From NCBI RefSeq assembly GCF_900116375.1, contig NZ_UETB01000009.1, forward strand, positions 1-64,000: a stretch of DNA of 64,000 bases. Reading direction: 5' to 3'. The position numbers and the translations under genes are program-made. Shown piece after piece: positions 1-64,000 of the stretch. Under the pieces are notes generated by a model. It saw nothing but the letters and a program-made list of their open reading frames with translations, did not search any database and had not been told where the DNA came from. The stretch's first letter is position 1. The number at the start of each line of letters is the position of its first letter. The DNA is from Georgenia satyanarayanai (GTDB lineage Bacteria > Actinomycetota > Actinomycetes > Actinomycetales > Actinomycetaceae).

Positions 1-506
1 CCGCCGGCGACGACGATGTGCTGGTCGCGGAAGAAGAAGCCGTCGCAGGTGGCGCAGTAGGACACCCCGCGTCCACCGAAGGTCTTCTCGCCCTCCAGGC
101 CGAGCTCCTTGTAGGCCGAGCCGTTGGCGAGGATGACCGCGCGGGCGCGGTAGGTGTCGCCCTCGGCGGTGGTCACGGTCTTGACCTCACCGGTGAGGTC
201 GACGGAGGTGGCGTCGTCGTAGATGACGGTGGCGCCGAACTTCTCGGCCTGGGTCTGCATCTTGTCCATGAGCTCGGGGCCCATGACGCCCTCGGGGAAG
301 CCGGGGAAGTTCTCGACCTCGGTGGTGTTCATCAGTGCGCCACCGGCGGTGATCGCGCCGGCGATGACGACCGGGGCGAGGTTGGCGCGGGCGGCGTAGA
401 TCGCGGCGGTGTAACCGGCCGGGCCGGAACCGACGATGACAACCTCGTGCATGCGGCCCGGGTCGTCCTGCGCGGAGGCGGTGGTGAGGGGGGTCAGCTC
501 GATCAT
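1..506 (-). CDS. trxB: Thioredoxin reductase, partial (C-terminus beyond window)
   Basis: NADPH-dependent flavoenzyme that reduces thioredoxin. The first 168 residues are visible; the gene runs off the left edge. The FAD-binding motif GSGPAG is at residues 26-31, a TrxR-typical ENFPGF segment follows, and the redox pair CATC (C151, C154) is intact. The ATG at 506 begins 6 bases after the arsC stop, so it is the last visible gene of the ars operon; Met19 is an alternative start. Streptomyces ars clusters carry a thioredoxin reductase called arsT in this position, so an arsenate-reduction role is inferred. It could equally be the housekeeping enzyme. Confidence 0.93.
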
Positions 507-511
507 CGGGT

Positions 512-922
512 TCACGCCGTCGCGGGGAGCAGGTCGGCCAGCAGTGCCTCGACGCGGCCACGGATGTCGTCGCGGACCTGGCGGACGGTCTCGATGCCCT
601 GGCCGGCGGGGTCGGTGAGCTGCCAGTCCTCGTAGCGCACGCCGGGGTAGAAGGGGCAGGCGTCGCCGCAGCCCATGGTGATGACGACGTCGGAGGCCTG
701 GACGGCCTCGGGGGTGAGGATCTTGGGCCGCTGGTCGGAGATGTCGATCCCGACCTCGGCCATCGCCTCGACGGCGACCGGGTTGATCGTCTCCGCGGGT
801 GTGGAGCCGGAGGAGCGGACCTCGACCCGACCGTCGGACAGGGCGGTGAGGAAGCCGGCGGCCATCTGGGAGCGGCCGGCGTTGTGGACGCAGACGAACA
901 TGACACTGGGACGGTCGGACAC
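512..922 (-). CDS. arsC: Arsenate reductase, low-molecular-weight phosphatase fold
   Basis: 136-residue cytoplasmic enzyme reducing arsenate to arsenite. The N-terminal P-loop CVHNAGRS (residues 11-18) has the CX5R signature, and Cys11 would be the nucleophile. A second cluster, [10 protein letters not shown], carries two more cysteines close to where thioredoxin-coupled ArsC proteins hold their resolving cysteines, followed by a DWQLTDPAG motif typical of the family. It lies 11 bases after the arsR-arsC fusion and 5 bases before the thioredoxin reductase gene. That neighbour suggests thioredoxin rather than mycothiol as reductant, but the electron donor cannot be settled from sequence. Confidence 0.93.
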
Positions 923-933
923 GGGGGTCTCCT

Positions 934-1608
934 TCAGGGGGTGTGAGTGAGGCGGGGGGCCAGGGCCGCGACGCGGTGGGACAGGTCCTCGAGGGCGTCG
1001 TCGAAGGCCTTGGCGTTGCCGGCGGGGACGGGGTCAGGCACCGACCAGTGGATGTCGATGGGCGTGGTGAGCTCCTCGTGGGCGCGGTCGCAGACGCTGA
1101 TGACCAGGTCACCCGCGCCCAGCATCCCGTCGACGTGCTGGGGGGCGACCCGAGGCAGGTCCAGGCGGTGCCGGCGGGCCACCTCGAGGGCGACCGGGTG
1201 GATCGCCTCGGCGGGGTGGGTGCCGGCCGAGGTGGCGGGCACCGTGCTCGCGCGGCGCCACAGGGCCGCGGCGAGGTGGGAGCGGGCGGAGTTGCGGGTG
1301 CAGACGAACACCACACGGGTCACCGCCCGCTGGTCGCGCGGGGCGATGCCGTCGAGCGCGCCGGGGACGAGCCGGACGTAGTTGCGGCGGCGGTCGGCCT
1401 CGGACCGCCTGCGGCTGATGATGCCCTCGCGCTCGAGGACGCCGAGGTGGTGGGCCACCAGGTTCGACGGCGCGGTGAGGATCTCGGCGAGCTCGGAGGG
1501 GGAGGCGTCACCCAGGCTCAGCACGTCCACGATCCGCAGCCGGGCGGCGTCGGCCAGCGCGGCGTGCAGCCGTGCCCGCCTCTCCAGATCCGTCCTGTCA
1601 GTGCTCAT
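934..1608 (-). CDS. ArsR-family repressor fused to an arsenate-reductase-like phosphatase domain
   Basis: 224 residues in two domains. Residues 1-95 form an ArsR winged helix ([22 protein letters not shown], then the [10 protein letters not shown] recognition region). From about residue 97 there is a low-molecular-weight phosphatase/ArsC domain with P-loop CTRNSARS. The ATG at 1608 was chosen because the ArsR domain begins here; it lies inside a near-perfect 31-bp palindrome, which points to tight autoregulation. The gene sits between arsB and arsC in one operon. ArsR-ArsC fusions are known in actinobacteria and a few other bacteria. Whether the second domain is catalytic or only sensory is unknown. 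Confidence 0.92.
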
Positions 1609-1627
1609 TGAGTCAATGATCACTGAC
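1597..1627. promoter_or_regulatory. 31-bp palindrome over the arsR-arsC start codon (probable ArsR operator)
   Basis: Two 15-bp arms (1597-1611 and 1613-1627) flank a single central base and are reverse complements except at one position; the inner TCATTGA-G-TCAATGA is perfect. The start codon of the fusion gene (1606-1608) is inside the left arm. The size and symmetry suit a dimeric ArsR/SmtB repressor. It lies between arsB and the fusion gene, so it would allow regulation internal to the operon. Confidence 0.75.
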
Positions 1628-1652
1628 TGGATAGGGTGCTGTCCAGTCCGGC

Positions 1653-3107
1653 TCACGGCCCGAGGATGGTGAGCCACCCGGTGAGGGCGAGCAGGGTGAC
1701 CGCGAGGACAGGGATGGTGAGGACGACGCCGACCTTGAAGTACGTGCCCCAGCTGATGTGCATGCCCTTGCGGTCCAGCACGGAGAGCCACAGCAGGGTG
1801 GCGAGTGAGCCGATGGGGGTGATCTTGGGGCCGAGGTCGGCGCCGATGACGGCGGCGTAGGCCATCATCTGCTCGGTGAGCCCGCTGGTCCCTGCGGCCT
1901 CGATGCCCAGGGCGGCGATGAGGGTGGTGGGCATGTTGTTCATCACCGAGGACATGCCCGCCACGAGGAACCCGGTCCCGGTCGCGGTGGCCAGGCCACC
2001 GTGCTCGGCGATGCCCGCGAGGACCTGGCCGAGGGAGTCGGTGAGGCCCTCGTTGCGCAGGCCGTAGACCACCAGGTACATGCCCAGGCTGAACATCACG
2101 ATCTGCCAGGGCGCGGACCTGATCACCGACCACACCGTGATCGTCGGCTTGGCGGTGGTGATGGTTCCCGTCCGGGCGGACGAGGCCCCGCTGCCAGGAG
2201 AAGGGGCGGCAACGGCCACCGCCTGGCTACCACCGCTCACCGGTACCGCCACCAGGTCGTCGCCGGTCGCGGCGGGACGGACCTCGGTGCGCCGGAAGAA
2301 CGTGCGCGGGCGGCGCGCAGCGACAAGTGCCAGCACGACGGCACACAGGGAGGCGACCGCGGCCACGGGGATCCCGGTCGCGTCGGCGGCGAAGTAGCCG
2401 ACCAGCAGCGCGCCCAGAACGACGATGCCCGCGCGGAACGTCGTCGGGTCGGTCACCGCCTCGGTCGGGCGGCGCAGTGCGCTCACGTCGTAGCGGCCGG
2501 GGATGGATCTGCGGAAGAACAGGCGCAGCACCACCAGGCTCGCGCCCAACGAGACCAGTGCCACGGGCACCATGACCAGGGCGTAGCGGGCGAAGCCGAT
2601 GCCGAAGTAGTCGGCGATGACGATGTTGACGAGGTTGGAGACCACGAACGGCAGGCTGGTCGTATCGGCGATGAACCCGGTGGCGATGACCAGCCCGAAG
2701 GCCACCGCTGGGGAGAACCGCAGCGCCAGGATCATCTGGAAGACGATCGGGGTCATCACGAGTGCCGCGCCGTCGTTGGCGAACAGGGCCGCCACCGCTG
2801 CACCGAGGACGACGATGAGGGTGAACAGGGCGCTGCCGTTGCCGCGCGCCCACCTGGACACGTGCAGGGCGGCCCACTCGAAGAAGCCGGCCTCGTCCAG
2901 GATCGAGCAGATGATGATGACCGCGACGAAGGTCAGCGTCGCGTTCCACACGATGTCCCACACCACCGGGATGTCACTGAGCCGGATCACGCCTGCGAGG
3001 AGCGCGACCACCGCGCCCCCCAGGGCGCTCCACCCGATGCCCAGGCCCTTGGGCTGCCAGATCACCAGGACGAGGGTGGCGAGGAAGATCCCGACGGCTA
3101 GCAGCAC
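1653..3107 (-). CDS. arsB: ArsB-family arsenite efflux pump
   Basis: 484-residue polytopic membrane protein that expels arsenite. Many hydrophobic segments run along its length, and ArsB-typical conserved stretches are present ([18 protein letters not shown]; the [17 protein letters not shown] region; [25 protein letters not shown]). It is about 50 residues longer than usual because of a Pro/Ser/Ala-rich hydrophilic loop at roughly residues 285-335. The GTG start at 3107 follows a G-rich Shine-Dalgarno-like run and begins directly at the first membrane helix; longer in-frame starts add arginine-rich non-coding-like sequence. Confidence 0.93.
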
Positions 3108-3210
3108 GGCGCACCCCCGACCGCGTGGCTGGAGGTGGCTGCTGGCTGGGCGCCGAGGGTCTCGTGTCGGAGGTCGAGCGAGGGTGTCACCGTCTGGTGT
3201 CCTTCCGTGG

Positions 3211-3256
3211 CACGGGCGAGCCCTGCCGCCGCGAGGGAGGGCAGGGCTCGTCCGTG
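3211..3256 (-). terminator. Hairpin downstream of the arsO-like gene
   Basis: Arms 3211-3227 and 3240-3256 (17 bp, one mismatch) around a 12-base loop, about 20 bases after the flavoprotein stop. There is no T-run, as is common for actinobacterial terminators. It could attenuate between the flavoprotein and arsB. Confidence 0.65.
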
Positions 3257-3276
3257 GGGTGTCGTGGTGTCGTGGG

Positions 3277-4665
3277 TCAGAGGGCGCCGCGGCCGTGGGC
3301 GAAGCCGGTGGGGAAGCCGATGAGCGCGGGTTCGGCCGGCGCCCCGCAGCAGTCGCTGGCCGCCTCCGGGGCAATGCTCATGCTCCCGTCGGCCTCCACC
3401 ACCGGGGTCGCGGTGGAGCACACCCCGGTCTCGGGCAGCTCCAGCTCGAGCGTGCTCGCGGCGGCCGTGTCGCCGGCCAGCTGGGCGACGATCGAGCGCA
3501 CCTGCTCGTAGCCGGTGGCCAGCAGGAACGTCGGGGCGCGGCCGTAGGACTTCGTGCCGGCGACGTAGAAGTCGGGCTCCGGGTGGGCCAGCACGTCGGC
3601 GCCGTGCGCGGGGACCGTCCCGCAGGAGTGGAGCTCCGGGTCGATGAGCGGAGCGAGCCGGCTGGGCGCCTCGACCGCGGGGTCGAGGGCGAGGCGCAGC
3701 TCGCGCAGCATCCCCAGGTCCGGGCGGAAGCCCGTCGCGCCCGCGACCCCGTCCACCACCAGGAGGCGCTCGCCCTGGGGCGTGGCGACCGTCAGCTCCA
3801 GGCGGTCCTCCGCCGGTCGCAGGGCGGTGATGGTGGTGGAGGGCATGAGCTCGACCTCGCCGGCCTCCACCGCCCGCCGCAGCTGCGAGCCGAGCATGCC
3901 ACGGGCCGGCAGCCCGTCGGCGTCACCCCCGCCGTAGGCCCGGTCGACCGAGGATCCGCGCACCAGCCAGGTCACCCGGGTGCCCGGCTCGGAACGACGC
4001 AGCCGGGCCAGGGACAGCAGCGTGTTCGCCGCCGAGTGTCCCGCACCCACCACCACGACGTGCCGGCCTGCCGCCCGTTCCCGGTCCCGCCCGAGCACGT
4101 CGGGCAGGGGGCCGAGGAGGAAGGGGGCGGCGTCGGCCTCACCGGTGGCGGGCAGCCCCGCCGTGCCGAGCGGGTTGCGCTGCGTCCAGGTCCCCGACGC
4201 GTCGATCACGGCCCTGGCGCGGTAGTCCACGACCTCACCGTCGATGGTGGCCCGCACGAGGAACGGACGCTCGCCGCGGCCGCGGCCGTGGGTCTTGTCC
4301 AGGCCGTCGCGGCTCACGGCCACCACGCGCGCACCGGTGACGATCCGCCCGCGCAGCGCGGCCGTGCTCGCCAACGGCTCGAGGTAGTCGCTGACGAGCT
4401 CACCGCCGGTCGGCAGGCGCTTGGGGCTCGGCGCCTGCCAGCCCTCCGCCTCCAGGAGGCGGCGGGCGGCGCCGTCGACGTTGAACTGCCAGGGCGAGAA
4501 CAGGCGGACGTGGGCCCACTGCCGCACCGCAGCGGCGACCGAGTCGCCGGCCTCCAGCACGAGCGGCTCCAGGCCCCGCTCCACGAGGTGAGCGGCGGCT
4601 GCCAGGCCCACCGGCCCAGCGCCGATCACGATCACCGGCAACGACGTCGGTGTTGTCGAGGGCAT
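3277..4665 (-). CDS. arsO: FAD/NAD(P)-binding flavoprotein of the ars operon (ArsO-like)
   Basis: 462 residues. An N-terminal FAD Rossmann motif ([15 protein letters not shown], about residues 11-25), a second nucleotide-binding motif ([17 protein letters not shown], near residue 200) and a C-terminal FAD-contacting region give the architecture of flavin-dependent monooxygenases and pyridine-nucleotide oxidoreductases. The C-terminal tail carries a vicinal Cys-Cys pair (SDCCGAP) and a further Cys, suitable for binding a trivalent metalloid, though this is inference. The ATG at 4665 has an AGGAAGG ribosome binding site 9 bases upstream. It is first in the minus-strand ars operon and divergent from arsR. 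Streptomyces ars clusters contain a flavin-binding arsO; the reaction of this protein is not established. Confidence 0.8.
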
Positions 4666-4745
4666 GGGTGGCCCCTTCCTGGAGAGCACGATGGCGCCCT
4701 CACATTGATGGTGCTCGATGTGACGAGGGCAGCATGTCAGATCAT

Positions 4746-4764
4746 ATCGACAGACGTCAATTGA
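4746..4764. promoter_or_regulatory. Candidate ArsR operator in the arsO/arsR divergent region
   Basis: The 116-base divergent region holds an imperfect dyad, ATCGAC-AGAC-GTCAAT (4746-4761, one mismatch), overlapping a perfect TCAATTGA palindrome (4757-4764) just upstream of arsR. ArsR-family operators are often AT-containing ATCAA/TTGAT dyads. It is placed where it could control both directions. Confidence 0.45.
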
Positions 4765-4781
4765 TGGGGGACACTGGGGCC

Positions 4782-5153
4782 ATGACGACGACTCCGCAGA
4801 CCCCCGAGCTCGCGTGCTGTGCCCCGCTCACTCGCGAGCCGCTCGCCGAGGGGGAGGCGCGTGACCTCGCGACCATGTTCAAGGCCCTGGCCGACCCCGC
4901 CCGCCTGCGCCTGCTCTCCCTCATCGCCTCCCACGAGGGTGGCGAGGCGTGCGTCTGCGACCTCACCGAGCCGGTCGACCTGTCCCAGCCGACCGTCTCC
5001 CACCACCTCAAGGTCCTCACCGACGCCGGCCTCCTCACCCGCGACAAGCGCGGCAGGTGGGCCTACTACGCCGTCGTCCCGCAGGCGCTCGACACCCTCG
5101 GGGACGTCCTGCGCACCCAGCACGCCGGCAGCACTCCCGCCGCCTGCTGCTGA
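4782..5153 (+). CDS. arsR: ArsR/SmtB-family metalloregulator
   Basis: 123-residue repressor expected to release DNA on binding As(III) or Sb(III). It has a winged helix-turn-helix (FKALADPARLRLLSLIASH; DLSQPTVSHHLKVL) and a metal-site motif, ACVCDLTEP, with the two cysteines of the classic CxC on the helix before the recognition helix. Extra cysteine pairs lie at the N-terminus (ACC) and at the extreme C-terminus (AACC-stop). The ATG at 4782 follows a GGGG-rich stretch; Met at 4764 is an alternative. It is divergent from the arsO-like gene. Confidence 0.93.
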   Translation: MTTTPQTPELACCAPLTREPLAEGEARDLATMFKALADPARLRLLSLIASHEGGEACVCDLTEPVDLSQPTVSHHLKVLTDAGLLTRDKRGRWAYYAVVPQALDTLGDVLRTQHAGSTPAACC

Positions 5154-5185
5154 GTACGCACACGCGCGTCCGGTCCCGCACCGGT

Positions 5186-5252
5186 GACCTCCCCCGTTCT
5201 CCTCACGCCAGCGTGCTGTGAGGGGGGAGGTCGGAGGAGAAGCGGGGAGGTC
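5186..5252. terminator. Inverted repeat between convergent arsR and GT9 gene
   Basis: Arms 5186-5204 and 5234-5252 (19 bp, two mismatches), with the right arm overlapping the stop codon of the minus-strand GT9 gene. It probably ends transcription from both sides. Confidence 0.6.
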
Positions 5253-6216
5253 AGTGAGCGGGTTGGCGGGCCACGAGGCCGGTGACCGCCTGCTCCACCT
5301 CCGCCACCGTGATGGCGGCCAGGGCGGGGTCGAGCTCGTCGGCGTGCGGGTCGCCGGTGCCGTCGCCGTGCCAGAGGACGACGTGGCGGTCGACGTCGAG
5401 AGCCGGTCCCCACGTCGTCGGCGGGGTCGGGCCGAAGAGGAGCACCGAGGGCGTGCCGACGCCCGTGGCCACGTGCGCCACGCCGGTGTCCCCGCACACG
5501 AGCAGGCGCGCCCCGGCCACGAGGGCCGCCAGCCCCGGCACGTCGAGCTCGCCGGCCACCGACTGGACGACGTCGCCGGCCACCTCCCTGCACAGCGCCG
5601 CCTCGGCGGCCGAGCCGGTGACCAGCACCCGGTGCCCGTCGCCGGCCAGCCGACGCGCCAGCTCGCGCCAGCGCTCGGCCGGCCAGCGGCGCGACCCGGA
5701 GGCCGCGCCGGGGTGGAGCAGGACGGCGCCGGCGCCGCCGGTGGCCGGATCGACCGGCAGGCGCAGGTCCTCCGGACCGCACTCACCCCCCGCGGCGGTG
5801 AGCAGTCGGCACCAGCGCGCCACCTCGTGCTCCCCGTCGCGGAAGTCCGGGGCGACGTCGTCGGGGGTGGCCGGGTGCCCGGCCTCCGCGCAGGCGAAGG
5901 CGACCAGCCGCGAGGGTTCGGTCGCCGCGAGCAGCCGGTGGCTCTGGGGACCGCGGCCGTGGAGGTTGACGGCCACGTGGCCACCCGTCCCGCCCACGGC
6001 CAGCGGCTGCTCCAGGCCCGTCGCCGGCACGACGCCGTCCACGAGCCCGAGCCGGACGAACCACCCGCCGGTGCCCTCGGGGCCGGCGAGGACCACCCGC
6101 CGGCCCGGCCACGCCCGCCGGACCCCGCGCAGCGCCGCGACGCCGGTGAGCGCGTCACCGAGGCCGAGCGCCCGCAGGACGAGGACGTCGCCGGGCCCGA
6201 GGCCGGCTAGGGCCAC
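5251..6216 (-). CDS. Glycosyltransferase family 9 (heptosyltransferase family)
   Basis: 321 residues with the two-Rossmann GT-B layout of heptosyltransferases. The N-terminal motif LRALGLGDALTGVAALRGVR (about residues 14-33) matches the family LGD signature, the second domain opens with VLLHPGAASGSRRWP, and a CGDTGVAHVATGVGTPSVLLFGPT block contacts ADP-sugar in characterised relatives. It is the last gene of the eight-gene glycan operon and overlaps the SDR stop by 10 bases. It is predicted to transfer heptose from an ADP-activated donor made by the operon; the acceptor is unknown. Confidence 0.88.
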   Translation of the reverse strand: MALAGLGPGDVLVLRALGLGDALTGVAALRGVRRAWPGRRVVLAGPEGTGGWFVRLGLVDGVVPATGLEQPLAVGGTGGHVAVNLHGRGPQSHRLLAATEPSRLVAFACAEAGHPATPDDVAPDFRDGEHEVARWCRLLTAAGGECGPEDLRLPVDPATGGAGAVLLHPGAASGSRRWPAERWRELARRLAGDGHRVLVTGSAAEAALCREVAGDVVQSVAGELDVPGLAALVAGARLLVCGDTGVAHVATGVGTPSVLLFGPTPPTTWGPALDVDRHVVLWHGDGTGDPHADELDPALAAITVAEVEQAVTGLVARQPAH

Positions 6217-6899
6217 GACGGCTCGCCGGAGGCCATGACGACCATCTCGCGGATCTCACAGCCCACCGGCTGCTGCAGCGCCATGAGGACGGTCCCCGCG
6301 GTGTGCGCGGGGTCGTTGAGGTCCTGGTCGGGGCCGGGCTTGAAGCGCTCGTCGCGCCCGTCGAAGAACGCCGTGCGCATCCCGCCGGGCACGAGACAGG
6401 TGACCCCCACCCGCCCCGCGTACTCCGCGGCCAGCGCCTGGGAGAAGCCACGGACGGCGAACTTCGACGCGGAGTAGGCGGTCGCGGCGTCGGCGCCCTT
6501 GAGGCCGAGGGTGGAGGAGACCGTGACGACCGTCCCGCGGCTCTCCTCGAGGTGGGGCAGCGCGGCGCGCACGACGGCGACCGTCCCGAGGAGGTTGACG
6601 TCGATGACCCGACGCCAGTCCGCGGGGTCGATCTCGAGCAGCGGCCCGCACGCGTCGGTCCCCGCCGCCGTGACGACCGCCGTCGGCGGCCCGACCTGCT
6701 CGACGAGCGAGGCGACCGCCGCCGTCGCCGCGTCCCAGTCGCTGAGGTCCGCCACGGCGTGCGGCACGTCCACCGAGGGAGCCACCCGGTCGATGACGGC
6801 CGGGCGTCCGCCCGCCGCCGCCACCGCCTCGACGACGGCGGCCCCCAGGCCTCCCGCCCCTCCGGTGACGTAGACAGTTCCGACCTCGCGTGCGTTCAC
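6207..6899 (-). CDS. Short-chain dehydrogenase/reductase in the heptose operon
   Basis: 230-residue classical SDR. The cofactor motif is TGGAGGLG (residues 12-19), followed by an AAGTD loop in place of NNAG, the catalytic serine region VVTVSSTLGLKG and YSASK (Tyr and Lys catalytic). The GTG at 6899 overlaps the end of gmhA-hldE as GTGA. At this length it is not the extended-SDR epimerase HldD (normally above 300 residues). It may oxidise or reduce a sugar or glycan precursor, but the substrate cannot be assigned. Confidence 0.85.
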   Translation of the reverse strand: MNAREVGTVYVTGGAGGLGAAVVEAVAAAGGRPAVIDRVAPSVDVPHAVADLSDWDAATAAVASLVEQVGPPTAVVTAAGTDACGPLLEIDPADWRRVIDVNLLGTVAVVRAALPHLEESRGTVVTVSSTLGLKGADAATAYSASKFAVRGFSQALAAEYAGRVGVTCLVPGGMRTAFFDGRDERFKPGPDQDLNDPAHTAGTVLMALQQPVGCEIREMVVMASGEPSWP

Positions 6900-9025
6900 C
6901 CTGCTCCTCCCGTTGACCGTGCGTGCTCCGCGGCCTGGGCGGCCTGCTCGGAGCGGTTGATGATGGATGTCGTCGACCGGCCGCCCAGGTAGGGCAGCAG
7001 GACGACCCGGCCGCCGTGCGCCTGCACGACCTCCGTCTCCGGCAGCGGCCTGCCGCCGTAGTCCCCGCCCTTGGCCCAGATGTCGGGGCGCAGGTGGGTG
7101 AGCGTGCCGCGCGGGTCGTCGTCGTCGAAGACGACGACGGCGTCCACGCAGTCCAGCGCCTCGAGCACCTTGGCGCGGTCGGCCGCGGGCACGACCGGCC
7201 GGCCTTGCCCCTTGAGGCGGGTGACCGACGCGTCGGAGTTCATGAGGACGACGAGGCGGTCTCCGAGCCGGCGCGCGGCCTGGAGGGTCGCGACGTGCCC
7301 GGCGTGCACGATGTCGAAGCAGCCACCGGTCGCGACGACGGTCGCGCCGTCCCCGCGCAGCCGCGTGGCCAGCTCGCGCAGCGCGTGCGGCTCGGCCTTG
7401 AGGACGCCGCCGCGGTCGGTGGGCGCCGCGGGCGTCTCGGCCGGCTCGCCGACGGGCTGCCGGCGGCCGCGGAAGCCCTCGGCGCCGCCGGCGGCGACCC
7501 ACGCGGAGGCGTCGGCGACGGCGGACTCGACCGCCTCGGAGAGCAGCGCGCCGGAGGCCAGGGCGCTGGCGGCGCTCGCGGCGAACCGGTCGCCGGCCCC
7601 GCAGGGGTCACCACCGTGGGTGGCGACCGCGGGGACGTAGCTCGTCTCGTCGTCGTGCGCAGCGAGGAACGCGCCGTCCGCGCCGGCGGTCACGCACACC
7701 CCGCGGGCCCGCCACGCGGTGCGCAGGGCCGCCGCGGCGACGTCGGCGGGTGCGTCGGGCCGCTCGGTGGCGGAGCGGGCCTCGCTGAGGTTGGGCGTCA
7801 CGAGTGCGGCGCCGGGGACCGGGTCGCCACCGCGGGGGTGGGGGTCCCACACGAGCCGCGTGCGGCGGGCGGCCTCGGCGAGCAGCTCGCGCAGACCGGG
7901 GTGGCGGGTCGTGCCCGCGCCGTAGTCGGAGACGAGGACGGCGTCGGCGCTCGCGAGCACCCGCGCGACCTCCTCGAGGGGCAGGTGCTCACCGGGGCTG
8001 CCGGGGCCGCCGTCGTCGACCCGGACGAGCGACTGGCCGCCGCTGCGGATGCGGGTCTTGCGCCGGGTGGCGCCCTCGTGGGGCAGGCGCAGGACCGTCA
8101 GGTGCTCCTCGAGCTCGGCCACGAGCCGGTCACCGTGCTCGTCGTCGGCGATCGGCGCGACGAGGGTGACGCGGCCGGTGCACAGCAGCGCCGCGAGACC
8201 CGCGCCTCCAGGGCTGTGGCGCGTGGTGCTCACGTCGAGCACCGGGACGGGGGCGTCGGGGGACAGGCGTACGACCTCACCGTCGACGTCCGCGTCGAGG
8301 ACGACGTCCCCGACCACGACGACGTGCGGTGCGGAGTCTCCCGTACCCCCATCCCGCCGAGCGCTGAGCTGTTCCGGGCCGGACCCGTCCTGCGCAGGTG
8401 CCTCACCATCCCGCCGAGCGCTGAGCCGTTCCTCGGAGGAGACGGCCGTGCCCCCCACCCCGAGGTGGCGGTCGAGGGCGGCGCACAGCGCGTGGATGGC
8501 GACGAGATGGCCTTCCTGGACGGCCGCCGTCGAGGGCGCCTCGACGCACAGCGCGTCGTCGCACAGCTCGGCGAGCGGGTTGGGAGCGGGGCCGGTGAGG
8601 CCCCAGACGGTCAGGCCGAGCTCGCGGCCGCGCTCGGCGGCGCGCAGGACGTTGGGGCTCTTCCCCGAGGTGGACAGGAGCACGAGGACGTCACCGGGGC
8701 GCCCGTGCCCCTCGACCTGGCGGGCGAACATCTCCTCCGCGCCGTAGTCGTTGACGATCGCGCTCACGCTGGAGGACTCCGAGCACAGCGAGATCGCCGA
8801 GAAGGAGCGTCGGTCGTGGAGGAAGCGGCCGACGAGCTCGGAGGTGAGGTGCTGGGCCTCCGCGGCGCTGCCGCCGTTGCCCGCCGCGAGCAGCCGCGCG
8901 CCGCCGGACAGGCGCCCGGCGAGCTCGGCGGCCCACTGCTCCACGGTGCCGGCGTGGTCCTGGAGGAAGCCGAGGGCGGTCTCGAGCTCTGCCCGGTGCT
9001 CGTCGATCCAGTGCTGGGCGCTCAT
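6896..9025 (-). CDS. gmhA-hldE: GmhA-HldE fusion: sedoheptulose-7-phosphate isomerase, heptose-7-phosphate kinase and heptose-1-phosphate adenylyltransferase
   Basis: 709 residues in three domains. Residues 1-190 form a GmhA-type SIS domain (AAGNGGSAAEAQHLTSELVG; STSGKSPNVL; catalytic VQEGH). Residues 232-540 form a PfkB-family HldE kinase ending in the GAGD motif near residue 475. Residues 560-709 form a nucleotidyltransferase with HAGH in GGCFDIVHAGHV. Together these would convert sedoheptulose-7-P to heptose-1,7-bisP and, after GmhB, heptose-1-P to ADP-heptose. The linker (about 190-231) contains two in-frame copies of a dispersed repeat encoding EERLSARRDG and PEQLSARRDG. ATGA overlap joins it to the preceding glycosyltransferase. 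In Gram-negative bacteria GmhA and HldE are separate proteins. Confidence 0.92.
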   Translation of the reverse strand: MSAQHWIDEHRAELETALGFLQDHAGTVEQWAAELAGRLSGGARLLAAGNGGSAAEAQHLTSELVGRFLHDRRSFSAISLCSESSSVSAIVNDYGAEEMFARQVEGHGRPGDVLVLLSTSGKSPNVLRAAERGRELGLTVWGLTGPAPNPLAELCDDALCVEAPSTAAVQEGHLVAIHALCAALDRHLGVGGTAVSSEERLSARRDGEAPAQDGSGPEQLSARRDGGTGDSAPHVVVVGDVVLDADVDGEVVRLSPDAPVPVLDVSTTRHSPGGAGLAALLCTGRVTLVAPIADDEHGDRLVAELEEHLTVLRLPHEGATRRKTRIRSGGQSLVRVDDGGPGSPGEHLPLEEVARVLASADAVLVSDYGAGTTRHPGLRELLAEAARRTRLVWDPHPRGGDPVPGAALVTPNLSEARSATERPDAPADVAAAALRTAWRARGVCVTAGADGAFLAAHDDETSYVPAVATHGGDPCGAGDRFAASAASALASGALLSEAVESAVADASAWVAAGGAEGFRGRRQPVGEPAETPAAPTDRGGVLKAEPHALRELATRLRGDGATVVATGGCFDIVHAGHVATLQAARRLGDRLVVLMNSDASVTRLKGQGRPVVPAADRAKVLEALDCVDAVVVFDDDDPRGTLTHLRPDIWAKGGDYGGRPLPETEVVQAHGGRVVLLPYLGGRSTTSIINRSEQAAQAAEHARSTGGAG
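8355..8375 (-). repeat. Dispersed 21-bp element, in-frame copy 1 in gmhA-hldE
   Basis: One mismatch to the minus-strand consensus GGAACAACTCAGCGCTCGGCG; it encodes EQLSARR inside the interdomain linker. It lies 57 bases (19 codons) from the sister copy. Confidence 0.85.
8412..8432 (-). repeat. Dispersed 21-bp element, in-frame copy 2 in gmhA-hldE
   Basis: Two mismatches to the consensus; it encodes EERLSARR. It is in the same reading frame and orientation as the copy at 8355-8375. Confidence 0.85.
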
Positions 9026-10248
9026 GCGGTCGCCGCCTTCCGGGACGTCGTGGTGCGGGCGACGCTGACCTCGGCGTAGGCCGCCTCGGTCGCGGCGGCC
9101 ACCCGCTCCCAGCTGAAGCGATCCTCGGCACGGGCGCGGGCGGCCTCGCCGTAGCGGGCGCGCACCTCCGGGTCGACGAGGAGGCGGGTGATGGCCGCGG
9201 CGAGCGCGTCGGGCTCGCGCGGGGGGACGAGGGAGCCGGTGCGGCCGTCCTCGACGGAGTCGAGCAGCCCGCCGACGGCGCTGCCCACGAGCGGGCGCCC
9301 GCAGGCGGCGGCCTCGAGCGGCACGATCCCGAAGGGCTCGTACCAGGGGGTGGCGACGACGATGTCCGCGGAGCGGATGAGCGCGGGCACGCCGGTGCGC
9401 GGCACCGAGCCGACGAACCGGACCCGGTTCTCGACGCCGAGCTCCTCGGCGAGGGCGTGCAGCCGCCGTGCCTCCGGGTCGGTGCGGATGTGGGACTGGT
9501 CGGGGCCGCCGGCGACGAGCAGCTCGACGTCGGGCAGCAGCGGCAGCGCGGCGACGACCGTCTCCACGCCCTTGCGCTCGACGAGCCGCCCGATGGACAG
9601 CAGCCGGAAGGGCTGGTCGCCGGGCGGGGGGTGGGCCTCGCCGTCGGGGCTGAAGAGCTGGACGTCGACCCCGCACGGCACCACGCGCACCCGCGACCGG
9701 TCGATGCCCATCGCCTCGAGCTCGGTGACCTCGTCGCTGCACGTCGCCACGACGAGGTCCGCCTCGGTGGCCACGCGCGTCTCGGCCGCGACCCGGCCGG
9801 CGGGGCTGGTGTCCTTGGCGCCCTGGTGGCGGCGCTTGACGGTGCCCAGGGCGTGGAAGGTGTGGACGAGCGGCACGGGCACCTGCTCGGCCGCCTCGAG
9901 AGCGGCGAGCCCGGACATCCAGAAGTGCGAGTGGACGACGTCGGGGCGGTCCGCGCCCGCCCAGCGCTGGGCCAGCCAGCGGCCGAACTCGGGCATGTAG
10001 GGGAGCAGGTGGTCCTTGGGCAGCACCTGCGCCGGCCCGGCGGGGACGTGGACGACCCGCACACCGGGCAGCATCTCGACCTGCTCGGGCAGGTCGGGGT
10101 CGTCCCGGCGGGTGTAGACGGCGACGTCGTGCCCGCGCCGGGCGAGGGCGGCCGCGAGGGCGGCGACGTGGACGTTCTGTCCACCGGCGTCCTCGCCGCC
10201 GAGCGCTGCCAGCGGGCTGGCGTGCTCCGACACCATGGCGATTCTCAT
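9022..10248 (-). CDS. Glycosyltransferase family 4 (GT-B)
   Basis: 408 residues. The N-terminal GT-B signature (MVSEHASPLAALGGEDAGGQ then NVHVAALAAAL) carries the glycine-rich acceptor loop. The C-terminal domain shows SIGRLVERKGVETVV and the EX7E donor motif (EPFGIVPLEAAACGRPLVGS). A retaining sugar-nucleotide transferase acting at the cytoplasmic face is expected. Start and stop overlap neighbours as ATGA, so it is translationally coupled to the upstream transferase and to gmhA-hldE. Its sugar could be heptose, mannose or glucose; sequence does not decide. Confidence 0.88.
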   Translation of the reverse strand: MRIAMVSEHASPLAALGGEDAGGQNVHVAALAAALARRGHDVAVYTRRDDPDLPEQVEMLPGVRVVHVPAGPAQVLPKDHLLPYMPEFGRWLAQRWAGADRPDVVHSHFWMSGLAALEAAEQVPVPLVHTFHALGTVKRRHQGAKDTSPAGRVAAETRVATEADLVVATCSDEVTELEAMGIDRSRVRVVPCGVDVQLFSPDGEAHPPPGDQPFRLLSIGRLVERKGVETVVAALPLLPDVELLVAGGPDQSHIRTDPEARRLHALAEELGVENRVRFVGSVPRTGVPALIRSADIVVATPWYEPFGIVPLEAAACGRPLVGSAVGGLLDSVEDGRTGSLVPPREPDALAAAITRLLVDPEVRARYGEAARARAEDRFSWERVAAATEAAYAEVSVARTTTSRKAATA

Positions 10249-11204
10249 CGGACGACCTCCTTGAGCAGCGACTGCCAGTCCGCGAGGAAGCGGGCGGCGG
10301 AAAAGGTCTCGGTGGCGTGGCGGCGGGCGGCCTGGCCGCGCTCGCGCGCCTCGTCGGGGTCGGCGAGCCAGCGCAGCGCCGCCTCCTCGAGCACCCGCGG
10401 GTTCGCCGACACGACGCCGGCGTCCGCCGGGACGGCCTCGGGGGCCGCCGTCGTCGCCAGGGCGAGCACGGGCAGGCCGAGCGTCATCGCCTCGATGAGC
10501 GACAGCCCGAGCGAGGTCCACCGGTAGGGGTGCAGGTAGGCGCGCTGCCGGGCGAGGAGGGGGTGCATCTCGGACTGCCGCACGTCCTCGTGCAGGTGCC
10601 CGGCCAGGTCGGGCGCGTGCTCCTCGAGCGCGGCCATCCCCATCCCGTACACGGACAGCGGGACGGTCCTGGACAGGTCGAGCACGACGTCGGTGCCCGC
10701 CACCCGCCACCGGCGCACCGGCTCGTTGACGACGACGCCGACCCGCTCCTCCTCGCCCGTGTACAGGTACCCGGGGTCGAGGACGCCGTGGTCGATGACC
10801 GTCGTCGGCGCCCGGCCGCAGTCCCACACGAGCGCGTTGAAGTGGGTGACGTGGACGATCGGGATGTCGCTGCGGTCCGCGAGCGGGTGGCGGGTGCGCA
10901 CGGCGTCGCCGTTCGGGGTGTTGTGCTCGACGTACACGGCGGGCACGTCGGTGCCGGGGCGCAGTCCGGTCCACTCCTCGAAGAGCGCGATCTCGTGCGG
11001 CCGCTGGAGGACGACGACGTCGCAGCCCTCCTCCCGCAGCTCCGCGGGGCTGAGCTCGCGGGCGTTGGCGGGCCAGTCCCACGTGCGGGCCCGGCCCAGC
11101 CCGTCGGGCCCGCGGTCGGGGAGCACCGGGATGAGGTACTCGTCGGGACCGGTGACGAAAGGGGTCAGCCAGGACCCGTGGACGTGCCAGACGGCGACCT
11201 TCAC
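10245..11204 (-). CDS. Glycosyltransferase, GT4-like
   Basis: 319 residues from a GTG at 11204 that overlaps the preceding stop as GTGA. The N-terminal half is divergent (VAVWHVHGSWLTPFVTG; VYVEHNTPNGD). The C-terminal half has a GT-B donor-site block (PYRWTSLGLSLIEAMTLG then LPVLALATTAAPEAVP), including the paired glutamates. An in-frame extension upstream exists but is arginine-rich shadow sequence. Role in the heptose glycan operon is by context only. Confidence 0.82.
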   Translation of the reverse strand: MKVAVWHVHGSWLTPFVTGPDEYLIPVLPDRGPDGLGRARTWDWPANARELSPAELREEGCDVVVLQRPHEIALFEEWTGLRPGTDVPAVYVEHNTPNGDAVRTRHPLADRSDIPIVHVTHFNALVWDCGRAPTTVIDHGVLDPGYLYTGEEERVGVVVNEPVRRWRVAGTDVVLDLSRTVPLSVYGMGMAALEEHAPDLAGHLHEDVRQSEMHPLLARQRAYLHPYRWTSLGLSLIEAMTLGLPVLALATTAAPEAVPADAGVVSANPRVLEEAALRWLADPDEARERGQAARRHATETFSAARFLADWQSLLKEVVR

Positions 11205-12349
11205 GCCATGACCTCCTGGGGGGCGAGGGACGCGACGGCGTCCACGACCTGCTCGGGACGGATGCCGGTGAGGCAGGGGTGGCCCGGCACCGGGCACTCC
11301 CGGGCGCGGGTGTCGGCGCACGCGGCGAGCTGGTCGCCGAGCACGACGGTCGGCACGCCGTAGGGGGCCCACCGCTCGGCGGGCACCACCGGGGAGAAGA
11401 GGGAGACGACGGGGGTCCCGACGGCGGCCGCGAGGTGCGCCGGGCCGGTGTTGCCGACGACGACGCACGCGGCGCCGTCGAGCACGGCGGCCAGCTGGGG
11501 CAGGTCGGTGCGGCCGGTGAGGTCGTGGACACCCGGGCCGGCGGCGGGGGCCTGCTCGCCCGGCCCGCCGGTGACGACGACGTCCCACCCGGCCGCCACG
11601 AGAGCGCCGGCGATCGCCCGCGCGTGCTCCGGCGCGATGGCCCGAGCCGGCACCGAGGCCCCCGGGTGCAGCACGACGTACTCGCCCCGTCGCCGAGCGC
11701 TGAGCTGTTCCTGCACGAGGGGGGCTCCGCCAGTAACAAGTGAGCTCTCGGCGGGGAGGGGGGTGGCGGGGAGGGGGTGGCTCCCCTCTCGCCGAGCGCT
11801 GAGTTGTTCCTCGGCGGGGAGGGGGGCGCTGTCGGTGAGGAGGGGGGTGGCGTCGGGGAGGGGGCGGCGGACGGCGAGGCGGCCGTCGTCGCCCGGCGGC
11901 AGCTGCGCGCCGGCGGCGCGGGCGAGGTCGAGGGCGGCCTCGACCTCGTGGAGGCCCTCGGGGCGCTGGTGGCGGACGTCGAGGAGCGAGCCGGGGTAGT
12001 CCACGCTCGTCGCGGAGACGTGCCCGATCCCCGCCAGCTTCGCGAGCAGCGCCATCGGCAGCGGGCTCTGGTGGAAGGAGGTGAAGACGACCGCCCGGTC
12101 GTAGCGGCGGGCCGCGAGCGTCGCGACGAGCCCGTCGATGGCCGCCGGGTCGACGGCGGGTGGCCGGTAGCCCGACCACGGCGCGTCGACGACGAGCACC
12201 TCCCGCACCCCAGGCAGCAGCCGGGCGGCCCCCGCGCCGGACGGACCCGCGAGGAGGTCGACGTCGTCGTGGGCCGCGAGGGCCCGGACGGCGGGCCCGG
12301 TGAGGAGGACGTCGCCGTCGTTGTCGAGGCGCACGGCGAGGGTCGTCAT
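11201..12349 (-). CDS. Glycosyltransferase family 9 with repeat-derived insertion
   Basis: 382 residues, about 50-60 longer than the GT9 at 5251-6216. The N-terminal Rossmann domain carries LDNDGDVLLTGPAVRAL; the second begins at EYVVLHPGASVPAR and includes VVGNTGPAHLAAAVGTP. Between them (about residues 160-223) lies a Pro/Ala/Ser-rich segment containing two EQLSARR copies of the dispersed 21-bp element and a degenerate inverted copy. The insertion falls in the interdomain linker, so the enzyme is probably still active. Predicted to use an ADP-heptose-type donor. Overlaps both neighbours by 4 bases. Confidence 0.88.
   Translation of the reverse strand: MTTLAVRLDNDGDVLLTGPAVRALAAHDDVDLLAGPSGAGAARLLPGVREVLVVDAPWSGYRPPAVDPAAIDGLVATLAARRYDRAVVFTSFHQSPLPMALLAKLAGIGHVSATSVDYPGSLLDVRHQRPEGLHEVEAALDLARAAGAQLPPGDDGRLAVRRPLPDATPLLTDSAPLPAEEQLSARREGSHPLPATPLPAESSLVTGGAPLVQEQLSARRRGEYVVLHPGASVPARAIAPEHARAIAGALVAAGWDVVVTGGPGEQAPAAGPGVHDLTGRTDLPQLAAVLDGAACVVVGNTGPAHLAAAVGTPVVSLFSPVVPAERWAPYGVPTVVLGDQLAACADTRARECPVPGHPCLTGIRPEQVVDAVASLAPQEVMA
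11691..11711 (-). repeat. Dispersed 21-bp element, in-frame copy 1 in GT9
   Basis: One mismatch to the consensus; it encodes EQLSARR just before the second GT9 domain. A degenerate inverted copy (17 of 21) lies at 11733-11753, so the pair could form a hairpin. Confidence 0.85.
11733..11753 (+). repeat. Degenerate inverted copy of the 21-bp element
   Basis: It matches the consensus at 17 of 21 positions on the opposite strand to the flanking copies, forming the arm facing 11691-11711. Confidence 0.55.
11790..11810 (-). repeat. Dispersed 21-bp element, in-frame copy 2 in GT9
   Basis: Exact match to the consensus; it encodes EQLSARR followed by REG. The downstream CGAGAGGGGAG also resembles the repeat units after purB. 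Confidence 0.85.
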
Positions 12350-13860
12350 CGCTCGTCACCCGCCATCGTGAGGACGAGGTCGACGGCGGAGGCGAGGTCC
12401 GCGGCGACGTGCTCGGCACGCTCGACCTCCTCCGTGCGGGTGACCGGCGTCGGAACGAGCACGGCGCGGGCACCGGCGGCCTGGGCGGCGCCGACGTCGG
12501 CACCGATGTCCCCGACGACGACGCACTCGTGCGGTGCCACGCCCAGGGTCTCGGCGGCGCGCAGCACCATGCCCGGCCCGGGTTTGCGGCAGGTGCAGCC
12601 GTCCCCCGGGCCGTGCGGGCAGTGCTCGACGACGTCGAACGAACCGAGCAGGTCCTGGACACGCTCGTTGACCCGGGAGACGTCCTCGGCGCTGATGAGA
12701 CCGCGGGCGATGCCGGACTGGTTGGTCACCATGCCGACGAGCAGGCCTCCGGCGCGCAGCCGGCGCACCGACTCCGCGGCGTCGGTCACCGTGCGGACCC
12801 TGGCGGGGTCACCGTTGTAGGGGACGTCCTCGACGATCGTGCCGTCGCGGTCGAGCAGGGCGGCGCGGAGCGGCGGCGGCCACGCGGGCACGTCGCGGAA
12901 CCTCACCGCTCCGTGCAGCCGGTGCCACACCGCCGACCAGGGGATGGCCACGCTCGTCCACACCATCCGGCGCCACTCGGCGGCCCAGCCCTCCTCACCG
13001 GGACGGGGGCCCGGCGCGATGCGGCGCACGGTGAAGTCGGCGGTCAGGCCCGCCCACGTGGCGGCCGCCGCGGCGGCGGCGCGCCGGCGACCGGCGGCCG
13101 CGAGGAGCGTGGCGGCGGACCCGGCCGCGACGGTGGCGACGTGCCAGCGGAAGCGCCCGCGGCCCGTGCCGCCGATCTCGCGCCAGCCGGGGCCGTGCAG
13201 CGCGCGCATGAGGGAGTCGGAGGCAGAGCCGGCCTGCATGCGCAGGCTGACGGCGTCGTCCGCGGGCCGCACCGGGTGGAGGATCTCGCGCTCGCCGCGG
13301 ACCAGCTCCCAGCCGGCCCGGGTGACCCGCAGGGCGAGGTCGGCGTCCTCCCGGTAGGCGCGCGGGAACCGCTCGTCGAAGCCGTGGACGGCGGCGAGGG
13401 CCGCGCGCCGGTAGGCCATGTCAGCCGTCGCCCACCTGGCGGTCTCCAGGCCGGCGGTGTTGCGCTCCCAGTCGGTGGGGCGCCGGTGCTGCGGCAGCGG
13501 GACGGTGATGCGGCCCTGCGTGGCACCCACCTCCGGACCGCACGCCGCGAGGTCGGCCGCGAGCCGGGTGGACCAGTTCGCGGGGAGGCGGACGTCGTCG
13601 TCGAGGAAGGCGACCCACTCGGTGGTGGCGGCACGCCACCCCGCGTTGCGGGCGGCGGCGGGGCCACGCCCGCCGGAGCGCAGCACCTCGACCGGGACGT
13701 CGCCCGGCGGCAGGTCGAGGGGCTCGGCCTGGTCGAGCGGGCGGTCGTCGACGAGGACGACCCGCTCGGGGGCCGGCCCGCCCTGACCGAGCAGGTCGGT
13801 GAGCACCTCCCGGAGGGAGGGGCGGCCGACGGTGGGGACGACGACGGTGTAGCCGCTCAC
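12346..13860 (-). CDS. Fusion of family 2 glycosyltransferase and GmhB-like heptose bisphosphatase
   Basis: 504 residues. Residues 1-320 form a GT2 domain (VVVPTVGRPSLREVL; acceptor/metal region AFLDDDVRLPANW; DADLALRVTRAGWELV). From about residue 330 there is a HAD phosphatase of GmhB type: nucleophile motif LLDRDGTI, VTNQSGIARG, the Cys/His zinc loop CPHGPGDGCTCRKPGPGM and VGDIGADVGAAQAAGA. GmhB removes the 7-phosphate from heptose-1,7-bisphosphate between the two HldE reactions, completing the pathway with gmhA-hldE. ATG at 13860 overlaps the carbamoyltransferase stop. Confidence 0.9.
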   Translation of the reverse strand: MSGYTVVVPTVGRPSLREVLTDLLGQGGPAPERVVLVDDRPLDQAEPLDLPPGDVPVEVLRSGGRGPAAARNAGWRAATTEWVAFLDDDVRLPANWSTRLAADLAACGPEVGATQGRITVPLPQHRRPTDWERNTAGLETARWATADMAYRRAALAAVHGFDERFPRAYREDADLALRVTRAGWELVRGEREILHPVRPADDAVSLRMQAGSASDSLMRALHGPGWREIGGTGRGRFRWHVATVAAGSAATLLAAAGRRRAAAAAAATWAGLTADFTVRRIAPGPRPGEEGWAAEWRRMVWTSVAIPWSAVWHRLHGAVRFRDVPAWPPPLRAALLDRDGTIVEDVPYNGDPARVRTVTDAAESVRRLRAGGLLVGMVTNQSGIARGLISAEDVSRVNERVQDLLGSFDVVEHCPHGPGDGCTCRKPGPGMVLRAAETLGVAPHECVVVGDIGADVGAAQAAGARAVLVPTPVTRTEEVERAEHVAADLASAVDLVLTMAGDER

Positions 13861-15551
13861 GCGACCGCCACCGCGGCGTCGTCCTCCACCGCCGCCCCGG
13901 CCGCCTCGTGCGTGGCGAAGAGCTCGGAGCGACGGACGAGGTGGGGGCCGAGGACGAGCAGGTCGACCGGCGCGGAGCCGAAGAGCTCGAGCGCGTCACG
14001 GGGGTCGTCGACCATGGGCCGTCCGGCCGTGTTGAGGCTCGTGTTGATGACGACGGGCAGGCCGGTGCGCTCGGCGAACGCCGCGATCGTCGCGCCGAGG
14101 CGCGGCTGGCGCTCGGCGTCGACGGTCTGGATGCGCGCGGTGCCGTCGACGTGGACCGCCGCGGGGATGCGGTCGCGCCACTCCGGGCGGACCGTGTGCA
14201 CGAAGAGCATGTAGGGGCTGGGGATCGGGCCGTCGGTGAAGATCTCCTCGGCGCGGTCGGCGAGGACCATCGGCGCGACCGGCCGGAACTGCTCCCGGCC
14301 CTTGACGTCGTTGATGCGCTCGAGGTTCCTCTCCAGCCCCGGGTGGGCGAGGAGGGAGCGGTGGCCCAGCGCGCGCGGCCCGAACTCGCTGCGCCCGTCG
14401 AACCAGGCGATGACACCGTTGCTGGCGAGCACCTCGGCCACCTGCTCGGGCAGGTCGTCGGGGGTGGTGAAGGGCACCTTGGCCGTCGTCAGCCACCGGG
14501 CGAGCTCGTCGTCGGACCAGGCGCGGCCGAGGTCCGCCCCCGCGATCGGACGCGGCTCGGCGCCGCGGTCCGCGGCGACCTGGAGGGCCGCGCCCAGGGA
14601 CGTCCCTGCGTCGCCGGCGGCAGGCTGCACCCACACGTCCTCGAAGGGGGTCTCTCGCCAGATGCGGGAGTTGGCCACGCAGTTGAGCGCGGTGCCGCCC
14701 GCCATCGTCAGCGCGGTGTCCCCGGTCTGCTCGTGGAGCCAGCTCGCGAGGTCGACGAGGACCTCCTCGAGCCGCGCCTGGACCGAGCAGGCGAGGTCGG
14801 CGTGGGGACCGCCCCACGTACCGTCGTCGATGCGCGGCTCCACCCACCGCGACCAGTCGGGGACCGGGGCGAGGAAGCCGCCGTCCTCGGTGGCGTGGAT
14901 GGTCTCGCGCAGCTCCTCGAGGAAGCGCGGCTTGCCGTAGGAGGCCAGGGCCATGACCTTGTACTCGTCGGAGGAGCGCAGGAAGCCCAGGTGCTCGGTG
15001 AGCGACTCGTAGAGCAGGCCCAGGGAGTGCGGCAGCTGCTGCCCGGCGAGCGTCTCGAGCCTGCCGCCGGAGTAGCGCCCGGCGAGGTGGGAGGCGTGCT
15101 CGCCGCGGCCGTCGAGGACGAGGACGCTCGAGCTGGCGTGCGGGGAGGCGAGGGCGCCGGAGGCGGCGTGGGCCACGTGGTGCGGGACGAAGACGACCTT
15201 CTCCGGGTCGAGCCCCGGCAGGGCGGCGGCGAGGAACTGCGGGGCGCGCTCGGCGTAGGTGAGGCGCAGGTGGTCCCACGGGTCGTCCAGGCCCATCTCG
15301 TGAGCCGGGCGCGCGAGGGAGGGGTCGAAGGAGTAGGCGACGGCGTCGAGGTCCTTGGGCTCCAGGCCTGCCTGCTGGAGGCACCAGCGCATCGACAGCT
15401 CCGGGAGCTCCCACGCCGAGAAGGGCACCGGCCGCTTGCCGTGCTTGCGCCTGCTGAAGCGCTCCTCCTCCGCCGCCGCGACCACCTTGCCGTCGATGAC
15501 GAGCGTGGCCGACGGGTCGTGGAACAGCGCGTTGACCCCGAGAACTCGCAT
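13857..15551 (-). CDS. NodU/CmcH-family carbamoyltransferase
   Basis: 564 residues. The N-terminal Kae1-like domain begins MRVLGVNALFHDPSA and carries the VPHHVAHAASGA histidine pair and LVLDGRGEHASH. The C-terminal YrdC-like domain has FDGRSEFGPRALGHRSLLAHP and INTSLNTAGRPMVDDP. The family transfers a carbamoyl group from carbamoyl phosphate, via carbamoyl-adenylate, to sugar hydroxyls. It is the first gene of the eight-gene operon, so a carbamoylated sugar in the glycan is the natural reading. It is divergent from the aldehyde dehydrogenase across 97 bases. Confidence 0.92.
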   Translation of the reverse strand: MRVLGVNALFHDPSATLVIDGKVVAAAEEERFSRRKHGKRPVPFSAWELPELSMRWCLQQAGLEPKDLDAVAYSFDPSLARPAHEMGLDDPWDHLRLTYAERAPQFLAAALPGLDPEKVVFVPHHVAHAASGALASPHASSSVLVLDGRGEHASHLAGRYSGGRLETLAGQQLPHSLGLLYESLTEHLGFLRSSDEYKVMALASYGKPRFLEELRETIHATEDGGFLAPVPDWSRWVEPRIDDGTWGGPHADLACSVQARLEEVLVDLASWLHEQTGDTALTMAGGTALNCVANSRIWRETPFEDVWVQPAAGDAGTSLGAALQVAADRGAEPRPIAGADLGRAWSDDELARWLTTAKVPFTTPDDLPEQVAEVLASNGVIAWFDGRSEFGPRALGHRSLLAHPGLERNLERINDVKGREQFRPVAPMVLADRAEEIFTDGPIPSPYMLFVHTVRPEWRDRIPAAVHVDGTARIQTVDAERQPRLGATIAAFAERTGLPVVINTSLNTAGRPMVDDPRDALELFGSAPVDLLVLGPHLVRRSELFATHEAAGAAVEDDAAVAVA

Positions 15552-15575
15552 GCGTGACCTCCTGGATGGTCCAAC

Positions 15576-15624
15576 TCACCTATAGGTGATTCGCTGCTCA
15601 CGCTGCCCGAGAGAAGTACTTCTC
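15576..15624. promoter_or_regulatory. Two perfect 14-bp palindromes in the divergent promoter of the glycan operon
   Basis: TCACCTATAGGTGA at 15576-15589 and GAGAAGTACTTCTC at 15611-15624, both self-complementary, lie 35 bases apart start-to-start between the carbamoyltransferase and the aldehyde dehydrogenase. The positions suit operators or activator sites. They differ from each other, so they may bind different regulators. Confidence 0.5.
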
Positions 15625-15648
15625 GCACCTCGACATGGAGGCTCGACT

Positions 15649-17109
15649 GTGACGACCACCCAGACCGCCCCTGCTCGCACCGCGGAGCTCGCTCTCCACC
15701 TCCTGGACGGACGGGTCTCGCCGGCCACCGGGGCACGGCGGCTGCAGCGGGAGGACCCCAGCGGATCGGGGACGGTGACGACGCTCGTGCCGGCGACGGT
15801 GGAGGAGGTCACCGCCGCGGTCGACGCCGCCTGGCGGGCACGCACCGCCTGGCGTCGCACCGCACCCGCGGAGCGTGCCGCGGCGCTGCGTGCGGCCGCG
15901 GCGGCCGTCCGCGCCGACGCCGACCGGCTCGGGGAGCTGCTCACGGCCGCGACCGGACGGCTGCTCGGGCAGTCGGTCGAGTCCGCCACCGTGGCTGCCG
16001 ACCTCCTGGAGGAGGCGGCGACGACCGGTCTCGGTGCGGCCGGCCGGACGCTCGCCGGCGCGACGGGGGCCCTGGACGTGGTGCGCCGGGAGCCCCGGGG
16101 CGTCGTCGCGGTCATCACCCCGTGGAACGACCCGTTCCCGGCGGCGGCGGGCCTCCTCGCGGCCGCGCTCGTCACCGGCAACACCGTGGTGCACAAGCCC
16201 TCGGAACGCTCGGCGGTGCCGGCTTGGGAGATGGCCCGCCTCGTCGCCGACGCGCTGCCCGCCGGGGTGGTCAACGTCGTCAACGGCGACGGCGAGACGG
16301 GTGCCGCCGTCGTCGCCGACGAGCGCGTGGCCCTCGTGGCGCACGTGGGCTCGACGGTGGCCGGCCGGCGCATCGCCGCCGTCGCCGGCGCGCGCGGCGC
16401 GAAGGTGCTGCTCGAGAACGGCGGCGCGGACGCGATCGTCGTCGACTCCGGCGTCGACCCGCGGTGGGCCGCCGAGCAGATCGCCACGGGCGCCTTCACC
16501 AACACCGGACAGATCTGCACCTCCGTCGAGCGCGTGTACGTGCACGACGACGTCGCCGACGCCGTCGTCGCCGAGCTCGCCGACGTCGCGGACGCGCTCG
16601 TCGTCGGGGACCCGGCGGACCCGGCCACGACGCTCGGACCGCTCGTGGACGCGGACCAGCTCGCCGTCGTCGAGGAGCACGTGCGTGCCGCGGTGGACGG
16701 CGGCGCCCGGTGCGTCACCGGAGGTGCGCCGCTCGACCGGCCCGGCAGCTTCTACGCCCCCACGGTGCTCGATGGCTGCGCACCGCACTCGGACGCCGTC
16801 GCCGAGGAGACCTTCGGCCCGGTGGCCGCGATCGTGCGCGTGCCCGACTTCGACACCGCGCTGTCCCTCGCGGGGGAGAGCCGGTACGGGCTGGCCGCGA
16901 CCGTCCTCACCCCGGACCTCGGTCACGCGCTGCGCGCCGCCGAGGAGCTCGAGGTGGGCACGGTCAAGGTCAACGGTGTCTTCGGTGGTGCGCCGGGCGG
17001 CTCCGCCGACCCGCGCCGCGACAGCGGCACCGGTGCCGGCTACGGCCCTGACCTGCTCGCCGAGATGACGGTCCTCAAGACCGTGCACCTCGAGGCGCCG
17101 GGCGCCTGA
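15649..17109 (+). CDS. Aldehyde dehydrogenase family protein
   Basis: 486-residue NAD(P)-dependent dehydrogenase. Catalytic Cys290 sits in GQICTS and the general base Glu256 in LLENGG, where family members usually have LELGG. VITPWNDPFP and HKPSERSAVPAWE give the cofactor and core motifs, and EETFGPVAAI is near the C-terminus. The GTG at 15649 was chosen for its ATGGAGG ribosome binding site; the longer in-frame reading is arginine-rich. It is divergent from the glycan operon and may share its promoter region. The substrate is unknown. Confidence 0.9.
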   Translation: MTTTQTAPARTAELALHLLDGRVSPATGARRLQREDPSGSGTVTTLVPATVEEVTAAVDAAWRARTAWRRTAPAERAAALRAAAAAVRADADRLGELLTAATGRLLGQSVESATVAADLLEEAATTGLGAAGRTLAGATGALDVVRREPRGVVAVITPWNDPFPAAAGLLAAALVTGNTVVHKPSERSAVPAWEMARLVADALPAGVVNVVNGDGETGAAVVADERVALVAHVGSTVAGRRIAAVAGARGAKVLLENGGADAIVVDSGVDPRWAAEQIATGAFTNTGQICTSVERVYVHDDVADAVVAELADVADALVVGDPADPATTLGPLVDADQLAVVEEHVRAAVDGGARCVTGGAPLDRPGSFYAPTVLDGCAPHSDAVAEETFGPVAAIVRVPDFDTALSLAGESRYGLAATVLTPDLGHALRAAEELEVGTVKVNGVFGGAPGGSADPRRDSGTGAGYGPDLLAEMTVLKTVHLEAPGA

Positions 17110-17190
17110 CGGCCGCCGAACCCGCGAGATCTCCGTCACGTGGGGATGTGCAGTGCGTACGCAGGCCGTAGCGTACCGCTCACTCCTACC

Positions 17191-17215
17191 AAAGTAGGAA
17201 ATAGTTCCCTACTTT
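17191..17215. promoter_or_regulatory. Dyad upstream of the GAF chemoreceptor-like gene
   Basis: AAAGTAGG-N9-CCTACTTT, an exact 8-bp inverted repeat ending 11 bases before the ATG at 17227 and abutting the ribosome binding site. An overlapping CCTAC lies just upstream. It is AT-richer than its surroundings. It could be an operator or an RNA hairpin. Confidence 0.5.
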
Positions 17216-17226
17216 CGGAGGGCCCC

Positions 17227-18783
17227 ATGGTGCTTGGTCTGGCTCGTCGTCCCCACAGCGTGCCGGTGTCGCCCGAGCTCGAGGAGGCCCGTGCCAACGT
17301 CGCGGCCGTCACCGCCGTGGTGTCGGCCCTCGCGCAGGCGACGACGTCGGCAGCGGCCGTGAGCTCGGCGCTCGACGTGGTCCGCGAGCAGTTCGGGTGG
17401 GCGTACGGCTCCTACTGGCGTATCGACGACTCCGCCGGCGTGCTCCGCTTCGCCCAGGAGTCCGGGGACGCCGGGGCGGAGTTCCGGAGCGTCACGCTGT
17501 CCGCGTCCTTCCGGGAGGGGGTCGGCCTCTCCGGGCGAGCCTGGCGCGCGCGCAGCCTCGTCTTCGTCGACGACCTCGGCGACCTGCCCGACTGCGTGCG
17601 TGCACCCGCCGCACAGCGGGCCGGGGTCCGCAGCGGCGTGTGCTTCCCGCTCCTCGAGGGTGGCGTGGTCACCGGCACGATGGACTTCTTCGCCACCGAG
17701 CGGCTCGAGCTGTCCGCGCAGCGCCTCGACACGCTGCGGACCATCGGCGTCCTCGTCTCCCAGGCGATCGAGCGGGTGCGGGCCGCGGAGCGGCAGAACG
17801 AGGACCTCAAGGACATCGAGGCTGTCCACAGCGTGCTGCGGGGCGTGTCCGCCGCCACCACCCAGGAGCAGGCGCTGAGCCGCGCACTGGACGCGATCCG
17901 GACGGGCTTCGGCTGGGTGTACGGGTCGTTCTGGCGGGTCGACGAGGCCGAGGGCGTCCTGCGGTTCGCCCAGGAGTCGGGCACCGCGGGCCAGGAGTTC
18001 CGTGAGGTCACCCTGGCCGCGTCCTTCCGGGAAGGGGTCGGCCTGTCCGGACGGGCGTGGCGCTCGCGGGACCTCGTCTTCGTCGAGGACCTCGCCGAGC
18101 TCACCGACTGTGTGCGCGCGCCCGCCGCGAAGCGTGCCGGCGTGCGTTCCGGGGTGTGCCTGCCGATCCTCGTCGGCGGCGACATCGTCGGCACGATGGA
18201 CTTCTTCACGACGGCGACGGTCGCGCTCTCGCCCGGGCGCGAGGCGGCACTGCGCAACACGGCGTTCCTCCTCGGCCAGGCGCTCGAGCGCTTCGCCGGG
18301 GCGGACCGCCTTCGCCGGGCCGGGCAGGACCTGCTCACCTCGATCGGTGAGGTCGAGCAGAACGTGCTGGCCGCGACCTCGGTCGTCGGGGAGGGACGGC
18401 GTCTCGCCGACAGCGTCAACGTCGAGGTCGCCGGGCTCGGGGAGTCCAGCGCGAGCATCGGGAAGGTCGTCAAGACGATCCAGGACATCGCGGCGCAGAC
18501 CAACCTCCTTGCGCTCAACGCCACCATCGAGGCGGCCCGGGCGGGCGAGGCGGGCAAGGGCTTCGCCGTCGTCGCGGGCGAGGTCAAGGAGCTGGCCGGG
18601 GAGACCGCGCGTGCCACGACGGAGGTGGACGAGAAGGTGCGGGCGATCCAGGGCAAGGTACGTCAGGTGGTCGCCTCGATCGCCGAGATCTCGGCCGTCG
18701 TCGAGCGTGTCGACGACACCCAGACGACGATCGGCGGTGTCCTCGCCGAGCAGCTCACCGTCACCCGGGCGATCCTCGGCTGA
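17227..18783 (+). CDS. Tandem-GAF cytoplasmic methyl-accepting chemotaxis-like protein
   Basis: 518 residues with no signal peptide or membrane segment. Two GAF domains (about 37-190 and 200-355) are strongly similar to each other: both contain [40 protein letters not shown] and GTMDFF, so they arose by internal duplication. The C-terminus (about 400-518) is a short MCP signalling hairpin with [20 protein letters not shown] and [17 protein letters not shown]. The conserved cysteines in each GAF could hold a ligand or cofactor. No che gene lies in the window, so the signalling partner is not evident. Confidence 0.9.
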
Positions 18784-18798
18784 CTGTGAGGCAGGCGG

Positions 18799-19701
18799 TC
18801 AGCCGTACCGGCGGGCGGTCGACGCGCGCTGGGCGTCCTCGAGCGCACGAAAACGTGCCTCGGCGTGGGCGGGCAGCACCCGGCGCTCCGTGAGCACCCA
18901 GGGCGCCCCCCGGAGCGCGGCGAGCACACCTGCGAGCGCGGTCCGCGAGCGCAGCTGGCTCAGCACCACCGCGGTGCGGCGCAGGGCGGCGGGCAGCGGG
19001 CGGCGCAGCCAGGTGAACCACAGGGTGTTGCGGACGCCGTCGCGCTGCCGCCTGGTCGTGTCGCGCGCCGTGGAGGCGTGGTGGTGGACGGTGGTGGTGG
19101 GCAGGTAGCACAGCTCCCAGCCCACGGCGGCGAGGTCCGCGGCGAGGAGCTCCTCCTCCCCGCCCAGCCACAGACGCGGGTGGAAGCCGCCGACACCGAC
19201 GAACGCGCTGCGCCGCACGACCGACGCGCCGGCGAGGAAGCTGCCGAGCGCCGGTCCGGGCAGCCCCGGGCGGCCCTGGACGGGGGAGTCGCGCAGCTCG
19301 GCGACGATCGGGTCCTCCGTCCCGGCGGGCTCGACGAGGATCCGCGCGGTGAGGACCGCGACGTCCGGGTGCGCGTCGAGCGCGTCGGCCGCGGCGGTGA
19401 GGCTGCCCGGGTCCCACCACGTGTCGTCGTCGCAGAAGGCGACGTAGGGGGTGTCGAGGAGCTGCACACCGAGGTTGCGGCCCACCGCACCGAGGTTGCG
19501 GCGGCTCTCCAGCAGCGTCACCCACGGGTGGTCGTGCCGCACCGCCTGCGCCGTCCCGTCGCTCGAGCCGTTGTCGACGACGACGACCGGCGGCGCCTCG
19601 GGCAGCGCCCGCAGCAGGTGCAGCGTCCGGTCCAGCTCGGTGCGCCGGTTGTGGGTGATGACGACGACGCCGACGCGCGGGTCCGGTCCAGATGAGGTCA
19701 T
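18799..19701 (-). CDS. Family 2 glycosyltransferase
   Basis: 300 residues, GT-A fold. VGVVVITHNRRTELDRTL opens the nucleotide-binding domain; VVVDNGSSDGT, the metal-binding CDDDTWWDPGS (DxD) and WLGGEEELLAADLAAVGWEL (acceptor/catalytic ED-type region) follow. C-terminal basic helices could lie on the membrane. It stands alone between the GAF protein and the luciferase-like gene but probably belongs with the glycan locus at 5251-15551. Donor and acceptor are unknown. Confidence 0.88.
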   Translation of the reverse strand: MTSSGPDPRVGVVVITHNRRTELDRTLHLLRALPEAPPVVVVDNGSSDGTAQAVRHDHPWVTLLESRRNLGAVGRNLGVQLLDTPYVAFCDDDTWWDPGSLTAAADALDAHPDVAVLTARILVEPAGTEDPIVAELRDSPVQGRPGLPGPALGSFLAGASVVRRSAFVGVGGFHPRLWLGGEEELLAADLAAVGWELCYLPTTTVHHHASTARDTTRRQRDGVRNTLWFTWLRRPLPAALRRTAVVLSQLRSRTALAGVLAALRGAPWVLTERRVLPAHAEARFRALEDAQRASTARRYG

Positions 19702-19818
19702 GCCCCCATTTGAGCCCGAGCCGGCGCTGCCCGCACGGGCGGACCTGCGGGGCGGTGACGCCGCTCACCACCCCGGCGACCGGCGGAATGGGCGGTGTCG
19801 GAGCCGCGTTGCCCCGGC

Positions 19819-20715
19819 ATGACGGACTACGGCCACGACCTCCTCTTCGGCTCCTTCATCACCCCGAGCAACGCCTCGCCCGAGAGGGTCGTCGCCCTGA
19901 CGCAGGCCTCGGAGGCCGCCGGCCTGGACCTCGCCACCTTCCAGGACCACCCCTACCAGCCCTCCTTCCTCGACACGTGGACGCTGCTGTCCTACGTCGC
20001 CGCCCGCACCGAGACGATCCGGCTCGCCCCGAACGTCGCGAACCTGCCGCTGCGGCCGCCCGCCGTGCTCGCCCGGGCTGCCGCCAGCCTCGACATCCTC
20101 AGCGGGGGCCGGATCGAGCTCGGCCTCGGCGCCGGTGGCTTCTGGGACGCGATCGAGGCGATGGGCGGCACCCGCCTCGCGCCCGGCCAGAGCGTCACCG
20201 CCCTGAGCGAGGGCATCGACGTCATCCGCGGCATCTGGGACACGAGCACGCGCGAGCGTCTCGTGCTCGAGGGTGACCACCACCGCCTGGACGGCGCCAA
20301 GCGGGGCCCCGCTCCCGCCCACGACATCGCGATCTGGGTCGGTGCCCTCAAGCCCCGCATGCTGCGGCTCATCGGGCGCACGGGCGACGGCTGGCTGCCG
20401 TCCCTCGCCTACCTCGAGGGCCTCCAGGACCTCGCGGACGGCAACGCGGTCATCGACGAGGCGGCCACGGCCGCCGGCCGCGACCCCCGGGCCGTACGCC
20501 GCCTCCTCAACATCGGGGGACAGCTCACCGCCCAGCGCAGCTCACGGCTCCTCGTCGGCCCGCCCGAGCAGTGGGCCGAGCAGCTCGCCGCCCTCACCCT
20601 CGAGCACGGCGTCAGCGCCTACATCCTCAGTGGCGACGACCCCTCCGCCTTCGCCGTCCTCGGCCAGGAGATCGCCCCCGCCGTGCGCGCGCTCGTCGCG
20701 GCGGAGCGCGCCTGA
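19819..20715 (+). CDS. Luciferase-like (LLM) flavin-dependent oxidoreductase
   Basis: 298 residues, F420- or FMN-dependent TIM-barrel enzyme. Family blocks visible: LDLATFQDHPYQPSFLDTW, RTETIRLAPNVANLPLRPP, SLDILSGGRIELGLGAGGFW and KPRMLRLIGRTGDGWLPSL. ATG at 19819 chosen; an upstream GTG at 19795 would add eight unconserved-looking residues. The stop shares one base with the next ATG, and that gene starts with a paralogous domain. Actinobacteria often use F420 with this family, but the cofactor is not determined here. Confidence 0.88.
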   Translation: MTDYGHDLLFGSFITPSNASPERVVALTQASEAAGLDLATFQDHPYQPSFLDTWTLLSYVAARTETIRLAPNVANLPLRPPAVLARAAASLDILSGGRIELGLGAGGFWDAIEAMGGTRLAPGQSVTALSEGIDVIRGIWDTSTRERLVLEGDHHRLDGAKRGPAPAHDIAIWVGALKPRMLRLIGRTGDGWLPSLAYLEGLQDLADGNAVIDEAATAAGRDPRAVRRLLNIGGQLTAQRSSRLLVGPPEQWAEQLAALTLEHGVSAYILSGDDPSAFAVLGQEIAPAVRALVAAERA

Positions 20716-22844
20716 TGGACTACGGACACCCCCTCCAGCTCGGCGTCCTCCTCCCCGCGACCACCGCCGCGGTCGAGCTCGCCGTCCTCGCCGAGGAGCT
20801 CGGCCTGGACCTCGTCGCGCTCCCCGACGCCCCGGACGGCGCCGAGGCCTGGACGCTCCTGTCCTGGGTGGCCGGCCGCACCCGGCGCATCGGCCTGGCC
20901 CCGGCCGCCCTCGACGCCACGGCCCGCACGCCCGCCGTCGTCGCCCGCAGCACCGCCAGCCTCGACCTCCTCAGCCGTGGACGCGTCACCCTCGCCCTCG
21001 ACGGTGATCCGGTGGACGCGCTCGAGGAGGCGGTCGACGTCGTGCGGGGCACCTGGGACGCCGCCGCCCCCACGCCCCTCACCTACCGCGGTGAGCACCA
21101 CCGCCTCGCGGGCGCCCAGCGCGGGCCCGCGCCGGCGCACACCGTCCCCGTGTGGCTCGGCGGAGGCGGACGCGACGCCCTCGACCTCGTCGGCCGCGCC
21201 GCCGACGGCTGGCTCGTGCCGCCCGCCACGTCCCCGGCGGCCCTGCGGGACGGCAACGCGCTGGTCGACGTCGCCGCCACCTCCGCCGGGCGCGACCCGC
21301 GCGAGGTCCGCCGCGTGCTCACCGTGGACGTCGCCGGCTCTGTCGACGACCTCCTCGGGCTCGTCGTCGACGACGGTGTCGGCACCCTCCTCCTCGCGAC
21401 CGACGACGCCGCCGTGCTCGAGCGCTTCGCCCGCGAGCTGGCCCAGGCCCTCCGTGAGGCGGTGGCGAGGGAGCGCGCCCGCCGCGGCACCGCGCCCGCC
21501 CCCGCGCGCAGCAGCGCCGTCCGCGCCGCCCGCCGGCCACGCATCGCCTACGACGACGTCCCGACGGCGCTCGCGGACCACGCCGTCGAGCCCGGCGACG
21601 CCCGGTACGCGGCCGTCCGCTCGACCTACCTGCGCGAGGGAACGCCCGGCCTCGTGCTGCGCCCGGGCACAGTCGAGGAGGTGGGTCAGGCGCTGCGCTT
21701 CGCCCGCACCCAGGACGTGCCGCTCTCGCTGCGCAGCGCCGGACACGGGGTCAGCGGCCGCTCCACGAACGACGGCGGCATCGTCCTGGACCTGTCGCGG
21801 ATGAACGGCATCGAGGTGCTCGACGACGCCGAGCGGCTCGTGCGCCTCGGCCCCGGCGCCCGCTGGGGCGAGGTCGCCGCCGCCCTCCAGCCGCGCGGCT
21901 GGGCCATCAGCTCCGGCGACTACGGCGGTGTGGGCGTCGGTGGGCTCGCGACGACCGGCGGGATCGGTTTCCTCGGCCGCGCGCACGGGCTGACGATCGA
22001 CCACGTGCGGGCGGTCGAGATGGTCCTCGCCGACGGCAGCGTCGTGCGGGCGAGCGAGGCCGAGAACACCGATCTCTTCTGGGCCGCGCGCGGCGCCGGC
22101 TTCACCGTCGGCGTCGTCACCGCCTTCGAGCTGCAGGCGGCGGAGGTCGGCGACGTCGGGGTGGCCCAGCTCGTCTTCGACGCGAGCGACACCGCCGAGT
22201 TCCTCACCCGCTGGGGCGCCGCCGTCGAGGCCGCGCCGCGCGAGCTGACGAGCTTCCTCATGATGGGCGCCCCGCGGGGCGGGCAGGTCCTCGCGCAGAC
22301 GACGACCGTCATCGACTCCGCCGACCCCGCGACGATCCTCGCGATGCTCCAGCCCTTCGCGCAGATCGCCCCGCTCGTGGGCCAGTCCGTGCAGGTCGCG
22401 CCCTACGCCGCCGTCGTCGCGACGCCAGACGCCGCGCACGCAGGACAGGGCGAGCCGGTGACGCGCTCCGGGCTGCTCGAGCACGTGACGCCGCAGTTCG
22501 CGGCCGACGCGGAGCGGCTGGTCCGCTCCGGGCACACGTTCTTCTTCCAGATCCGCGCGACGGGCGGCGCCGCCGGGGACGTCGCGCCGGACGCGACCGC
22601 CTTCGCGCACCGCTCGGCGAACTTCTCGGTCGTCGCCTTCGGGTCCAGCCGCCGCAACCTCGACGCCGTCTGGGACGGGATGCACCACCACTCGATCGGG
22701 CTGTACCCGAGCTTCGAGACCGACCCTCGGCCGGAGCGGCTCACCGAGGCCTACCCGCCGGCGCACCTGGAGCGCCTGCGCGCGATCAAGCGCCGCCACG
22801 ACCCGGACAACGTCTTCCGGGACAACCACAGCATCGTCCCGTGA
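20715..22844 (+). CDS. LLM-family domain fused to a FAD-linked oxidase
   Basis: 709 residues. Residues 1-255 are a shortened paralogue of the upstream LLM protein (LDLVALPDAPDGAEAWTLLS; SLDLLSRGRVTLAL; GGGRDALDLVGRAADGWLV). From about 275 onward there is a berberine-bridge/6-hydroxynicotine-oxidase type FAD enzyme: LRSAGHGVSGRSTNDGGIV with a histidine able to carry covalent FAD, then GDYGGVGVGGLATTGGIG, and a C-terminal RRHDPDNVFRDNHSI. The usual CxxV cysteine for a second covalent bond is absent. Two flavin sites in one chain suggest sequential oxidations; the substrate is unknown. Confidence 0.87.
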   Translation: MDYGHPLQLGVLLPATTAAVELAVLAEELGLDLVALPDAPDGAEAWTLLSWVAGRTRRIGLAPAALDATARTPAVVARSTASLDLLSRGRVTLALDGDPVDALEEAVDVVRGTWDAAAPTPLTYRGEHHRLAGAQRGPAPAHTVPVWLGGGGRDALDLVGRAADGWLVPPATSPAALRDGNALVDVAATSAGRDPREVRRVLTVDVAGSVDDLLGLVVDDGVGTLLLATDDAAVLERFARELAQALREAVARERARRGTAPAPARSSAVRAARRPRIAYDDVPTALADHAVEPGDARYAAVRSTYLREGTPGLVLRPGTVEEVGQALRFARTQDVPLSLRSAGHGVSGRSTNDGGIVLDLSRMNGIEVLDDAERLVRLGPGARWGEVAAALQPRGWAISSGDYGGVGVGGLATTGGIGFLGRAHGLTIDHVRAVEMVLADGSVVRASEAENTDLFWAARGAGFTVGVVTAFELQAAEVGDVGVAQLVFDASDTAEFLTRWGAAVEAAPRELTSFLMMGAPRGGQVLAQTTTVIDSADPATILAMLQPFAQIAPLVGQSVQVAPYAAVVATPDAAHAGQGEPVTRSGLLEHVTPQFAADAERLVRSGHTFFFQIRATGGAAGDVAPDATAFAHRSANFSVVAFGSSRRNLDAVWDGMHHHSIGLYPSFETDPRPERLTEAYPPAHLERLRAIKRRHDPDNVFRDNHSIVP

Positions 22845-22849
22845 CAGAC

Positions 22850-22882
22850 GTGCGGGGCCCGGGCAGCACCCGGGCCCCGCAC
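22850..22882. terminator. Strong hairpin between convergent genes
   Basis: A perfect 14-bp stem (22850-22863 with 22869-22882) and a 5-base loop, beginning 5 bases after the oxidase stop; it can serve both strands. Confidence 0.85.
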
Positions 22883-22899
22883 GGTGGGGTCGGTCGCGG

Positions 22900-23268
22900 T
22901 CAGGCGGCGTGGACGACGGCGTCGGGGCCGACGACGGCGAAGTCCGGCACGCGCACCTCGCCGGCGACCTTGGCGCCGTCACGCAGCCGCGCTCCGCGCC
23001 CGACGACGGCCCGCGGGCCGACGTGGGTGTTCTTGCCGAGCCGGGCTCGGGCGGCGACGACGGCCTCCCGGTCCACCCACGCACCGTCGTCGAGGTGCGC
23101 CTCGGCACCGACGCGGGCACCGGGGTCGACGTAGGCGGTGGGGGAGACCCAGGCCGTCGGGTGCACCTTCGCGCCGCGCTCGACGAGCCCACCACCGTGG
23201 GGGTGCTGGACGTAGCGCAGCATGGTGCCGTCGTCGTCCTCGAACTCGACATACTTGCGGCGGGCCAC
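22900..23268 (-). CDS. Left-handed beta-helix (hexapeptide repeat) protein
   Basis: 122 residues from a GTG at 23268 behind GGAGGAG. After a short acidic N-terminus (EFEDDDGTMLRYV), successive hexapeptide turns are visible (AKVHPTAWVSPTAYVDPGAR, then VGAEAHLDDGAWV, ARLGKNTHVG, ARLRDGAKV), as in acyltransferases and gamma-carbonic anhydrases. There is no obvious catalytic His cluster and the helix has only about five coils, so it may be structural or a small acyltransferase subunit. Function unassigned. Confidence 0.78.
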   Translation of the reverse strand: MARRKYVEFEDDDGTMLRYVQHPHGGGLVERGAKVHPTAWVSPTAYVDPGARVGAEAHLDDGAWVDREAVVAARARLGKNTHVGPRAVVGRGARLRDGAKVAGEVRVPDFAVVGPDAVVHAA

Positions 23269-23454
23269 GGTTCTCCTCCCGGGTACGGGTCGTGCTGTCA
23301 CCTGTCTCAACGGCCGCGGTCGCGCGCAGATTCCACGTCCGGGGCGCCGAGCGGTGTGAGATTGGCCGCTTCCCGCGCGCGCTGGCGAGCGTCGGCGGCG
23401 TGGCGCACGCTGGCCGGGCGGGCGCGACGTGCGCCGCCCGGGAAGGGAGCGAGG

Positions 23455-24375
23455 ATGGTCGACGTCGTCGTCGTGGGCCTGGTCTGCCGCGACATCGTCA
23501 TGACCGTGGACGAGCTGCCGGCGAGCGGTTCCGTCCCGGTGGGGACGCGGATCGAGACGCTCGGCGGTGCCGCCAACCAGGCCGTCGGTGCCCGCCAGCT
23601 CGGACTGTCCGCCGGGCTCGTGGGCGTGGTGGGGCAGGACACGGCTGCCGACCTCGTCCTGGACCAGGCGCGCCGGGACGGGATCGAGGTCTCCGGCGTC
23701 GTCCGCCGGGAGGGTGGCACCACACCGCTCGTCGTCGGCGTCGTCGAGGCCGACGCCACCCACCGCCTCCTCGAGCACGTGCCAGCCGAGGCGCTGCTGA
23801 CCCCGGCGGACGTCAGGGCCGGCGCGCCGATCGTCGGGGCCGCGCGCGCCGTCGTCGCCGACCTCCAGCAGCCCGACGACGCCGTCGCCGAGACGGTCCG
23901 TCTGGGCGCCGCGGCCGGTGCCCTCGTCGTCCTCGACGGCGCTCCGGACGACCCGGACGCGCTTGCCGACGTCTGGGACGGGGTGTCGGTGCTGCGCGCC
24001 GACGACGACGAGCTCGCCGCCTACGTCGGCAGCGTGCCCGAGGGGACGGACGCCGTCGTCGACGCCGCCCGTGAGCTCGTCGCGAGGGGCCCGGGGGTCG
24101 TCGCCCTGGGGGCCGGGCAGGCGGGCAACGTCGTCGCCTGGCGCGGCGGGGCGCGCGTCTTCCCGCGGCTCGGGGAGGAGCCCGTGGACGTGACGGGCGG
24201 GGGTGACGCCTTCGTCGCCGGGCTGCTGCGTGCCCTGCTCGACGGCGCGGACCCGGAGACGGCGGGGTGGTGGGCCTCGGCCGCCGCTGCGCTCACCGTG
24301 ACGAGGCTCGGCGGGCGCCCGGACCTCGACGCCGAGGCGGTCGCGAGGGAGGCCGAGCGGGCCGCGGGCCGTTGA
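23455..24375 (+). CDS. PfkB-family carbohydrate kinase
   Basis: 306 residues. N-terminal GLVCRDIVMTVDELPASGS and the substrate-binding ETLGGAANQAVGARQLG; C-terminal VDVTGGGDAFVAGLLRAL keeps the catalytic Asp of the GxGD motif. An ATP-dependent sugar kinase of ribokinase/fructokinase type is likely. ATG at 23455 has GGGAGCGAGG upstream. Followed by the diiron protein gene after 85 bases on the same strand. The substrate is not identifiable. Confidence 0.88.
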   Translation: MVDVVVVGLVCRDIVMTVDELPASGSVPVGTRIETLGGAANQAVGARQLGLSAGLVGVVGQDTAADLVLDQARRDGIEVSGVVRREGGTTPLVVGVVEADATHRLLEHVPAEALLTPADVRAGAPIVGAARAVVADLQQPDDAVAETVRLGAAAGALVVLDGAPDDPDALADVWDGVSVLRADDDELAAYVGSVPEGTDAVVDAARELVARGPGVVALGAGQAGNVVAWRGGARVFPRLGEEPVDVTGGGDAFVAGLLRALLDGADPETAGWWASAAAALTVTRLGGRPDLDAEAVAREAERAAGR

Positions 24376-24460
24376 GGCACGAGATGCAGGCCGCGGGCAC
24401 CGGTGGCACTCTCGGACCGACCGGGAAGGGCCCCGGTGGACCCGCGAAGGAGAGCCCCAG

Positions 24461-25537
24461 GTGAAGAGCGCCGTCATGTCGCACGCCTCCGTCGAGCCTG
24501 CGGAGGCACCGACGCTGCCCGTCACGCCCCGCGGCGAGGTCAGCGCGACCCTCCTCGACGTGCTGCTGCGCGGGGCGGACCCGGGGACGCTGGAGAACCT
24601 GGGCCGCGCCGCGGGCGCCCGCACCACCGACGCCGTGCGCGACGACGACGTCCAGCTCAGCCTCTTCCTCCTCTACGCGCTCAGCTACGGCACCTTCGAC
24701 CAGCTCGGCGCCGAGCACGAGTGGAGCCCCGAGCTCGTGCGTCTGCGGACCGACCTCGAGAAGGCCTTCGAGGCCGCGCTGCGCGAGCAGGTGCTCGTGC
24801 CGCCCGCCCCCGAGCCGCGGGTCTCGGCCGTCGCGGACGCGCTCTTCACGCTGACGGCCGAGCCGAGTGGCCCCTCGCTGGCCAAGTTCGTGGCCAGGAG
24901 GGCGAGCCACGAGCAGATCATCGAGATGCTCGTCCAGCGCAGCGTCTACACGCTGCGTGAGGCGGACCCGCACACGTGGGCGGTCCCGCGGCTCACCGGT
25001 CGTGCCAAGGCGGCACTCGTGGAGATCCAGGCCGACGAGTACGGCGGGGGTCACCCCGATCGCGTCCACCAGCACATCTACGCCGCCACCCTGCGCGGGA
25101 CGGGGCTGAGCGCGGAGTACGGCGCCTACGTCGACCACGTCCCGGCGATCACGCTCGCCTCCTTCAACCTCATGTCGATGTTCGGGCTCAACCGCCGATT
25201 CCTCGGCGCGATCGTCGGGCACCTCGCCGCCTACGAGATGACCGCCTCGATCCCCTGCCGCCTCTACGCCGACGGGATGCGCCGCCACGGCATGCCCGAG
25301 GAGGTCACCCACTACTTCGACGAGCACGTCGAGGCCGACGCCGTCCACGAGCAGATCGCCGCCCGGGACCTCGCCGGCGCGCTGGCCGAGGACCGTCCCG
25401 AGCTCACCGCCGACATCATGTTCGGCGCCGCCGCGTGCCTCGCCGTCGACGGCGCGATGGGCGACCACATGCTGCGGGCGTGGAAGGCGGGGGAGTCCTC
25501 CCTCCTCCGGCCGCTGGCCCACGACGTGGCCGCGTGA
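24461..25537 (+). CDS. Iron-containing redox enzyme family protein (haem-oxygenase-like diiron fold)
   Basis: 358 residues, mostly helical. Candidate metal ligands are in VEIQADEYGGGHPDRVHQH (E, D/E, H) and THYFDEHVEADAVHEQI (E/H pairs), as in haem-oxygenase-like diiron oxidases/oxygenases (HDO). GTG at 24461 has AAGGAGAG upstream. The stop overlaps the GTG of a CDGSH iron-sulfur protein, indicating coupling and possibly an electron-transfer partner (inference). HDO members perform varied oxidations such as N-oxygenation and fatty-acid decarboxylation; the reaction here is unknown. Confidence 0.85.
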   Translation: MKSAVMSHASVEPAEAPTLPVTPRGEVSATLLDVLLRGADPGTLENLGRAAGARTTDAVRDDDVQLSLFLLYALSYGTFDQLGAEHEWSPELVRLRTDLEKAFEAALREQVLVPPAPEPRVSAVADALFTLTAEPSGPSLAKFVARRASHEQIIEMLVQRSVYTLREADPHTWAVPRLTGRAKAALVEIQADEYGGGHPDRVHQHIYAATLRGTGLSAEYGAYVDHVPAITLASFNLMSMFGLNRRFLGAIVGHLAAYEMTASIPCRLYADGMRRHGMPEEVTHYFDEHVEADAVHEQIAARDLAGALAEDRPELTADIMFGAAACLAVDGAMGDHMLRAWKAGESSLLRPLAHDVAA

Positions 25538-25770
25538 GGGGGCACGACGACGTGCGCCGCGACGACGACGAGGTGACGATCACCGCCTACCCGAACGGTC
25601 CGCTCATCGTGCGCGGGGACGCGACCATCCTCGACGTCGAGGGGCGGGCGATGCCCCGGACCCGCAAGACCGTCGCACTGTGCCGCTGCGGGGCCTCGAC
25701 CATCAAGCCGCTGTGCGACGGCAGCCACAAGCTCGTGGGCTTCTGCACGCAGGAGCCCGCGGGCGGCTGA
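25534..25770 (+). CDS. CDGSH-type [2Fe-2S] protein
   Basis: 78 residues. The cluster motif CRCGASTIKPLCDGSH (about residues 51-66) contains the three Cys and one His that ligate a mitoNEET-type 2Fe-2S centre. A beta-rich N-terminus (VTITAYPNGPLIVRGD) is typical of bacterial single-CDGSH proteins. GTG overlaps the previous stop as GTGA. A redox partner for the diiron protein is the simplest reading. Confidence 0.9.
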   Translation: MRGHDDVRRDDDEVTITAYPNGPLIVRGDATILDVEGRAMPRTRKTVALCRCGASTIKPLCDGSHKLVGFCTQEPAGG

Positions 25771-25813
25771 CAACGCGCGCGGCGACCTGGAGGGCGCGGG
25801 TAGCGTCACGACC

Positions 25814-26710
25814 ATGAGCATCGCGCTGCCCGACTCCGTCATCGCCGCCGAGGGGGAGGGTGACCTGCCCGTCCTGCGGGTGGCCACGGCCCTCGCCACC
25901 GGGGAGGTCTACCTCCACGGCGCGCACGTCACCGCGTGGACGCCCGCCGGCGCCGACCCCGTCCTGTGGGTGAGCGGCTCCGCCCGCTTCGGCCCCGGTG
26001 AGGCGATCCGCGGTGGCGTGCCGATCTGCTTCCCGTGGTTCGGGACCGGTCGCGAGCCGGGCCTCGCCCCGCCCGCGCACGGTTTCGCGCGGCTGGCACC
26101 GTGGCGGCTCGTCGCCGCGGAGGAGCACGACGACGGCGCGGTGACGCTCACCCTCGAGCTCACCGCTGCGGACGTCGCCGACGTACCGGCTGCCGCCGCC
26201 TGGCCGCACCCCTTCACCGCCACCTACGCCGTCACCTTCGGCCGCGAGCTCACCTTGGCCCTGACCGTGGAGAACACCGGCGAGGGCGAGATCTCCTACG
26301 AGGAGGCGCTCCACACCTACCTCGCCGTCGCAGACGTGCGGACGACGACGGTCCAGGGCCTCGACGGCGCCACCTACCTCGACAAGGCGGCCGACGGGGG
26401 CCCCGAGCCGGAGACCCAGCGCGGGGACGTCACCTTCACCGCCGAGACGGACCGCGTCTACGACAGCGCGGGCACCGCCGTCGTCGTCGACGAGTCCGCC
26501 GGCCGCCGCATCGGGATCGACAAGGACGGCTCGGCCCACACCGTCGTGTGGAACCCCTGGACGGACAAGGCCGCCTCCATGCCCGACTACGGCGACGACG
26601 AGTGGCCGACGATGGTGTGCGTCGAGACGGCCAACGCCCTCGACGCCGCCATCACCCTCGCACCGGGTGAGCGCCACACGATGACCGCCCGGTACGCCGT
26701 CACCCGGTAG
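25814..26710 (+). CDS. D-hexose-6-phosphate mutarotase (aldose 1-epimerase family)
   Basis: 298 residues, beta-sandwich mutarotase. Conserved blocks: LHGAHVTAWTP, GVPICFPWFG, PAHGFARLAPW with the substrate His, ALHTYLAVAD, and VWNPWTDKAASMPDYGDDEW near the C-terminus. It interconverts anomers of hexose-6-phosphates; relatives are YeaD-like. It is a separate transcription unit 44 bases after the CDGSH gene and ends before a large palindrome. Confidence 0.92.
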   Translation: MSIALPDSVIAAEGEGDLPVLRVATALATGEVYLHGAHVTAWTPAGADPVLWVSGSARFGPGEAIRGGVPICFPWFGTGREPGLAPPAHGFARLAPWRLVAAEEHDDGAVTLTLELTAADVADVPAAAAWPHPFTATYAVTFGRELTLALTVENTGEGEISYEEALHTYLAVADVRTTTVQGLDGATYLDKAADGGPEPETQRGDVTFTAETDRVYDSAGTAVVVDESAGRRIGIDKDGSAHTVVWNPWTDKAASMPDYGDDEWPTMVCVETANALDAAITLAPGERHTMTARYAVTR

Positions 26711-26758
26711 CCCTCCGCCCGCGGCGGGGAGGCGGGCGGGCCGGGGAGCGTTGTTCGC

Positions 26759-26799
26759 AGACGTCCAGCTGAGTCACCGGGTGACTCAGCTGGACGTCT
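26759..26799. terminator. 41-bp perfect palindrome between convergent genes
   Basis: 20-bp arms (26759-26778 and 26780-26799) with a single central base, between the mutarotase and the minus-strand XRE gene. The arms share CAGCTGAGT with the palindrome at 52261-52303. Probably a bidirectional terminator. Confidence 0.75.
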
Positions 26800-26836
26800 C
26801 GAGACCACATGTCCTCCCGGCCGCCCCGGGAGCGCG

Positions 26837-27334
26837 TCAGAGCCAGCGCCGCTCCTCGCCGGGGGCGTAGGTGAGCCGTTCGCCCCGGTATGGCCTGAAC
26901 CGCGGGAAGGGAGAACCCTCGGCCGTCCATGTCGGTTGCGGCCCGCACTCTCCGGTGCCCATCTCCTCGTGGAACACCCACCAGCGCGGGTGCAGGCTCC
27001 CGGGCCTGACCGACCGCACCTCGTGGTGTGCCGGGAACCGGCGGCCCGAGCGGTCCCGCGCGCGCAGGTCGGTCATGCTCCAGGCGCCGACGGGCTGTCC
27101 GTCCGTATCGACGACGGCCAGGACGTACCCGGCCGTGGCGAGCAGGCTCGTGACCGTGCGGAGCGAGGACGCCAGCGGGGACCGTTCGAGGCGCGCGATC
27201 GTCGGCTGCGGGACGCCCACCAGCTCTGCCAGGCCGCGCTGGCTCAGACCCTGGTCGCGGCGGTACGCCCGCAGTGCCAGCCCGATCTGCTCGTCGACGG
27301 GGACCGCCCGCCGCGGCCGCTCGAGGTTCGCCAT
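26837..27334 (-). CDS. XRE-family DNA-binding protein
   Basis: 165 residues. An N-terminal helix-turn-helix (LRAYRRDQGLSQRGLAELVG, then VPQPTIARLERS, about residues 22-53) with a second half of unknown fold rich in Trp and Pro (RPGSLHPRWWVFHEEMG). ATG at 27334 chosen; longer in-frame reading upstream is shadow. It is divergent from the GNAT gene. Target genes unknown; XRE proteins of this size are often autoregulatory or antitoxin-like, but no toxin partner is adjacent. Confidence 0.8.
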   Translation of the reverse strand: MANLERPRRAVPVDEQIGLALRAYRRDQGLSQRGLAELVGVPQPTIARLERSPLASSLRTVTSLLATAGYVLAVVDTDGQPVGAWSMTDLRARDRSGRRFPAHHEVRSVRPGSLHPRWWVFHEEMGTGECGPQPTWTAEGSPFPRFRPYRGERLTYAPGEERRWL

Positions 27335-27415
27335 GACGCCCAGGGTGCCTCTCCGCTGCAGCGGGTGACACCGGCCGGGGCGGACGTGGGGGAAGGACGG
27401 GGCACACTGACGGGT

Positions 27416-27877
27416 GTGGAGCACACCGGCGATGCGGACGTGGAGGTCCGCGACGCCACGCCCGGGGACGTGCCGCTGCTGGAGCGGGTGCTGCCCGGCA
27501 ACCACGCGCAGCAGCTGGCCAACGCCGCGGCCGGGCGACGGACCTTCCTCGTCGCCCGGTGCGGGGAGGAACCGGTGGGGACCGCCGTCGTGCGCTGGAC
27601 CGGGCTGCCCGTGGACGGTCACGGCGCCGTGGCCGAGATCGGCTCGCTCGAGGTCGTGCCGGCGCGGCGCGGGGAGGGCATCGGCCGCCTGCTCGTCGTG
27701 GCCGCCGAGCAGCGGGTGCGCCGGCGCGGCGGAACGGCGGCGGCGATCGTCGTCGCCGAGGACAACGGTGACGCCCGCCGCCTGTACGAGCGGCTCGGCT
27801 ACCGCGAGACCGGTGCGCGGCGAGCCGTCGCCGGCGGCGCGGGGCTGCTGCTCGTGCGCGCCCTCGCGGGCGACTGA
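27416..27877 (+). CDS. GNAT-family N-acetyltransferase
   Basis: 153 residues. VRDATPGDVPLLERVLP is the usual GNAT opening; EIGSLEVVPARRGEGIGRLL holds the acetyl-CoA pyrophosphate loop (R/Q-x-x-G-x-G/A) and NGDARRLYERLGYRETG is the C-terminal motif. GTG at 27416 is the first start matching the domain. It ends 3 bases before the convergent DedA stop. Substrate unknown. Confidence 0.87.
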   Translation: MEHTGDADVEVRDATPGDVPLLERVLPGNHAQQLANAAAGRRTFLVARCGEEPVGTAVVRWTGLPVDGHGAVAEIGSLEVVPARRGEGIGRLLVVAAEQRVRRRGGTAAAIVVAEDNGDARRLYERLGYRETGARRAVAGGAGLLLVRALAGD

Positions 27878-27879
27878 GC

Positions 27880-28557
27880 TCAGCAGACTCCTTCCAGCAC
27901 CCGCCCGGTGGGCACCGGCTCGGTCGGGCACGGCTCGGGCACGGTGACGGCTGCGGCGCGGGTGCGGGCCCGGCGGCGCAGCACGAGCAGCCCGGAGGCC
28001 AGGACGATCACCGCGAGCACGACCCAGCCCAGCCGGCCGAGGGAGGTCGCGACAGCCGGCAGCGCCTGGCCGGCCAGTCCACCGGCGCCCAGCCACAGGG
28101 CGGCCCACAGGAGGCTGCCCGCCACCGAGCCGGCGAGGAAGCGGGCGTAGCGCATCCGGGCGGCACCGGCCGCGGCCGGCATCAGCGTGCGGACGAGGGG
28201 GAGCAGCCGGCTCACGACGAGCGCGGTCGCGCCCCGCCGCCGGGCGAGCTGCGCCGCGTCGTCCCAGTGCGCGGCGCCGATCCGGCGCACGACGCGGGAC
28301 CCGCGCAGCTGGGTGCCGTATCGGCGCCCGACGACGTAGCCGATGTGGTCGGCCGCGGAGGCGGCGAGCGTGACGACGACAAGGGCGAGGGTGACCTGCA
28401 CGGGGGTGCGCGCGGCCGCGCCGAGCACGAGCACCCCGAGCTCGCCGGGCACCAGCACGCCCAGGCCGAGGGCGGACTCGGCCAGGGCGAGCAGGGCACT
28501 GACGGCGAGGAGCGCGGGGCTGAAGGCCTCGGGCAGCGCGGTGATGAGGTCCACCAT
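27880..28557 (-). CDS. DedA-family membrane protein
   Basis: 225 residues with several hydrophobic helices. Conserved DedA/SNARE-associated features: LGLGVLVPGELGVLVLG, DHIGYVVGRRYG, and the basic SRLLPLVRTLMPAAAGAARM (the FxRFxPxxRxxxPxxAG-like motif). The family is linked to undecaprenyl-phosphate or phospholipid flipping and to envelope homeostasis. Convergent with the GNAT gene; no partner is evident. Confidence 0.9.
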   Translation of the reverse strand: MVDLITALPEAFSPALLAVSALLALAESALGLGVLVPGELGVLVLGAAARTPVQVTLALVVVTLAASAADHIGYVVGRRYGTQLRGSRVVRRIGAAHWDDAAQLARRRGATALVVSRLLPLVRTLMPAAAGAARMRYARFLAGSVAGSLLWAALWLGAGGLAGQALPAVATSLGRLGWVVLAVIVLASGLLVLRRRARTRAAAVTVPEPCPTEPVPTGRVLEGVC

Positions 28558-28687
28558 GGTTCCAGCGAATCGTGAGTGGGTGGCGGTCGGTATCCGGGGT
28601 GACCCTGGTCGGACCCTGGGGCGTGCTCAGGGTGTGGTCCGGGCCGGGCACCAGCCTGGTGGCCGAGCCCGTCGCCGGACAACGGAT

Positions 28688-28831
28688 TTAGCGGCGCCGG
28701 CGGCCGGGCCAGCCGATCGTCGTGCGCGGCTTGCGGGGCCGGCTCGGGGAGAGGCGCTGGACGAGAGCGAAGTCGGCCATCGTCAGGCCCGAGCTGCGGG
28801 CGGCGAGGTCGTGGAGCAGGTGGGGGTCCAT
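28688..28831 (-). CDS. Small protein, MDPHLL family (47 aa)
   Basis: 47 residues starting MDPHLLHDLAARSSGLTMADF and ending in a basic Arg/Pro-rich tail. ATG at 28831 with AAAGGAA upstream, 11 bases after the MFS stop on the same strand, so it is likely co-expressed. The first 22 residues resemble those of the 65-aa protein at 30865-31062, which argues that both are real genes. Function unknown. Confidence 0.65.
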   Translation of the reverse strand: MDPHLLHDLAARSSGLTMADFALVQRLSPSRPRKPRTTIGWPGRRRR

Positions 28832-28842
28832 GACGGTTCCTT

Positions 28843-30090
28843 TCAGTGGGTCGGGCGGGCGGCACGCAGGGCGAGCGCACCGGCGGCGAGGACGCCGGCG
28901 ATGGTGGCGGCGACGAGCACGCGGTAGTCGACGACACCGACGACCGCCGCCGCGCCGAGCGTGACGAGCGTCTGGGGGAGGTTGAGGGCGACGTTCGTCG
29001 CCGCGGACACGCGGCCCTGAAGGCGGGCCGGTGTCATCCGCTGGCGCAGGGTGATGAAGGCGACGATCGCCCACGGGACACCGAGGCCGAGGACGGTGAG
29101 GCCGGCGGCGGCGACGGCCAGCGTCACCGCCACGGGCGCGTCGAGGGCGCCGACGAGGAGCAGGGGCACCATGCCCAGCGCCATGGCCCCGAGCCCGGCG
29201 GCGACGGCCCTCGGCTCGCCGAGGCGGGTGAGGACCCGGGCGGCGGTGAGCCCACCGACGACGGCCCCGACGCCCTGGAGGCTGACGAACACCCCGAGCA
29301 GGGCCGCGTCCACGCCCAGCCCCTGCTCCATGAGCGGGAAGACCGCGACGTTGACGAGCCCGGTCGCCCCGGTGGCGACGGCGAGGGCGACGGTGAGGGC
29401 GCCGAGCGGTGCGGTGGCGAGCAGGTGGCGCAGGCCCGCCGACAGCTCGGGCCAGAACCGGGCGTCCGCCTGCGGCTCGGGCGGCGTCTCGAGGACCTCG
29501 ACCCTGGTGAGCAGCACGGCGGTGACCGCGAAGCAGGTACCGGTCAGTGCGATGACGGCGAGCGGGCCCGCGGCGACGTAGAGCGCGGTGCCGAGGAGCG
29601 GGGAGACGAGCCGGAAGGCCTGGTCCACCGTCGAGAGCAGACCGTTGCCGCCAGGCAGCTCGTCGTCGTCCAGGAGGTCGCGGACGAGCCCGGACTGCGC
29701 CGAGGCGGTGACGTAGCCCATCGCGCCGTAGACGACGGTGACGACGTAGACCAGCCAGACGTCGCCGGCGTCGCGGACGAGGGCGAGGGCGAGGACCGCC
29801 GGCACCATGAGGCCGTTGCCCGCGGCGAGGAGCGTCCTGCGCGACATCCGGTCGGCGAGCTGCCCGATGAAGGGGGCGAGCAGCGTCGGCAGTCCGAGGG
29901 CGACGAAGACGGAGGCGGCGGCGCCGTCCGAGCCGGTGAGCTCCTTGACCCAGACGGCGAGCATCAACCACAGGGCGCTGTCGGCCGCGTTGGTGAAGAC
30001 CCACGCGACCGTCAGCTGCCGAAAGCCGCGCCGCTCCAGGGCAGCGGGACCGCGACGACGCTGCACGGTGGTGGTGTCGAGCCGGGCCAT
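28843..30090 (-). CDS. Major facilitator superfamily exporter
   Basis: 415 residues, about 12 transmembrane helices. The loop GQLADRMSRRTLLAAGN is the MFS motif A, and the C-terminal half contains a matching ARVLTRLGEPRAVAAG. It resembles drug/enterobactin-type exporters. ATG at 30090 chosen over an upstream Met ten codons earlier. A helix-turn-helix regulator precedes it on the same strand, with a 24-bp palindrome in between, so regulated efflux of an unknown compound is likely. Confidence 0.9.
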   Translation of the reverse strand: MARLDTTTVQRRRGPAALERRGFRQLTVAWVFTNAADSALWLMLAVWVKELTGSDGAAASVFVALGLPTLLAPFIGQLADRMSRRTLLAAGNGLMVPAVLALALVRDAGDVWLVYVVTVVYGAMGYVTASAQSGLVRDLLDDDELPGGNGLLSTVDQAFRLVSPLLGTALYVAAGPLAVIALTGTCFAVTAVLLTRVEVLETPPEPQADARFWPELSAGLRHLLATAPLGALTVALAVATGATGLVNVAVFPLMEQGLGVDAALLGVFVSLQGVGAVVGGLTAARVLTRLGEPRAVAAGLGAMALGMVPLLLVGALDAPVAVTLAVAAAGLTVLGLGVPWAIVAFITLRQRMTPARLQGRVSAATNVALNLPQTLVTLGAAAVVGVVDYRVLVAATIAGVLAAGALALRAARPTH

Positions 30091-30142
30091 GGGTCCGTCC
30101 TTCTCTCGGGCTGGTGGCACCGACAGTAGACCCTAAAGAAGT

Positions 30143-30166
30143 CTTGCACAAGAGAACTTGTGCAAG
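30143..30166. promoter_or_regulatory. Operator-like palindrome upstream of the MFS exporter
   Basis: CTTGCACAAG-AGAA-CTTGTGCAAG, a perfect 10-bp inverted repeat 53 bases before the MFS ATG, with a third similar half-site (CATTGTGCAG) just beyond. A likely site for the regulator encoded at 30239-30817. Confidence 0.7.
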
Positions 30167-30238
30167 AGGCATTGTGCAGCGGAGGAGGGCATGCGTCAGC
30201 GCCCCGGCCGCGTGCGGCGGGGCCGGGAGCCGGCGCCG

Positions 30239-30817
30239 TCAGGCGTCGCGCGTGGGCTGCTCCGAGTGGATCGTCGACATGACGCGCACCCGGCGCGCCC
30301 CCTCGGGGCGCAGCGCCGGGTCGTCACGCTCCTCGAAGCGCCCGAGCAGCTCCTGGATCTGGTCGGCCACCTCGGCGGCCTCCTGGGCTGTGGCCCAGAA
30401 GCTGCCGCCCATGAGCCGGGTCGCCTCGATCCACTCCGGCGGCTCCTCACCGAGCCGTTCCACCGCCGCCCACAGCCCCTGGGCGCGCTGCTGAAAGGTG
30501 AGACGGGCCAGCTCGGCGGTCGCCTGGACAGAGCCCGGGACCTCGGGGTCGATCTCCGTCGCGTACCCGCCGCGGGACACTGTTCGCCAGGGCTTCTCCC
30601 GGCCGCGCGCCTCGGCGCGCTCGATGAACCCGTACTTCTCGAGCATGCGCAGGTGGAAGGAGCAGCTCGCCACGGACTCCCCGGTCAGCTCGGCGCACTG
30701 GGTGGCGGTGAGCTCTCCCTGCTCACCGAGGATGTCGAGGAGGCGCAGCCGCAGGGGGTGGGAGAGCGCGCGGATGCGTTCGGGCTCGTTGATGAGCTGC
30801 TGCTCGCGCGCTGCCAT
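30239..30817 (-). CDS. Winged helix-turn-helix (ArsR-like) regulator
   Basis: 192 residues. N-terminal wHTH: RIRALSHPLRLRLLDILGEQ, then ELTATQCAELTG and CSFHLRMLEKYGFIERAE. The C-terminal 100 residues are helical (LARLTFQQRAQGLWAAVERL) and probably form a dimerisation/ligand domain. No metal-binding cysteine cluster, so a small-molecule ligand is likelier. It is immediately upstream of the MFS exporter on the same strand, so local control of that exporter is inferred. Confidence 0.87.
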   Translation of the reverse strand: MAAREQQLINEPERIRALSHPLRLRLLDILGEQGELTATQCAELTGESVASCSFHLRMLEKYGFIERAEARGREKPWRTVSRGGYATEIDPEVPGSVQATAELARLTFQQRAQGLWAAVERLGEEPPEWIEATRLMGGSFWATAQEAAEVADQIQELLGRFEERDDPALRPEGARRVRVMSTIHSEQPTRDA

Positions 30818-30864
30818 GTGGCCACCTTAGGCGGCCCTGCGCGGGGAGTCGTGAGTCACCGCCG

Positions 30865-31062
30865 CTACCGGGTGACGAGCGCGACGGCGGTCAGTGACGG
30901 AGCGACGACCCCGAGCGTCGTGCTCACGGCCAGGGTGGCCCGGTGCCGGTGGGTCGGTGAGCGGCGGGCACGGTCGGCCGGGACGCGCTGACGGCGGGTG
31001 AAGTCGTCGAGGGTCGTGCCGACGCTGTGGGCGGCGAAGCTGTCGAGCAGGTGCGGGTCCAT
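30865..31062 (-). CDS. Small protein, MDPHLL family (65 aa)
   Basis: 65 residues: MDPHLLDSFAAHSVGTTLDDF followed by a basic stretch and a hydrophobic C-terminal segment (TLAVSTTLGVVAPSLTAVAL) that may span or touch the membrane. ATG at 31062 with GGAGGG upstream. It is divergent from the WYL regulator and paralogous at its N-terminus to the 47-aa protein at 28688-28831. Function unknown. Confidence 0.65.
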   Translation of the reverse strand: MDPHLLDSFAAHSVGTTLDDFTRRQRVPADRARRSPTHRHRATLAVSTTLGVVAPSLTAVALVTR

Positions 31063-31144
31063 GGGACGTCCCTCCAGGCGAAACGGGCATTCCCCACGCT
31101 AGGAGGCGTACCGGACACGGAGTGTCCGCTGCTCCCGCCATGAT

Positions 31145-32104
31145 GTGGACGTGGACTCCTCCCGGCGCATGCTCGAGCTCCTCAGCCTCCTGCAGCTGCG
31201 GCGCGAGTGGCCGGGCAGGGAGCTCGCCGAGCGCCTCGGCGTCAGCGACCGCACCCTGCGCCGGGACGTCGACAAGCTCCGTGAGCTCGACTACCCGGTC
31301 CACGCCGTCAAGGGCAAGGGCGGCGGGTACCGGCTCGGTGACGGTGGGCGGCTCCCCCCGCTGCAGTTCCTCAGCGACGAGGCCGTCGCCGCCGCGATCG
31401 CGCTCACCACCGCGGCGAGCAGCAACGTCCACGGCGTCGGCGAGGCGGCGCAGCGGGCACTGGGCAAGCTCGAGCAGGTGCTGCCCTCCCGGCTCCGCAC
31501 GCGGGTGGAGCGGCTGGGGGCGAGCGTCGTCCACCTCCCCGGTCCCGCGCTCGTCGAGCCCGAGGTCCTCATGACGGTGGCCGGCGCCTGCCGCGACCAC
31601 GTGTGCCTGCGCTTCGACTACGTGCGCGGTGACGGGACGGAGTCGCTGCGTGAGGTCGAGCCCTACGGCCTGGTCACCTGGAGCGGCCGCTGGTACCTCG
31701 TCGCCTGGGACGTGCACCGGGAGGACTGGCGGACCTTCCGCGTCGACCGGCTCCGACCGCGCATCCCGCTCGGCCGCCGCTTCACCCCGCGTCAGCTGCC
31801 GGGGGACGACGCCGGCTCCTACCTCATCGGGCGGGTGCGCGACCTGTGGCAGGAGAAGGCCGTCGTCCTCGTCCGCGAGCCCGCCGACAGCGAGGTCATG
31901 CGGCGCTGGGCGGCCGAGGGGGAGGTCCGGCCGGTGGACACGACGAGCTGTCGACTGCTGCTGGACGGCGACAGCGTCCAGTGGCTCGCGTCCGCGCTCG
32001 CCCAGCTCGAGGCCGACTTCGTCGTCGAGTCGCCGCAGGCGCTGCGCCTCCACCTGCGCGAGGTGTCGGCGCGCCTGGCGAGGGCGGCGGACCCGGGACG
32101 GTGA
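31145..32104 (+). CDS. WYL-domain transcriptional regulator
   Basis: 319 residues. N-terminal HTH_11/DeoR-like domain (MLELLSLLQLRREWPG, then LAERLGVSDRTLRRDVDKLR), a central WYL domain (VEPYGLVTWSGRWYLVAWDV; RTFRVDRL) and a C-terminal WCX extension. WYL domains bind nucleic acids or nucleotides and often control DNA-damage or defence genes. GTG at 31145; GTG at 31151 is equally possible. It is followed after 20 bases by an SRPBCC gene. Confidence 0.88.
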   Translation: MDVDSSRRMLELLSLLQLRREWPGRELAERLGVSDRTLRRDVDKLRELDYPVHAVKGKGGGYRLGDGGRLPPLQFLSDEAVAAAIALTTAASSNVHGVGEAAQRALGKLEQVLPSRLRTRVERLGASVVHLPGPALVEPEVLMTVAGACRDHVCLRFDYVRGDGTESLREVEPYGLVTWSGRWYLVAWDVHREDWRTFRVDRLRPRIPLGRRFTPRQLPGDDAGSYLIGRVRDLWQEKAVVLVREPADSEVMRRWAAEGEVRPVDTTSCRLLLDGDSVQWLASALAQLEADFVVESPQALRLHLREVSARLARAADPGR

Positions 32105-32124
32105 GGCGTCGCTAGCATGTCGGC

Positions 32125-32754
32125 GTGACAGCACGCGGCATCTACGTCGAGACGACGGTCTGCGCGTCGATCGACCGGGTCTGGTCGCTCACCCAGGACC
32201 CCGACGAGCACGTGAGGTGGGACGTGCGCTTCTCGCGGATCACGCCGACCACCCGCACGGTCGACGGCGCCACCCGGTTCCGCTACACCCGCCGCGTCCC
32301 CTTCCGCACGGTCGCGGGTGACGGCGTGAGCATCGGTGAGACCCGTCGGCCCGACGGTTCGCGGACGTCCGCGCTGCGCTTCTCCACCTCCGAACGGCTC
32401 TCACCGATCCGGTCCGGGCGGGGCTACTGGCGGTACGTCCCCGACGGCGGGCGGGTCCGCTTCGTCACCGGGTACGACTACGTGCCCGGCTGGGGCCCGG
32501 TCCTCGACCGGGTCGCGCGCCCGCTGCTCGGCTGGGCCACCGCCTGGAGCTTCGACCGGCTGCGGATCTGGGCCGAGCGTGGTGAGGCGCCCGAAGCCTG
32601 GCCGCTGCGCAGCGTGCTGTGGGTGTGGCGACCCGAGCGGCCCCGGGCGTCGCGGTGCCTGCGTGCACCCGCCGGCGGGCGCCGGCGTGACGACCACCTC
32701 GTGGCCGCGCCGAGCTCGCTCGCGGCCCTGCCGGATCCCGAGGGTGCGCCGTGA
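32125..32754 (+). CDS. SRPBCC (START-like) family protein
   Basis: 209 residues. The first 150 fit the START-like fold: ETTVCASIDRVWSLTQDPDE at the start and an FVTGYDYVPGWGPVLDRVARPLLG segment ahead of the long C-terminal helix (FDRLRIWAE). The Arg-rich final 50 residues are not conserved-looking. GTG start at 32125; the stop overlaps the next GTG. Binding of a hydrophobic ligand is the family expectation; its partner is the DUF4166 gene. Confidence 0.82.
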   Translation: MTARGIYVETTVCASIDRVWSLTQDPDEHVRWDVRFSRITPTTRTVDGATRFRYTRRVPFRTVAGDGVSIGETRRPDGSRTSALRFSTSERLSPIRSGRGYWRYVPDGGRVRFVTGYDYVPGWGPVLDRVARPLLGWATAWSFDRLRIWAERGEAPEAWPLRSVLWVWRPERPRASRCLRAPAGGRRRDDHLVAAPSSLAALPDPEGAP

Positions 32755-33416
32755 CCTCGTTGTTCCAGCGCGCCATGGGTCCTGACTTCGAGTCGCTGCA
32801 CCCCATGCTCCAGCGCCGTTTCGGTGTGGGCCTGAGCCGTGGCGAGGCGTGCGTGGGGCGGGGGGTCATGACAGAGATCCGCCGCGGCCCGTGGTGGACG
32901 GTGCCCTTCCTGCAGGTGGGGCGCCTGCGCAACATCCTCATCCCCGACGTCGGCACGGACGTGCCGTTCGTCATCGAGAACTACCCCTACTCCGACCCCT
33001 TCGGGCGCGAGACGGTGACCTTCGTCCGCGAGTACGACGTCCGGGGCCGCAGACGACGGTTCGACGCCACCATGGTGCTCGACGGCGCGCGGATCGTCGA
33101 CTACCTCGGGACCCACCAGCACCTCGCGGTCGACCTCGACCTGCGGGTGGAGGACGGCCGACTCGTCCTCACCTCCGACGCCCAGCGCTTCTACGAGGGC
33201 CCGTTCGGTTTCCGCTTCCCCATGCTCCTCAGCGGCCGCGCGCACCTGCGCGAGTGGTTCGACGAGGACGCCGGCGTCTTCCGCATCGACCTCCGGGTGA
33301 CCAACCGGCACTTCGGGTTCCTCTTCGGCTACCGCGGGTGGTTCACCTGTGAGTGGTTCCCGGCGACCGACGCCCCGGACCGGCTCAAGCCGCGCCGCCA
33401 CGAACGCCGCACCTGA
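32751..33416 (+). CDS. DUF4166 domain protein
   Basis: 221 residues. Recognisable DUF4166 pattern: FQRAMGPDFESLHPMLQRRF at the start, then NILIPDVGTDVPFVIENYPY, a central beta-rich region, and FGFLFGYRGWFTCEWFP near the end. No catalytic motif is known for the family. GTG overlaps the SRPBCC stop (GTGA), so the WYL-SRPBCC-DUF4166 trio is probably one unit. Function unknown. Confidence 0.85.
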   Translation: MTSLFQRAMGPDFESLHPMLQRRFGVGLSRGEACVGRGVMTEIRRGPWWTVPFLQVGRLRNILIPDVGTDVPFVIENYPYSDPFGRETVTFVREYDVRGRRRRFDATMVLDGARIVDYLGTHQHLAVDLDLRVEDGRLVLTSDAQRFYEGPFGFRFPMLLSGRAHLREWFDEDAGVFRIDLRVTNRHFGFLFGYRGWFTCEWFPATDAPDRLKPRRHERRT

Positions 33417-33428
33417 CCGGCGGCCCGG

Positions 33429-34838
33429 TCAGACCGAGACGAGCCCGGTGGCGCTGAGCGCCGAGTAGACGCCGAGGAGGAGGATCGCCACCCCGCTGAC
33501 GGCGAGCGCCGTCGCGGAGAAGCGCCCGCCCCTCAGCTCCGGCTCGACGTAGCGCGCACGCAGGTACCAGGCGGCGACGGCGACCGCCGCGAGGAAGATG
33601 CCGCCGGCGACCCCGCCGATGAGGATCATGATGAACGGCGAGGAGATCCACAGGTAGGTGAGCAGCCAGACGACGGGCAGCGCCACGATGAAGAAGCGCA
33701 TCCACCCGTTGCGCCTGCGGGCGTCGGTCCAGTCGTAGACACCGACGATGCTCATCGCGTTCGCCCACGACCGCGACCAGGAGGGCACGGCCGCCCAGAT
33801 CGTCGAGCCGAGCGCGGCGAGGGCCCCGACGAGGTAGAGGACCCGCCCCCAGTCGCCGAGCACGCTCGCGTAGGTCTCGGACAGCACCTCGATCATGTCG
33901 TTGCCCTCGGGCGCGAGGCCCTGGGGGTGCAGCACGGCCGCGCCCATGACGTAGAAGGACATCGTGCTGATCGTGTAGATCACCCACGCGGCCAGCGCGT
34001 CCCGCTGCATGACGGCGATCCACCCGCGGGCGCGGCGGCGGTAGTCGGCCGAGCCGTCGTTGGGACCGGACCAGCGGGCGTAGCCCTTCTCCAGGCACCA
34101 GTAGGTGTAGGCGGTGATCTCCTCCGAGCCGACCCCGGTGAGGCCGAACATCGCGACCGCGACGCCGATCGCCCCGGCGGGCAGGGAGAGGGACAGGCCC
34201 GAGGCGAGGTCGCCCGCGGAGTACGCGTACTCGGTGGCGGGCAGGCCCAGGGCGATGACGAGCGTGACGACGACGAAGGTCATCGTGAGGAAGACGGCGA
34301 CCTTCTCGATGAGCCCGTACCGGTTGGAGTACAGGGTGACGACGGCGAGCACGGTGACGACGACCGCCCAGATCGTCAGTGACGTCGCTTCCAGCGGCCC
34401 GGACCCGATGGGCAGCAGGATGCTCAGCGCGGCCGCCATGCCGCCGATGAGCCCGCCCGTCTGGATGAGCTTGGAGATCGCCATGAGGGCCCACATGACG
34501 AGGACCCAGCCGATGTTCCCCACCCGCGGCGGCACCCGGGTGTACCCCTCCATCCCGCCCAGTCCGGTGACGATGGAGTAGCGGGCCATCTCCACCTGGA
34601 CGGCGACCTTGACGAGGGTGGAGAAGACGACGAGCCACAGGAGGACGAAGCCCGCCTCCGCGCCCAGCGCCGTCGCCGTGATGAGCTCGCCGGCGCCCAC
34701 GATGGAGGCCGAGACGATGAGCCCGGGACCGAAGAAGCGCAGCGAGCCGCGCCACGTGGTGGGCGGCTCGCGCACGCCGTCGGGGTCCAGGCGGTACGGG
34801 TCCCCGACGGCGACCGAGGCCTCGGGTCGGTCGGCCAT
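33429..34838 (-). CDS. Nramp-family-like transporter lacking the canonical metal motif
   Basis: 469 residues, about 11-12 transmembrane helices. Overall order matches Nramp, beginning GPGLIVSASIVGAGELITAT. The metal-coordinating DPGN of helix 1 is replaced by GAGE, and the helix 6 MPHN-type motif by GLTGVGSEEITAY. Divalent-metal transport is therefore uncertain; relatives could move other cations or solutes. ATG at 34838 chosen because the conserved membrane region begins soon after and the upstream in-frame extension looks non-coding. Divergent from the EamA gene. Confidence 0.85.
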   Translation of the reverse strand: MADRPEASVAVGDPYRLDPDGVREPPTTWRGSLRFFGPGLIVSASIVGAGELITATALGAEAGFVLLWLVVFSTLVKVAVQVEMARYSIVTGLGGMEGYTRVPPRVGNIGWVLVMWALMAISKLIQTGGLIGGMAAALSILLPIGSGPLEATSLTIWAVVVTVLAVVTLYSNRYGLIEKVAVFLTMTFVVVTLVIALGLPATEYAYSAGDLASGLSLSLPAGAIGVAVAMFGLTGVGSEEITAYTYWCLEKGYARWSGPNDGSADYRRRARGWIAVMQRDALAAWVIYTISTMSFYVMGAAVLHPQGLAPEGNDMIEVLSETYASVLGDWGRVLYLVGALAALGSTIWAAVPSWSRSWANAMSIVGVYDWTDARRRNGWMRFFIVALPVVWLLTYLWISSPFIMILIGGVAGGIFLAAVAVAAWYLRARYVEPELRGGRFSATALAVSGVAILLLGVYSALSATGLVSV

Positions 34839-34937
34839 GACGCCCCCCTTCGTCGGTCGTCCGCACAGCCTAGGACCCGGCGCGGGCACCCGCAGCGTCG
34901 ACGCGGGGTGGCGGGGGAGCCGGAGTACGGTGCAGCG

Positions 34938-35846
34938 GTGAGTGAGTCGCGCCGCCCCCTGCTGCCCGGACCGGCCGCCCCGCTCGTGCTCGGCGCCGCC
35001 GTCTCGGTGCAGTTCGGCTCGGCCGTGGCGGCTCTCGTCTTCCCCGCGGCGGGCCCCTCGGGTGTCGTCGCCCTCCGGCTGACCTTCGCCGCCGTCATCC
35101 TGCTCGCCCTCCTGCGGCCCACGCTCCGTGGCCGCACGCGTCGAGACTGGGTGCTCGTCGTCGCCTTCGGGCTGGCGATGGTCGCGATGAACAGCCTGCT
35201 CTACCACGCGATCGACCGGATCCCCCTGGGTCCGGCGGTGACGCTTGAGGTGCTCGGGCCGCTCACCCTCTACGTCGCCCTCGGGCGCCGGCTGCGCAAC
35301 CTCCTGTGGGCGGTCCTCGCGCTCGCCGGGGTCGCGGCGCTCGGTGGCGGCAGCGTCGCGGGGCTCGACCCGGTCGGGGTGCTCCTCGCGCTGGGGGCGG
35401 CGACCGCCTGGGCGGCCTACATCGCCGTCGGGGCCCGGGTCGCGCGCGCCTTCACCGGTGCGCAGGGGCTGGCGCTGGCGCTCGCGGTCGGCGCCGTCGT
35501 CGCCGTCCCGCTCGGCCTGGTGTCCACGGGCAGCGCCCTCCTCGACCCGCGTGTGCTCGCCCTCGGCGCGGCCGTCGCGCTGCTCTCCTCGGTCGTCCCC
35601 TACTCGCTGGAGATGGCCGCGATGCGGCGGGTGACGGCGGGGAACTTCGCCGTGATGATGAGCCTCTACCCGGTCATCGCCGCCCTGGCGGGCTGGCTCG
35701 TCCTCGGCCAGCGGCTGGGCTGGCTGGAGCTGCTCGGCATCGGGCTCGTCGCGGTCGCGACCGCCGGGGCGACGAGCGGCGCTCGCCCGGTGACGCCCCG
35801 CCCGGCCGAGGACGGTGACCAGGCGCCGCCGACCGCTGCTGGGTGA
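34938..35846 (+). CDS. EamA-family (RhtA-like) exporter
   Basis: 302 residues with ten hydrophobic helices in two EamA repeats. FGSAVAALVFPAAGPSGVVA, YHAIDRIPLGPAVTLEVLGP and the C-terminal VPYSLEMAAMRRVTAGNFAVM match threonine/homoserine exporter RhtA-like proteins. GTG at 34938. Export of amino acids or metabolites is likely; substrate unproven. Confidence 0.88.
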   Translation: MSESRRPLLPGPAAPLVLGAAVSVQFGSAVAALVFPAAGPSGVVALRLTFAAVILLALLRPTLRGRTRRDWVLVVAFGLAMVAMNSLLYHAIDRIPLGPAVTLEVLGPLTLYVALGRRLRNLLWAVLALAGVAALGGGSVAGLDPVGVLLALGAATAWAAYIAVGARVARAFTGAQGLALALAVGAVVAVPLGLVSTGSALLDPRVLALGAAVALLSSVVPYSLEMAAMRRVTAGNFAVMMSLYPVIAALAGWLVLGQRLGWLELLGIGLVAVATAGATSGARPVTPRPAEDGDQAPPTAAG

Positions 35847-35930
35847 CGATGTCGGCGCCGGACGCTAGCGTGTCCCCCGCCACCACCCCGGTGCTCCCGT
35901 GACGACGTCGTCGCGGGTGGTTACGACGAA

Positions 35931-38900
35931 ATGAGAGTGTCGATGCGTCGATCACTGACCGCAGCCGCCAGTGCCCTCGTCCTCGGGGCGGTCGGGGTGC
36001 TGGGCGCCGTCCCCGCGGGTGCCGGTCCCGCGGGCCCCGAGCCGCTCCCGGGCCTCGACCTCACCGACAAGGTGGGCGAGACGCTCGAGGCGGCCGAGGG
36101 CAACGTCACCGCCTTCGTCCGGCTCGACGCGCCCTCGGCGCTCGACGTCGTCGAGGCCGGAGGGTCCACCTCCGAGGCCGGGGAGGCGGCGGAGGATGTC
36201 GAGAGCCTGGCGGAGGACGTCGTCCCGGCCGAGGCCGGCGCCGGTGCGCGCGCCCGTAGCGCCGGGCCGCAGCGCCTGTCGGTGACGAGCAACCTCGTCG
36301 CCGGCACCATCGTCACGGGCGACGCCGCCCAGGTGCGCGAGCTCGCGGAGTCCGACGACGTCGTCTCCGTGGCCCTCGTCCCGCTCAAGGAGCCGATGAA
36401 CAAGGGTGTGGACGTCTTCACCCGTGCTGCCGAGGTGTGGGAGTCCTACGGCGAGACGGGCGAGGGGGTGCGCATCGGCATCATCGACACCGGCGTCGAC
36501 TACACCCACGCGGACTTCGGCGGGCCCGGCACCGCGGAGGCCTACGCCACCGCCTACGGCGAGGACGGCACCGTCCCCGCGCCCGAGGGCACCTTCGACG
36601 GCGCCAAGTTCCTCGGCGGCTACGACTTCGCCGGCACCCTGTACGACGCGTCGGGTGACCTGCCCGGCTCCACCACCGTGCCGCAGCCGGACCCGAACCC
36701 CATCGACGGGCTCTACACCCGCGACCACGGCGGTCACGGCACGCACGTCGCCGGCAGCGCCGCCGGCTACGGCGTCACCGCGGAGGGTGAGACCTTCCGC
36801 GGCGACTACGGCGACCTCGAGGACATCAGCGACTGGAAGGTCGGCCCGGGGGCCGCGCCGGAGGCCGGCATCTACGCCCTCAAGGTCTTCGGCGACCACG
36901 GCGGGTCCACCAACGTGACGATCAACGCGCTGGAGTGGGCGGCCGACCCCGACGGGGACCTCGACTTCAACGACCGTCTCGACATCGTCAACCTCTCCCT
37001 CGGCGCCTCCGCCGCCCCGGTCGACGACCCCGAGAACCTCTTCGTCAACCGGCTCAGTGACCTCGGCACCCTCTCGGTCATGTCCGCCGGCAACTCCGGC
37101 GACGTCACCGACGTCGGCGGCTCACCGGGCAACTCGAGCAGCGCCCTCGCCGTCGCCAACTCCGTCGCCGACACGATGACCTTCGACGCCGTCGAGGTCA
37201 CCGGCGCCGCGGACGAGTCCCTCCTCGGTCGCCACGCCGCCCAGAACACCGTCTCCTACGCGGGCAGCGAGGACGCCGAGGGCCCCGTCGTCTACCTGGG
37301 CGACGGCGTCGACGGCTGCCAGCCGCTCACCGACTACGCCGAGCAGATCGTCGGCGCGATCGTGTGGCTGCACTGGGACGACAACGACAACACCCGAGCG
37401 TGCGGCAGCGGCGCCCGCTGGGCGAACGCGACGGCCGCCGGTGCGGCCGGTGTCCTCATCGGCACCGAGAACGCGATCTTCACCGCGGGCATCGCTGGTG
37501 ACGCCGAGACCCCCGGGGCCCAGCTCACCGCCGCCGCCACGGACCGGCTCCTGCCGGAGGTCCAGGCCGGCACGTTGAGCGTGCGCCTGGGCCCCTCCTA
37601 CCGCGACGCCGCCTTCGTCACCGACGAGTCCGTCGCCGACGTCCTCAACACCGGCTCCTCGCGCGGCGCCCACGGCTCGCTGGGCGTCGTCAAGCCCGAC
37701 GTCGCCGCGCCGGGCACCCGCATCTCCTCGGCCGCGGCCGGCGCCGGCACCATGGCGCACACCCTGTCGGGAACCTCGATGGCCGCCCCGCACGTCGCGG
37801 GCATCGCCGCCCTCGTGCGGGCCACCAACCCGGGCTGGAGCCCGGAGGAGGTCAAGGCCGGCATCATGAACACGGCGACCAACCCGGTGTACTCCCAGCC
37901 CGGCCCCGGTGGCCCCGTCTTCGGCCCCGAGCGGGTGGGTGCGGGCCGCGTCGACGCGCTCGCCGCCGTGAGCACCGGCGTCATCGCCTACGACTCGAGC
38001 GCGCCGGACGCGGTCTCGGTGGCCTTCGGGGTCGTCGACGTCGGCGACGAGACGGTCACGCTGCGCCGCACGGTGACCGTGGAGAACCTCGAGAACCGTG
38101 GCCCCGTCGTCTTCCGCCCGACCTTCGAGGCAGCCACGACTACGGGCGGCGCGACCGTCACGACCACGCCGTCCTCGATCACCGTCCCGCCCGGCCGCAG
38201 CAGGACCGTCACGGTCACGCTGACGGCCGACCCCGAGACCCTCGCCCGGGACATCGACCCCACGCAGTCGGCGGACTCCGGTGTCGGTGTGCCCCGCGAG
38301 TACGTCGCGGCGCTGTCGGGCCAGCTCGTCCTCCAGCCGCCGCGCCCGGGCACCGGACCCACCCTGCACGTCCCGGTGCACGCGTCCCCGCGTCTCGTCT
38401 CCGACCTCGCGGCCCAGCCCGTGGAGTTCGCCGCGGCGGACGCGCTGACCGCGCCCCTGGAGCTGACCGGGCGCCACGTCGACTCCGGCGGCTGGACCTC
38501 GCTGACCTCGGTGCTCGAGCTCGTCGCCACGAGCCCGCGCCTCGAGGACGCCGACGCGAGCGTCACCTCCCCCAGCCAGGTGGCCGCCGGTGACATCCGG
38601 TACGTCGGCGCGATGTCGACGGCGCCGCGCCTGGTGGAGGCCGGCTACAACCCGGCACTCGGCTACCTCGGCATCGGCATCGCCGTCCAGGGCGAGTGGC
38701 CCACGCTCGGCACGACGACCGTCCCGGTCATCGACACCGACGTCACCGGTGACGGCATCCCGGACATCCAGACCGCCGTCCAGAAGCTCGACCCGACGCT
38801 GGACGTGACGATCGCCCACACCTACGACGCCAGGACCGGGCAGAGCTACTCCCAGAGCGCCGTCAACGGCGCCTGGGGCGACGCCGACACGACCGTCTAC

Positions 38901-40091
38901 GACAACAACGTCCTCGTCGCGCCGATCCCGCTGAGCCTGTTCCAGCCGGGCGTCGTGCCGACCTTCAGCGTCTGGACCTTCTCCGGGTACGCCCCGAACG
39001 GCCTCAACATCGTCGACGGTGTCGAGCCCTTCACCTACGACCCCTTCGCCCCCGACCTGTGGACCAGCGGCGGGGCGCTCAACGACGTCTTCGACCCCTC
39101 GGGCACGGACATCACCGTCCACCGCTCGCCGGAGGCCGGGGCGGACGTCGGGCCGCTGCTCGTCCTGCACTCGCACAACACCGACGGCGAGCGGGCACAG
39201 GTCGTGGACGTCACCGTCCCGGAGGTCGTCGCCGTCCCGACGACGACGACCCTCACCGTCGACGGTGACGCCACGGTCGACGGGCACCTGTACCTCACGG
39301 CGAGGGTCGACCCGGCGGAGGCGACCGGCGACATGCTGTTCCAGATCGACGGTGAGGAGCTCACCGAGCTGTGGGTCCAGGAGGGGGAGGCCACCGTCGG
39401 CACCGCGCTCCGCGCCGGTACCTACACCTTTACCGCGGTCTTCACGCCGGACTCCCCTCGGTGGGAGCCGTCGGTCTCCGCGCCGGTGACGATCGAGGTG
39501 GTGAAGTCGACATCGACGACGAGCCTCCGTCTCTCCCGTGCTCTCGGCGCGTACGGGGACGAGACGACGGCTGAGGTGACGGTCGTGGGGACGAGTGCAC
39601 CGCCGTGGGGCACCGTGGACATTCTCGCCGGCGGGGAGGTCGTCGGCACCGGCGAGCTCGACGGTGACCCGAACTCCAGCACGACGACCGCCACGGTGCC
39701 CCTCCCGCGTGACCTCGCCGCAGGCGCCCACCGGCTCACTGCGAGGTACTCCGGCAGCTATGCCGTGGAGGGCTCGACGAGCCGTGCCGCGACGTACGTC
39801 GTGCTGCCGGCGCTGCCACGCGTCGACATCGACGCCGACTCCCGCGTGCCCAGGGGCAGCTCCCCACAGATCGGCGTCGAGGTCCTCGGCCGCGGTGGCG
39901 CCCCGGTGCCCACCGGCTCGGTCACGGTGACCGCGGGCTTCCGCGTCGTCGACCGTGTCGAGCTCGACGAGGACGGTGCCGCGACCGTGCAGCTGCCGCC
40001 GGTCCGCTTCCTCACCCTCCTCACCGCCACGTACGGCGGCGACACCGGCTACCTGCCCGGCATCGACCTGGCGACCATCCTGCCCCGCTGA
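35931..40091 (+). CDS. Large secreted subtilisin-family serine protease
   Basis: 1386 residues. Signal peptide at 1-32 (RR, hydrophobic core, AGA cleavage region), then an inhibitor-I9-like propeptide. Peptidase S8 catalytic triad: Asp186 (IIDTGVDY), His269 (GGHGTHVAGS) and Ser616 (SGTSMAAPH). A protease-associated (PA) insert lies around 440-520. A fibronectin-like segment follows the catalytic domain, and the last 300 residues contain about three Big_3_5-like immunoglobulin repeats. There is no sortase motif or C-terminal anchor, so it is probably released or loosely wall-bound. Met at 35943 is an alternative start. Confidence 0.93.
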   Translation: MRVSMRRSLTAAASALVLGAVGVLGAVPAGAGPAGPEPLPGLDLTDKVGETLEAAEGNVTAFVRLDAPSALDVVEAGGSTSEAGEAAEDVESLAEDVVPAEAGAGARARSAGPQRLSVTSNLVAGTIVTGDAAQVRELAESDDVVSVALVPLKEPMNKGVDVFTRAAEVWESYGETGEGVRIGIIDTGVDYTHADFGGPGTAEAYATAYGEDGTVPAPEGTFDGAKFLGGYDFAGTLYDASGDLPGSTTVPQPDPNPIDGLYTRDHGGHGTHVAGSAAGYGVTAEGETFRGDYGDLEDISDWKVGPGAAPEAGIYALKVFGDHGGSTNVTINALEWAADPDGDLDFNDRLDIVNLSLGASAAPVDDPENLFVNRLSDLGTLSVMSAGNSGDVTDVGGSPGNSSSALAVANSVADTMTFDAVEVTGAADESLLGRHAAQNTVSYAGSEDAEGPVVYLGDGVDGCQPLTDYAEQIVGAIVWLHWDDNDNTRACGSGARWANATAAGAAGVLIGTENAIFTAGIAGDAETPGAQLTAAATDRLLPEVQAGTLSVRLGPSYRDAAFVTDESVADVLNTGSSRGAHGSLGVVKPDVAAPGTRISSAAAGAGTMAHTLSGTSMAAPHVAGIAALVRATNPGWSPEEVKAGIMNTATNPVYSQPGPGGPVFGPERVGAGRVDALAAVSTGVIAYDSSAPDAVSVAFGVVDVGDETVTLRRTVTVENLENRGPVVFRPTFEAATTTGGATVTTTPSSITVPPGRSRTVTVTLTADPETLARDIDPTQSADSGVGVPREYVAALSGQLVLQPPRPGTGPTLHVPVHASPRLVSDLAAQPVEFAAADALTAPLELTGRHVDSGGWTSLTSVLELVATSPRLEDADASVTSPSQVAAGDIRYVGAMSTAPRLVEAGYNPALGYLGIGIAVQGEWPTLGTTTVPVIDTDVTGDGIPDIQTAVQKLDPTLDVTIAHTYDARTGQSYSQSAVNGAWGDADTTVYDNNVLVAPIPLSLFQPGVVPTFSVWTFSGYAPNGLNIVDGVEPFTYDPFAPDLWTSGGALNDVFDPSGTDITVHRSPEAGADVGPLLVLHSHNTDGERAQVVDVTVPEVVAVPTTTTLTVDGDATVDGHLYLTARVDPAEATGDMLFQIDGEELTELWVQEGEATVGTALRAGTYTFTAVFTPDSPRWEPSVSAPVTIEVVKSTSTTSLRLSRALGAYGDETTAEVTVVGTSAPPWGTVDILAGGEVVGTGELDGDPNSSTTTATVPLPRDLAAGAHRLTARYSGSYAVEGSTSRAATYVVLPALPRVDIDADSRVPRGSSPQIGVEVLGRGGAPVPTGSVTVTAGFRVVDRVELDEDGAATVQLPPVRFLTLLTATYGGDTGYLPGIDLATILPR

Positions 40092-40109
40092 GCCGGGCGG
40101 CACGAGGAC

Positions 40110-40139
40110 GGGGGCGCGGCAGGCGACTGCCGCGCCCCC
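40110..40139 (+). terminator. GC hairpin after the subtilase gene
   Basis: A perfect 13-bp stem (40110-40122 with 40127-40139) with a GCGA tetraloop, starting 18 bases after the protease stop. No T-run. Confidence 0.85.
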
Positions 40140-40185
40140 GCGCCAAATGCTGGGCTCGTGGGGCGGCTCGCGCTACCGTCAGGGC

Positions 40186-40815
40186 ATGAGCGACGGCGAC
40201 TTCGAGTTCGAGCGGAAGTTCTTCGTCCCCGAGCTGCCGACCGCGGCCCTGCGCGAGCCGCACCCGGTCCTCATCGTCCAGAGCTACTTCCTCGCCGCCG
40301 ACGGCTACGCCCTGCGCATCCGGCTCCAGGGCCCCGCGCCCGCCGGCTCGCTGCCCACCTGGGGCGACGAGCGCGAGCTCCTCGAGGCCGCGGCCGGCTC
40401 CTTCACCTTCTGCGCCCTCACCGCCAAGGGCCCCTACGTCGGCGGCACCCGCTACGAGGCCGAACGGGAGCTGGACGTCACCGCCGGCCTGGCGATGGTC
40501 CGCCTCGGCGGTGACCTCGTGGCCAAGCTGCGCTACTCGGTGTGGCTGGGTGACGACGGCTGGGTCATCGACTCCTTCCTCGGCCGCAACGAGCCCCTCG
40601 TCGTCGCCGAGTGCGAGCGCGGCGGCCCCGTCACGGACCTCGCCATCCCGGACTTCTGCCGCAGCGAGGTCACCGACGACCCCCGCTTCGCCAACGACGC
40701 CCTCGCCACCAGCCCCTACAGCCACTGGAGCGCCGCGTACGGCCGCGAGCTCGAGACGAACGGGCCCCGCTTCCTCACCGAGTTCGGCACGAACCAGCTC
40801 GGTCTGCCCAGCTGA
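40186..40815 (+). CDS. CYTH-domain protein
   Basis: 209 residues. The N-terminal FEFERKFFV is the ExExK signature of CYTH/triphosphate-tunnel enzymes; the alternating acidic/basic strands (ALRIRLQG, CALTAKGPY, YEAERELD, VAKLRYSVW, WVIDSFLG, VVAECERGG) form the expected tunnel. Bacterial members hydrolyse tripolyphosphate or nucleoside triphosphates; adenylate cyclase activity is rarer. It lies just before a phosphoglycerate-mutase-like gene (13-base gap). Confidence 0.88.
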   Translation: MSDGDFEFERKFFVPELPTAALREPHPVLIVQSYFLAADGYALRIRLQGPAPAGSLPTWGDERELLEAAAGSFTFCALTAKGPYVGGTRYEAERELDVTAGLAMVRLGGDLVAKLRYSVWLGDDGWVIDSFLGRNEPLVVAECERGGPVTDLAIPDFCRSEVTDDPRFANDALATSPYSHWSAAYGRELETNGPRFLTEFGTNQLGLPS

Positions 40816-40828
40816 CGCGCACCTTCCC

Positions 40829-41578
40829 ATGACTGGAGCCCCCGGGTCGCTCGTGCTCGTCCGCCACGGCGAGAGCGCCGCCAACGCCCTCGGCCTGTTC
40901 ACCGGGGTGCTGGACGTCGGTCTCACCCCGCACGGCGAGCAGGCCTGCCACGACGCCGCCGCCCGCCTGCACGCCACCGGCTGGCGCCCCGACGTCGTCC
41001 TCGCCTCGGAGCTCGTCCGCTCCTGGCACACCGCGGACATCGTCGCCGGTGTCGTCGGCGGTGAGGTCGTGCGCGACTGGCGGCTCAACGAGCGCAGCTA
41101 CGGCGCCCTGAGCGGCTACGGCAAGCGGGAGGTCGCCGAGCGTCACGGTCGGGAGCTCTTCCTCCACTGGCGCCGTTCCCTCGACGGCCGCCCCGACCCC
41201 CTGCCCGGACGCACGGTCGAGCTGTGGCGCTCGCTGCCGCCCTTCGCCGCCCTGCCCGCCGAGGCGCTGGCCTCCACGGAGTCGCTCGCCGACGTCGTCG
41301 CGCGGGTGCGACCGCTGTGGGAGGGCACGCTCGGCGACGCGCTGCGCGCCGGCCGCCACGTCCTCGTCGTCGCCCACGGCAACTCCCTGCGCGCCCTGTG
41401 TGCGCTCGTCGACGACCTCAGCCCCGCGGAGCTGCGCGAGCTCAACCTCCCCAACGCCCGCCCGCTGCTGTACGAGCTCGGCCCGGGCCTCGTGCCCCGC
41501 GTTCGCGGCGGGCGCTACCTCGACCCGCGGCTGGCCGCCGCGGAGGCGGCCGCGATCGCCGCGCAGGGCGGTACCTGA
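40829..41578 (+). CDS. Histidine phosphatase superfamily, phosphoglycerate-mutase-like
   Basis: 249 residues. VLVRHGESAANALGLFTGVL contains the phosphorylated His (RHGE); NERSYGALSGYGKREVAERHG matches the ERHYG block of 2,3-bisphosphoglycerate-dependent mutases, and VVAHGNSLRAL carries the second catalytic His. Length fits GpmA. Substrates other than 3-phosphoglycerate cannot be excluded, as this superfamily is versatile. Confidence 0.88.
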   Translation: MTGAPGSLVLVRHGESAANALGLFTGVLDVGLTPHGEQACHDAAARLHATGWRPDVVLASELVRSWHTADIVAGVVGGEVVRDWRLNERSYGALSGYGKREVAERHGRELFLHWRRSLDGRPDPLPGRTVELWRSLPPFAALPAEALASTESLADVVARVRPLWEGTLGDALRAGRHVLVVAHGNSLRALCALVDDLSPAELRELNLPNARPLLYELGPGLVPRVRGGRYLDPRLAAAEAAAIAAQGGT

Positions 41579-41722
41579 GAGCTACCGGGCACTCCCACTC
41601 CCGGTCCCCGTCGGTCCACCCTCCGGGCTGCCCGATCGTCCCTCCGCCCGAGGTGCACGGCCGGGTGCTGCGGCTAGGCTTCGCGGGAAGGTCCGCAGAG
41701 TCGCGGGTATGAGGGGGAAGCG

Positions 41723-42619
41723 ATGAGAGTGGTCGTCGTCGGCATGGCCTATGCCGTCGTCACGCTGCCCGTCGACACCTTCCCGGTCGAGTACCGGGCG
41801 GTGCGCGACGTGCCGATCTCGGCCTCAGTCGGCGGGTCCGGCTTCGCCGCCGCCCGGACGCTCGCGGCCCTGGGGGACGAGGTCTACCTCGCCGCGCCGC
41901 TCGGGGAGGACGCCGAGGCCGCGGCCGTCGACGTCGCGGCCTACCGCTACGGCGTCAACTCGGCGATGTGCCCGCGGTCGCTGCCCCGCTCGCCCCGCGC
42001 CGTCGTCCTCGAGGGCGACGGCCGGCGGCAGATCAGCCGCGACCTCGGGGAGGCCCGCAGCGCCCACGTCGCCCTCGACCTCGGGGCCCTGGCGACCTCC
42101 GACCTCGTCATGGTCGACGGCGTGCTCCCCACGGCGGCGCTGGTCTCCTCGGCGCAGGCCACGGGCGTGCCCGTGGCCGCGGCGCTCGGGACGGTGAGTG
42201 CGCCGCCCCTCCTCGAGCAGCAGCTCTACCTCGGCGCCGACCTGCTCGTCATGGGCCACGACGGGCACGACGAGGAGCAGCTGCTCCGGACGTGGCGGCG
42301 CCGCTCAGCGGCCCGGCTCGTCGTCCTCACCCTCGGTGCCCGGGGGGCCGTGGGGATGGTGCACCACTCCGAGGAGGTGCTGCACGTGCCAGCCCGGGAC
42401 CTGGGCCCGGGCCCACGGCCGGCGGGGCTGGGGGCGACCTATGCCGCCACCCTGGCGCACTACGTCTTTGCGCGCGGCTGTGCCGCGCGCACCGCCATGG
42501 AGTACGCAGCGGCCGCTGCCGCCTGGACGATCGCCCACCCCGGCGAGCCCGACGGGCTGCGGGAGGACGTCCTCGAGGCGGCAGCGGCGCGTCCGGGCGG
42601 GGCGGCTCAGGCCTCGTAG
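41723..42619 (+). CDS. PfkB-family protein lacking the catalytic GxGD aspartate
   Basis: 298 residues with the ribokinase fold order: SVGGSGFAAARTLAALGDEV (substrate side), a central VMVDGVLPTAAL and LVVLTLGARGAVGMV. Where active kinases have GAGD this protein reads PAGLGATYAATL, with no aspartate base. GTP/ATP phosphotransfer is therefore doubtful; it may be a pseudokinase or sugar-binding regulator. ATG at 41723 with GGGGGAAG upstream. It overlaps the convergent lipoprotein gene tail-to-tail by 13 bases. Confidence 0.85.
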   Translation: MRVVVVGMAYAVVTLPVDTFPVEYRAVRDVPISASVGGSGFAAARTLAALGDEVYLAAPLGEDAEAAAVDVAAYRYGVNSAMCPRSLPRSPRAVVLEGDGRRQISRDLGEARSAHVALDLGALATSDLVMVDGVLPTAALVSSAQATGVPVAAALGTVSAPPLLEQQLYLGADLLVMGHDGHDEEQLLRTWRRRSAARLVVLTLGARGAVGMVHHSEEVLHVPARDLGPGPRPAGLGATYAATLAHYVFARGCAARTAMEYAAAAAAWTIAHPGEPDGLREDVLEAAAARPGGAAQAS

Positions 42620-43095
42620 CCGGCGGCGGAGCAGGCGCTGTCGATCTCGCCCTGCGCGGCCTCGGAGCCTGCGACGTCGACCTGCGTGAGGTCGGGGAAG
42701 GTGACCTCGCCGGTCTCGGGGTCGGCCTGGTCGCGCGCCTCGTTGACGGCCGCGACGGCCTCGGTGAACGGGGTGTTGACGTCCTCGAGGAGGGAGGCGA
42801 TCTCGGCCGGGGCGCTGCGGCCGAGCTCGGTGAGGCGCTGCTCGAGCGCGTTGATCTCGACGTAGGTGGCGTCGTCCACGACCTCGCCACCGGACAGGGC
42901 GGTGCGGGCGCTCTCGGCGCGCTCGGCGAGCGGCGTGCCGGTGCCCTCGTAGAAGCCCTCGCAGGCGACCTGCTCGGGGCTCTGCGACGCGGAGGCCGCC
43001 GGGGTGGACTCGTCGTCGGACGTGCTGGAGCTGCAGGCGGTCAGACCGAGCAGGAGGACTGCGGGGAGGATGAGTCGACGTGTCATGGCAGACAC
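42607..43095 (-). CDS. Small lipoprotein of unknown function
   Basis: 162 residues. A lipoprotein signal peptide (RRLILPAVLLLGLTAC) with lipobox LTAC places the mature protein on the outer face of the membrane, followed by a Ser/Thr/Ala linker and a helical domain with two more cysteines (ACEGF and SACSAAG) that may form a disulfide. Met at 43086 is an alternative start. No recognised family. Confidence 0.78.
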   Translation of the reverse strand: MSAMTRRLILPAVLLLGLTACSSSTSDDESTPAASASQSPEQVACEGFYEGTGTPLAERAESARTALSGGEVVDDATYVEINALEQRLTELGRSAPAEIASLLEDVNTPFTEAVAAVNEARDQADPETGEVTFPDLTQVDVAGSEAAQGEIDSACSAAGYEA

Positions 43096-43227
43096 GTTAA
43101 GCCTGTGCGCAGCGGGGTCCCGTCGGTCGCGGAGGGCGGTGGAGAGCCCCGTTTTCGGCGTCCTGCTGGGGATCTCACGTATCCCACGGACCCGCGGCGG
43201 CCGTGGCGGAACGGGCGGAGACGTTCC

Positions 43228-43842
43228 TCACAGGCGGTCGGTGCGCTGCCGCCTCACGATGAGGACGACGAGCGCGGCGACCGCACCGAGCGCCGCGACG
43301 GCGATGGCGACCTTGGCGGCCGTGGGCAGCCCGGACGCCCCGGACTCCGTCGTCTCCGCCGCCTCCGTCGTCTCTGCCACCTCGGTGGTCTCCGCCGCCT
43401 CGGTCGTCGGCTCGGTGGTGGCCGGCTCGGCGGCCTCCGTGGTGGCCGGCTCGACGGGCTCGGTCACCTCGAAGGGGATGACGCCGTCGATGGGGTGGCC
43501 GTCGCCGGAGGCCACGCGCCAGCGCACCTCGAGCTGCCCGGCCGGCAGCGCGGAGTCGAGTGCGAGGACGACGTCGGTCCCGTCCACGGTGCCCTCGCCC
43601 TCGGCGAGGGTCGTGCCGTCCGCGTCGACGACCTCGATCGCCGAGCCCACCTCGAGCGGCGGGTTGTTGAAGCTCAGCGTGATCGACTCCGGCGGTGCGT
43701 CGAGGACCGTCCCCTCGGCGGGGTCCGAGGCGACGAGCATGTCGTGGGCCTGCGCCGCCGTCCCGAGACCGAGCGTCCCGAGGACGACGAGCAGGACGAG
43801 GACGGCGGAGCGGGTGCGACGAGCAGCGACGGTCGAAGTCAT
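43228..43842 (-). CDS. CopC-domain protein with C-terminal membrane anchor
   Basis: 204 residues. Signal peptide (1-32, ending AQAH with the mature N-terminal His), a CopC-like beta domain (HDMLVASDPAEGTVLDAPPE; WRVASGDGHPIDGVIPFEV), a low-complexity Glu/Thr/Ala tract (about 145-165) and a C-terminal transmembrane helix followed by a basic tail. CopC proteins bind Cu(II) through an N-terminal His brace; His33 and His in GDGHP are candidates. No copD is adjacent; the copper operon is about 9 kb away. Confidence 0.88.
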   Translation of the reverse strand: MTSTVAARRTRSAVLVLLVVLGTLGLGTAAQAHDMLVASDPAEGTVLDAPPESITLSFNNPPLEVGSAIEVVDADGTTLAEGEGTVDGTDVVLALDSALPAGQLEVRWRVASGDGHPIDGVIPFEVTEPVEPATTEAAEPATTEPTTEAAETTEVAETTEAAETTESGASGLPTAAKVAIAVAALGAVAALVVLIVRRQRTDRL

Positions 43843-43901
43843 GGCCCCATGCTAGGCAGACCCGCGGCGGGAGCGGGCCCGACGCCCTACCATCGGCCCT
43901 G

Positions 43902-44297
43902 ATGAAGCAGCTGGACGCCCGCTCGGTGGCCACGGTCGCCGCCGGCGGCGCGGCCGGTGCCGTCGCCCGCCACCTCCTCGTCGGCGCGGCCGGCGCGCAC
44001 GGCTGGGCCGCGACGCTCGCCGTCAACGTCGTCGGGGCCTTCCTCCTCGGGCTCCTCCTCGAGCGGCTCGCCCGCGGTGGGCGCGACACGGGACGCCGCC
44101 GCCGGGTGCGGCTCCTGCTCGGCACCGGGGCCCTGGGCGGCTTCACCACCTACTCCGGCATCGCCGTCGAGGTGCTCGCCCGGCTCGACGCCGGTCAGTG
44201 GGCGGGCGCTGGGGCCTACGGCCTCGGGACGGTCCTCGCCGGGCTGGTCGCGTGCGGGGCGGGCGTCGTCGTCGGGGCGCGGAGGGCGGCGCGATGA
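43902..44297 (+). CDS. crcB: Fluoride channel subunit FluC/CrcB (first of pair)
   Basis: 131 residues, four transmembrane helices. GGAAGAVARHLLVG, the NVVGAFLLGLLL asparagine motif and GALGGFTTYSGIAVEV (the conserved FTTxS phenylalanine region) identify FluC. The stop overlaps the ATG of a second crcB gene, the arrangement of heteromeric fluoride channels in Gram-positive bacteria. No fluoride riboswitch was recognised in the 59-base upstream gap. Confidence 0.93.
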   Translation: MKQLDARSVATVAAGGAAGAVARHLLVGAAGAHGWAATLAVNVVGAFLLGLLLERLARGGRDTGRRRRVRLLLGTGALGGFTTYSGIAVEVLARLDAGQWAGAGAYGLGTVLAGLVACGAGVVVGARRAAR

Positions 44298-44665
44298 TCC
44301 TGCTCGTCGCCCTCGGTGGCGCGCTCGGAGCCGCGGCCCGGTACGTCCTGGACTCCCTGCTCCCACCCGGCGGGCCGGACGGGGTGCCGCGCGGGACGAC
44401 CGCCGTCAACCTCAGCGGCAGCCTGCTCGCGGGCTGCCTCGTCGGCGCGCTCGCGGCCGGCTCCCTGGACCCGCAGGTCTACGTCGTCGCCCTGGCCGGG
44501 TTCTGCGGCGGCTACACGACCTTCTCGACGGCGTCGCTCGAGGCCGTCCGCCTCCTCCAGCGCGGCCGGCCCGGGCGGGCGGCGGGCTACGCCCTCGGCA
44601 GCCTCCTCGGCACCGTCGCGGCCGCTGCGCTCGGCGCCGCCGCCACGTCCGCGCTCCTGGGCTGA
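44294..44665 (+). CDS. crcB: Fluoride channel subunit FluC/CrcB (second of pair)
   Basis: 123 residues, four helices. LGGALGAAARYVLDSLL, NLSGSLLAGCLVGAL and GFCGGYTTFSTASLEA match FluC; the TTFST motif lines the fluoride path. ATGA overlap with the first subunit implies equal expression and probable heterodimerisation to exclude cytoplasmic fluoride. Confidence 0.93.
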   Translation: MILLVALGGALGAAARYVLDSLLPPGGPDGVPRGTTAVNLSGSLLAGCLVGALAAGSLDPQVYVVALAGFCGGYTTFSTASLEAVRLLQRGRPGRAAGYALGSLLGTVAAAALGAAATSALLG

Positions 44666-44699
44666 CGCCGCGTGGCCCGCCGCGTCAGCCGACGCGGCG
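44664..44699. terminator. Hairpin spanning the crcB/DUF2079 convergent stops
   Basis: 9-bp arms 44664-44672 and 44691-44699, each overlapping or adjoining a stop codon of the two convergent genes. Bidirectional termination is likely. Confidence 0.6.
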
Positions 44700-46088
44700 T
44701 GCCACCTGGTAGCCCTCGCGGTCCAGGACGAGCTCGTAGTCGGTCCCCGGGTGCTTGTCCTCGGCGTACCGCGCGGCGTCCTCCGGCGGGTCGCCTCCCC
44801 AGGTCCCGCCCTGCCGGTCGATGACGTAGTAGTCCGCGACCGGGTTGTCGGCCGTCCCGGACCACAGCGCCGTCGTCGTCGGCACGAGACGCGCGAGGAG
44901 GGAGATGTCGCTGGCGACGACGGCGCCCTGCGGCACCGTCCCGACGACCTCCCGGGCGGCCTCCGTGCGCGGGGAGGCCTGCCACGTGTCGGGGCTCGCG
45001 AGGCGTACGACGGGCAGGTCCGGGACGGTGAGCACGACGGCGAGCCAGGCGGCACCGATCGCGACGGCGACCCGCGGTGGCCGGCGCCGGTCGGGCTCGG
45101 CGGGGCGCGGCCCGAGCGCGTCGAGCAGGGCGGCGGTGGCGAGCGGCATGAGGACGGCGTCGTAGTGCCACACCCAGGTCCAGTAGAACTCCACCTCCCC
45201 GAGGAAGCGCCAGGCGAGCGTCGGCACCGCGGCGAGGAGGATCGGGGAGCGCACGCCGACGACGCCCGCCGCGAGGACGAGCAGGAGCACCGTGACGACC
45301 TTCTCGCCCGGGCCGAGGACGCCCGCGAGCGCGCCGAGAGGGTCCCCGACGACGTCGCCCACCGTGAGCCGGTCGGTGTAGTCGTACTGGCCGCGGGGGT
45401 TGAGCGCCGGCAGGATGACGGCCGTCGCGAGGACGAACCACGCCACGCCCCACCCCGCCAGGGCGAGGCCCGCCCGGCGCGCGCCGCGCCACCAGATGAC
45501 GAGCCCGAGGACGGCGACGAGCAGCCCGAGGTCCTCCTTGACGAGGACGAGCGGCGCCAGCCACAGGACGCTCGCCCGCCACCGCCGCTCGAGGAGCGCC
45601 CGCAGCCCGAAGGCGAGGAGCGGCAGTGCGAAGGCGACCTCGTGGAACTGGCTGCGCACGGCGCCCTGGACGCCGTGCGACAGGACGTACGCGGCGCCCA
45701 CCGCGAGACCGGGCCGGCGCCCCAGCCACCGCACGGCCAGCGCCGTCAGCGGCCACGCGGACACGCCGACGAGCAGGGCCTGGACGACGAGCAGGCTCAG
45801 CCCGGAGGGGGCGACGGCGTAGACGGGGCCGAGGAGCACGAGGACCGGGTGGAAGTGGTCGCCCAGGAGGTTGAAGCCGTCGCCCTTGATGGGCACGATC
45901 GGCGCGTCCAGGCCCGCGTAGGCCTTGGCGAGCTGGGTGAAGATCGCCAGGTCCCACGACGGCGCCTCCAGCCGGCGCCACTGGAGGACCGCGACGAGCG
46001 CGTAGAGCGCGGCGCCTGCCACGGCCACGCCCCACGCCTCCGGCTGCCCCAGCCGTGCCCGACGGGTGGTGGTGACCGGCGCGGTCAC
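44685..46088 (-). CDS. DUF2079 polytopic membrane protein
   Basis: 467 residues with roughly ten transmembrane helices and a C-terminal soluble domain. SWDLAIFTQLAKAYAG, GDHFHPVLVLLGPVY and HGVQGAVRSQFHEVAFALPL (conserved FHE) are characteristic of DUF2079, a GT-C-like family. GTG at 46088 overlaps the preceding gene stop. Predicted to act on a lipid-linked sugar outside the membrane; no substrate evidence. Confidence 0.87.
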   Translation of the reverse strand: MTAPVTTTRRARLGQPEAWGVAVAGAALYALVAVLQWRRLEAPSWDLAIFTQLAKAYAGLDAPIVPIKGDGFNLLGDHFHPVLVLLGPVYAVAPSGLSLLVVQALLVGVSAWPLTALAVRWLGRRPGLAVGAAYVLSHGVQGAVRSQFHEVAFALPLLAFGLRALLERRWRASVLWLAPLVLVKEDLGLLVAVLGLVIWWRGARRAGLALAGWGVAWFVLATAVILPALNPRGQYDYTDRLTVGDVVGDPLGALAGVLGPGEKVVTVLLLVLAAGVVGVRSPILLAAVPTLAWRFLGEVEFYWTWVWHYDAVLMPLATAALLDALGPRPAEPDRRRPPRVAVAIGAAWLAVVLTVPDLPVVRLASPDTWQASPRTEAAREVVGTVPQGAVVASDISLLARLVPTTTALWSGTADNPVADYYVIDRQGGTWGGDPPEDAARYAEDKHPGTDYELVLDREGYQVARRVG

Positions 46089-48715
46089 ACCGCTCCCTTG
46101 CGCTGGAGGTGGCGCAGGGCCGCCCACCCGAGCGGCACGCGGATCCAGAAGGTGAGCAGCCGGAAGACGAGCGCCACGGAGAAGGCGACGCCCGCGGGGA
46201 TGCCGGCGACGGTGAGCCCACCGGTCAGCGCGGCCTCCACGGGACCGATGCCACCGGGGGAGGGCACGGCCGCCCCGACGGTGTTGGAGGTGAGGTAGGT
46301 GATCGCCAGCGTCGTCAGCGGCAGGCTGTGGCCGAAGGCGGCGAGGGCCGAGCCGAAGGCCGCGACGTAGCCGAGCGTCATGATGACGTTGCCCCCCAGC
46401 CCGACGAGCAGGCGGCGGGGGCTGCCCACCACCCACAGCACCCGCGGCCACACCTGCCGCAGGGTGGGCCCGACCTTCTGCCACAGCCACGTGCGCACGG
46501 GCGGCACCGCCAGCAGCACGACGACGATGAGGACGGCGGTGATCGCGACCGCGTTGACGGCGCCCGAGGGCACCGAGAGCGTGCCGGCGCTGCCGGTGAG
46601 CAGGGCCATCGTGACGAGCAGCAGCACCGTGGTGACGAACTGCGAGACCTGGACGAGCGCGACGGTGGCCACGGCCAGCGGGGTGGCGATCCGCTGCCGG
46701 TTGAGGAAGCGGAGGTTGAGGGCCGCCGGCCCCACCCCGGCCGGCGCGACGAGCGCGACGACGCCCGCGGCCACCTGGACCAGGGTGGTGCGCCACAGGC
46801 CGAGCTTCTCGGGCGCGAAGGCCACCAGGCCCATCGCGCTGCCGAGGAAGGTGAGCACGCCGAAGCCGAAGGTGGCGAGCAGCCACCACGGGTTGGCGTT
46901 GCGGGTGGCGGCGACGACCTGCTCGAAGTTCAGCGTGCCGAGCAGCAACCAGACGGCGACGACGCCGATGGTCACCATGACGACGGTGCGCATGCTGAAC
47001 CGGGCCAGCCGCATCGGCTCGACGTCGGCGGCCGGGTTCTGGTCGACGAGCCGGGCCCGCAGGGAGTTGAGCAGCTCGCGGGGGCGCTCCGCCGCGGCGC
47101 GCGTGTGCGCGGTGAGGACGACGGGCTGGAGCAGCGGGGCCACCGAGGCGAGCGCCTCGCTGTCCAGGGAGCGCCCCGCGCTGGCGAGGGCGCGGTCCTC
47201 ACCGACCTTCGCCGCGGTGGCCGCGAGGAGCTGGGCGAGGTCGAGGCGGCGGGAGAGCTCGGAGGAGGCGATCTCCCCGTTCTCCCAGTCGACGAGGAGG
47301 ACCTCACCGTCGGTCGTGACCAGGACGGCGTCGACACTGAGGTCGAGGTGCGCGATGCCGGCCGCGTGCGCCGTGCACAGCTGGCACCACACCTCGTCGA
47401 GCAGCTCGTCGCTCACCTCCTCGGCGGGGATGTCGCTGAGCCGACGGGCGCCGGCGAGGTGGGCGCTGACCATGAGGACCGAGTCCCGCGACTCGGCCAG
47501 CCCGGCCAGCGGCGCGGTGTGGACGCCGGCGCGCTCGGTCGCGTAGGCGAGGAGGGCGGCGCGGTCGGCGGCGTCGCGCAACGTCGTCGCGCGGCGCCGG
47601 TGCAGGCCCCGCACCCGCAGGCGTGCCCACAGGGAGGCGAGGTAGCCGACCACCTGACGGTCGCCGTCGAGCACGGTGACGTACCAGCGCCGGCCCTCCG
47701 CGTCCCACGCCGAGTACACCCGGTGGGCGCTGACGGGGTCGAGGGCGACGCCGTCGGGGCTGGCGGAGGCGGCGACGACGGCGTGCGGGTCGGTGAGCAC
47801 GTCGGGGACGATCGAGTCGGCCGGGCGCCCCGAGGCGCCGGGCCAGCTGGGGACGGCCGCGGTGTCCAGCGGGTCCACGGGCCGCGCGGTGTAGCCGATG
47901 GGGGCGCTGGTCGTCACCGTCCAGGCCTGGACGTCCTCGCCCGCGCTGTCCAGGCGCACGACACGGGCGGGGTCGAGCCCGGCACGCCGCAGCCCTTGGA
48001 CCAGGGCGATGCCCTCGGCGCGCTCGTTGTACACCCCGACGACGTACCGTCCGGCGAGCCCGATCGCGCGGCCGATGAGGACGGTGACGACGGCGCCGGG
48101 CAGGGTGAGCGCACCGCGGATGACGGTGAGGACGAGGACGACCCACAGCAGGTTCCACGACCAGCGCACGGTGGGCCGGTGCGCGCGGGTGCCGACGGTG
48201 GTGAGGAGGGCGGCGAGCGCGGCGACGAGGGGGTTCATCGCGATGACCGCGTCGCCCTCGGAGGTGATCGTCAGCCCCACGGACAGCGCGGTGGGGGCGT
48301 AGGCGTCGAGGAGGAGCACCGCGGCGGTCGTCAGCCCCCAGGCGACGACGGCGGCCGCGACGGCCTCGGCGACCGCCCGCCACCGCCTGCGCACGAGCTG
48401 CATGACGATGACGAACAGCGGCAGGAAGAAGGTGACGACACCCTCGAGGACCGTGACGGGCAGGAGGAGGATCTCGCGCAGCACGAGCGCGGCCGCGGAC
48501 TGGACGTCCTCGGTGACGCCGATGGCCGTGGCGTGCGCGTACACGGCCAGGAGCAGGACGACGCCGATGCCGAGCCCGGACAGGACGAGCTCGAGGAGGT
48601 CGCGGGGGCGGTGCACGCGTGCCTGGGGCACGTCGACGAGGAGCACCTTCCGGCGGGGCACCTGCCGGGTGGGGGTGTCGGCCACGGGGGTGTGCTCACC
48701 GGGCCGGTCCGTCAT
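46085..48715 (-). CDS. Membrane protein with kinase-like centre and YbhN-type flippase domain
   Basis: 876 residues. Residues 1-230 contain several transmembrane helices. The middle (about 240-540) resembles an ABC1/AarF-type kinase fold, with HLDLSVDAVLV in place of HxDLxxxN and VDWENGE in place of DFG, so catalysis is uncertain. From about 560 on there are eight or so helices of the lysylphosphatidylglycerol-synthase transmembrane (YbhN/UPF0104) family, including PAGVGPAALNLRFLNRQ and VPSPGGIGPVEAALTGG. Large actinobacterial proteins of this kind are unassigned; lipid or polyprenyl transport is plausible. Coupled to the DUF2079 gene. Confidence 0.85.
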   Translation of the reverse strand: MTDRPGEHTPVADTPTRQVPRRKVLLVDVPQARVHRPRDLLELVLSGLGIGVVLLLAVYAHATAIGVTEDVQSAAALVLREILLLPVTVLEGVVTFFLPLFVIVMQLVRRRWRAVAEAVAAAVVAWGLTTAAVLLLDAYAPTALSVGLTITSEGDAVIAMNPLVAALAALLTTVGTRAHRPTVRWSWNLLWVVLVLTVIRGALTLPGAVVTVLIGRAIGLAGRYVVGVYNERAEGIALVQGLRRAGLDPARVVRLDSAGEDVQAWTVTTSAPIGYTARPVDPLDTAAVPSWPGASGRPADSIVPDVLTDPHAVVAASASPDGVALDPVSAHRVYSAWDAEGRRWYVTVLDGDRQVVGYLASLWARLRVRGLHRRRATTLRDAADRAALLAYATERAGVHTAPLAGLAESRDSVLMVSAHLAGARRLSDIPAEEVSDELLDEVWCQLCTAHAAGIAHLDLSVDAVLVTTDGEVLLVDWENGEIASSELSRRLDLAQLLAATAAKVGEDRALASAGRSLDSEALASVAPLLQPVVLTAHTRAAAERPRELLNSLRARLVDQNPAADVEPMRLARFSMRTVVMVTIGVVAVWLLLGTLNFEQVVAATRNANPWWLLATFGFGVLTFLGSAMGLVAFAPEKLGLWRTTLVQVAAGVVALVAPAGVGPAALNLRFLNRQRIATPLAVATVALVQVSQFVTTVLLLVTMALLTGSAGTLSVPSGAVNAVAITAVLIVVVLLAVPPVRTWLWQKVGPTLRQVWPRVLWVVGSPRRLLVGLGGNVIMTLGYVAAFGSALAAFGHSLPLTTLAITYLTSNTVGAAVPSPGGIGPVEAALTGGLTVAGIPAGVAFSVALVFRLLTFWIRVPLGWAALRHLQRKGAV

Positions 48716-48761
48716 GCGCCCGAGTGTAGGCGGTGGGGCGGGCGGCTCTCAGGAGCCGCGC

Positions 48762-49523
48762 TCAGGTGAGGCCGAGGGCGGCGAGGAGCTCGGTGGGCAG
48801 GAGGGCGTAGCCGACGAAGGCGACGACGTCGAGGAGGGTGTGGGCCACGACGAGGGGCATGGTCCGCCGTCGTCGCCGGTAGTACTCGGCGAAGACGACG
48901 CCCATCGCGACGTTCGCGAGGCCCGGGCCGATGCCTTGGTAGAGGTGGTAGCAGCCGCGCAGCAGCGCGCTCGCGGCGACCACCGCCGGGGCCCGCCAGC
49001 CGAGCTGCTCGAGCCGCTCGACGAGGTAGCCGGCCGCGACCACCTCCTCGAGCAGGGCGTTCTTCAGCGCCGCGAGGACCAGGACCGGCACGGCCCACCA
49101 CGTGGCGTCCAGGGTGGCGGCCTGGACCTCGACGGTGACGCCCAGCGCCCGGCCGAGCGCGTACACGCCCAGGCCGGGGATGCCGATGAGCGCGGCCAGC
49201 CCAGCGCCGACGGCGAGGTCCCGGCCAGGGCGGGAGAACGTGAGACCGATCCGGGTGGTGGCGCGGCGCCCGGGCTCGCTGAGGAGGAAGAGGGCCAGGG
49301 CCACCGGGACGAGCGCGAAGCCGAGGCTGAGGAGCTGGTAGGTGAGGTCGAGGTAGGGCCGCGGCGAGCGGGAGGGGTTGAGCGCGGTGGCCTGGTCGCG
49401 CAGCGGTGTCTCGGCGGTGAGCCGGGCGAGGAGGTTGACGACGGCGTAGAGGGCCGACTGGCCCAGCGACAGGCCCAGGACGATCCACAGCTCCGCGCGC
49501 AGCCGGCGGGGCGTGGTCTCCAT
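48762..49523 (-). CDS. CPBP-family intramembrane glutamic protease
   Basis: 253 residues, about seven helices. The Abi/CAAX-protease signature is present: EE in LLEEVVAAGYLVERL (motif 1), HLYQG (motif 2) and VVAHTLLDVVAF (motif 3). ATG at 49523 chosen over a much longer non-coding-like extension. Bacterial CPBP proteins are linked to peptide maturation or membrane quality control. Divergent from metN. Confidence 0.88.
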   Translation of the reverse strand: METTPRRLRAELWIVLGLSLGQSALYAVVNLLARLTAETPLRDQATALNPSRSPRPYLDLTYQLLSLGFALVPVALALFLLSEPGRRATTRIGLTFSRPGRDLAVGAGLAALIGIPGLGVYALGRALGVTVEVQAATLDATWWAVPVLVLAALKNALLEEVVAAGYLVERLEQLGWRAPAVVAASALLRGCYHLYQGIGPGLANVAMGVVFAEYYRRRRRTMPLVVAHTLLDVVAFVGYALLPTELLAALGLT

Positions 49524-49625
49524 GGGGCGGTTATAGCAGCCACCCGTCCTCGTGCCACCACGCCCGCGTCTCACCATACGGACCGAGTGGTGGTGCGGGG
49601 AGGCGGCGAACCTACCGTGGCGGCA

Positions 49626-49711
49626 CCATCCAGAGCAGCCGAGAGACCTGGCTCGTCGACGCTGCAGCAACCCGTTCCACCGGGTGCTCCCGCCAGGACC
49701 GATGGAGGGAC
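49626..49711 (+). promoter_or_regulatory. SAM-I (S-box) riboswitch upstream of metNIQ
   Basis: The leader folds as an S-box aptamer. P1 pairs CCATC (49626-49630) with GATGG (49701-49705); GAGAGACCTGGCTCG is followed by GCAGCAACC, with a CCCGTTCCACCGGG hairpin and then GGTGCT and CCAG in the order of known S-box RNAs. The ribosome binding site (GGAGGG) directly abuts the 3' strand of P1, so translational control by SAM is likely, repressing methionine import when SAM is high. Confidence 0.9.
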
Positions 49712-49715
49712 CCCC

Positions 49716-50690
49716 GTGATCAGTCTGACCGGCCTGCGCAAGGTCTACCCCGGCCGTGGTGGGCAGCAGGTCGTCGCGCTCGACGGGATCGACCTCGACG
49801 TGCCGCGCGGAGGCGTCCACGGGATCGTCGGCGAGTCCGGCGCCGGGAAGTCCACGCTCATCCGCTGCCTCACCGCCCTCGAGCAGCCGACCTCGGGCAC
49901 GGTCGCCATCGACGGGGTCGCGCTCAGCGGCCTCGGTGAGCGTGAGCTGCGCCGCCAGCGGCGGCGGATCGGCATGGTCTTCCAGCACGTCAACCTCCTC
50001 GACGGGCGCACCGCGGCGCAGAACGTCGCCTACCCGCTGCGGGTGGCGGGCGCCTCGCGCGGGGAGCGTGCGGAGCGGGTCCGTGAGCTGCTCGACCTCG
50101 TCGGGCTCGCCGGGCGCGGTGACGCCTACCCCTCCCAGCTCTCCGGCGGGCAGAAGCAGCGCGTGGGGATCGCGCGGGCGCTCGCCGCCGAGCCGGCCGT
50201 CCTCCTGTGCGACGAGCCCACCTCGGCGCTCGACTCCGACACCACCCGCCAGATCCTCGGCCTCATCCGGGACGTCCGGGACCGTCTGGGCCTCACCGTC
50301 CTCATCATCACCCACGAGATGGGGGTGGTCCGCGAGGTCTGCGACTCGGTGACCCTGCTCGACCGCGGGCGGGTCGCGCAGAGCGGCAGCATCGCCGAGG
50401 TCGCGGGGGACCACGGCTCGCGGCTGGCCCGCGCGCTCGTCTCCCTGCCGCCGGAGCCGGCCGCCGCCGGGCGTGTCACCCTCGAGGTGTCCTTCGCCGG
50501 CGAGGTGCCCACCGGGCGGGTGCTGGCCGCGGTGGCCGCCGTCGAGGACGTCGACGTCTCCTCCGGCACCATCGAGACGCTCGCCGGCAGGCGGGTCGGC
50601 CGGTTGCGCGTCGTCGTCCCCTCCGCGACGGCCGCCGACGCCGCGGCCCGCCTGCGCGCCGTGGGCGTCCACGTCGAGGAGGTGGCGTGA
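49716..50690 (+). CDS. metN: Methionine ABC transporter ATP-binding protein
   Basis: 324 residues. Walker A GESGAGKS at 39-46, Q-loop QHVNLLDGRT, signature LSGGQKQRVG near residue 142, Walker B LLCDEPTSALD and an H-loop in ITHEMGVV. The C-terminal NIL domain (about 248-324, VTLEVSFAGEVPTGRV onwards) senses intracellular methionine for trans-inhibition. GTG at 49716 behind GGAGGG. First gene of metNIQ under the SAM riboswitch. Confidence 0.95.
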   Translation: MISLTGLRKVYPGRGGQQVVALDGIDLDVPRGGVHGIVGESGAGKSTLIRCLTALEQPTSGTVAIDGVALSGLGERELRRQRRRIGMVFQHVNLLDGRTAAQNVAYPLRVAGASRGERAERVRELLDLVGLAGRGDAYPSQLSGGQKQRVGIARALAAEPAVLLCDEPTSALDSDTTRQILGLIRDVRDRLGLTVLIITHEMGVVREVCDSVTLLDRGRVAQSGSIAEVAGDHGSRLARALVSLPPEPAAAGRVTLEVSFAGEVPTGRVLAAVAAVEDVDVSSGTIETLAGRRVGRLRVVVPSATAADAAARLRAVGVHVEEVA

Positions 50691-51367
50691 TGAGCTGGCT
50701 CGAGGACGCGCTGACCAACCGGGTCATCACCGAGCAGCTGCCCGAGGCCACGCTCGAGACCATCTACATGAGCGGGCTGTCCTCGCTGCTCACCGTGCTC
50801 CTCGGCCTGCCGCTCGGCCTGGCCCTCGTCGCGACGGGTCCCGGGGGTCTGCGTCCCAGCCGCGTGGTCAACGCGGCGCTCGCCGTCGTCGTCAACGTCG
50901 GACGCTCCTTCCCCTTCATCATCCTCATGATCGCGATCCTCCCGCTCACCCGGCTGCTGACCGGGACCACCTACGGGTGGGAGTCGGCGGTCGTCCCGCT
51001 GACCCTCGGCGCCGTCCCGTTCTTCGCGCGGCTCGTCGAGACGGCCGTGCGCGACGTGAGCGCCGGGAAGGTCGAGGCCGCGCAGATGGTGGGCGCCTCC
51101 CGCCTCGCGATCGTCGGCGGGGTCCTCGTCCGCGAGGCGCTGCCGGCGATCGTCGGCGGCATCACGGTCACCGTCATCACGCTCATCGGCTACTCCGCGA
51201 TGGCCGGCGCGCTCGGTGCCGGGGGCCTGGGCGCCCTGGCCATCAACCACGGCTACAACCGCTTCCAGACCGACGTCATGGTCGTGACCGTCGTCGTCAT
51301 CATCGTCCTCGTCCAGCTTGTCCAGATGCTCGGTGACCGGGTCGCGCGACTCGTCGACCACCGCTGA
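50690..51367 (+). CDS. metI: Methionine ABC transporter permease
   Basis: 225 residues, five transmembrane helices. FPFIILMIAILPLTRLLTGT and the EAA coupling loop (EAAQMVGASRLAIVGGVLVREALP) match MetI. ATG overlaps the metN stop by one base. Forms the membrane channel for the MetNIQ importer. Confidence 0.95.
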   Translation: MSWLEDALTNRVITEQLPEATLETIYMSGLSSLLTVLLGLPLGLALVATGPGGLRPSRVVNAALAVVVNVGRSFPFIILMIAILPLTRLLTGTTYGWESAVVPLTLGAVPFFARLVETAVRDVSAGKVEAAQMVGASRLAIVGGVLVREALPAIVGGITVTVITLIGYSAMAGALGAGGLGALAINHGYNRFQTDVMVVTVVVIIVLVQLVQMLGDRVARLVDHR

Positions 51368-51390
51368 GCGTCCCCACGAAAGGAAGTCCC

Positions 51391-52242
51391 ATGACCACCG
51401 CCCGTACCTCCACGCGGATCGCCGCCCTCGCCGGCGTCGCGGCCCTCACCCTCGCGGCCTGCGGCGACGCCGCGGACGACACCACCGACGGCGCCAGCCC
51501 GGCCGCCGAGGGCGAGGTCGCGACGATCGTCGTCGGCGCCAGCCCCACCCCGCACGCCGAGATCCTCGAGTTCGTCCAGGAGAACCTCGCCGAGGACGCC
51601 GGCTTCACCCTCGACATCGTCGAGTACACCGACTACGTCCAGCCCAACGTCCAGCTCGCCGAGGGGGAGCTGGACGCGAACTTCTTCCAGCACCTGCCGT
51701 ACTACGAGGCCGAGGTGGCCGAGAAGGGCTACGACTTCGCCCACTTCGAGGGCGTCCACATCGAGCCCTACGGCGTCTACTCCGACAGCGTCGCCTCCCT
51801 CGACGAGCTGCCCGACGGCGCCCAGGTGGGCGTGCCCAACGACCCGGCCAACCAGGCGCGCGCCCTGGAGCTGCTCGCCTCCGAGGGCCTGTTCACGCTG
51901 GCCGAGGACGTCGAGGACCCGACGATCTTCGACGTCGCGGAGAACCCGAAGAACGTCGAGCTCGCCGAGCTCGAGGCCGCGCAGCTCGTCCGCAGCCTGC
52001 AGGACTTCGACGCGGCCGTCATCAACGGCAACTACGCCCTCGAGGCCGACCTCAACCCGGCCGAGGACGCGATCCTCCTCGAGTCCGGTGAGGGCAACCC
52101 CTACGCCAACCTCCTCGCCGTGCGCGCCGAGGACGCCGAGAACGAGGCGGTCCTCGCCCTCGACGAGGCGCTCCACTCCGAGGACGTCCGCGACTTCATC
52201 ACCGAGCGCTGGCCCGCCGGAGAGATCATCCCCGCCTTCTGA
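51391..52242 (+). CDS. metQ: Methionine-binding lipoprotein (NlpA/MetQ family)
   Basis: 283 residues. Lipoprotein signal peptide with lipobox LAAC (Cys near residue 28), an Asp/Ala linker, then the MetQ fold: IVVGASPTPHAEILEFVQE, DANFFQHLPYY, VHIEPYGVYSD, and AAVINGNYALEADLNP. Outer-face receptor delivering methionine to MetNI. RBS AAAGGAAG at the end of metI. Confidence 0.95.
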   Translation: MTTARTSTRIAALAGVAALTLAACGDAADDTTDGASPAAEGEVATIVVGASPTPHAEILEFVQENLAEDAGFTLDIVEYTDYVQPNVQLAEGELDANFFQHLPYYEAEVAEKGYDFAHFEGVHIEPYGVYSDSVASLDELPDGAQVGVPNDPANQARALELLASEGLFTLAEDVEDPTIFDVAENPKNVELAELEAAQLVRSLQDFDAAVINGNYALEADLNPAEDAILLESGEGNPYANLLAVRAEDAENEAVLALDEALHSEDVRDFITERWPAGEIIPAF

Positions 52243-52260
52243 GTCACCCCTCCCCTCACG

Positions 52261-52303
52261 CGCCGACAGCTGAGTTGTTCCAGGAACAACTCAGCTGTCG
52301 GCG
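52261..52303. terminator. 43-bp perfect palindrome between metQ and copA, made of two element copies
   Basis: 21-bp arms 52261-52281 and 52283-52303 around one base, 18 bases after the metQ stop and 14 before the convergent copA stop. Each arm matches the dispersed 21-bp element consensus with two substitutions. Functions plausibly as a bidirectional terminator. Confidence 0.85.
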
Positions 52304-52317
52304 CTTGTGTCTGGGGG

Positions 52318-54675
52318 TCAGCCCGCGCGGCGCAGGCGCAGGGAGTTGCCGACGACGATGACCGAGCTGGCGGCCATCGCGGCGCCGGCGATCATCGGGT
52401 TGAGCAGCCCGAGCGCGGCGAGCGGGATCGCGGCGACGTTGTAGGCGAAGGCCCAGAACAGGTTCTGCTTGATCACCCGCAGGGTGGCGCGGGAGACCGC
52501 GATCGAGGTCGGGGCGGCGCGGAGGTCGCCCGTGACGAGCGTGATGTCGCTGGCCTCGATGGCGACGTCGGTGCCGGTGCCCATCGCCAGGCCCAGGCCC
52601 TGCTGCCCGGCCTGCGCGAGGGCCGCGGCGTCGTTGACGCCGTCCCCGACCATCGCGACGACGCGGCCCTCGCCCTGGAGGCGGGCGACGACGTCGAGCT
52701 TGTCCTCGGGGAGCACCTCGGCGAGGACGTCCTCGGCCGGGATGCCGACCTCACGGGCCACGGCCTCGGCGGTGGCCCGGTTGTCGCCGGTGAGGAGCAT
52801 CGGCCGCACGCCCAGCTCCCGCAGCCGCGACACGGCCTCGGCCGAGGTGGCCTTGACGGTGTCACGGACGGCGAGGACACCGCGAGCGGTGCCGTCCCAG
52901 GCGACGACGACGGCGGTCGCCCCGGTCCGCTCGGCGTCCGCGTGGTCCCGGGTCACGCCGTCGGGCACGGTGACGCCGCGCTCGGTGAGCCAGGCGGGGC
53001 GGCCGACGAGGACCACGTGGCCCTCGACCGTGCCGCTGACCCCGCGGCCGGCGTGGCCCGTGAAGCCGGTGACCTCGGGCAGGTCACCGAGCTCGGCGCG
53101 GGCGCCGGTCGCGACGGCCTGGGCGATGGGGTGCTCGCTGGCGGCCTCGACCGCTCCGGCGAGCCGGAGCACCTCCGCGCGGCTCCCCGTGACGTCCGCC
53201 AGCTCCATGCGCCCCTCGGTCACCGTGCCGGTCTTGTCGAGCACCATGGTGTCGATGCGGCGGGTGGACTCGAGGATCTCCGGGCCCTTGATGACGATGC
53301 CGAGCTGGGAGGCGCGCCCCGAGCCGACGAGCAGGGCCGTGGGGGTCGCCAGCCCGAGCGCGCAGGGGCAGGCGATGATGAGGACCGCGACCGCGGCGGT
53401 GAACGCCGCCTGGAGGTTGGCCCCCGAGAGCATCCACACCGCGAAGGTGCCGATCGCGATGACGAAGACGACCGGCACGAAGACGGCCGAGATGCGGTCG
53501 GCGAGCCGCTGGACGGGCGCCTTGCCGGTCTGGGCGCGGGTGACGAGCCGGCCGATCCGGGCCAGCGTCGTCTCCTCGCCCACGCGGGTGGCCCGGACGA
53601 CCAGCCGCCCGGAGGCGTTGACGGTCGCGCCGGTCACGGTGTCCCCGGGGCCGACGTCGACGGGGACGGGCTCCCCGGTGAGCATCGAGGCGTCCACCGC
53701 CGAGCTGCCCTCGACGACGACGCCGTCGGTGGCGACCTTCTCCCCGGGCCGGACGACGAACAGGTCCCCGGCGGCGAGGCGCTCGACGGGCACGCGCTCC
53801 TCGGTGCGGCGCCCCGCGTCGTCCACGGTCAGCCGCGCGACGTCCTTGGCGCCGAGGGCGAGCAGGGAGCGCAGCGCGTCCCCCGCCCGCCGGCGCGAGC
53901 GCGACTCGGCGTACCGGCCCGCGAGGAGGAAGGTCGTGACGACCGCGGCGACCTCGAAGTAGAGCTCGGGCATCCCGACCTCGCCCAGCGCACCCTGCCG
54001 GGGGAACAGGTGCGGGGTCATCCGCATCCCGATCTCCCCGGCGCCGCCGAGGAGCAGCGCCCACAGCGACCACAGCGTGGCGGCGAGGACACCGACGGAC
54101 ACGAGGGTGTCCATCGTCGAGGCACCGTGCCGCGCGGCCTTGGCCGCCGAACGGTGGAAGGGCCAGGCGGCCCAGGTGACGACGGGCAGGGACAGCAGCG
54201 CGACGAGCCACTGCCAGCCCGGGAGCTGGAGGGGCGGGACCATCGACAGCGCGACCACCGGCACGGTGAGCACGGCCGAGACGCGCAGTCGGCGCCGCAG
54301 GTCCGCCTGGCGCCGCTCGGCCGGCGAGGAGGTGTCGTCCCCGGCGCCGTGGCTGTGCCCGGCGAGCGCGTGCTCGCTGGTGTCGTGACCGCCGTCGCCG
54401 TGGCCACCGTGGTGGGTGGCGTCGTCGTCGGCGGTGCGGCGGCGGGTGACGGTGGCGGCGTACCCGGCCCGTTCGACGGCGCCGAGGAGGTCGCCGTCCG
54501 GGACCTTCTCCTCGAGGGTGAGGTGGGCGCTCTCGGTGGCGAGGTTGACGGTGGCGCTCACGCCGGGGACGGCGTTGAGCTTCTTCTCCACGCGCGCGAC
54601 GCACGAGGCGCAGGTCATCCCCTCGACGGCGAGGTCGATCTCAGCGAACGGTGTGCTGGTGGTGGGGGAGGACAT
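52318..54675 (-). CDS. copA: Copper-exporting P1B-type ATPase
   Basis: 785 residues. N-terminal HMA domain with GMTCASC (Cys22, Cys25); a His-rich linker at about 90-125; eight transmembrane helices with the ion-binding CPC motif ([13 protein letters not shown]) near residue 435; the TGEPVPV actuator motif; the phosphorylated DKTGT near 478; and [14 protein letters not shown] with an N-terminal HMA indicates Cu(I) efflux. ATG at 54675. Last gene of the csoR-copZ-copA operon, 28 bases after copZ. Confidence 0.95.
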
Positions 54676-54703
54676 GACGCCTTCCTTCGGTGGTGGGGTG
54701 CTC

Positions 54704-54958
54704 TCAGTTGTCGGCGCGGACGGCGGTGACGGTGTAGCCGGCCTCGTCGACGGCGGCGCGCAGGGCGTCCTCGTCGAGGACGGCGTCGGAGACGACCGTG
54801 ACCTCGGAGGTGCCGCCGTTGCGGAGGATGACGCTGACCTTGGAGACGTCCTTGACGTCCTCCAGCTCGCGCGTCACGGCGGACACGCAGTGCCCGCAGG
54901 TCATGCCCTCGACCTCGAGGACGGTGGTGCGGTCGATGGGCGACGGGTCGGTGCTCAT
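54704..54958 (-). CDS. copZ: Copper chaperone, heavy-metal-associated domain protein
   Basis: 84 residues. [15 protein letters not shown] carries the Cu(I)-binding CxxC (GMTCxxC consensus); the rest matches the beta-alpha-beta-beta-alpha-beta HMA fold. It delivers Cu(I) to CopA. It lies between csoR (24-base gap) and copA. Confidence 0.94.
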
Positions 54959-54982
54959 GGGGGTCTCCTTCGTGGGTGGGGA

Positions 54983-55264
54983 CTAGGAACGGACGAGCCG
55001 GGCGATGGCCTCGCTCGCCTCGCGGACCTTCTCGGCGCCCTCCTCGTGGGAGGAGCGGGCGGCGTCGACGACACAGTGGCCGAGGTGGTCCTCGACCAGG
55101 CCGATGCCGACCGCCTGCAGCGCCTTGGTGACGGCGGAGATCTGGGTGAGGACGTCGATGCAGTAGGTGTCGTCGTCGACCATGCGGGCGATGCCGCGGA
55201 CCTGGCCCTCGATGCGCCGCAGGCGCCGGGCGTAGTCCTCCTTGGTGCCGCTGTAGCCGGCCAT
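54983..55264 (-). CDS. csoR: CsoR-type copper-sensing repressor
   Basis: 93 residues, all-helical DUF156/CsoR fold. RRLRRIEGQVRGIARMVDDD carries the DNA-contacting basic helix; the C-H-C copper site is visible as Cys in DTYCIDVL, and His and Cys in DHLGHCVV. Cu(I) binding should release the operator at 55295-55311, derepressing itself, copZ and copA. Confidence 0.94.
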   Translation of the reverse strand: MAGYSGTKEDYARRLRRIEGQVRGIARMVDDDTYCIDVLTQISAVTKALQAVGIGLVEDHLGHCVVDAARSSHEEGAEKVREASEAIARLVRS

Positions 55265-55294
55265 GTGATGCTCCCTTCCGTCATCGTCAACGGT

Positions 55295-55311
55295 ATACCC
55301 CCTAGGGGTAT
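55295..55311. promoter_or_regulatory. CsoR operator
   Basis: ATACCCC-CTA-GGGGTAT, a perfect 7-bp dyad with the C/G runs typical of CsoR-family sites, 31 bases upstream of the csoR ATG. Confidence 0.85.
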
Positions 55312-55332
55312 TCCCGCCACGGGAGGGACGTG

Positions 55333-55959
55333 TCAGGGAAGCAGGTCGGCGCCGTACTTGAGGATGATGGTGACGACGACGGCGCCCACCCAGGCCAGGA
55401 CGACGGCGCCGTCCCAGCCCGCACGGATGAAGGCCAGGGCCCGCGCGTGGGCACCGGGGCTGAGGAAGAGGTTGTTCTCGCGCACGTTGTAGTGCAGCAG
55501 GGTGGCGAAGACGAGCGTCGTCGAGAGCGTGACGAGCAGGCACCACGGGCACAGGGCGCCGATGTGGACCATCGACTGGTAGAAGAGCCAGTAGGCGAAG
55601 ATCACGCCGAGCGTGTAGACGACCTGCGCGGAGAACATGAACCAGCGGGGGAAGCGCACCCCGCCCAGACCGGCGACCGCGATGGTGATGACCACCGGCT
55701 CGGCGACCAGCCCGAGGAAGGCGTTGGGGAAGCCGAAGATGCTCGCCTGGGAGGAGACTCCCACCGCCCCGCAGCTGAGCACGGAGCTGATGTTGCACGT
55801 CAGCTGGGCCTGCGGGTCGGCCGCGAGGACGACGGCGTCGATGGACAGCACGAAGGAGGCCGTGAGGCTGAGGCAGGCCGACAGCAGCATGGTGCCGAAG
55901 ATCCAGCCGTCGGTGTGCCGGATCTGCCGTAGGCCCGGTCGCGTCTCGGTGAGGTTCAC
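55333..55959 (-). CDS. Vitamin K epoxide reductase family protein
   Basis: 208 residues with five transmembrane helices. The active-site CPWC (GALCPWCLL) and the loop cysteines (LTCNISSVLSCGAVG), plus the conserved Ser/Phe-Gly region SSQASIFGFPNAF, identify VKOR. It reoxidises a DsbA-type partner for disulfide formation in exported proteins. GTG at 55959; the long upstream in-frame sequence is Gly-rich and unlikely to be coding. Upstream of csoR but separated by its operator; no DsbA gene is adjacent. Confidence 0.9.
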   Translation of the reverse strand: MNLTETRPGLRQIRHTDGWIFGTMLLSACLSLTASFVLSIDAVVLAADPQAQLTCNISSVLSCGAVGVSSQASIFGFPNAFLGLVAEPVVITIAVAGLGGVRFPRWFMFSAQVVYTLGVIFAYWLFYQSMVHIGALCPWCLLVTLSTTLVFATLLHYNVRENNLFLSPGAHARALAFIRAGWDGAVVLAWVGAVVVTIILKYGADLLP

Positions 55960-56064
55960 CCGTTCATCGTCCGGGCCGATTCGGACGAATCCCACGGACC
56001 AAGGTCCCCACCGCCCACCGCCGCCCACCCCCCCTTTCCCGCCGGCGCCCACCCCCCCTTTTCC

Positions 56065-56109
56065 TGCCGAGCGCTGAGTTGTTACGGAGGAGCAACTCAG
56101 CGCTCGGCG
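56065..56109 (-). terminator. Hairpin of two inverted 21-bp element copies after purB
   Basis: A 16-bp perfect stem (56066-56081 with 56093-56108) and an 11-base loop. The two flanking 21-mers (56065-56085 and 56089-56109) match the element consensus with two and one substitutions. About 105 bases past the purB stop on the minus strand. Confidence 0.75.
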
Positions 56110-56210
56110 AGGAGGGGAGGGGCGCTCGGCGAGGAGGGGAGGGGCGCTCGGCGAGGAGGGGAGGGGCGCTCGGCGAGAAGGGGAGGGGCGCTCGGCGAGA
56201 AGGGGGGGCG
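56101..56210 (+). repeat. Five-copy tandem array, 22-bp unit
   Basis: Units beginning CGCTCGGCGAG at 56101, 56123, 56145, 56167 and 56189, spaced exactly 22 bases. The first three are GAGGAGGGG-type and the last two GAGAAGGGG-type. Each contains the 3' part of the dispersed element (GCGCTCGGCG), so the array looks like partial element copies amplified next to the hairpin. Confidence 0.9.
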
Positions 56211-56215
56211 GTTGC

Positions 56216-57715
56216 TCAGCCGACGTCGTCGAGGTGGGCGACGAGCGCGGCGGCCAGCCCCGTGTAGGTGGCCGGCGTCAGCCCGAGGAGCCGCTGCTCC
56301 ACGTCCCGGGGCAGCCCGAGCCCGGCGATGAGGCCGCGCATGCCCTCGGCGTCCACGCGTCGCCCGCGGGTGAGCTCCTTGAGGCGCTCGTACGGGTCGG
56401 CCATGCCCTCGGCGCCCGCCACGGACGCCGCCCGCATGGCGGACTGGACGGCCTCGCCGAGCACCTCCCACGAGTCGTCCAGGTCCCGCTCCATGGCGGC
56501 GGCGTCGACGTCGAGCCCCGCCAGGCCACGGCGGACGTTGTCGACGGCGAGCAGCGAGTGCCCCAGGGCGACGCCGATGTTGCGCTGCGTCGTCGAGTCG
56601 GTGAGGTCGCGCTGGAGGCGCGAGGTGACGAGCGTGGCACCGAGGGTGTCGAGGAGGGCGGAGGAGACCTCGAGGTTCGCCTCGGCGTTCTCGAACCGGA
56701 TCGGGTTGACCTTGTGCGGCATCGTCGAGGAGCCGGTCGAGCCCTGGGCGGCGAGGCGCTGGCGGAAGTAGCCCAGGGAGATGTAGGTCCACACGTCGGT
56801 GCACAGGTTGTGCAGCACCCTGTTGAAGCGCGCGATGTCGGCGTAGAGCTCGGCCTGCCAGTCGTGCGGCTCGATCTGGGTGGTCAGCGGGTTCCAGGTG
56901 AGGCCCAGGCCCTCGACGAAGGAGCGCGAGACGGCCTGCCAGTCGGTCTGCGGGACCGACACGGCGTGGGCGCCGTAGGTCCCCGTCGCGCCGTTGAGCT
57001 TGCCCATGAACTCGGCCGCCGAGACGCGGCGCAGCTGGCGGCGCAGGCGGGCGGCGAGCACCGCCACCTCCTTGCCCAGCGTCGTCGGGGTCGCCGTCTG
57101 GCCGTGGGTGCGCGAGAGCATCGGCACCTCGGCCGTCTCGCGGGCGAGGTCGGCGAGGTCCCCGACGAGGGCGATGGCTGCGGGCAGCCACACCTGGCGG
57201 ACGGCGTCGCGGATCGTGACGGCGTAGGAGAGGTTGTTGACGTCCTCGCTCGTGCAGAAGATGTGGACGATCTCGCCGACGGCGGGCAGCGGGCTGTCCG
57301 GGCCGACGGCCTCGGCGGCCGCGGCCAGCCGCCGCTTGAGGAAGTACTCCACGGCCTTGACGTCGTGCCGGGTCTCCCGCTCGATCTCCGCGAGCTCGGC
57401 GATCTCCTCCGCCCCGAAGGAGTCGACGACGCCGCGCAGGTAGGCGACGTCCGCGTCGCTCAGCTGCGGCGCCCCCGGCAGCGCGCCGGAGGTGGTGAGG
57501 TGGACGAGCCAGGAGACCTCGACGTCGAGCCGCGCCCGGTTGAGGGCCGCCTCGGAGAGGTGGTCGACGAGCGGGGCGACGACGCCGCGGTAGCGCCCGT
57601 CGAGCGGGCCGAGCGCGATCGGCGGCTCGAGGTCCGCGAGGGACACGCGGTGCCGCCCCGGAGCGGCTCCGGCCGACAGGCTGGCGGACGACGTGGTGCT
57701 GGGCTGCTCGCTCAT
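56216..57715 (-). CDS. purB: Adenylosuccinate lyase
   Basis: 499 residues of the fumarase/aspartase superfamily. It cleaves SAICAR and adenylosuccinate in purine synthesis. PPIALGPLDGRYRGVV at the start marks the E. coli-type PurB; catalytic regions SRTHGQTATPTTLGKE and the flexible signature loop GSSTMPHKVNPIRFENAEAN are intact. About 40 residues longer than E. coli PurB, from an extended N-terminus. ATG at 57715. Confidence 0.95.
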   Translation of the reverse strand: MSEQPSTTSSASLSAGAAPGRHRVSLADLEPPIALGPLDGRYRGVVAPLVDHLSEAALNRARLDVEVSWLVHLTTSGALPGAPQLSDADVAYLRGVVDSFGAEEIAELAEIERETRHDVKAVEYFLKRRLAAAAEAVGPDSPLPAVGEIVHIFCTSEDVNNLSYAVTIRDAVRQVWLPAAIALVGDLADLARETAEVPMLSRTHGQTATPTTLGKEVAVLAARLRRQLRRVSAAEFMGKLNGATGTYGAHAVSVPQTDWQAVSRSFVEGLGLTWNPLTTQIEPHDWQAELYADIARFNRVLHNLCTDVWTYISLGYFRQRLAAQGSTGSSTMPHKVNPIRFENAEANLEVSSALLDTLGATLVTSRLQRDLTDSTTQRNIGVALGHSLLAVDNVRRGLAGLDVDAAAMERDLDDSWEVLGEAVQSAMRAASVAGAEGMADPYERLKELTRGRRVDAEGMRGLIAGLGLPRDVEQRLLGLTPATYTGLAAALVAHLDDVG

Positions 57716-57783
57716 GGCCCCCAGTCTCCCAGAGCCTGAGCGCCGCGAGCCGCCCCGTCCACGCGGCGTCCCGGCTCCCGCGC

Positions 57784-58284
57784 TCAGCGGGTGAGGGACA
57801 GCTGCTCCCTGAGGTGGGCCACCACGCCCTCGCAGGCGGGCAGCACCTCCTCGTAGGTGTTGACGAAGTCGGCGTCCTCGCCGAAGTAGGGGTCGTCCAC
57901 CTCGAGCTCGCCGGTGGCGACGGCGCTCTCGTCGAAGCTGCGCAGCAGCCGGACCTTGTCCGCGTCCTCCGGGGTGGGGGCGAGGGTGCGCAGCGCGCGC
58001 TCGTGGCCCCGGTCGAGTGCGAGCACGAGGTCGACGTCGGCGAAGCTCTCCCGGGCGAACTGCTGGGCACGGTGGCTCTCGCCGTCCAGCCCGTACTGCT
58101 TGAGCGTGCTGACGGCACGCGGGTCGGCCGGCCCGCCGACGTGCCAGTCTCCCGTCCCCGCCGACACGACCTGGACCCGGTCGGCGAGACCCTCCCGCTC
58201 GAGGAGGTCGCGGAGGATCACCTCGCCCATGGGGGAGCGGCAGATGTTGCCGGTGCAGACGAAGGAGACGGTGAAGCGCGACAT
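57784..58284 (-). CDS. Low-molecular-weight protein-tyrosine phosphatase
   Basis: 166 residues. P-loop CTGNICRS near residue 10 (CX5R) and the general-acid DDPYFG motif near 132 are both present, so it should be catalytically active on phosphotyrosine or arsenate-like substrates. ATG at 58284. It follows purB by position but is transcribed toward it, 68 bases apart, same strand. Confidence 0.93.
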   Translation of the reverse strand: MSRFTVSFVCTGNICRSPMGEVILRDLLEREGLADRVQVVSAGTGDWHVGGPADPRAVSTLKQYGLDGESHRAQQFARESFADVDLVLALDRGHERALRTLAPTPEDADKVRLLRSFDESAVATGELEVDDPYFGEDADFVNTYEEVLPACEGVVAHLREQLSLTR

Positions 58285-58436
58285 GGCCGCATTCTCGCCC
58301 GGGGCGCCGGGGAAGGCCACCGGGTGCGCAACAGGCCACCGCCGCGCCCGGCGCGTCCCCAGCGGACGACGGCGGCCCGCACCGCCGTCCGGTACCGGCC
58401 CTAGGTTCGGGGCAGGACGAGCCGCAGGAGGGCGAG

Positions 58437-58718
58437 ATGAGCACGAGCAGCTGCACCCCGGTCGTCGTGGAGGGGTGGGGCGGGGCGGGGGACGGGTGCG
58501 CGAGCGTCGTGAGCGCCGCGGGGGTCCTCGGCGCTGTCGAGGGCACGTTGCGCGCGGCCTACCCCGAGCAGTGGCACTCACCCGCCGCGGACGAGTTCTC
58601 GGCCCGGCTCGGGGACCTGCTCCTCCACACCCACCGGCTCGGCGACCTCCTCGCGACCGCCCAGCAGAGGGCCGCTGCCCTCGCCGCGGCGGTCGCCGAG
58701 GCCTGGGAGGACCAGTGA
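58437..58718 (+). CDS. Small WXG100-like helical protein
   Basis: 93 residues. After a Gly/Ser-rich start there are two predicted helices separated near WHSPAADEF: a tryptophan at the turn, then FSARLGDLLLHTHRLGDLL and a long Ala-rich helix. Length and Trp-centred hairpin resemble WXG100 proteins, although the G of WxG is S. The stop overlaps the GTG of the esterase gene. A role as its partner or secretion tag is inference. Confidence 0.7.
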   Translation: MSTSSCTPVVVEGWGGAGDGCASVVSAAGVLGAVEGTLRAAYPEQWHSPAADEFSARLGDLLLHTHRLGDLLATAQQRAAALAAAVAEAWEDQ

Positions 58719-60241
58719 CCGCCCTGCTCCACAGCCATGACGCCGACGGCGCGGCGGCCGATGCCCGCCGTCGTACCTCCGTGCACGTGCGCGGAGGGGT
58801 CGGCGCCACCCGCGTGGACGTCGAGGAGCTGCGGGCGATCGACGCCCTGCTCGACGGCTTGCGCGGGGAGGTCGGCCACCTCGAGAGCGCCCTCACCGCC
58901 GCCCGGCGCGACCTCGCCCTGGACGCCTCCTGGTCCCCGGCTCTCGCCGCCGCCGCACAGTCCGCCGTCGAGGACGCGCTCGACGGCGGGTGGGGCGTGC
59001 GCCGGCTCGGCGACGAGGTCCTCGAGCTCCTCCTGTCCCTGCGATACGCCCGGCTCCTGTACGAGGAGGCCGAGCTCGCGGCCCGCGCCCAGGCGCCCGG
59101 GCCGTCGTGGACCGGTTTCCTCCGCATGCTCCTCGTGCCCCACGAGGCGGTGTTCGCCGTCGCCGACCGGCTCACGCTCGTGGGGCGGCTGCCGGGCATG
59201 GAGCCGACGAGCACGCTCGGCCGAGCCGCCGACGCGCTCGCTGAGATCGTCAACCTCGTCCACGGCGACGACGACCTCCCGCCGGACGGCATCGCCCTGG
59301 ACGTCGCGGTCCGGGAGCTGGGGGAGCACGGGCAGAACGTCGTGCCCTGGTTCCTCGCCCCGAGGCCCTTCAGCTACGACGGGCGTGAGATCGACCCGGC
59401 CACGCTCACGGGCGCCCAGCGGCTGGTCATCCCGGTCGTCACCGCCTTCCACTCCCTCACCGGCCGGCGTCCGCGCAGCGCCGACGACCTCACGCTCACG
59501 GTCTCCCGCCCCAGCGAGGTGTCCCCGGCCCCGGACCTGCCCGCCGTCGTCGACAGCCTCCACAGCGTCCACCAGGACCACGGCGCCGTCCCGGGCACCC
59601 TCGAGGTGCGGCGCGTCGACCACGCCGACGGCACACGCTCGTGGACCCTCCTCCTGCCGAGCACGCAGGCGATGGCTCCCGGAAGCCGCAACCCCGTCGA
59701 CAACCTCACGAACGTCGAGACCTACGCAGGCCTGGTGAGCGACGTCGAGATCGGGGCCGCGGAGGCGCTGCGGCTGGCGGGGGTCCGGCCCGGGGAGGCG
59801 GTCGCCGTCGTCGGCTTCAGCCAGGGCGGACTGGTGGCCATGCGTCTCGCGGCCGACCCGCTCGTGCGGATGCGCTACTCCATCACCACCGTCGTCACCG
59901 CCGGATCACCGGTCGGCCACCTTCCCACCCCGGTGGGCACGGAGGTGCTCCACCTCGAGCACCTCGAGGACCCCTTCGTCGGACTCGACGGCACCTCCAA
60001 CCCGGCCGAGGAGGGACGCACGACGGTCAGCCGCTCGCTCGCCACCGGCACCACCGGGGTGACCCGGCTGGAGGTCCCGCCGACGGACTCGCACTCGATC
60101 GCCGAGTACGCCCGCACGGCCCACCTGGCGCTGGAGGCCGAGGAGCGGTCGGTCACGCACCTCTCCGAGCGGCTCGCGGACGTCTCGGGCCGGCCGGGCG
60201 ACCGCGTCACGGCCACCCGCTTCACGCTGGAGAGGGGGTGA
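58715..60241 (+). CDS. Alpha/beta-hydrolase domain protein downstream of WXG100-like gene
   Basis: 508 residues. The N-terminal 200 are helical (DVEELRAIDALLDGLRGEVG) with several paired helices reminiscent of ESX-type LXG/PPE N-termini. The C-terminal half carries the nucleophile elbow GFSQGG (Ser369), with candidate acid and His in TDSHSIAEYA. No signal peptide. GTGA overlap with the preceding gene implies stoichiometric synthesis. Lipase/esterase activity is likely; the route of export, if any, is unproven. Confidence 0.8.
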   Translation: MTALLHSHDADGAAADARRRTSVHVRGGVGATRVDVEELRAIDALLDGLRGEVGHLESALTAARRDLALDASWSPALAAAAQSAVEDALDGGWGVRRLGDEVLELLLSLRYARLLYEEAELAARAQAPGPSWTGFLRMLLVPHEAVFAVADRLTLVGRLPGMEPTSTLGRAADALAEIVNLVHGDDDLPPDGIALDVAVRELGEHGQNVVPWFLAPRPFSYDGREIDPATLTGAQRLVIPVVTAFHSLTGRRPRSADDLTLTVSRPSEVSPAPDLPAVVDSLHSVHQDHGAVPGTLEVRRVDHADGTRSWTLLLPSTQAMAPGSRNPVDNLTNVETYAGLVSDVEIGAAEALRLAGVRPGEAVAVVGFSQGGLVAMRLAADPLVRMRYSITTVVTAGSPVGHLPTPVGTEVLHLEHLEDPFVGLDGTSNPAEEGRTTVSRSLATGTTGVTRLEVPPTDSHSIAEYARTAHLALEAEERSVTHLSERLADVSGRPGDRVTATRFTLERG

Positions 60242-60242
60242 G

Positions 60243-60617
60243 TCAGTCCTTGCCCGGCACGACCGCGTTGAGGATGCCGCTGACGATCGAGATGACGAGC
60301 GCCGCCAGCAGCGCCCACCAGAAGCCGTCGACGAACAGGCCCCAGTCGGTGAAGCTCGTCAGCCAACTCGTGAGCAGGAGCATGAGCGCGTTGACGACGA
60401 GGACGAACAGGCCGAGCGTGAGGATCGTCAGCGGCAGGGCCAGGACGTGGGCCACCGGCTTGACGACGAGGTTGACGAGCGTGAAGACCAGGCCGACGGC
60501 GCCGACGACGAGCACCTGGTCCCAGCCCTCGGCCGAGGTGAGGGACACCCCGTCGAGGAGCAGGGAGGTGAGCCAGATGGCCACGGAGCTGACGACGAGT
60601 CGCACGAGGAATCGCAT
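60243..60617 (-). CDS. Phage-holin-4_2-type membrane protein
   Basis: 124 residues with four transmembrane helices. MRFLVRLVVSSVAIWLTSLL and VKPVAHVLALPLTILTLGLF match the family also called DUF360/YvlD. Despite the holin name, chromosomal members are probably general membrane proteins. Stop is one base from the convergent esterase stop. Confidence 0.88.
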   Translation of the reverse strand: MRFLVRLVVSSVAIWLTSLLLDGVSLTSAEGWDQVLVVGAVGLVFTLVNLVVKPVAHVLALPLTILTLGLFVLVVNALMLLLTSWLTSFTDWGLFVDGFWWALLAALVISIVSGILNAVVPGKD

Positions 60618-60668
60618 GCGGGGATGGTGTCACGCCTGGGGCGTCCGCGGGAGTGCGATCATGGCGGC

Positions 60669-61757
60669 ATGGCTCCAGCGTTCCGCTTCCGCGCGGACAT
60701 CGACTCCCTGCCGGCCTACGTCCCGGGTCAGCGCCCGCCAGCGGGACGGTCCGCGTACAAGCTCTCCTCCAACGAGAACCCCTTCCCGCCGTCCTCGGCG
60801 GTGCTCAGCGCCGTCATCGACGCGGCCGCTGACCTCAACCGCTACCCGGACATGGCAGCCACCGCGCTCACCGCCGCCATCGCGGGCCACGTCGGGGTCG
60901 ACGCCGAGCGCGTCGTCGTCGGCAACGGGTCGGTCGCGGTCCTCGAGACGGTGCTCCAGGCCGCGTGCCGTCCCGGTGACGAGGTCGTCCACGCGTGGCG
61001 GTCCTTCGAGGCCTACCCGATCGCCGTCCAGGTTGCCGGCGCCCGCAGCGTCCCGGTCCCGCTGCGTGAGGACGGCAGCCACGACCTGTCCGCCATGGCC
61101 GACGCCGTCACCGACCGCACCCGGGTCGTCCTCGTGTGCACCCCCAACAACCCCACCGGCACCGTCGTGCGCGAGGACGAGATGCGCGCCTTCCTCGCCC
61201 GCGTGCCGCGCGAGGTGCTCGTCGTCGTCGACGAGGCCTACGTCGAGTACGTCCACGACGGCGCGGCCGCGGACGGGCTGGCGCTCGCGGCCGAGTTCAA
61301 GAACGTCCTCGTGCTGCGCACCTTCTCCAAGGCGTACGGCCTGGCGGGCCTGCGGGTGGGTTATGCCGTCGCCCGACCGCGCCTCGCGCGCGGGCTGCGC
61401 ACGGCCTCCACCCCCTTCGGGGTCAATGCCCTCGCCCAGGCAGCCGCGCTCGCCGCCCTGCGAGAGGCCGACGCCGTGGCCGAGCGGTGCGAGCGCGTGG
61501 TCGCCGAGCGCAGTCGTGTGCTGGCCGCCCTGCGCGAGATGGGATGGACCGTCCCGGAGTCCCACGGGAACTTCTACTGGCTGGGGATCGGCCGACACTC
61601 CGCCTCCTTCGCCCGTGAGGCGGCCGGCACCGGGGCGATGGTGCGCGCCTTCGACGGCGAGGGCGTGCGGGTGAGCATCGGGGAGGTCGAGGGCAACGAC
61701 CTCGTCCTGCGGCTGGCCGGGGAGTGGCTCGCGCTGCAGCGCTCGCGCGCTCTCTGA
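60669..61757 (+). CDS. hisC: Histidinol-phosphate aminotransferase family
   Basis: 362 residues, class I/II PLP aminotransferase. KLSSNENPFPPS and NRYPD are HisC hallmarks; the Schiff-base Lys221 lies in TFSKAYGLAGLRVG and CTPNNPTGTVV binds the cofactor ring. Aromatic aminotransferases (Pat/AroT) are close relatives in actinobacteria, so phenylalanine as substrate is possible. ATG at 60669. Confidence 0.9.
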   Translation: MAPAFRFRADIDSLPAYVPGQRPPAGRSAYKLSSNENPFPPSSAVLSAVIDAAADLNRYPDMAATALTAAIAGHVGVDAERVVVGNGSVAVLETVLQAACRPGDEVVHAWRSFEAYPIAVQVAGARSVPVPLREDGSHDLSAMADAVTDRTRVVLVCTPNNPTGTVVREDEMRAFLARVPREVLVVVDEAYVEYVHDGAAADGLALAAEFKNVLVLRTFSKAYGLAGLRVGYAVARPRLARGLRTASTPFGVNALAQAAALAALREADAVAERCERVVAERSRVLAALREMGWTVPESHGNFYWLGIGRHSASFAREAAGTGAMVRAFDGEGVRVSIGEVEGNDLVLRLAGEWLALQRSRAL

Positions 61758-61763
61758 CGGGGG

Positions 61764-61783
61764 CGTTGTCGCTTCCGACAACG
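61764..61783 (+). terminator. Hairpin after hisC
   Basis: An 8-bp perfect stem (61764-61771 with 61776-61783) and CTTC tetraloop, 7 bases after the stop. Confidence 0.7.
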
Positions 61784-61843
61784 GGTGCCCGGCGCTGCAC
61801 AAGTGCCGGCGCCCGGTTCTGTAGACCCCCTACAAGCCTAAGT

Positions 61844-61872
61844 TACGGTTCCGTAGCCTACGCTGGCGTAGG
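61844..61872. promoter_or_regulatory. Two adjacent dyads upstream of the E1 alpha gene
   Basis: TACGG-TT-CCGTA (61844-61855) and CCTACGC-TG-GCGTAGG (61857-61872), both perfect, 39-67 bases before the ATG. The spacing suits a two-site regulator such as an Lrp/GntR-type protein; the factor is unknown. Confidence 0.55.
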
Positions 61873-61910
61873 TTCGGGGCCGACCCCCGGGCGCAGAGGA
61901 GGCAGGACCG

Positions 61911-63074
61911 ATGGAGGTGGTCACCACCATGGACACGCTGACACCGCGGCCTGAGGCGAGCAGCCCGGCAGATCCCGACATGCTCGTCCAGCTTCTCGAC
62001 CCGGAGGGTCGTCGCCTCGACCACAGTCGTTACGACCGCTGGGTCGCCGGCCTCGGCCCCGCCGAGCTGCGCGGCCTGTACCGCGACATGGTGCTCGCGC
62101 GCCGCTTCGACGCCGAGGCCACCGCGCTCCAGCGCCAGGGCGAGCTCAGCCTGTGGCCGCCGAGCCTGGGCCAGGAGGCCGCGCAGGTGGGCTCGGGCCG
62201 CGCGATGCGCCCGCGAGACTTCGCCTTCCCCTCCTACCGCGAGCACGCCGTCGCCCACACCCGCGGCATGGACATGCGCGAGCTGCTGCGGGTCTTCCGT
62301 GGTGTCGAGCACGGTGGCTGGGACCCGGCGGCCCACAACTTCCACCTCTACACCTTCGTCATCGGCTCCCACACGCTCCACGCCACCGGCTACGCCATGG
62401 GGGCGCAGCGCGACGGCGACGTCGGCACCGGCGACCCCGAGCGGGACCGCGCCGTCGTCGTCTACTTCGGTGACGGCGCCACCTCCCAGGGGGACGTCCA
62501 CGAGGCCATGGTCTTCGCGGCGGTGACCCAGGCGCCGGTCGTCTTCGTGTGCCAGAACAACCAGTGGGCGATCTCGGTGCCCGCCAGCGGCCAGACCACC
62601 GTCCCGCTCGCCCGTCGCGGCACGGGCGTCGGCATCCCCTCGGTGCGCGTCGACGGCAACGACGTCCTCGCCAGCTACGCGGTCACCGCCGAGGCGCTCG
62701 ACCGTGCCCGCAGCGGCGGGGGTCCCACCCTCATCGAGGCCTACACCTACCGGATGGGCGCGCACACGACCGCCGACGACCCCACCCGCTACCGCACGAG
62801 CGCGGAGGAGGACTACTGGCGCGAGCGTGACCCGATCGCCCGTCTGCGCACCTATCTCACCGACCAGGGCCACGCCGACGACGACTTCCTCGCCGAGGTG
62901 ACGGCCGCCGCGGACGAGCTCGGCGAGTCGACCCGCGAGTACTGCCGGGCCCTCACGCCGGTCGGTCCGGAGGCGATGTTCGACCACGTCTACGGCGCCG
63001 CCCACGCCCAGGTCGAGGCCGAGCGCGCCTGGTTCACCGACTACCAGCAGTCCTTCGCGGAGGCCGACCGATGA
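61911..63074 (+). CDS. pdhA: 2-oxoacid dehydrogenase E1 alpha subunit (pyruvate or branched-chain)
   Basis: 387 residues. The thiamine-diphosphate motif GDGATSQGD ... NN starts at about residue 187; the SLGQEAAQVGSGRAM and RMGAHTTADDPTRYR regions contact cofactor and E2. Operates as alpha2beta2 with the next gene. Start at 61911 preceded by GAGGAGG. Met18 is an alternative. Pyruvate versus branched-chain preference is not clear from sequence; branched-chain is favoured by the separate alpha/beta genes. Confidence 0.9.
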   Translation: MEVVTTMDTLTPRPEASSPADPDMLVQLLDPEGRRLDHSRYDRWVAGLGPAELRGLYRDMVLARRFDAEATALQRQGELSLWPPSLGQEAAQVGSGRAMRPRDFAFPSYREHAVAHTRGMDMRELLRVFRGVEHGGWDPAAHNFHLYTFVIGSHTLHATGYAMGAQRDGDVGTGDPERDRAVVVYFGDGATSQGDVHEAMVFAAVTQAPVVFVCQNNQWAISVPASGQTTVPLARRGTGVGIPSVRVDGNDVLASYAVTAEALDRARSGGGPTLIEAYTYRMGAHTTADDPTRYRTSAEEDYWRERDPIARLRTYLTDQGHADDDFLAEVTAAADELGESTREYCRALTPVGPEAMFDHVYGAAHAQVEAERAWFTDYQQSFAEADR

Positions 63075-64000
63075 CGGCGACGACCACCGCCACCTCCCTC
63101 CCGCTCGCCAAGGCCGTCAACGCCGGGCTGCGCGCGGCCATGCGGCGCGACTCGACGGTCCTCCTCATGGGCGAGGACATCGGCGCCCTGGGTGGGGTGT
63201 TCCGGGTGACCGACGGCCTGCAGGCCGAGTTCGGCTCCCAGCGCGTCGTCGACACGCCCCTGGCAGAGTCCGGGATCATCGGCACCGCGATCGGCCTGGC
63301 GATGGCCGGCTACCGGCCCGTGTGCGAGATCCAGTTCGACGGCTTCATCTTCCCCGGCTTCGACCAGATCACCACCCAGCTGGCCAAGCTCCGCTACCGC
63401 TCCGGTGGCCGGGTCGAGGTGCCGGTCGTCATCCGGGTGCCCTACGGCGGCGGGATCGGCTCCATCGAGCACCACAGCGAGTCGCCGGAGGCGCTCTTCG
63501 CGCACACCCCGGGCCTGCGCGTGGTGTCGCCCGCCACGAGCAGCGACGCGTTCACGATGATCCAGCAGGCGATCGCCTCGCCCGACCCGGTCCTCTTCTT
63601 CGAGCCCAAGGCTCGGTACTGGGACCGCGAGGACGTCGACGTCGAGGCGCCCGTGGACCTCAGCGAGGCCGGCGTCACGACCGGCCTCCACGGCGCCCGG
63701 GTCGTGCGCGCCGGACGCGACGCGACGCTCGTGGGCTACGGCCCCACCGTCAAGACCCTGCTCCGGGCCGCGGAGGTCGCCGCGACCGACGGGCAGGAGC
63801 TCGAGGTCCTCGACCTGCGCTCCCTGTCCCCGCTCGACGTCACCACCGTCGCCGACTCGGTGCGTCGCACCGGTCGCCTCGTCGTCGCCCACGAGGCCAC
63901 GACCTTCCTCGGCCCCGGCGCCGAGCTGGCCGCCCGTGTCACCGAGGAGTGCTTCTACAGCCTCCAGGCGCCGGTCCTGCGCGTCGGCGGCTTCCACACG
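63071..64000 (+). CDS. pdhB: 2-oxoacid dehydrogenase E1 beta subunit, partial
   Basis: First 310 residues; runs off the right edge near the expected C-terminus (family about 325). MGEDIGALGGVFRVTDGL, DTPLAESGIIGTAIGLAMAG, EIQFDGFIFPGFDQI and the GGIGSIEHHSESPEA loop are E1 beta signatures. ATGA overlap with pdhA. An E2 gene presumably follows. Confidence 0.93.
   Translation, partial: MTATTTATSLPLAKAVNAGLRAAMRRDSTVLLMGEDIGALGGVFRVTDGLQAEFGSQRVVDTPLAESGIIGTAIGLAMAGYRPVCEIQFDGFIFPGFDQITTQLAKLRYRSGGRVEVPVVIRVPYGGGIGSIEHHSESPEALFAHTPGLRVVSPATSSDAFTMIQQAIASPDPVLFFEPKARYWDREDVDVEAPVDLSEAGVTTGLHGARVVRAGRDATLVGYGPTVKTLLRAAEVAATDGQELEVLDLRSLSPLDVTTVADSVRRTGRLVVAHEATTFLGPGAELAARVTEECFYSLQAPVLRVGGFHT

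Follow-up and report, generated by a model that had tools for sequence, protein, structure and literature searches.

The window, a 64,000-nucleotide stretch of the Georgenia satyanarayanai genome (contig NZ_UETB01000009.1), contains eight minus-strand open reading frames between positions 5251 and 15551, each junction being a 4-base overlap except the last, which spans 10 bases. The first gene of this operon encodes an O-carbamoyltransferase of the NodU/CmcH/TobZ family (13857..15551; Pfam Carbam_trans_N/C). It is followed by a fusion of a GT2 glycosyltransferase to a GmhB/HisB-type HAD phosphatase (12346..13860; Pfam Glycos_transf_2 and HAD, the latter at about residues 326–504), a GT9 protein with a conserved Asn in NTGxxH (GT9a; 11201..12349; Pfam Glyco_transf_9), a short GT4-like transferase that we used as tracer of the cluster (GT4a; 10245..11204; Pfam GT4 domain), a second GT4 protein resembling MshA and sucrose-phosphate synthase (GT4b; 9022..10248; Pfam GT4 domain, TIGR03449), a 709-residue tridomain NDP-heptose synthetase (6896..9025; Pfam SIS_2, PfkB and CTP_transf_like), a classical SDR oxidoreductase (6207..6899; Pfam adh_short), and GT9b, the more heptosyltransferase-like of the two GT9 proteins (5251..6216; Pfam Glyco_transf_9, DTGxxH). 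The heptose, GT9, GT4-like, GT2 and carbamoyltransferase domains named in the original prediction all exceeded Pfam cut-offs in these overlapping frames, but GmhA, kinase and nucleotidyltransferase are domains of one 709-residue frame, GmhB is fused to GT2, and the SDR was absent from that prediction. Two genes lie nearby: a divergent aldehyde dehydrogenase of uncertain membership (15586..17109, plus strand; Pfam Aldedh), present in 22 of the 93 actinobacterial loci described below, and an additional GT2 transferase, GT2x (18799..19701, minus strand), a probable accessory member found in 57/93 of those loci and in 7/8 loci from Burkholderiales. Hydropathy revealed no stretch typical of a membrane helix in the gene set, and assembly of the product is therefore probably cytosolic.

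The tridomain protein combines a GmhA isomerase (residues 1–190), an HldE kinase (about 216–530) and an HldE nucleotidyltransferase (about 549–709) in a single frame, the arrangement that defines a tridomain heptose synthetase; its GmhA–kinase linker holds two copies of a genome-wide repeat. The best NCBIfam names for the operon proteins were GmhA, HldE, GmhB and heptosyltransferase, but every score fell below the curated equivalog cut-off (HldE, 271.9 against 521; rfaE_dom_II, 176.3 against 181.5; GmhA, 144.9 against 209.5; GmhB, 118.8 against 178), and we therefore regard the heptose enzymes as working like their namesakes rather than as certified equivalogs. The window proteins carry the expected motifs, namely GNGGSA..H..E and QExH in GmhA, GAGD in the kinase, HxGH in the nucleotidyltransferase domain, and DxD with Zn cysteines in the HAD domain, which matches the solved D,D-heptose 1,7-bisphosphate phosphatases 4pnh, 3l8e and 2gmw. 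The GAGD Asp and HxGH are kept in 84/84 aligned homologues (6 of 90 rows dropped by a length filter); the GmhA motifs are not universal, with 67 of 85 rows matching both patterns used, and both HAD patterns occur in 82 of 117 rows, a set that takes in GT2-only and truncated ones. The nucleotidyltransferase motif, YLGGRSTT, contains the Arg of the STTR5 motif (Arg683), with Tyr at the first position of (F/L)xxGRSTT; 60 of 84 homologues have this Arg and 14 have His. Given the Arg, the enzyme is predicted to make CDP- and UDP-heptose besides ADP-heptose. The ADP-heptose route originally proposed is thus sustained as a route to NDP-heptose whose catalytic motifs are in place, and its restriction to ADP needs refining.

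No HldD 6-epimerase was seen among the eight operon proteins, the SDR having been judged on the best 25 of 201 families; Tyr142 and Lys146 of the SDR are kept in 57/57 aligned homologues (1 of 58 filtered out by length). A nearby extended SDR (community c6) was considered as an HldD-like epimerase and rejected, as it matches the UDP-glucuronate decarboxylase (UDP-xylose synthase, UXS) structures 4gll and 2b69 with E values of about 1e-101 over nearly its full length. By sequence this protein is a UDP-glucuronate decarboxylase, a pentose-donor enzyme that goes with the locus; the copy in the window's own genome lies on contig C37 (97%) and adjoins an accessory GT2 gene.

The two GT9 proteins differ at the donor-site Asp of heptosyltransferases (DTGxxH). 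GT9b, which matches WaaC (2gt1/6dfe) with an E value of 4e-14, has Asp243 and His248 in 79/79 actinobacterial (none of 79 rows dropped by length) and 8/8 Burkholderiales homologues, whereas GT9a has Asn300 at that position in 89/89 aligned actinobacterial (1 of 90 dropped) and 8/8 Burkholderiales homologues. The WaaC Lys at position 192 aligns with Arg in both. GT4b scored 270.8 bits against TIGR03449 (MshA), well under the cut-off of 462.5; its nearest solved relatives are 6kih, which we take to be sucrose-phosphate synthase, and 3c4q. Lys78 and Arg152 of GT4b, which align with the Lys and Arg that bind phosphate in MshA, are kept in 79/79 actinobacterial homologues (12 of 91 rows dropped by length) and 8/8 from Burkholderiales, and the positions aligned to MshA Tyr110 and Thr134 are Phe (76/79) and Ala (79/79). 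The structures closest to the carbamoyltransferase are 7xb6, GdmN and TobZ, and its His124, His128 and Gly285 occur in 71/71 aligned homologues (1 of 72 dropped); from family membership it is a putative heptose-carbamoylating enzyme.

Of 393 genomes sampled from the class, 102 carried the GT4a tracer, as did 43 of 396 sampled from the phylum; the two samples overlap. A survey of the neighbourhood, proposed as a check in the original prediction, found the gene order unchanged in most of the loci examined, and this order is conserved over actinobacterial families and classes. Because it recurs across genomes and the catalytic residues are conserved, the operon is not a chance assembly. Among 93 loci, chosen as stretches of at least 15 kb with GT4a and the nucleotidyltransferase, we found GmhA, kinase, GT9a and GT4b in 92 each, GmhB in 91, GT2 in 86, GT9b in 85, carbamoyltransferase in 79 and SDR in 58. 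Identity of the window proteins to homologues in other actinobacterial classes is mostly 42–68% (two loci lower). PPE-positive genomes, which we take to be mycobacteria, carry the same cluster, so the contrast originally drawn with mycobacteria as a group is not supported. No flippase, polymerase or exporter common to the actinobacterial loci appeared among the 16 families present in at least 13 clustered loci. An MFS gene lies near 11 loci, and sigma-factor genes, a type too common to interpret, near 16/93.

The decarboxylase is present in at least 68 of the 93 loci, and four more have a fragment of it at the end of the stretch. Above threshold it is missing from 18 of the 79 loci with carbamoyltransferase; these comprise the four with an end fragment, one (L083) whose genome has the gene just beyond the stretch, and 13 others that include all nine such loci outside the class. 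Among 99 relatives, the decarboxylase accompanied the carbamoyltransferase in 15/15 cases as against 1/84 of the others, bearing in mind the non-independence of the relatives and of the loci, some of which are one genome fetched twice. Neither gene was seen without GT2 in the 93 loci; seven loci of Geodermatophilaceae type lack the carbamoyltransferase, and in another seven GT2, carbamoyltransferase and decarboxylase are all missing; one of these seven loci (L202) begins inside the cluster.

Counterpart loci occur in Burkholderiales. All eight carry GT4b, HAD, GT9a, carbamoyltransferase, GT2, GT9b, GT4a and the decarboxylase, at about 29–55% identity to the window proteins, and none of the eight fetched stretches contains GmhA, kinase or nucleotidyltransferase; TIGR02199 was also absent from the three such replicons searched whole (3/3). 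The missing synthesis genes would fit organisms that have LPS heptose. A PIG-L deacetylase is found in 7/8 of these loci and in 0/117 actinobacterial ones. Six of the eight have nearby a gene for an ABC exporter-like protein with a fused response regulator, and a seventh gave a partial match. In the literature passages retrieved, nothing linked the Burkholderia copy to the locus activated at low oxygen.

We consider the best explanation of the whole, with confidence somewhat above even, to be that an NDP-heptose is made and then built into a carbamoylated heptose/pentose oligosaccharide that is not LPS. The genome is of Gram-positive type as first described: its nearest named relatives are Georgenia, and LpxC, the mark of a lipid A pathway, had no match in it, while the same search was positive in 4 of 14 control genomes. 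The tridomain protein would isomerise sedoheptulose-7-phosphate and phosphorylate C1, the HAD (GmhB) domain would remove the 7-phosphate and the tridomain protein would then add the nucleotide, steps to which the sequences point. GT9b may transfer the heptose, GT9a, GT4a, GT4b, the GT2 domain and accessory GT2s may add the remaining sugars, the decarboxylase may supply UDP-xylose, and the carbamoyltransferase may cap a hydroxyl. Candidate acceptors are a lipid or wall precursor, with export left to other genes, and a soluble phosphorylated compound. The carbamoylated heptose glycan on a non-LPS acceptor initially envisaged thus finds partial support: the motifs, the lack of LpxC and the adjoining GT9 and carbamoyltransferase genes favour it, and it is strengthened by the Burkholderiales loci, where the transferases persist in the absence of the synthesis genes; only one GT9 keeps the Asp.

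One may postulate, as a possible though rather unlikely alternative, a soluble stress glycoside, in which GT4b glycosylates a small phosphorylated acceptor, the HAD phosphatase dephosphorylates it, and the other transferases extend it to an intracellular or secreted oligosaccharide for stress survival. The acceptor of MshA is inositol phosphate and that of sucrose-phosphate synthase is fructose-6-phosphate, and GT4b is closest to these enzymes and invariably keeps the Lys and Arg; however, the replacement of MshA Tyr110 and Thr134 indicates a pocket different from that of MshA. All eight Burkholderiales loci retain the GmhB-like HAD partner, which should not be needed there for heptose, and the domain may therefore act elsewhere; a DVPYN motif is common to the HAD of the window and of the two Burkholderiales loci read. 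The lack of hydrophobic stretches also agrees with a soluble product, as does the PIG-L de-N-acetylase, whose family includes MshB of mycothiol, although the exporter-type gene near most Burkholderiales loci points to export there. Several annotated records have stress-type neighbours (BON, DUF4142 and DUF892; Mn catalase, hemerythrin and CsbD; GAF-ANTAR, PP2C, STAS and CsbD), read by eye with no background comparison, and these are absent from the Caballeronia zhejiangensis record. A specialised metabolite resembling septacidin or hygromycin B appears improbable: the heptose of both is reported to derive from sedoheptulose-7-phosphate, but no aglycone-forming gene is among the annotated conserved families, and antibiotic clusters do not typically keep one gene order across a phylum and recur in Burkholderiales as well. 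The carbamoyltransferase here is related to TobZ and GdmN, members of the NodU family that do tailor antibiotics. That the genes are a functionless remnant of LPS-core genes from a Gram-negative donor, as domains recalling inner-core enzymes might suggest, is very improbable given the conserved catalytic residues and gene order, the lack of LpxC, and identities that are higher in other actinobacterial classes than in Burkholderiales.

Returning to the carbamoylated heptose/pentose oligosaccharide, the likely product judging from the gene content, a bolder proposal, which we hold to be unlikely, is that GT9a, GT9b, GT4a, GT4b, GT2, HAD phosphatase, carbamoyltransferase and UDP-xylose synthase form a cross-phylum module for a stress oligosaccharide not yet described, a carbamoylated heptose-pentose chain built on a soluble phosphorylated acceptor; Gram-negatives with the module would use LPS heptose, and LPS-free actinobacteria would carry the synthesis in the operon. 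Bolder still would be a glucosaminyl-inositol core as in mycothiol, with an MshA-like GT4b and a PIG-L enzyme in the locus only in Burkholderiales; actinobacteria would encode MshB elsewhere. What looked like LPS genes in a Gram-positive becomes a testable biosynthetic locus, its tracer present in about a quarter of the class genomes sampled. If the preferred reading is true, heptose would be in common use as a building block beyond LPS, labelling actinobacterial genes 'LPS heptosyltransferase' would mislead, and NDP-heptoses like those that ALPK1 senses could be made by many Gram-positives, mycobacteria apparently among them.

Among known systems, the LPS heptosyltransferases WaaC and WaaF share the GT9 family with both proteins here and the Asp and His of DTGxxH with GT9b, but GT9a has Asn and the genome has no LpxC. 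GT4b keeps the phosphate-site residues of MshA and sucrose-phosphate synthase and, with a score under the curated cut-off and two changed acceptor residues, does not qualify as MshA; the UXS gene lies here outside the eight-gene operon. By description, the carbamoyltransferase recalls the WapO-type putative carbamoyltransferase of Pseudomonas LPS, said in PMC8005017 to act on a heptose. Tang et al. 2022 deals, by its title, with tridomain NDP-heptose synthetases of actinobacteria, which likewise unite three activities in one protein, the window enzyme having in addition a repeat pair in its GmhA–kinase linker. Commentaries on Tang et al. 2024 (Science) describe STTR5 nucleotidyltransferases with Arg at position 5 (xxxGRSTT), as in the window, and Phe or Leu where the window enzyme has Tyr. 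The route itself, first taken as new in actinobacteria, is not, judging from paper titles of 2022 and 2018 and from statements that Streptomyces uses ADP-heptose, its heptose derived from sedoheptulose-7-phosphate, for septacidin and hygromycin B. Among the matches listed from the open-access literature we recognised no description of the whole cluster, and no paper in its searchable part names the conserved module's product; the noteworthy part is the conserved assembly module around the heptose route, not the route itself.

Eight minus-strand ORFs at 5251-15551 run head to tail, with successive overlaps of 4 bases and one of 10 at the last junction, the pattern expected of a translationally coupled operon. 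In transcription order they encode a carbamoyltransferase, a fusion of GT2 with a GmhB-type HAD phosphatase, GT9a, the short GT4-like transferase GT4a, GT4b, a single 709-aa protein that unites a SIS (GmhA), a PfkB (HldE kinase) and a cytidylyltransferase-like (HldE nucleotidyltransferase) domain, an SDR of the classical type, and GT9b. The original prediction, that this Gram-positive-type genome holds a full ADP-heptose route with heptosyltransferases and makes a carbamoylated heptose glycan, named these domains correctly; it overlooked the SDR and did not recognize that the three heptose domains form one ORF. Its observation is confirmed and its interpretation partly supported: the headline, a heptose route, is already known in kind from prior actinobacterial work, including ADP-heptose made by two Streptomyces according to a review, and further work is better directed at the assembly module and at how it is distributed across phyla. 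None of the open-access literature matches listed was recognised as describing the whole cluster. GT9a and GT9b are the only GT9 matches in the 3.9-Mb genome, and LpxC had no match in it (4 of 14 control genomes were positive). The closest named relatives are Georgenia, with GT4a at 94% among the matches listed, from which the genome's own record is perhaps excluded. Elsewhere in the window, a single-frame ORF at 20571-22844 combines a luciferase-like monooxygenase part with a FAD-binding/BBE oxidase part.

GT4a, used as a tracer (E <= 1e-30), turned up in 102 of 393 genomes sampled from the class, representing 43 of 123 genera, and in 43 of 396 from a phylum-wide sample that overlaps the first. 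The best 80 named GT4a loci include Streptomyces, Nocardiopsis, Planobispora, Cellulomonas, Kineococcus, Modestobacter, Blastococcus, Dietzia, Kocuria and Knoellia, among others. A search for the eight-gene neighbourhood, with called genes clustered by reciprocal best hits, recovered a largely constant order within the class and largely the same order beyond it. PPE-positive genomes also carry the cluster (5 of 9 tested genomes were PPE-positive, the named controls all negative); we take this marker as a sign of mycobacteria, and these carriers are therefore probably mycobacteria. In a set of 93 loci, each 15 kb or longer and selected for GT4a and the nucleotidyltransferase, counted without regard to relatedness and with some genomes present twice (L034/L082 and L035/L083 are the same contigs), GT2 occurs in 86, the carbamoyltransferase in 79, the other core genes in 85 to 92, a decarboxylase in 68, the SDR in 58 and two further GT2s in 58 and 57. 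Four Arthrobacter-type loci (L047, L048, L126 and L226) have no GT2, carbamoyltransferase or decarboxylase in the cluster's vicinity and possess an additional kinase/nucleotidyltransferase gene, adjoined in the first three by an aldehyde dehydrogenase.

The commonest gene family without a window member, an extended SDR found in 74 clustered loci, is a UDP-glucuronate decarboxylase (4gll and 2b69, E about 1e-101), the enzyme that produces UDP-xylose. The window's genome has a copy at 97% on another contig (C37:612-1562), adjoining an accessory GT2. Where the decarboxylase would be expected, downstream of GT9b, the window carries arsenic-type genes (ArsB, LMW phosphatase, flavin oxidoreductase; 1-4689); a genome of the same genus, G001, has these genes between GT9b and the decarboxylase, and the genome G004 does not have them. 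Because the window begins at a contig end inside this arsenic-type region, the two pieces probably form one locus. Across 99 relatives, all 15 with the carbamoyltransferase (E <= 1e-60) have the decarboxylase, as does 1 of the 84 without it (Fisher p 7e-17, uncorrected for kinship). Neither gene occurs without GT2 in any of the 93 loci, of which 61 have all three, 18 have no decarboxylase, 7 have no carbamoyltransferase and 7 have none; one of the last (L202) begins inside the cluster. In four of the 18, a partial decarboxylase stands at the end of the stretch, and in one (L083) the genome has the gene just beyond it; all nine such loci outside the class are among the remaining 13.

A tblastn search of a plasmid collection with GT4a returned 12 records, eight of them Burkholderiales, including two B. 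multivorans. All eight loci (fetched stretches of 25-29 kb) contain GT4b, the HAD phosphatase, GT9a, carbamoyltransferase, GT2, GT9b, GT4a and decarboxylase, and seven the accessory GT2x; GmhA, kinase and nucleotidyltransferase were found in none of these stretches (E <= 1e-5). TIGR02199 is missing from 3 of 3 such replicons, each searched entire, and a Streptomyces plasmid has one. Module-marking residues occur in 8/8: GT9a Asn300, GT9b Asp243, and GT4b Lys78, Phe109, Ala133 and Arg152. The simplest reading of this gene content is that LPS-bearing carriers would use chromosomal ADP-heptose and LPS-free carriers would bring their own synthesis. NDP-heptoses accumulate in Burkholderia multivorans and B. 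cepacia, according to a commentary on Tang et al. 2024. On Clavibacter californiensis plasmid pCCa, a lone GT4a homologue (48%; L216 9001-9957) adjoins a weak GT9 match, and the rest of the module was not found in the fetched stretch.

The acceptor may be a wall component or lipid; a serious rival is a soluble or inositol-type phosphorylated molecule, because Burkholderiales retain the HAD phosphatase and have a PIG-L de-N-acetylase gene at these loci (7 of 8, vs 0 of 117 actinobacterial loci; E <= 1e-8). The core set contains no membrane-helix-type hydrophobic stretch (top Kyte-Doolittle 19-residue mean 1.85), and there is no transporter among the 16 gene families present in at least 13 actinobacterial loci. 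Gene content speaks for export in Burkholderiales: six of eight loci encode an ABC exporter-type protein joined to a response regulator, one more has a partial match, and 4 of 117 actinobacterial loci have a weaker one. Examples of about 890-914 aa, with a response-regulator receiver domain at the C-terminus, lie at L215 4210-6954, L221 3529-6216 and L223 16018-18681. Several annotated records, read by eye, have stress-type neighbours; those in the Caballeronia zhejiangensis record are not of this type. The salt-induced genes given in a Frankia study (PMC5563000) include an 'ADP-heptose:LPS heptosyltransferase', perhaps a different gene from that of this cluster.

The window's heptose enzymes fall below NCBIfam equivalog cut-offs, and their functional names are therefore based on motifs and context. 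The GmhA part aligns with solved phosphoheptose isomerases (E about 1e-38), the kinase part with 4e84, and the HAD part with D,D-heptose 1,7-bisphosphate phosphatases of solved structure. All 84 aligned homologues conserve the HxGH and kinase GAGD residues, and 67 of 85 GmhA rows matched both motif patterns used. The nucleotidyltransferase motif is YLGGRSTT; according to a pair of commentaries on the Tang et al. 2024 study, Arg at the equivalent position is the hallmark of enzymes whose products include CDP- and UDP-heptose as well, and the window enzyme differs from the motif given there in having Tyr, not Phe or Leu, as its first residue. Of 84 homologues, 60 share this Arg and 14 have His. 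With up to 3 mismatches allowed, the 19-base repeat CCGAGCGCTGAGCTGTTCC matches the window 8 times vs 0.04 expected (8357-8432, 11693-11810, 52263-52301, 56067-56107); with up to 2, it matches the genome 128 times and its reversed control 0 times. Four copies fall in the coding sequence for linkers of GT9a and the tridomain protein, linkers that differ among Georgenia genomes.

GT9b aligns with WaaC (E 4e-14), and the GT9a match to WaaF is weaker (E 6.5e-5); the GT9b Asp and His are conserved in 79/79 aligned homologues, and the SDR Tyr and Lys in 57/57. The carbamoyltransferase aligns with 7xb6, GdmN and TobZ. The nearest solved relatives of GT4b are 6kih (listed as Tll1590), which we take to be a sucrose-phosphate synthase, and MshA, in which the aligned Lys and Arg bind inositol phosphate. 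GT4b homologues keep this phosphate-site Lys and Arg (79/79), but differ from MshA in having Phe for Tyr (76/79) and Ala for Thr (79/79).
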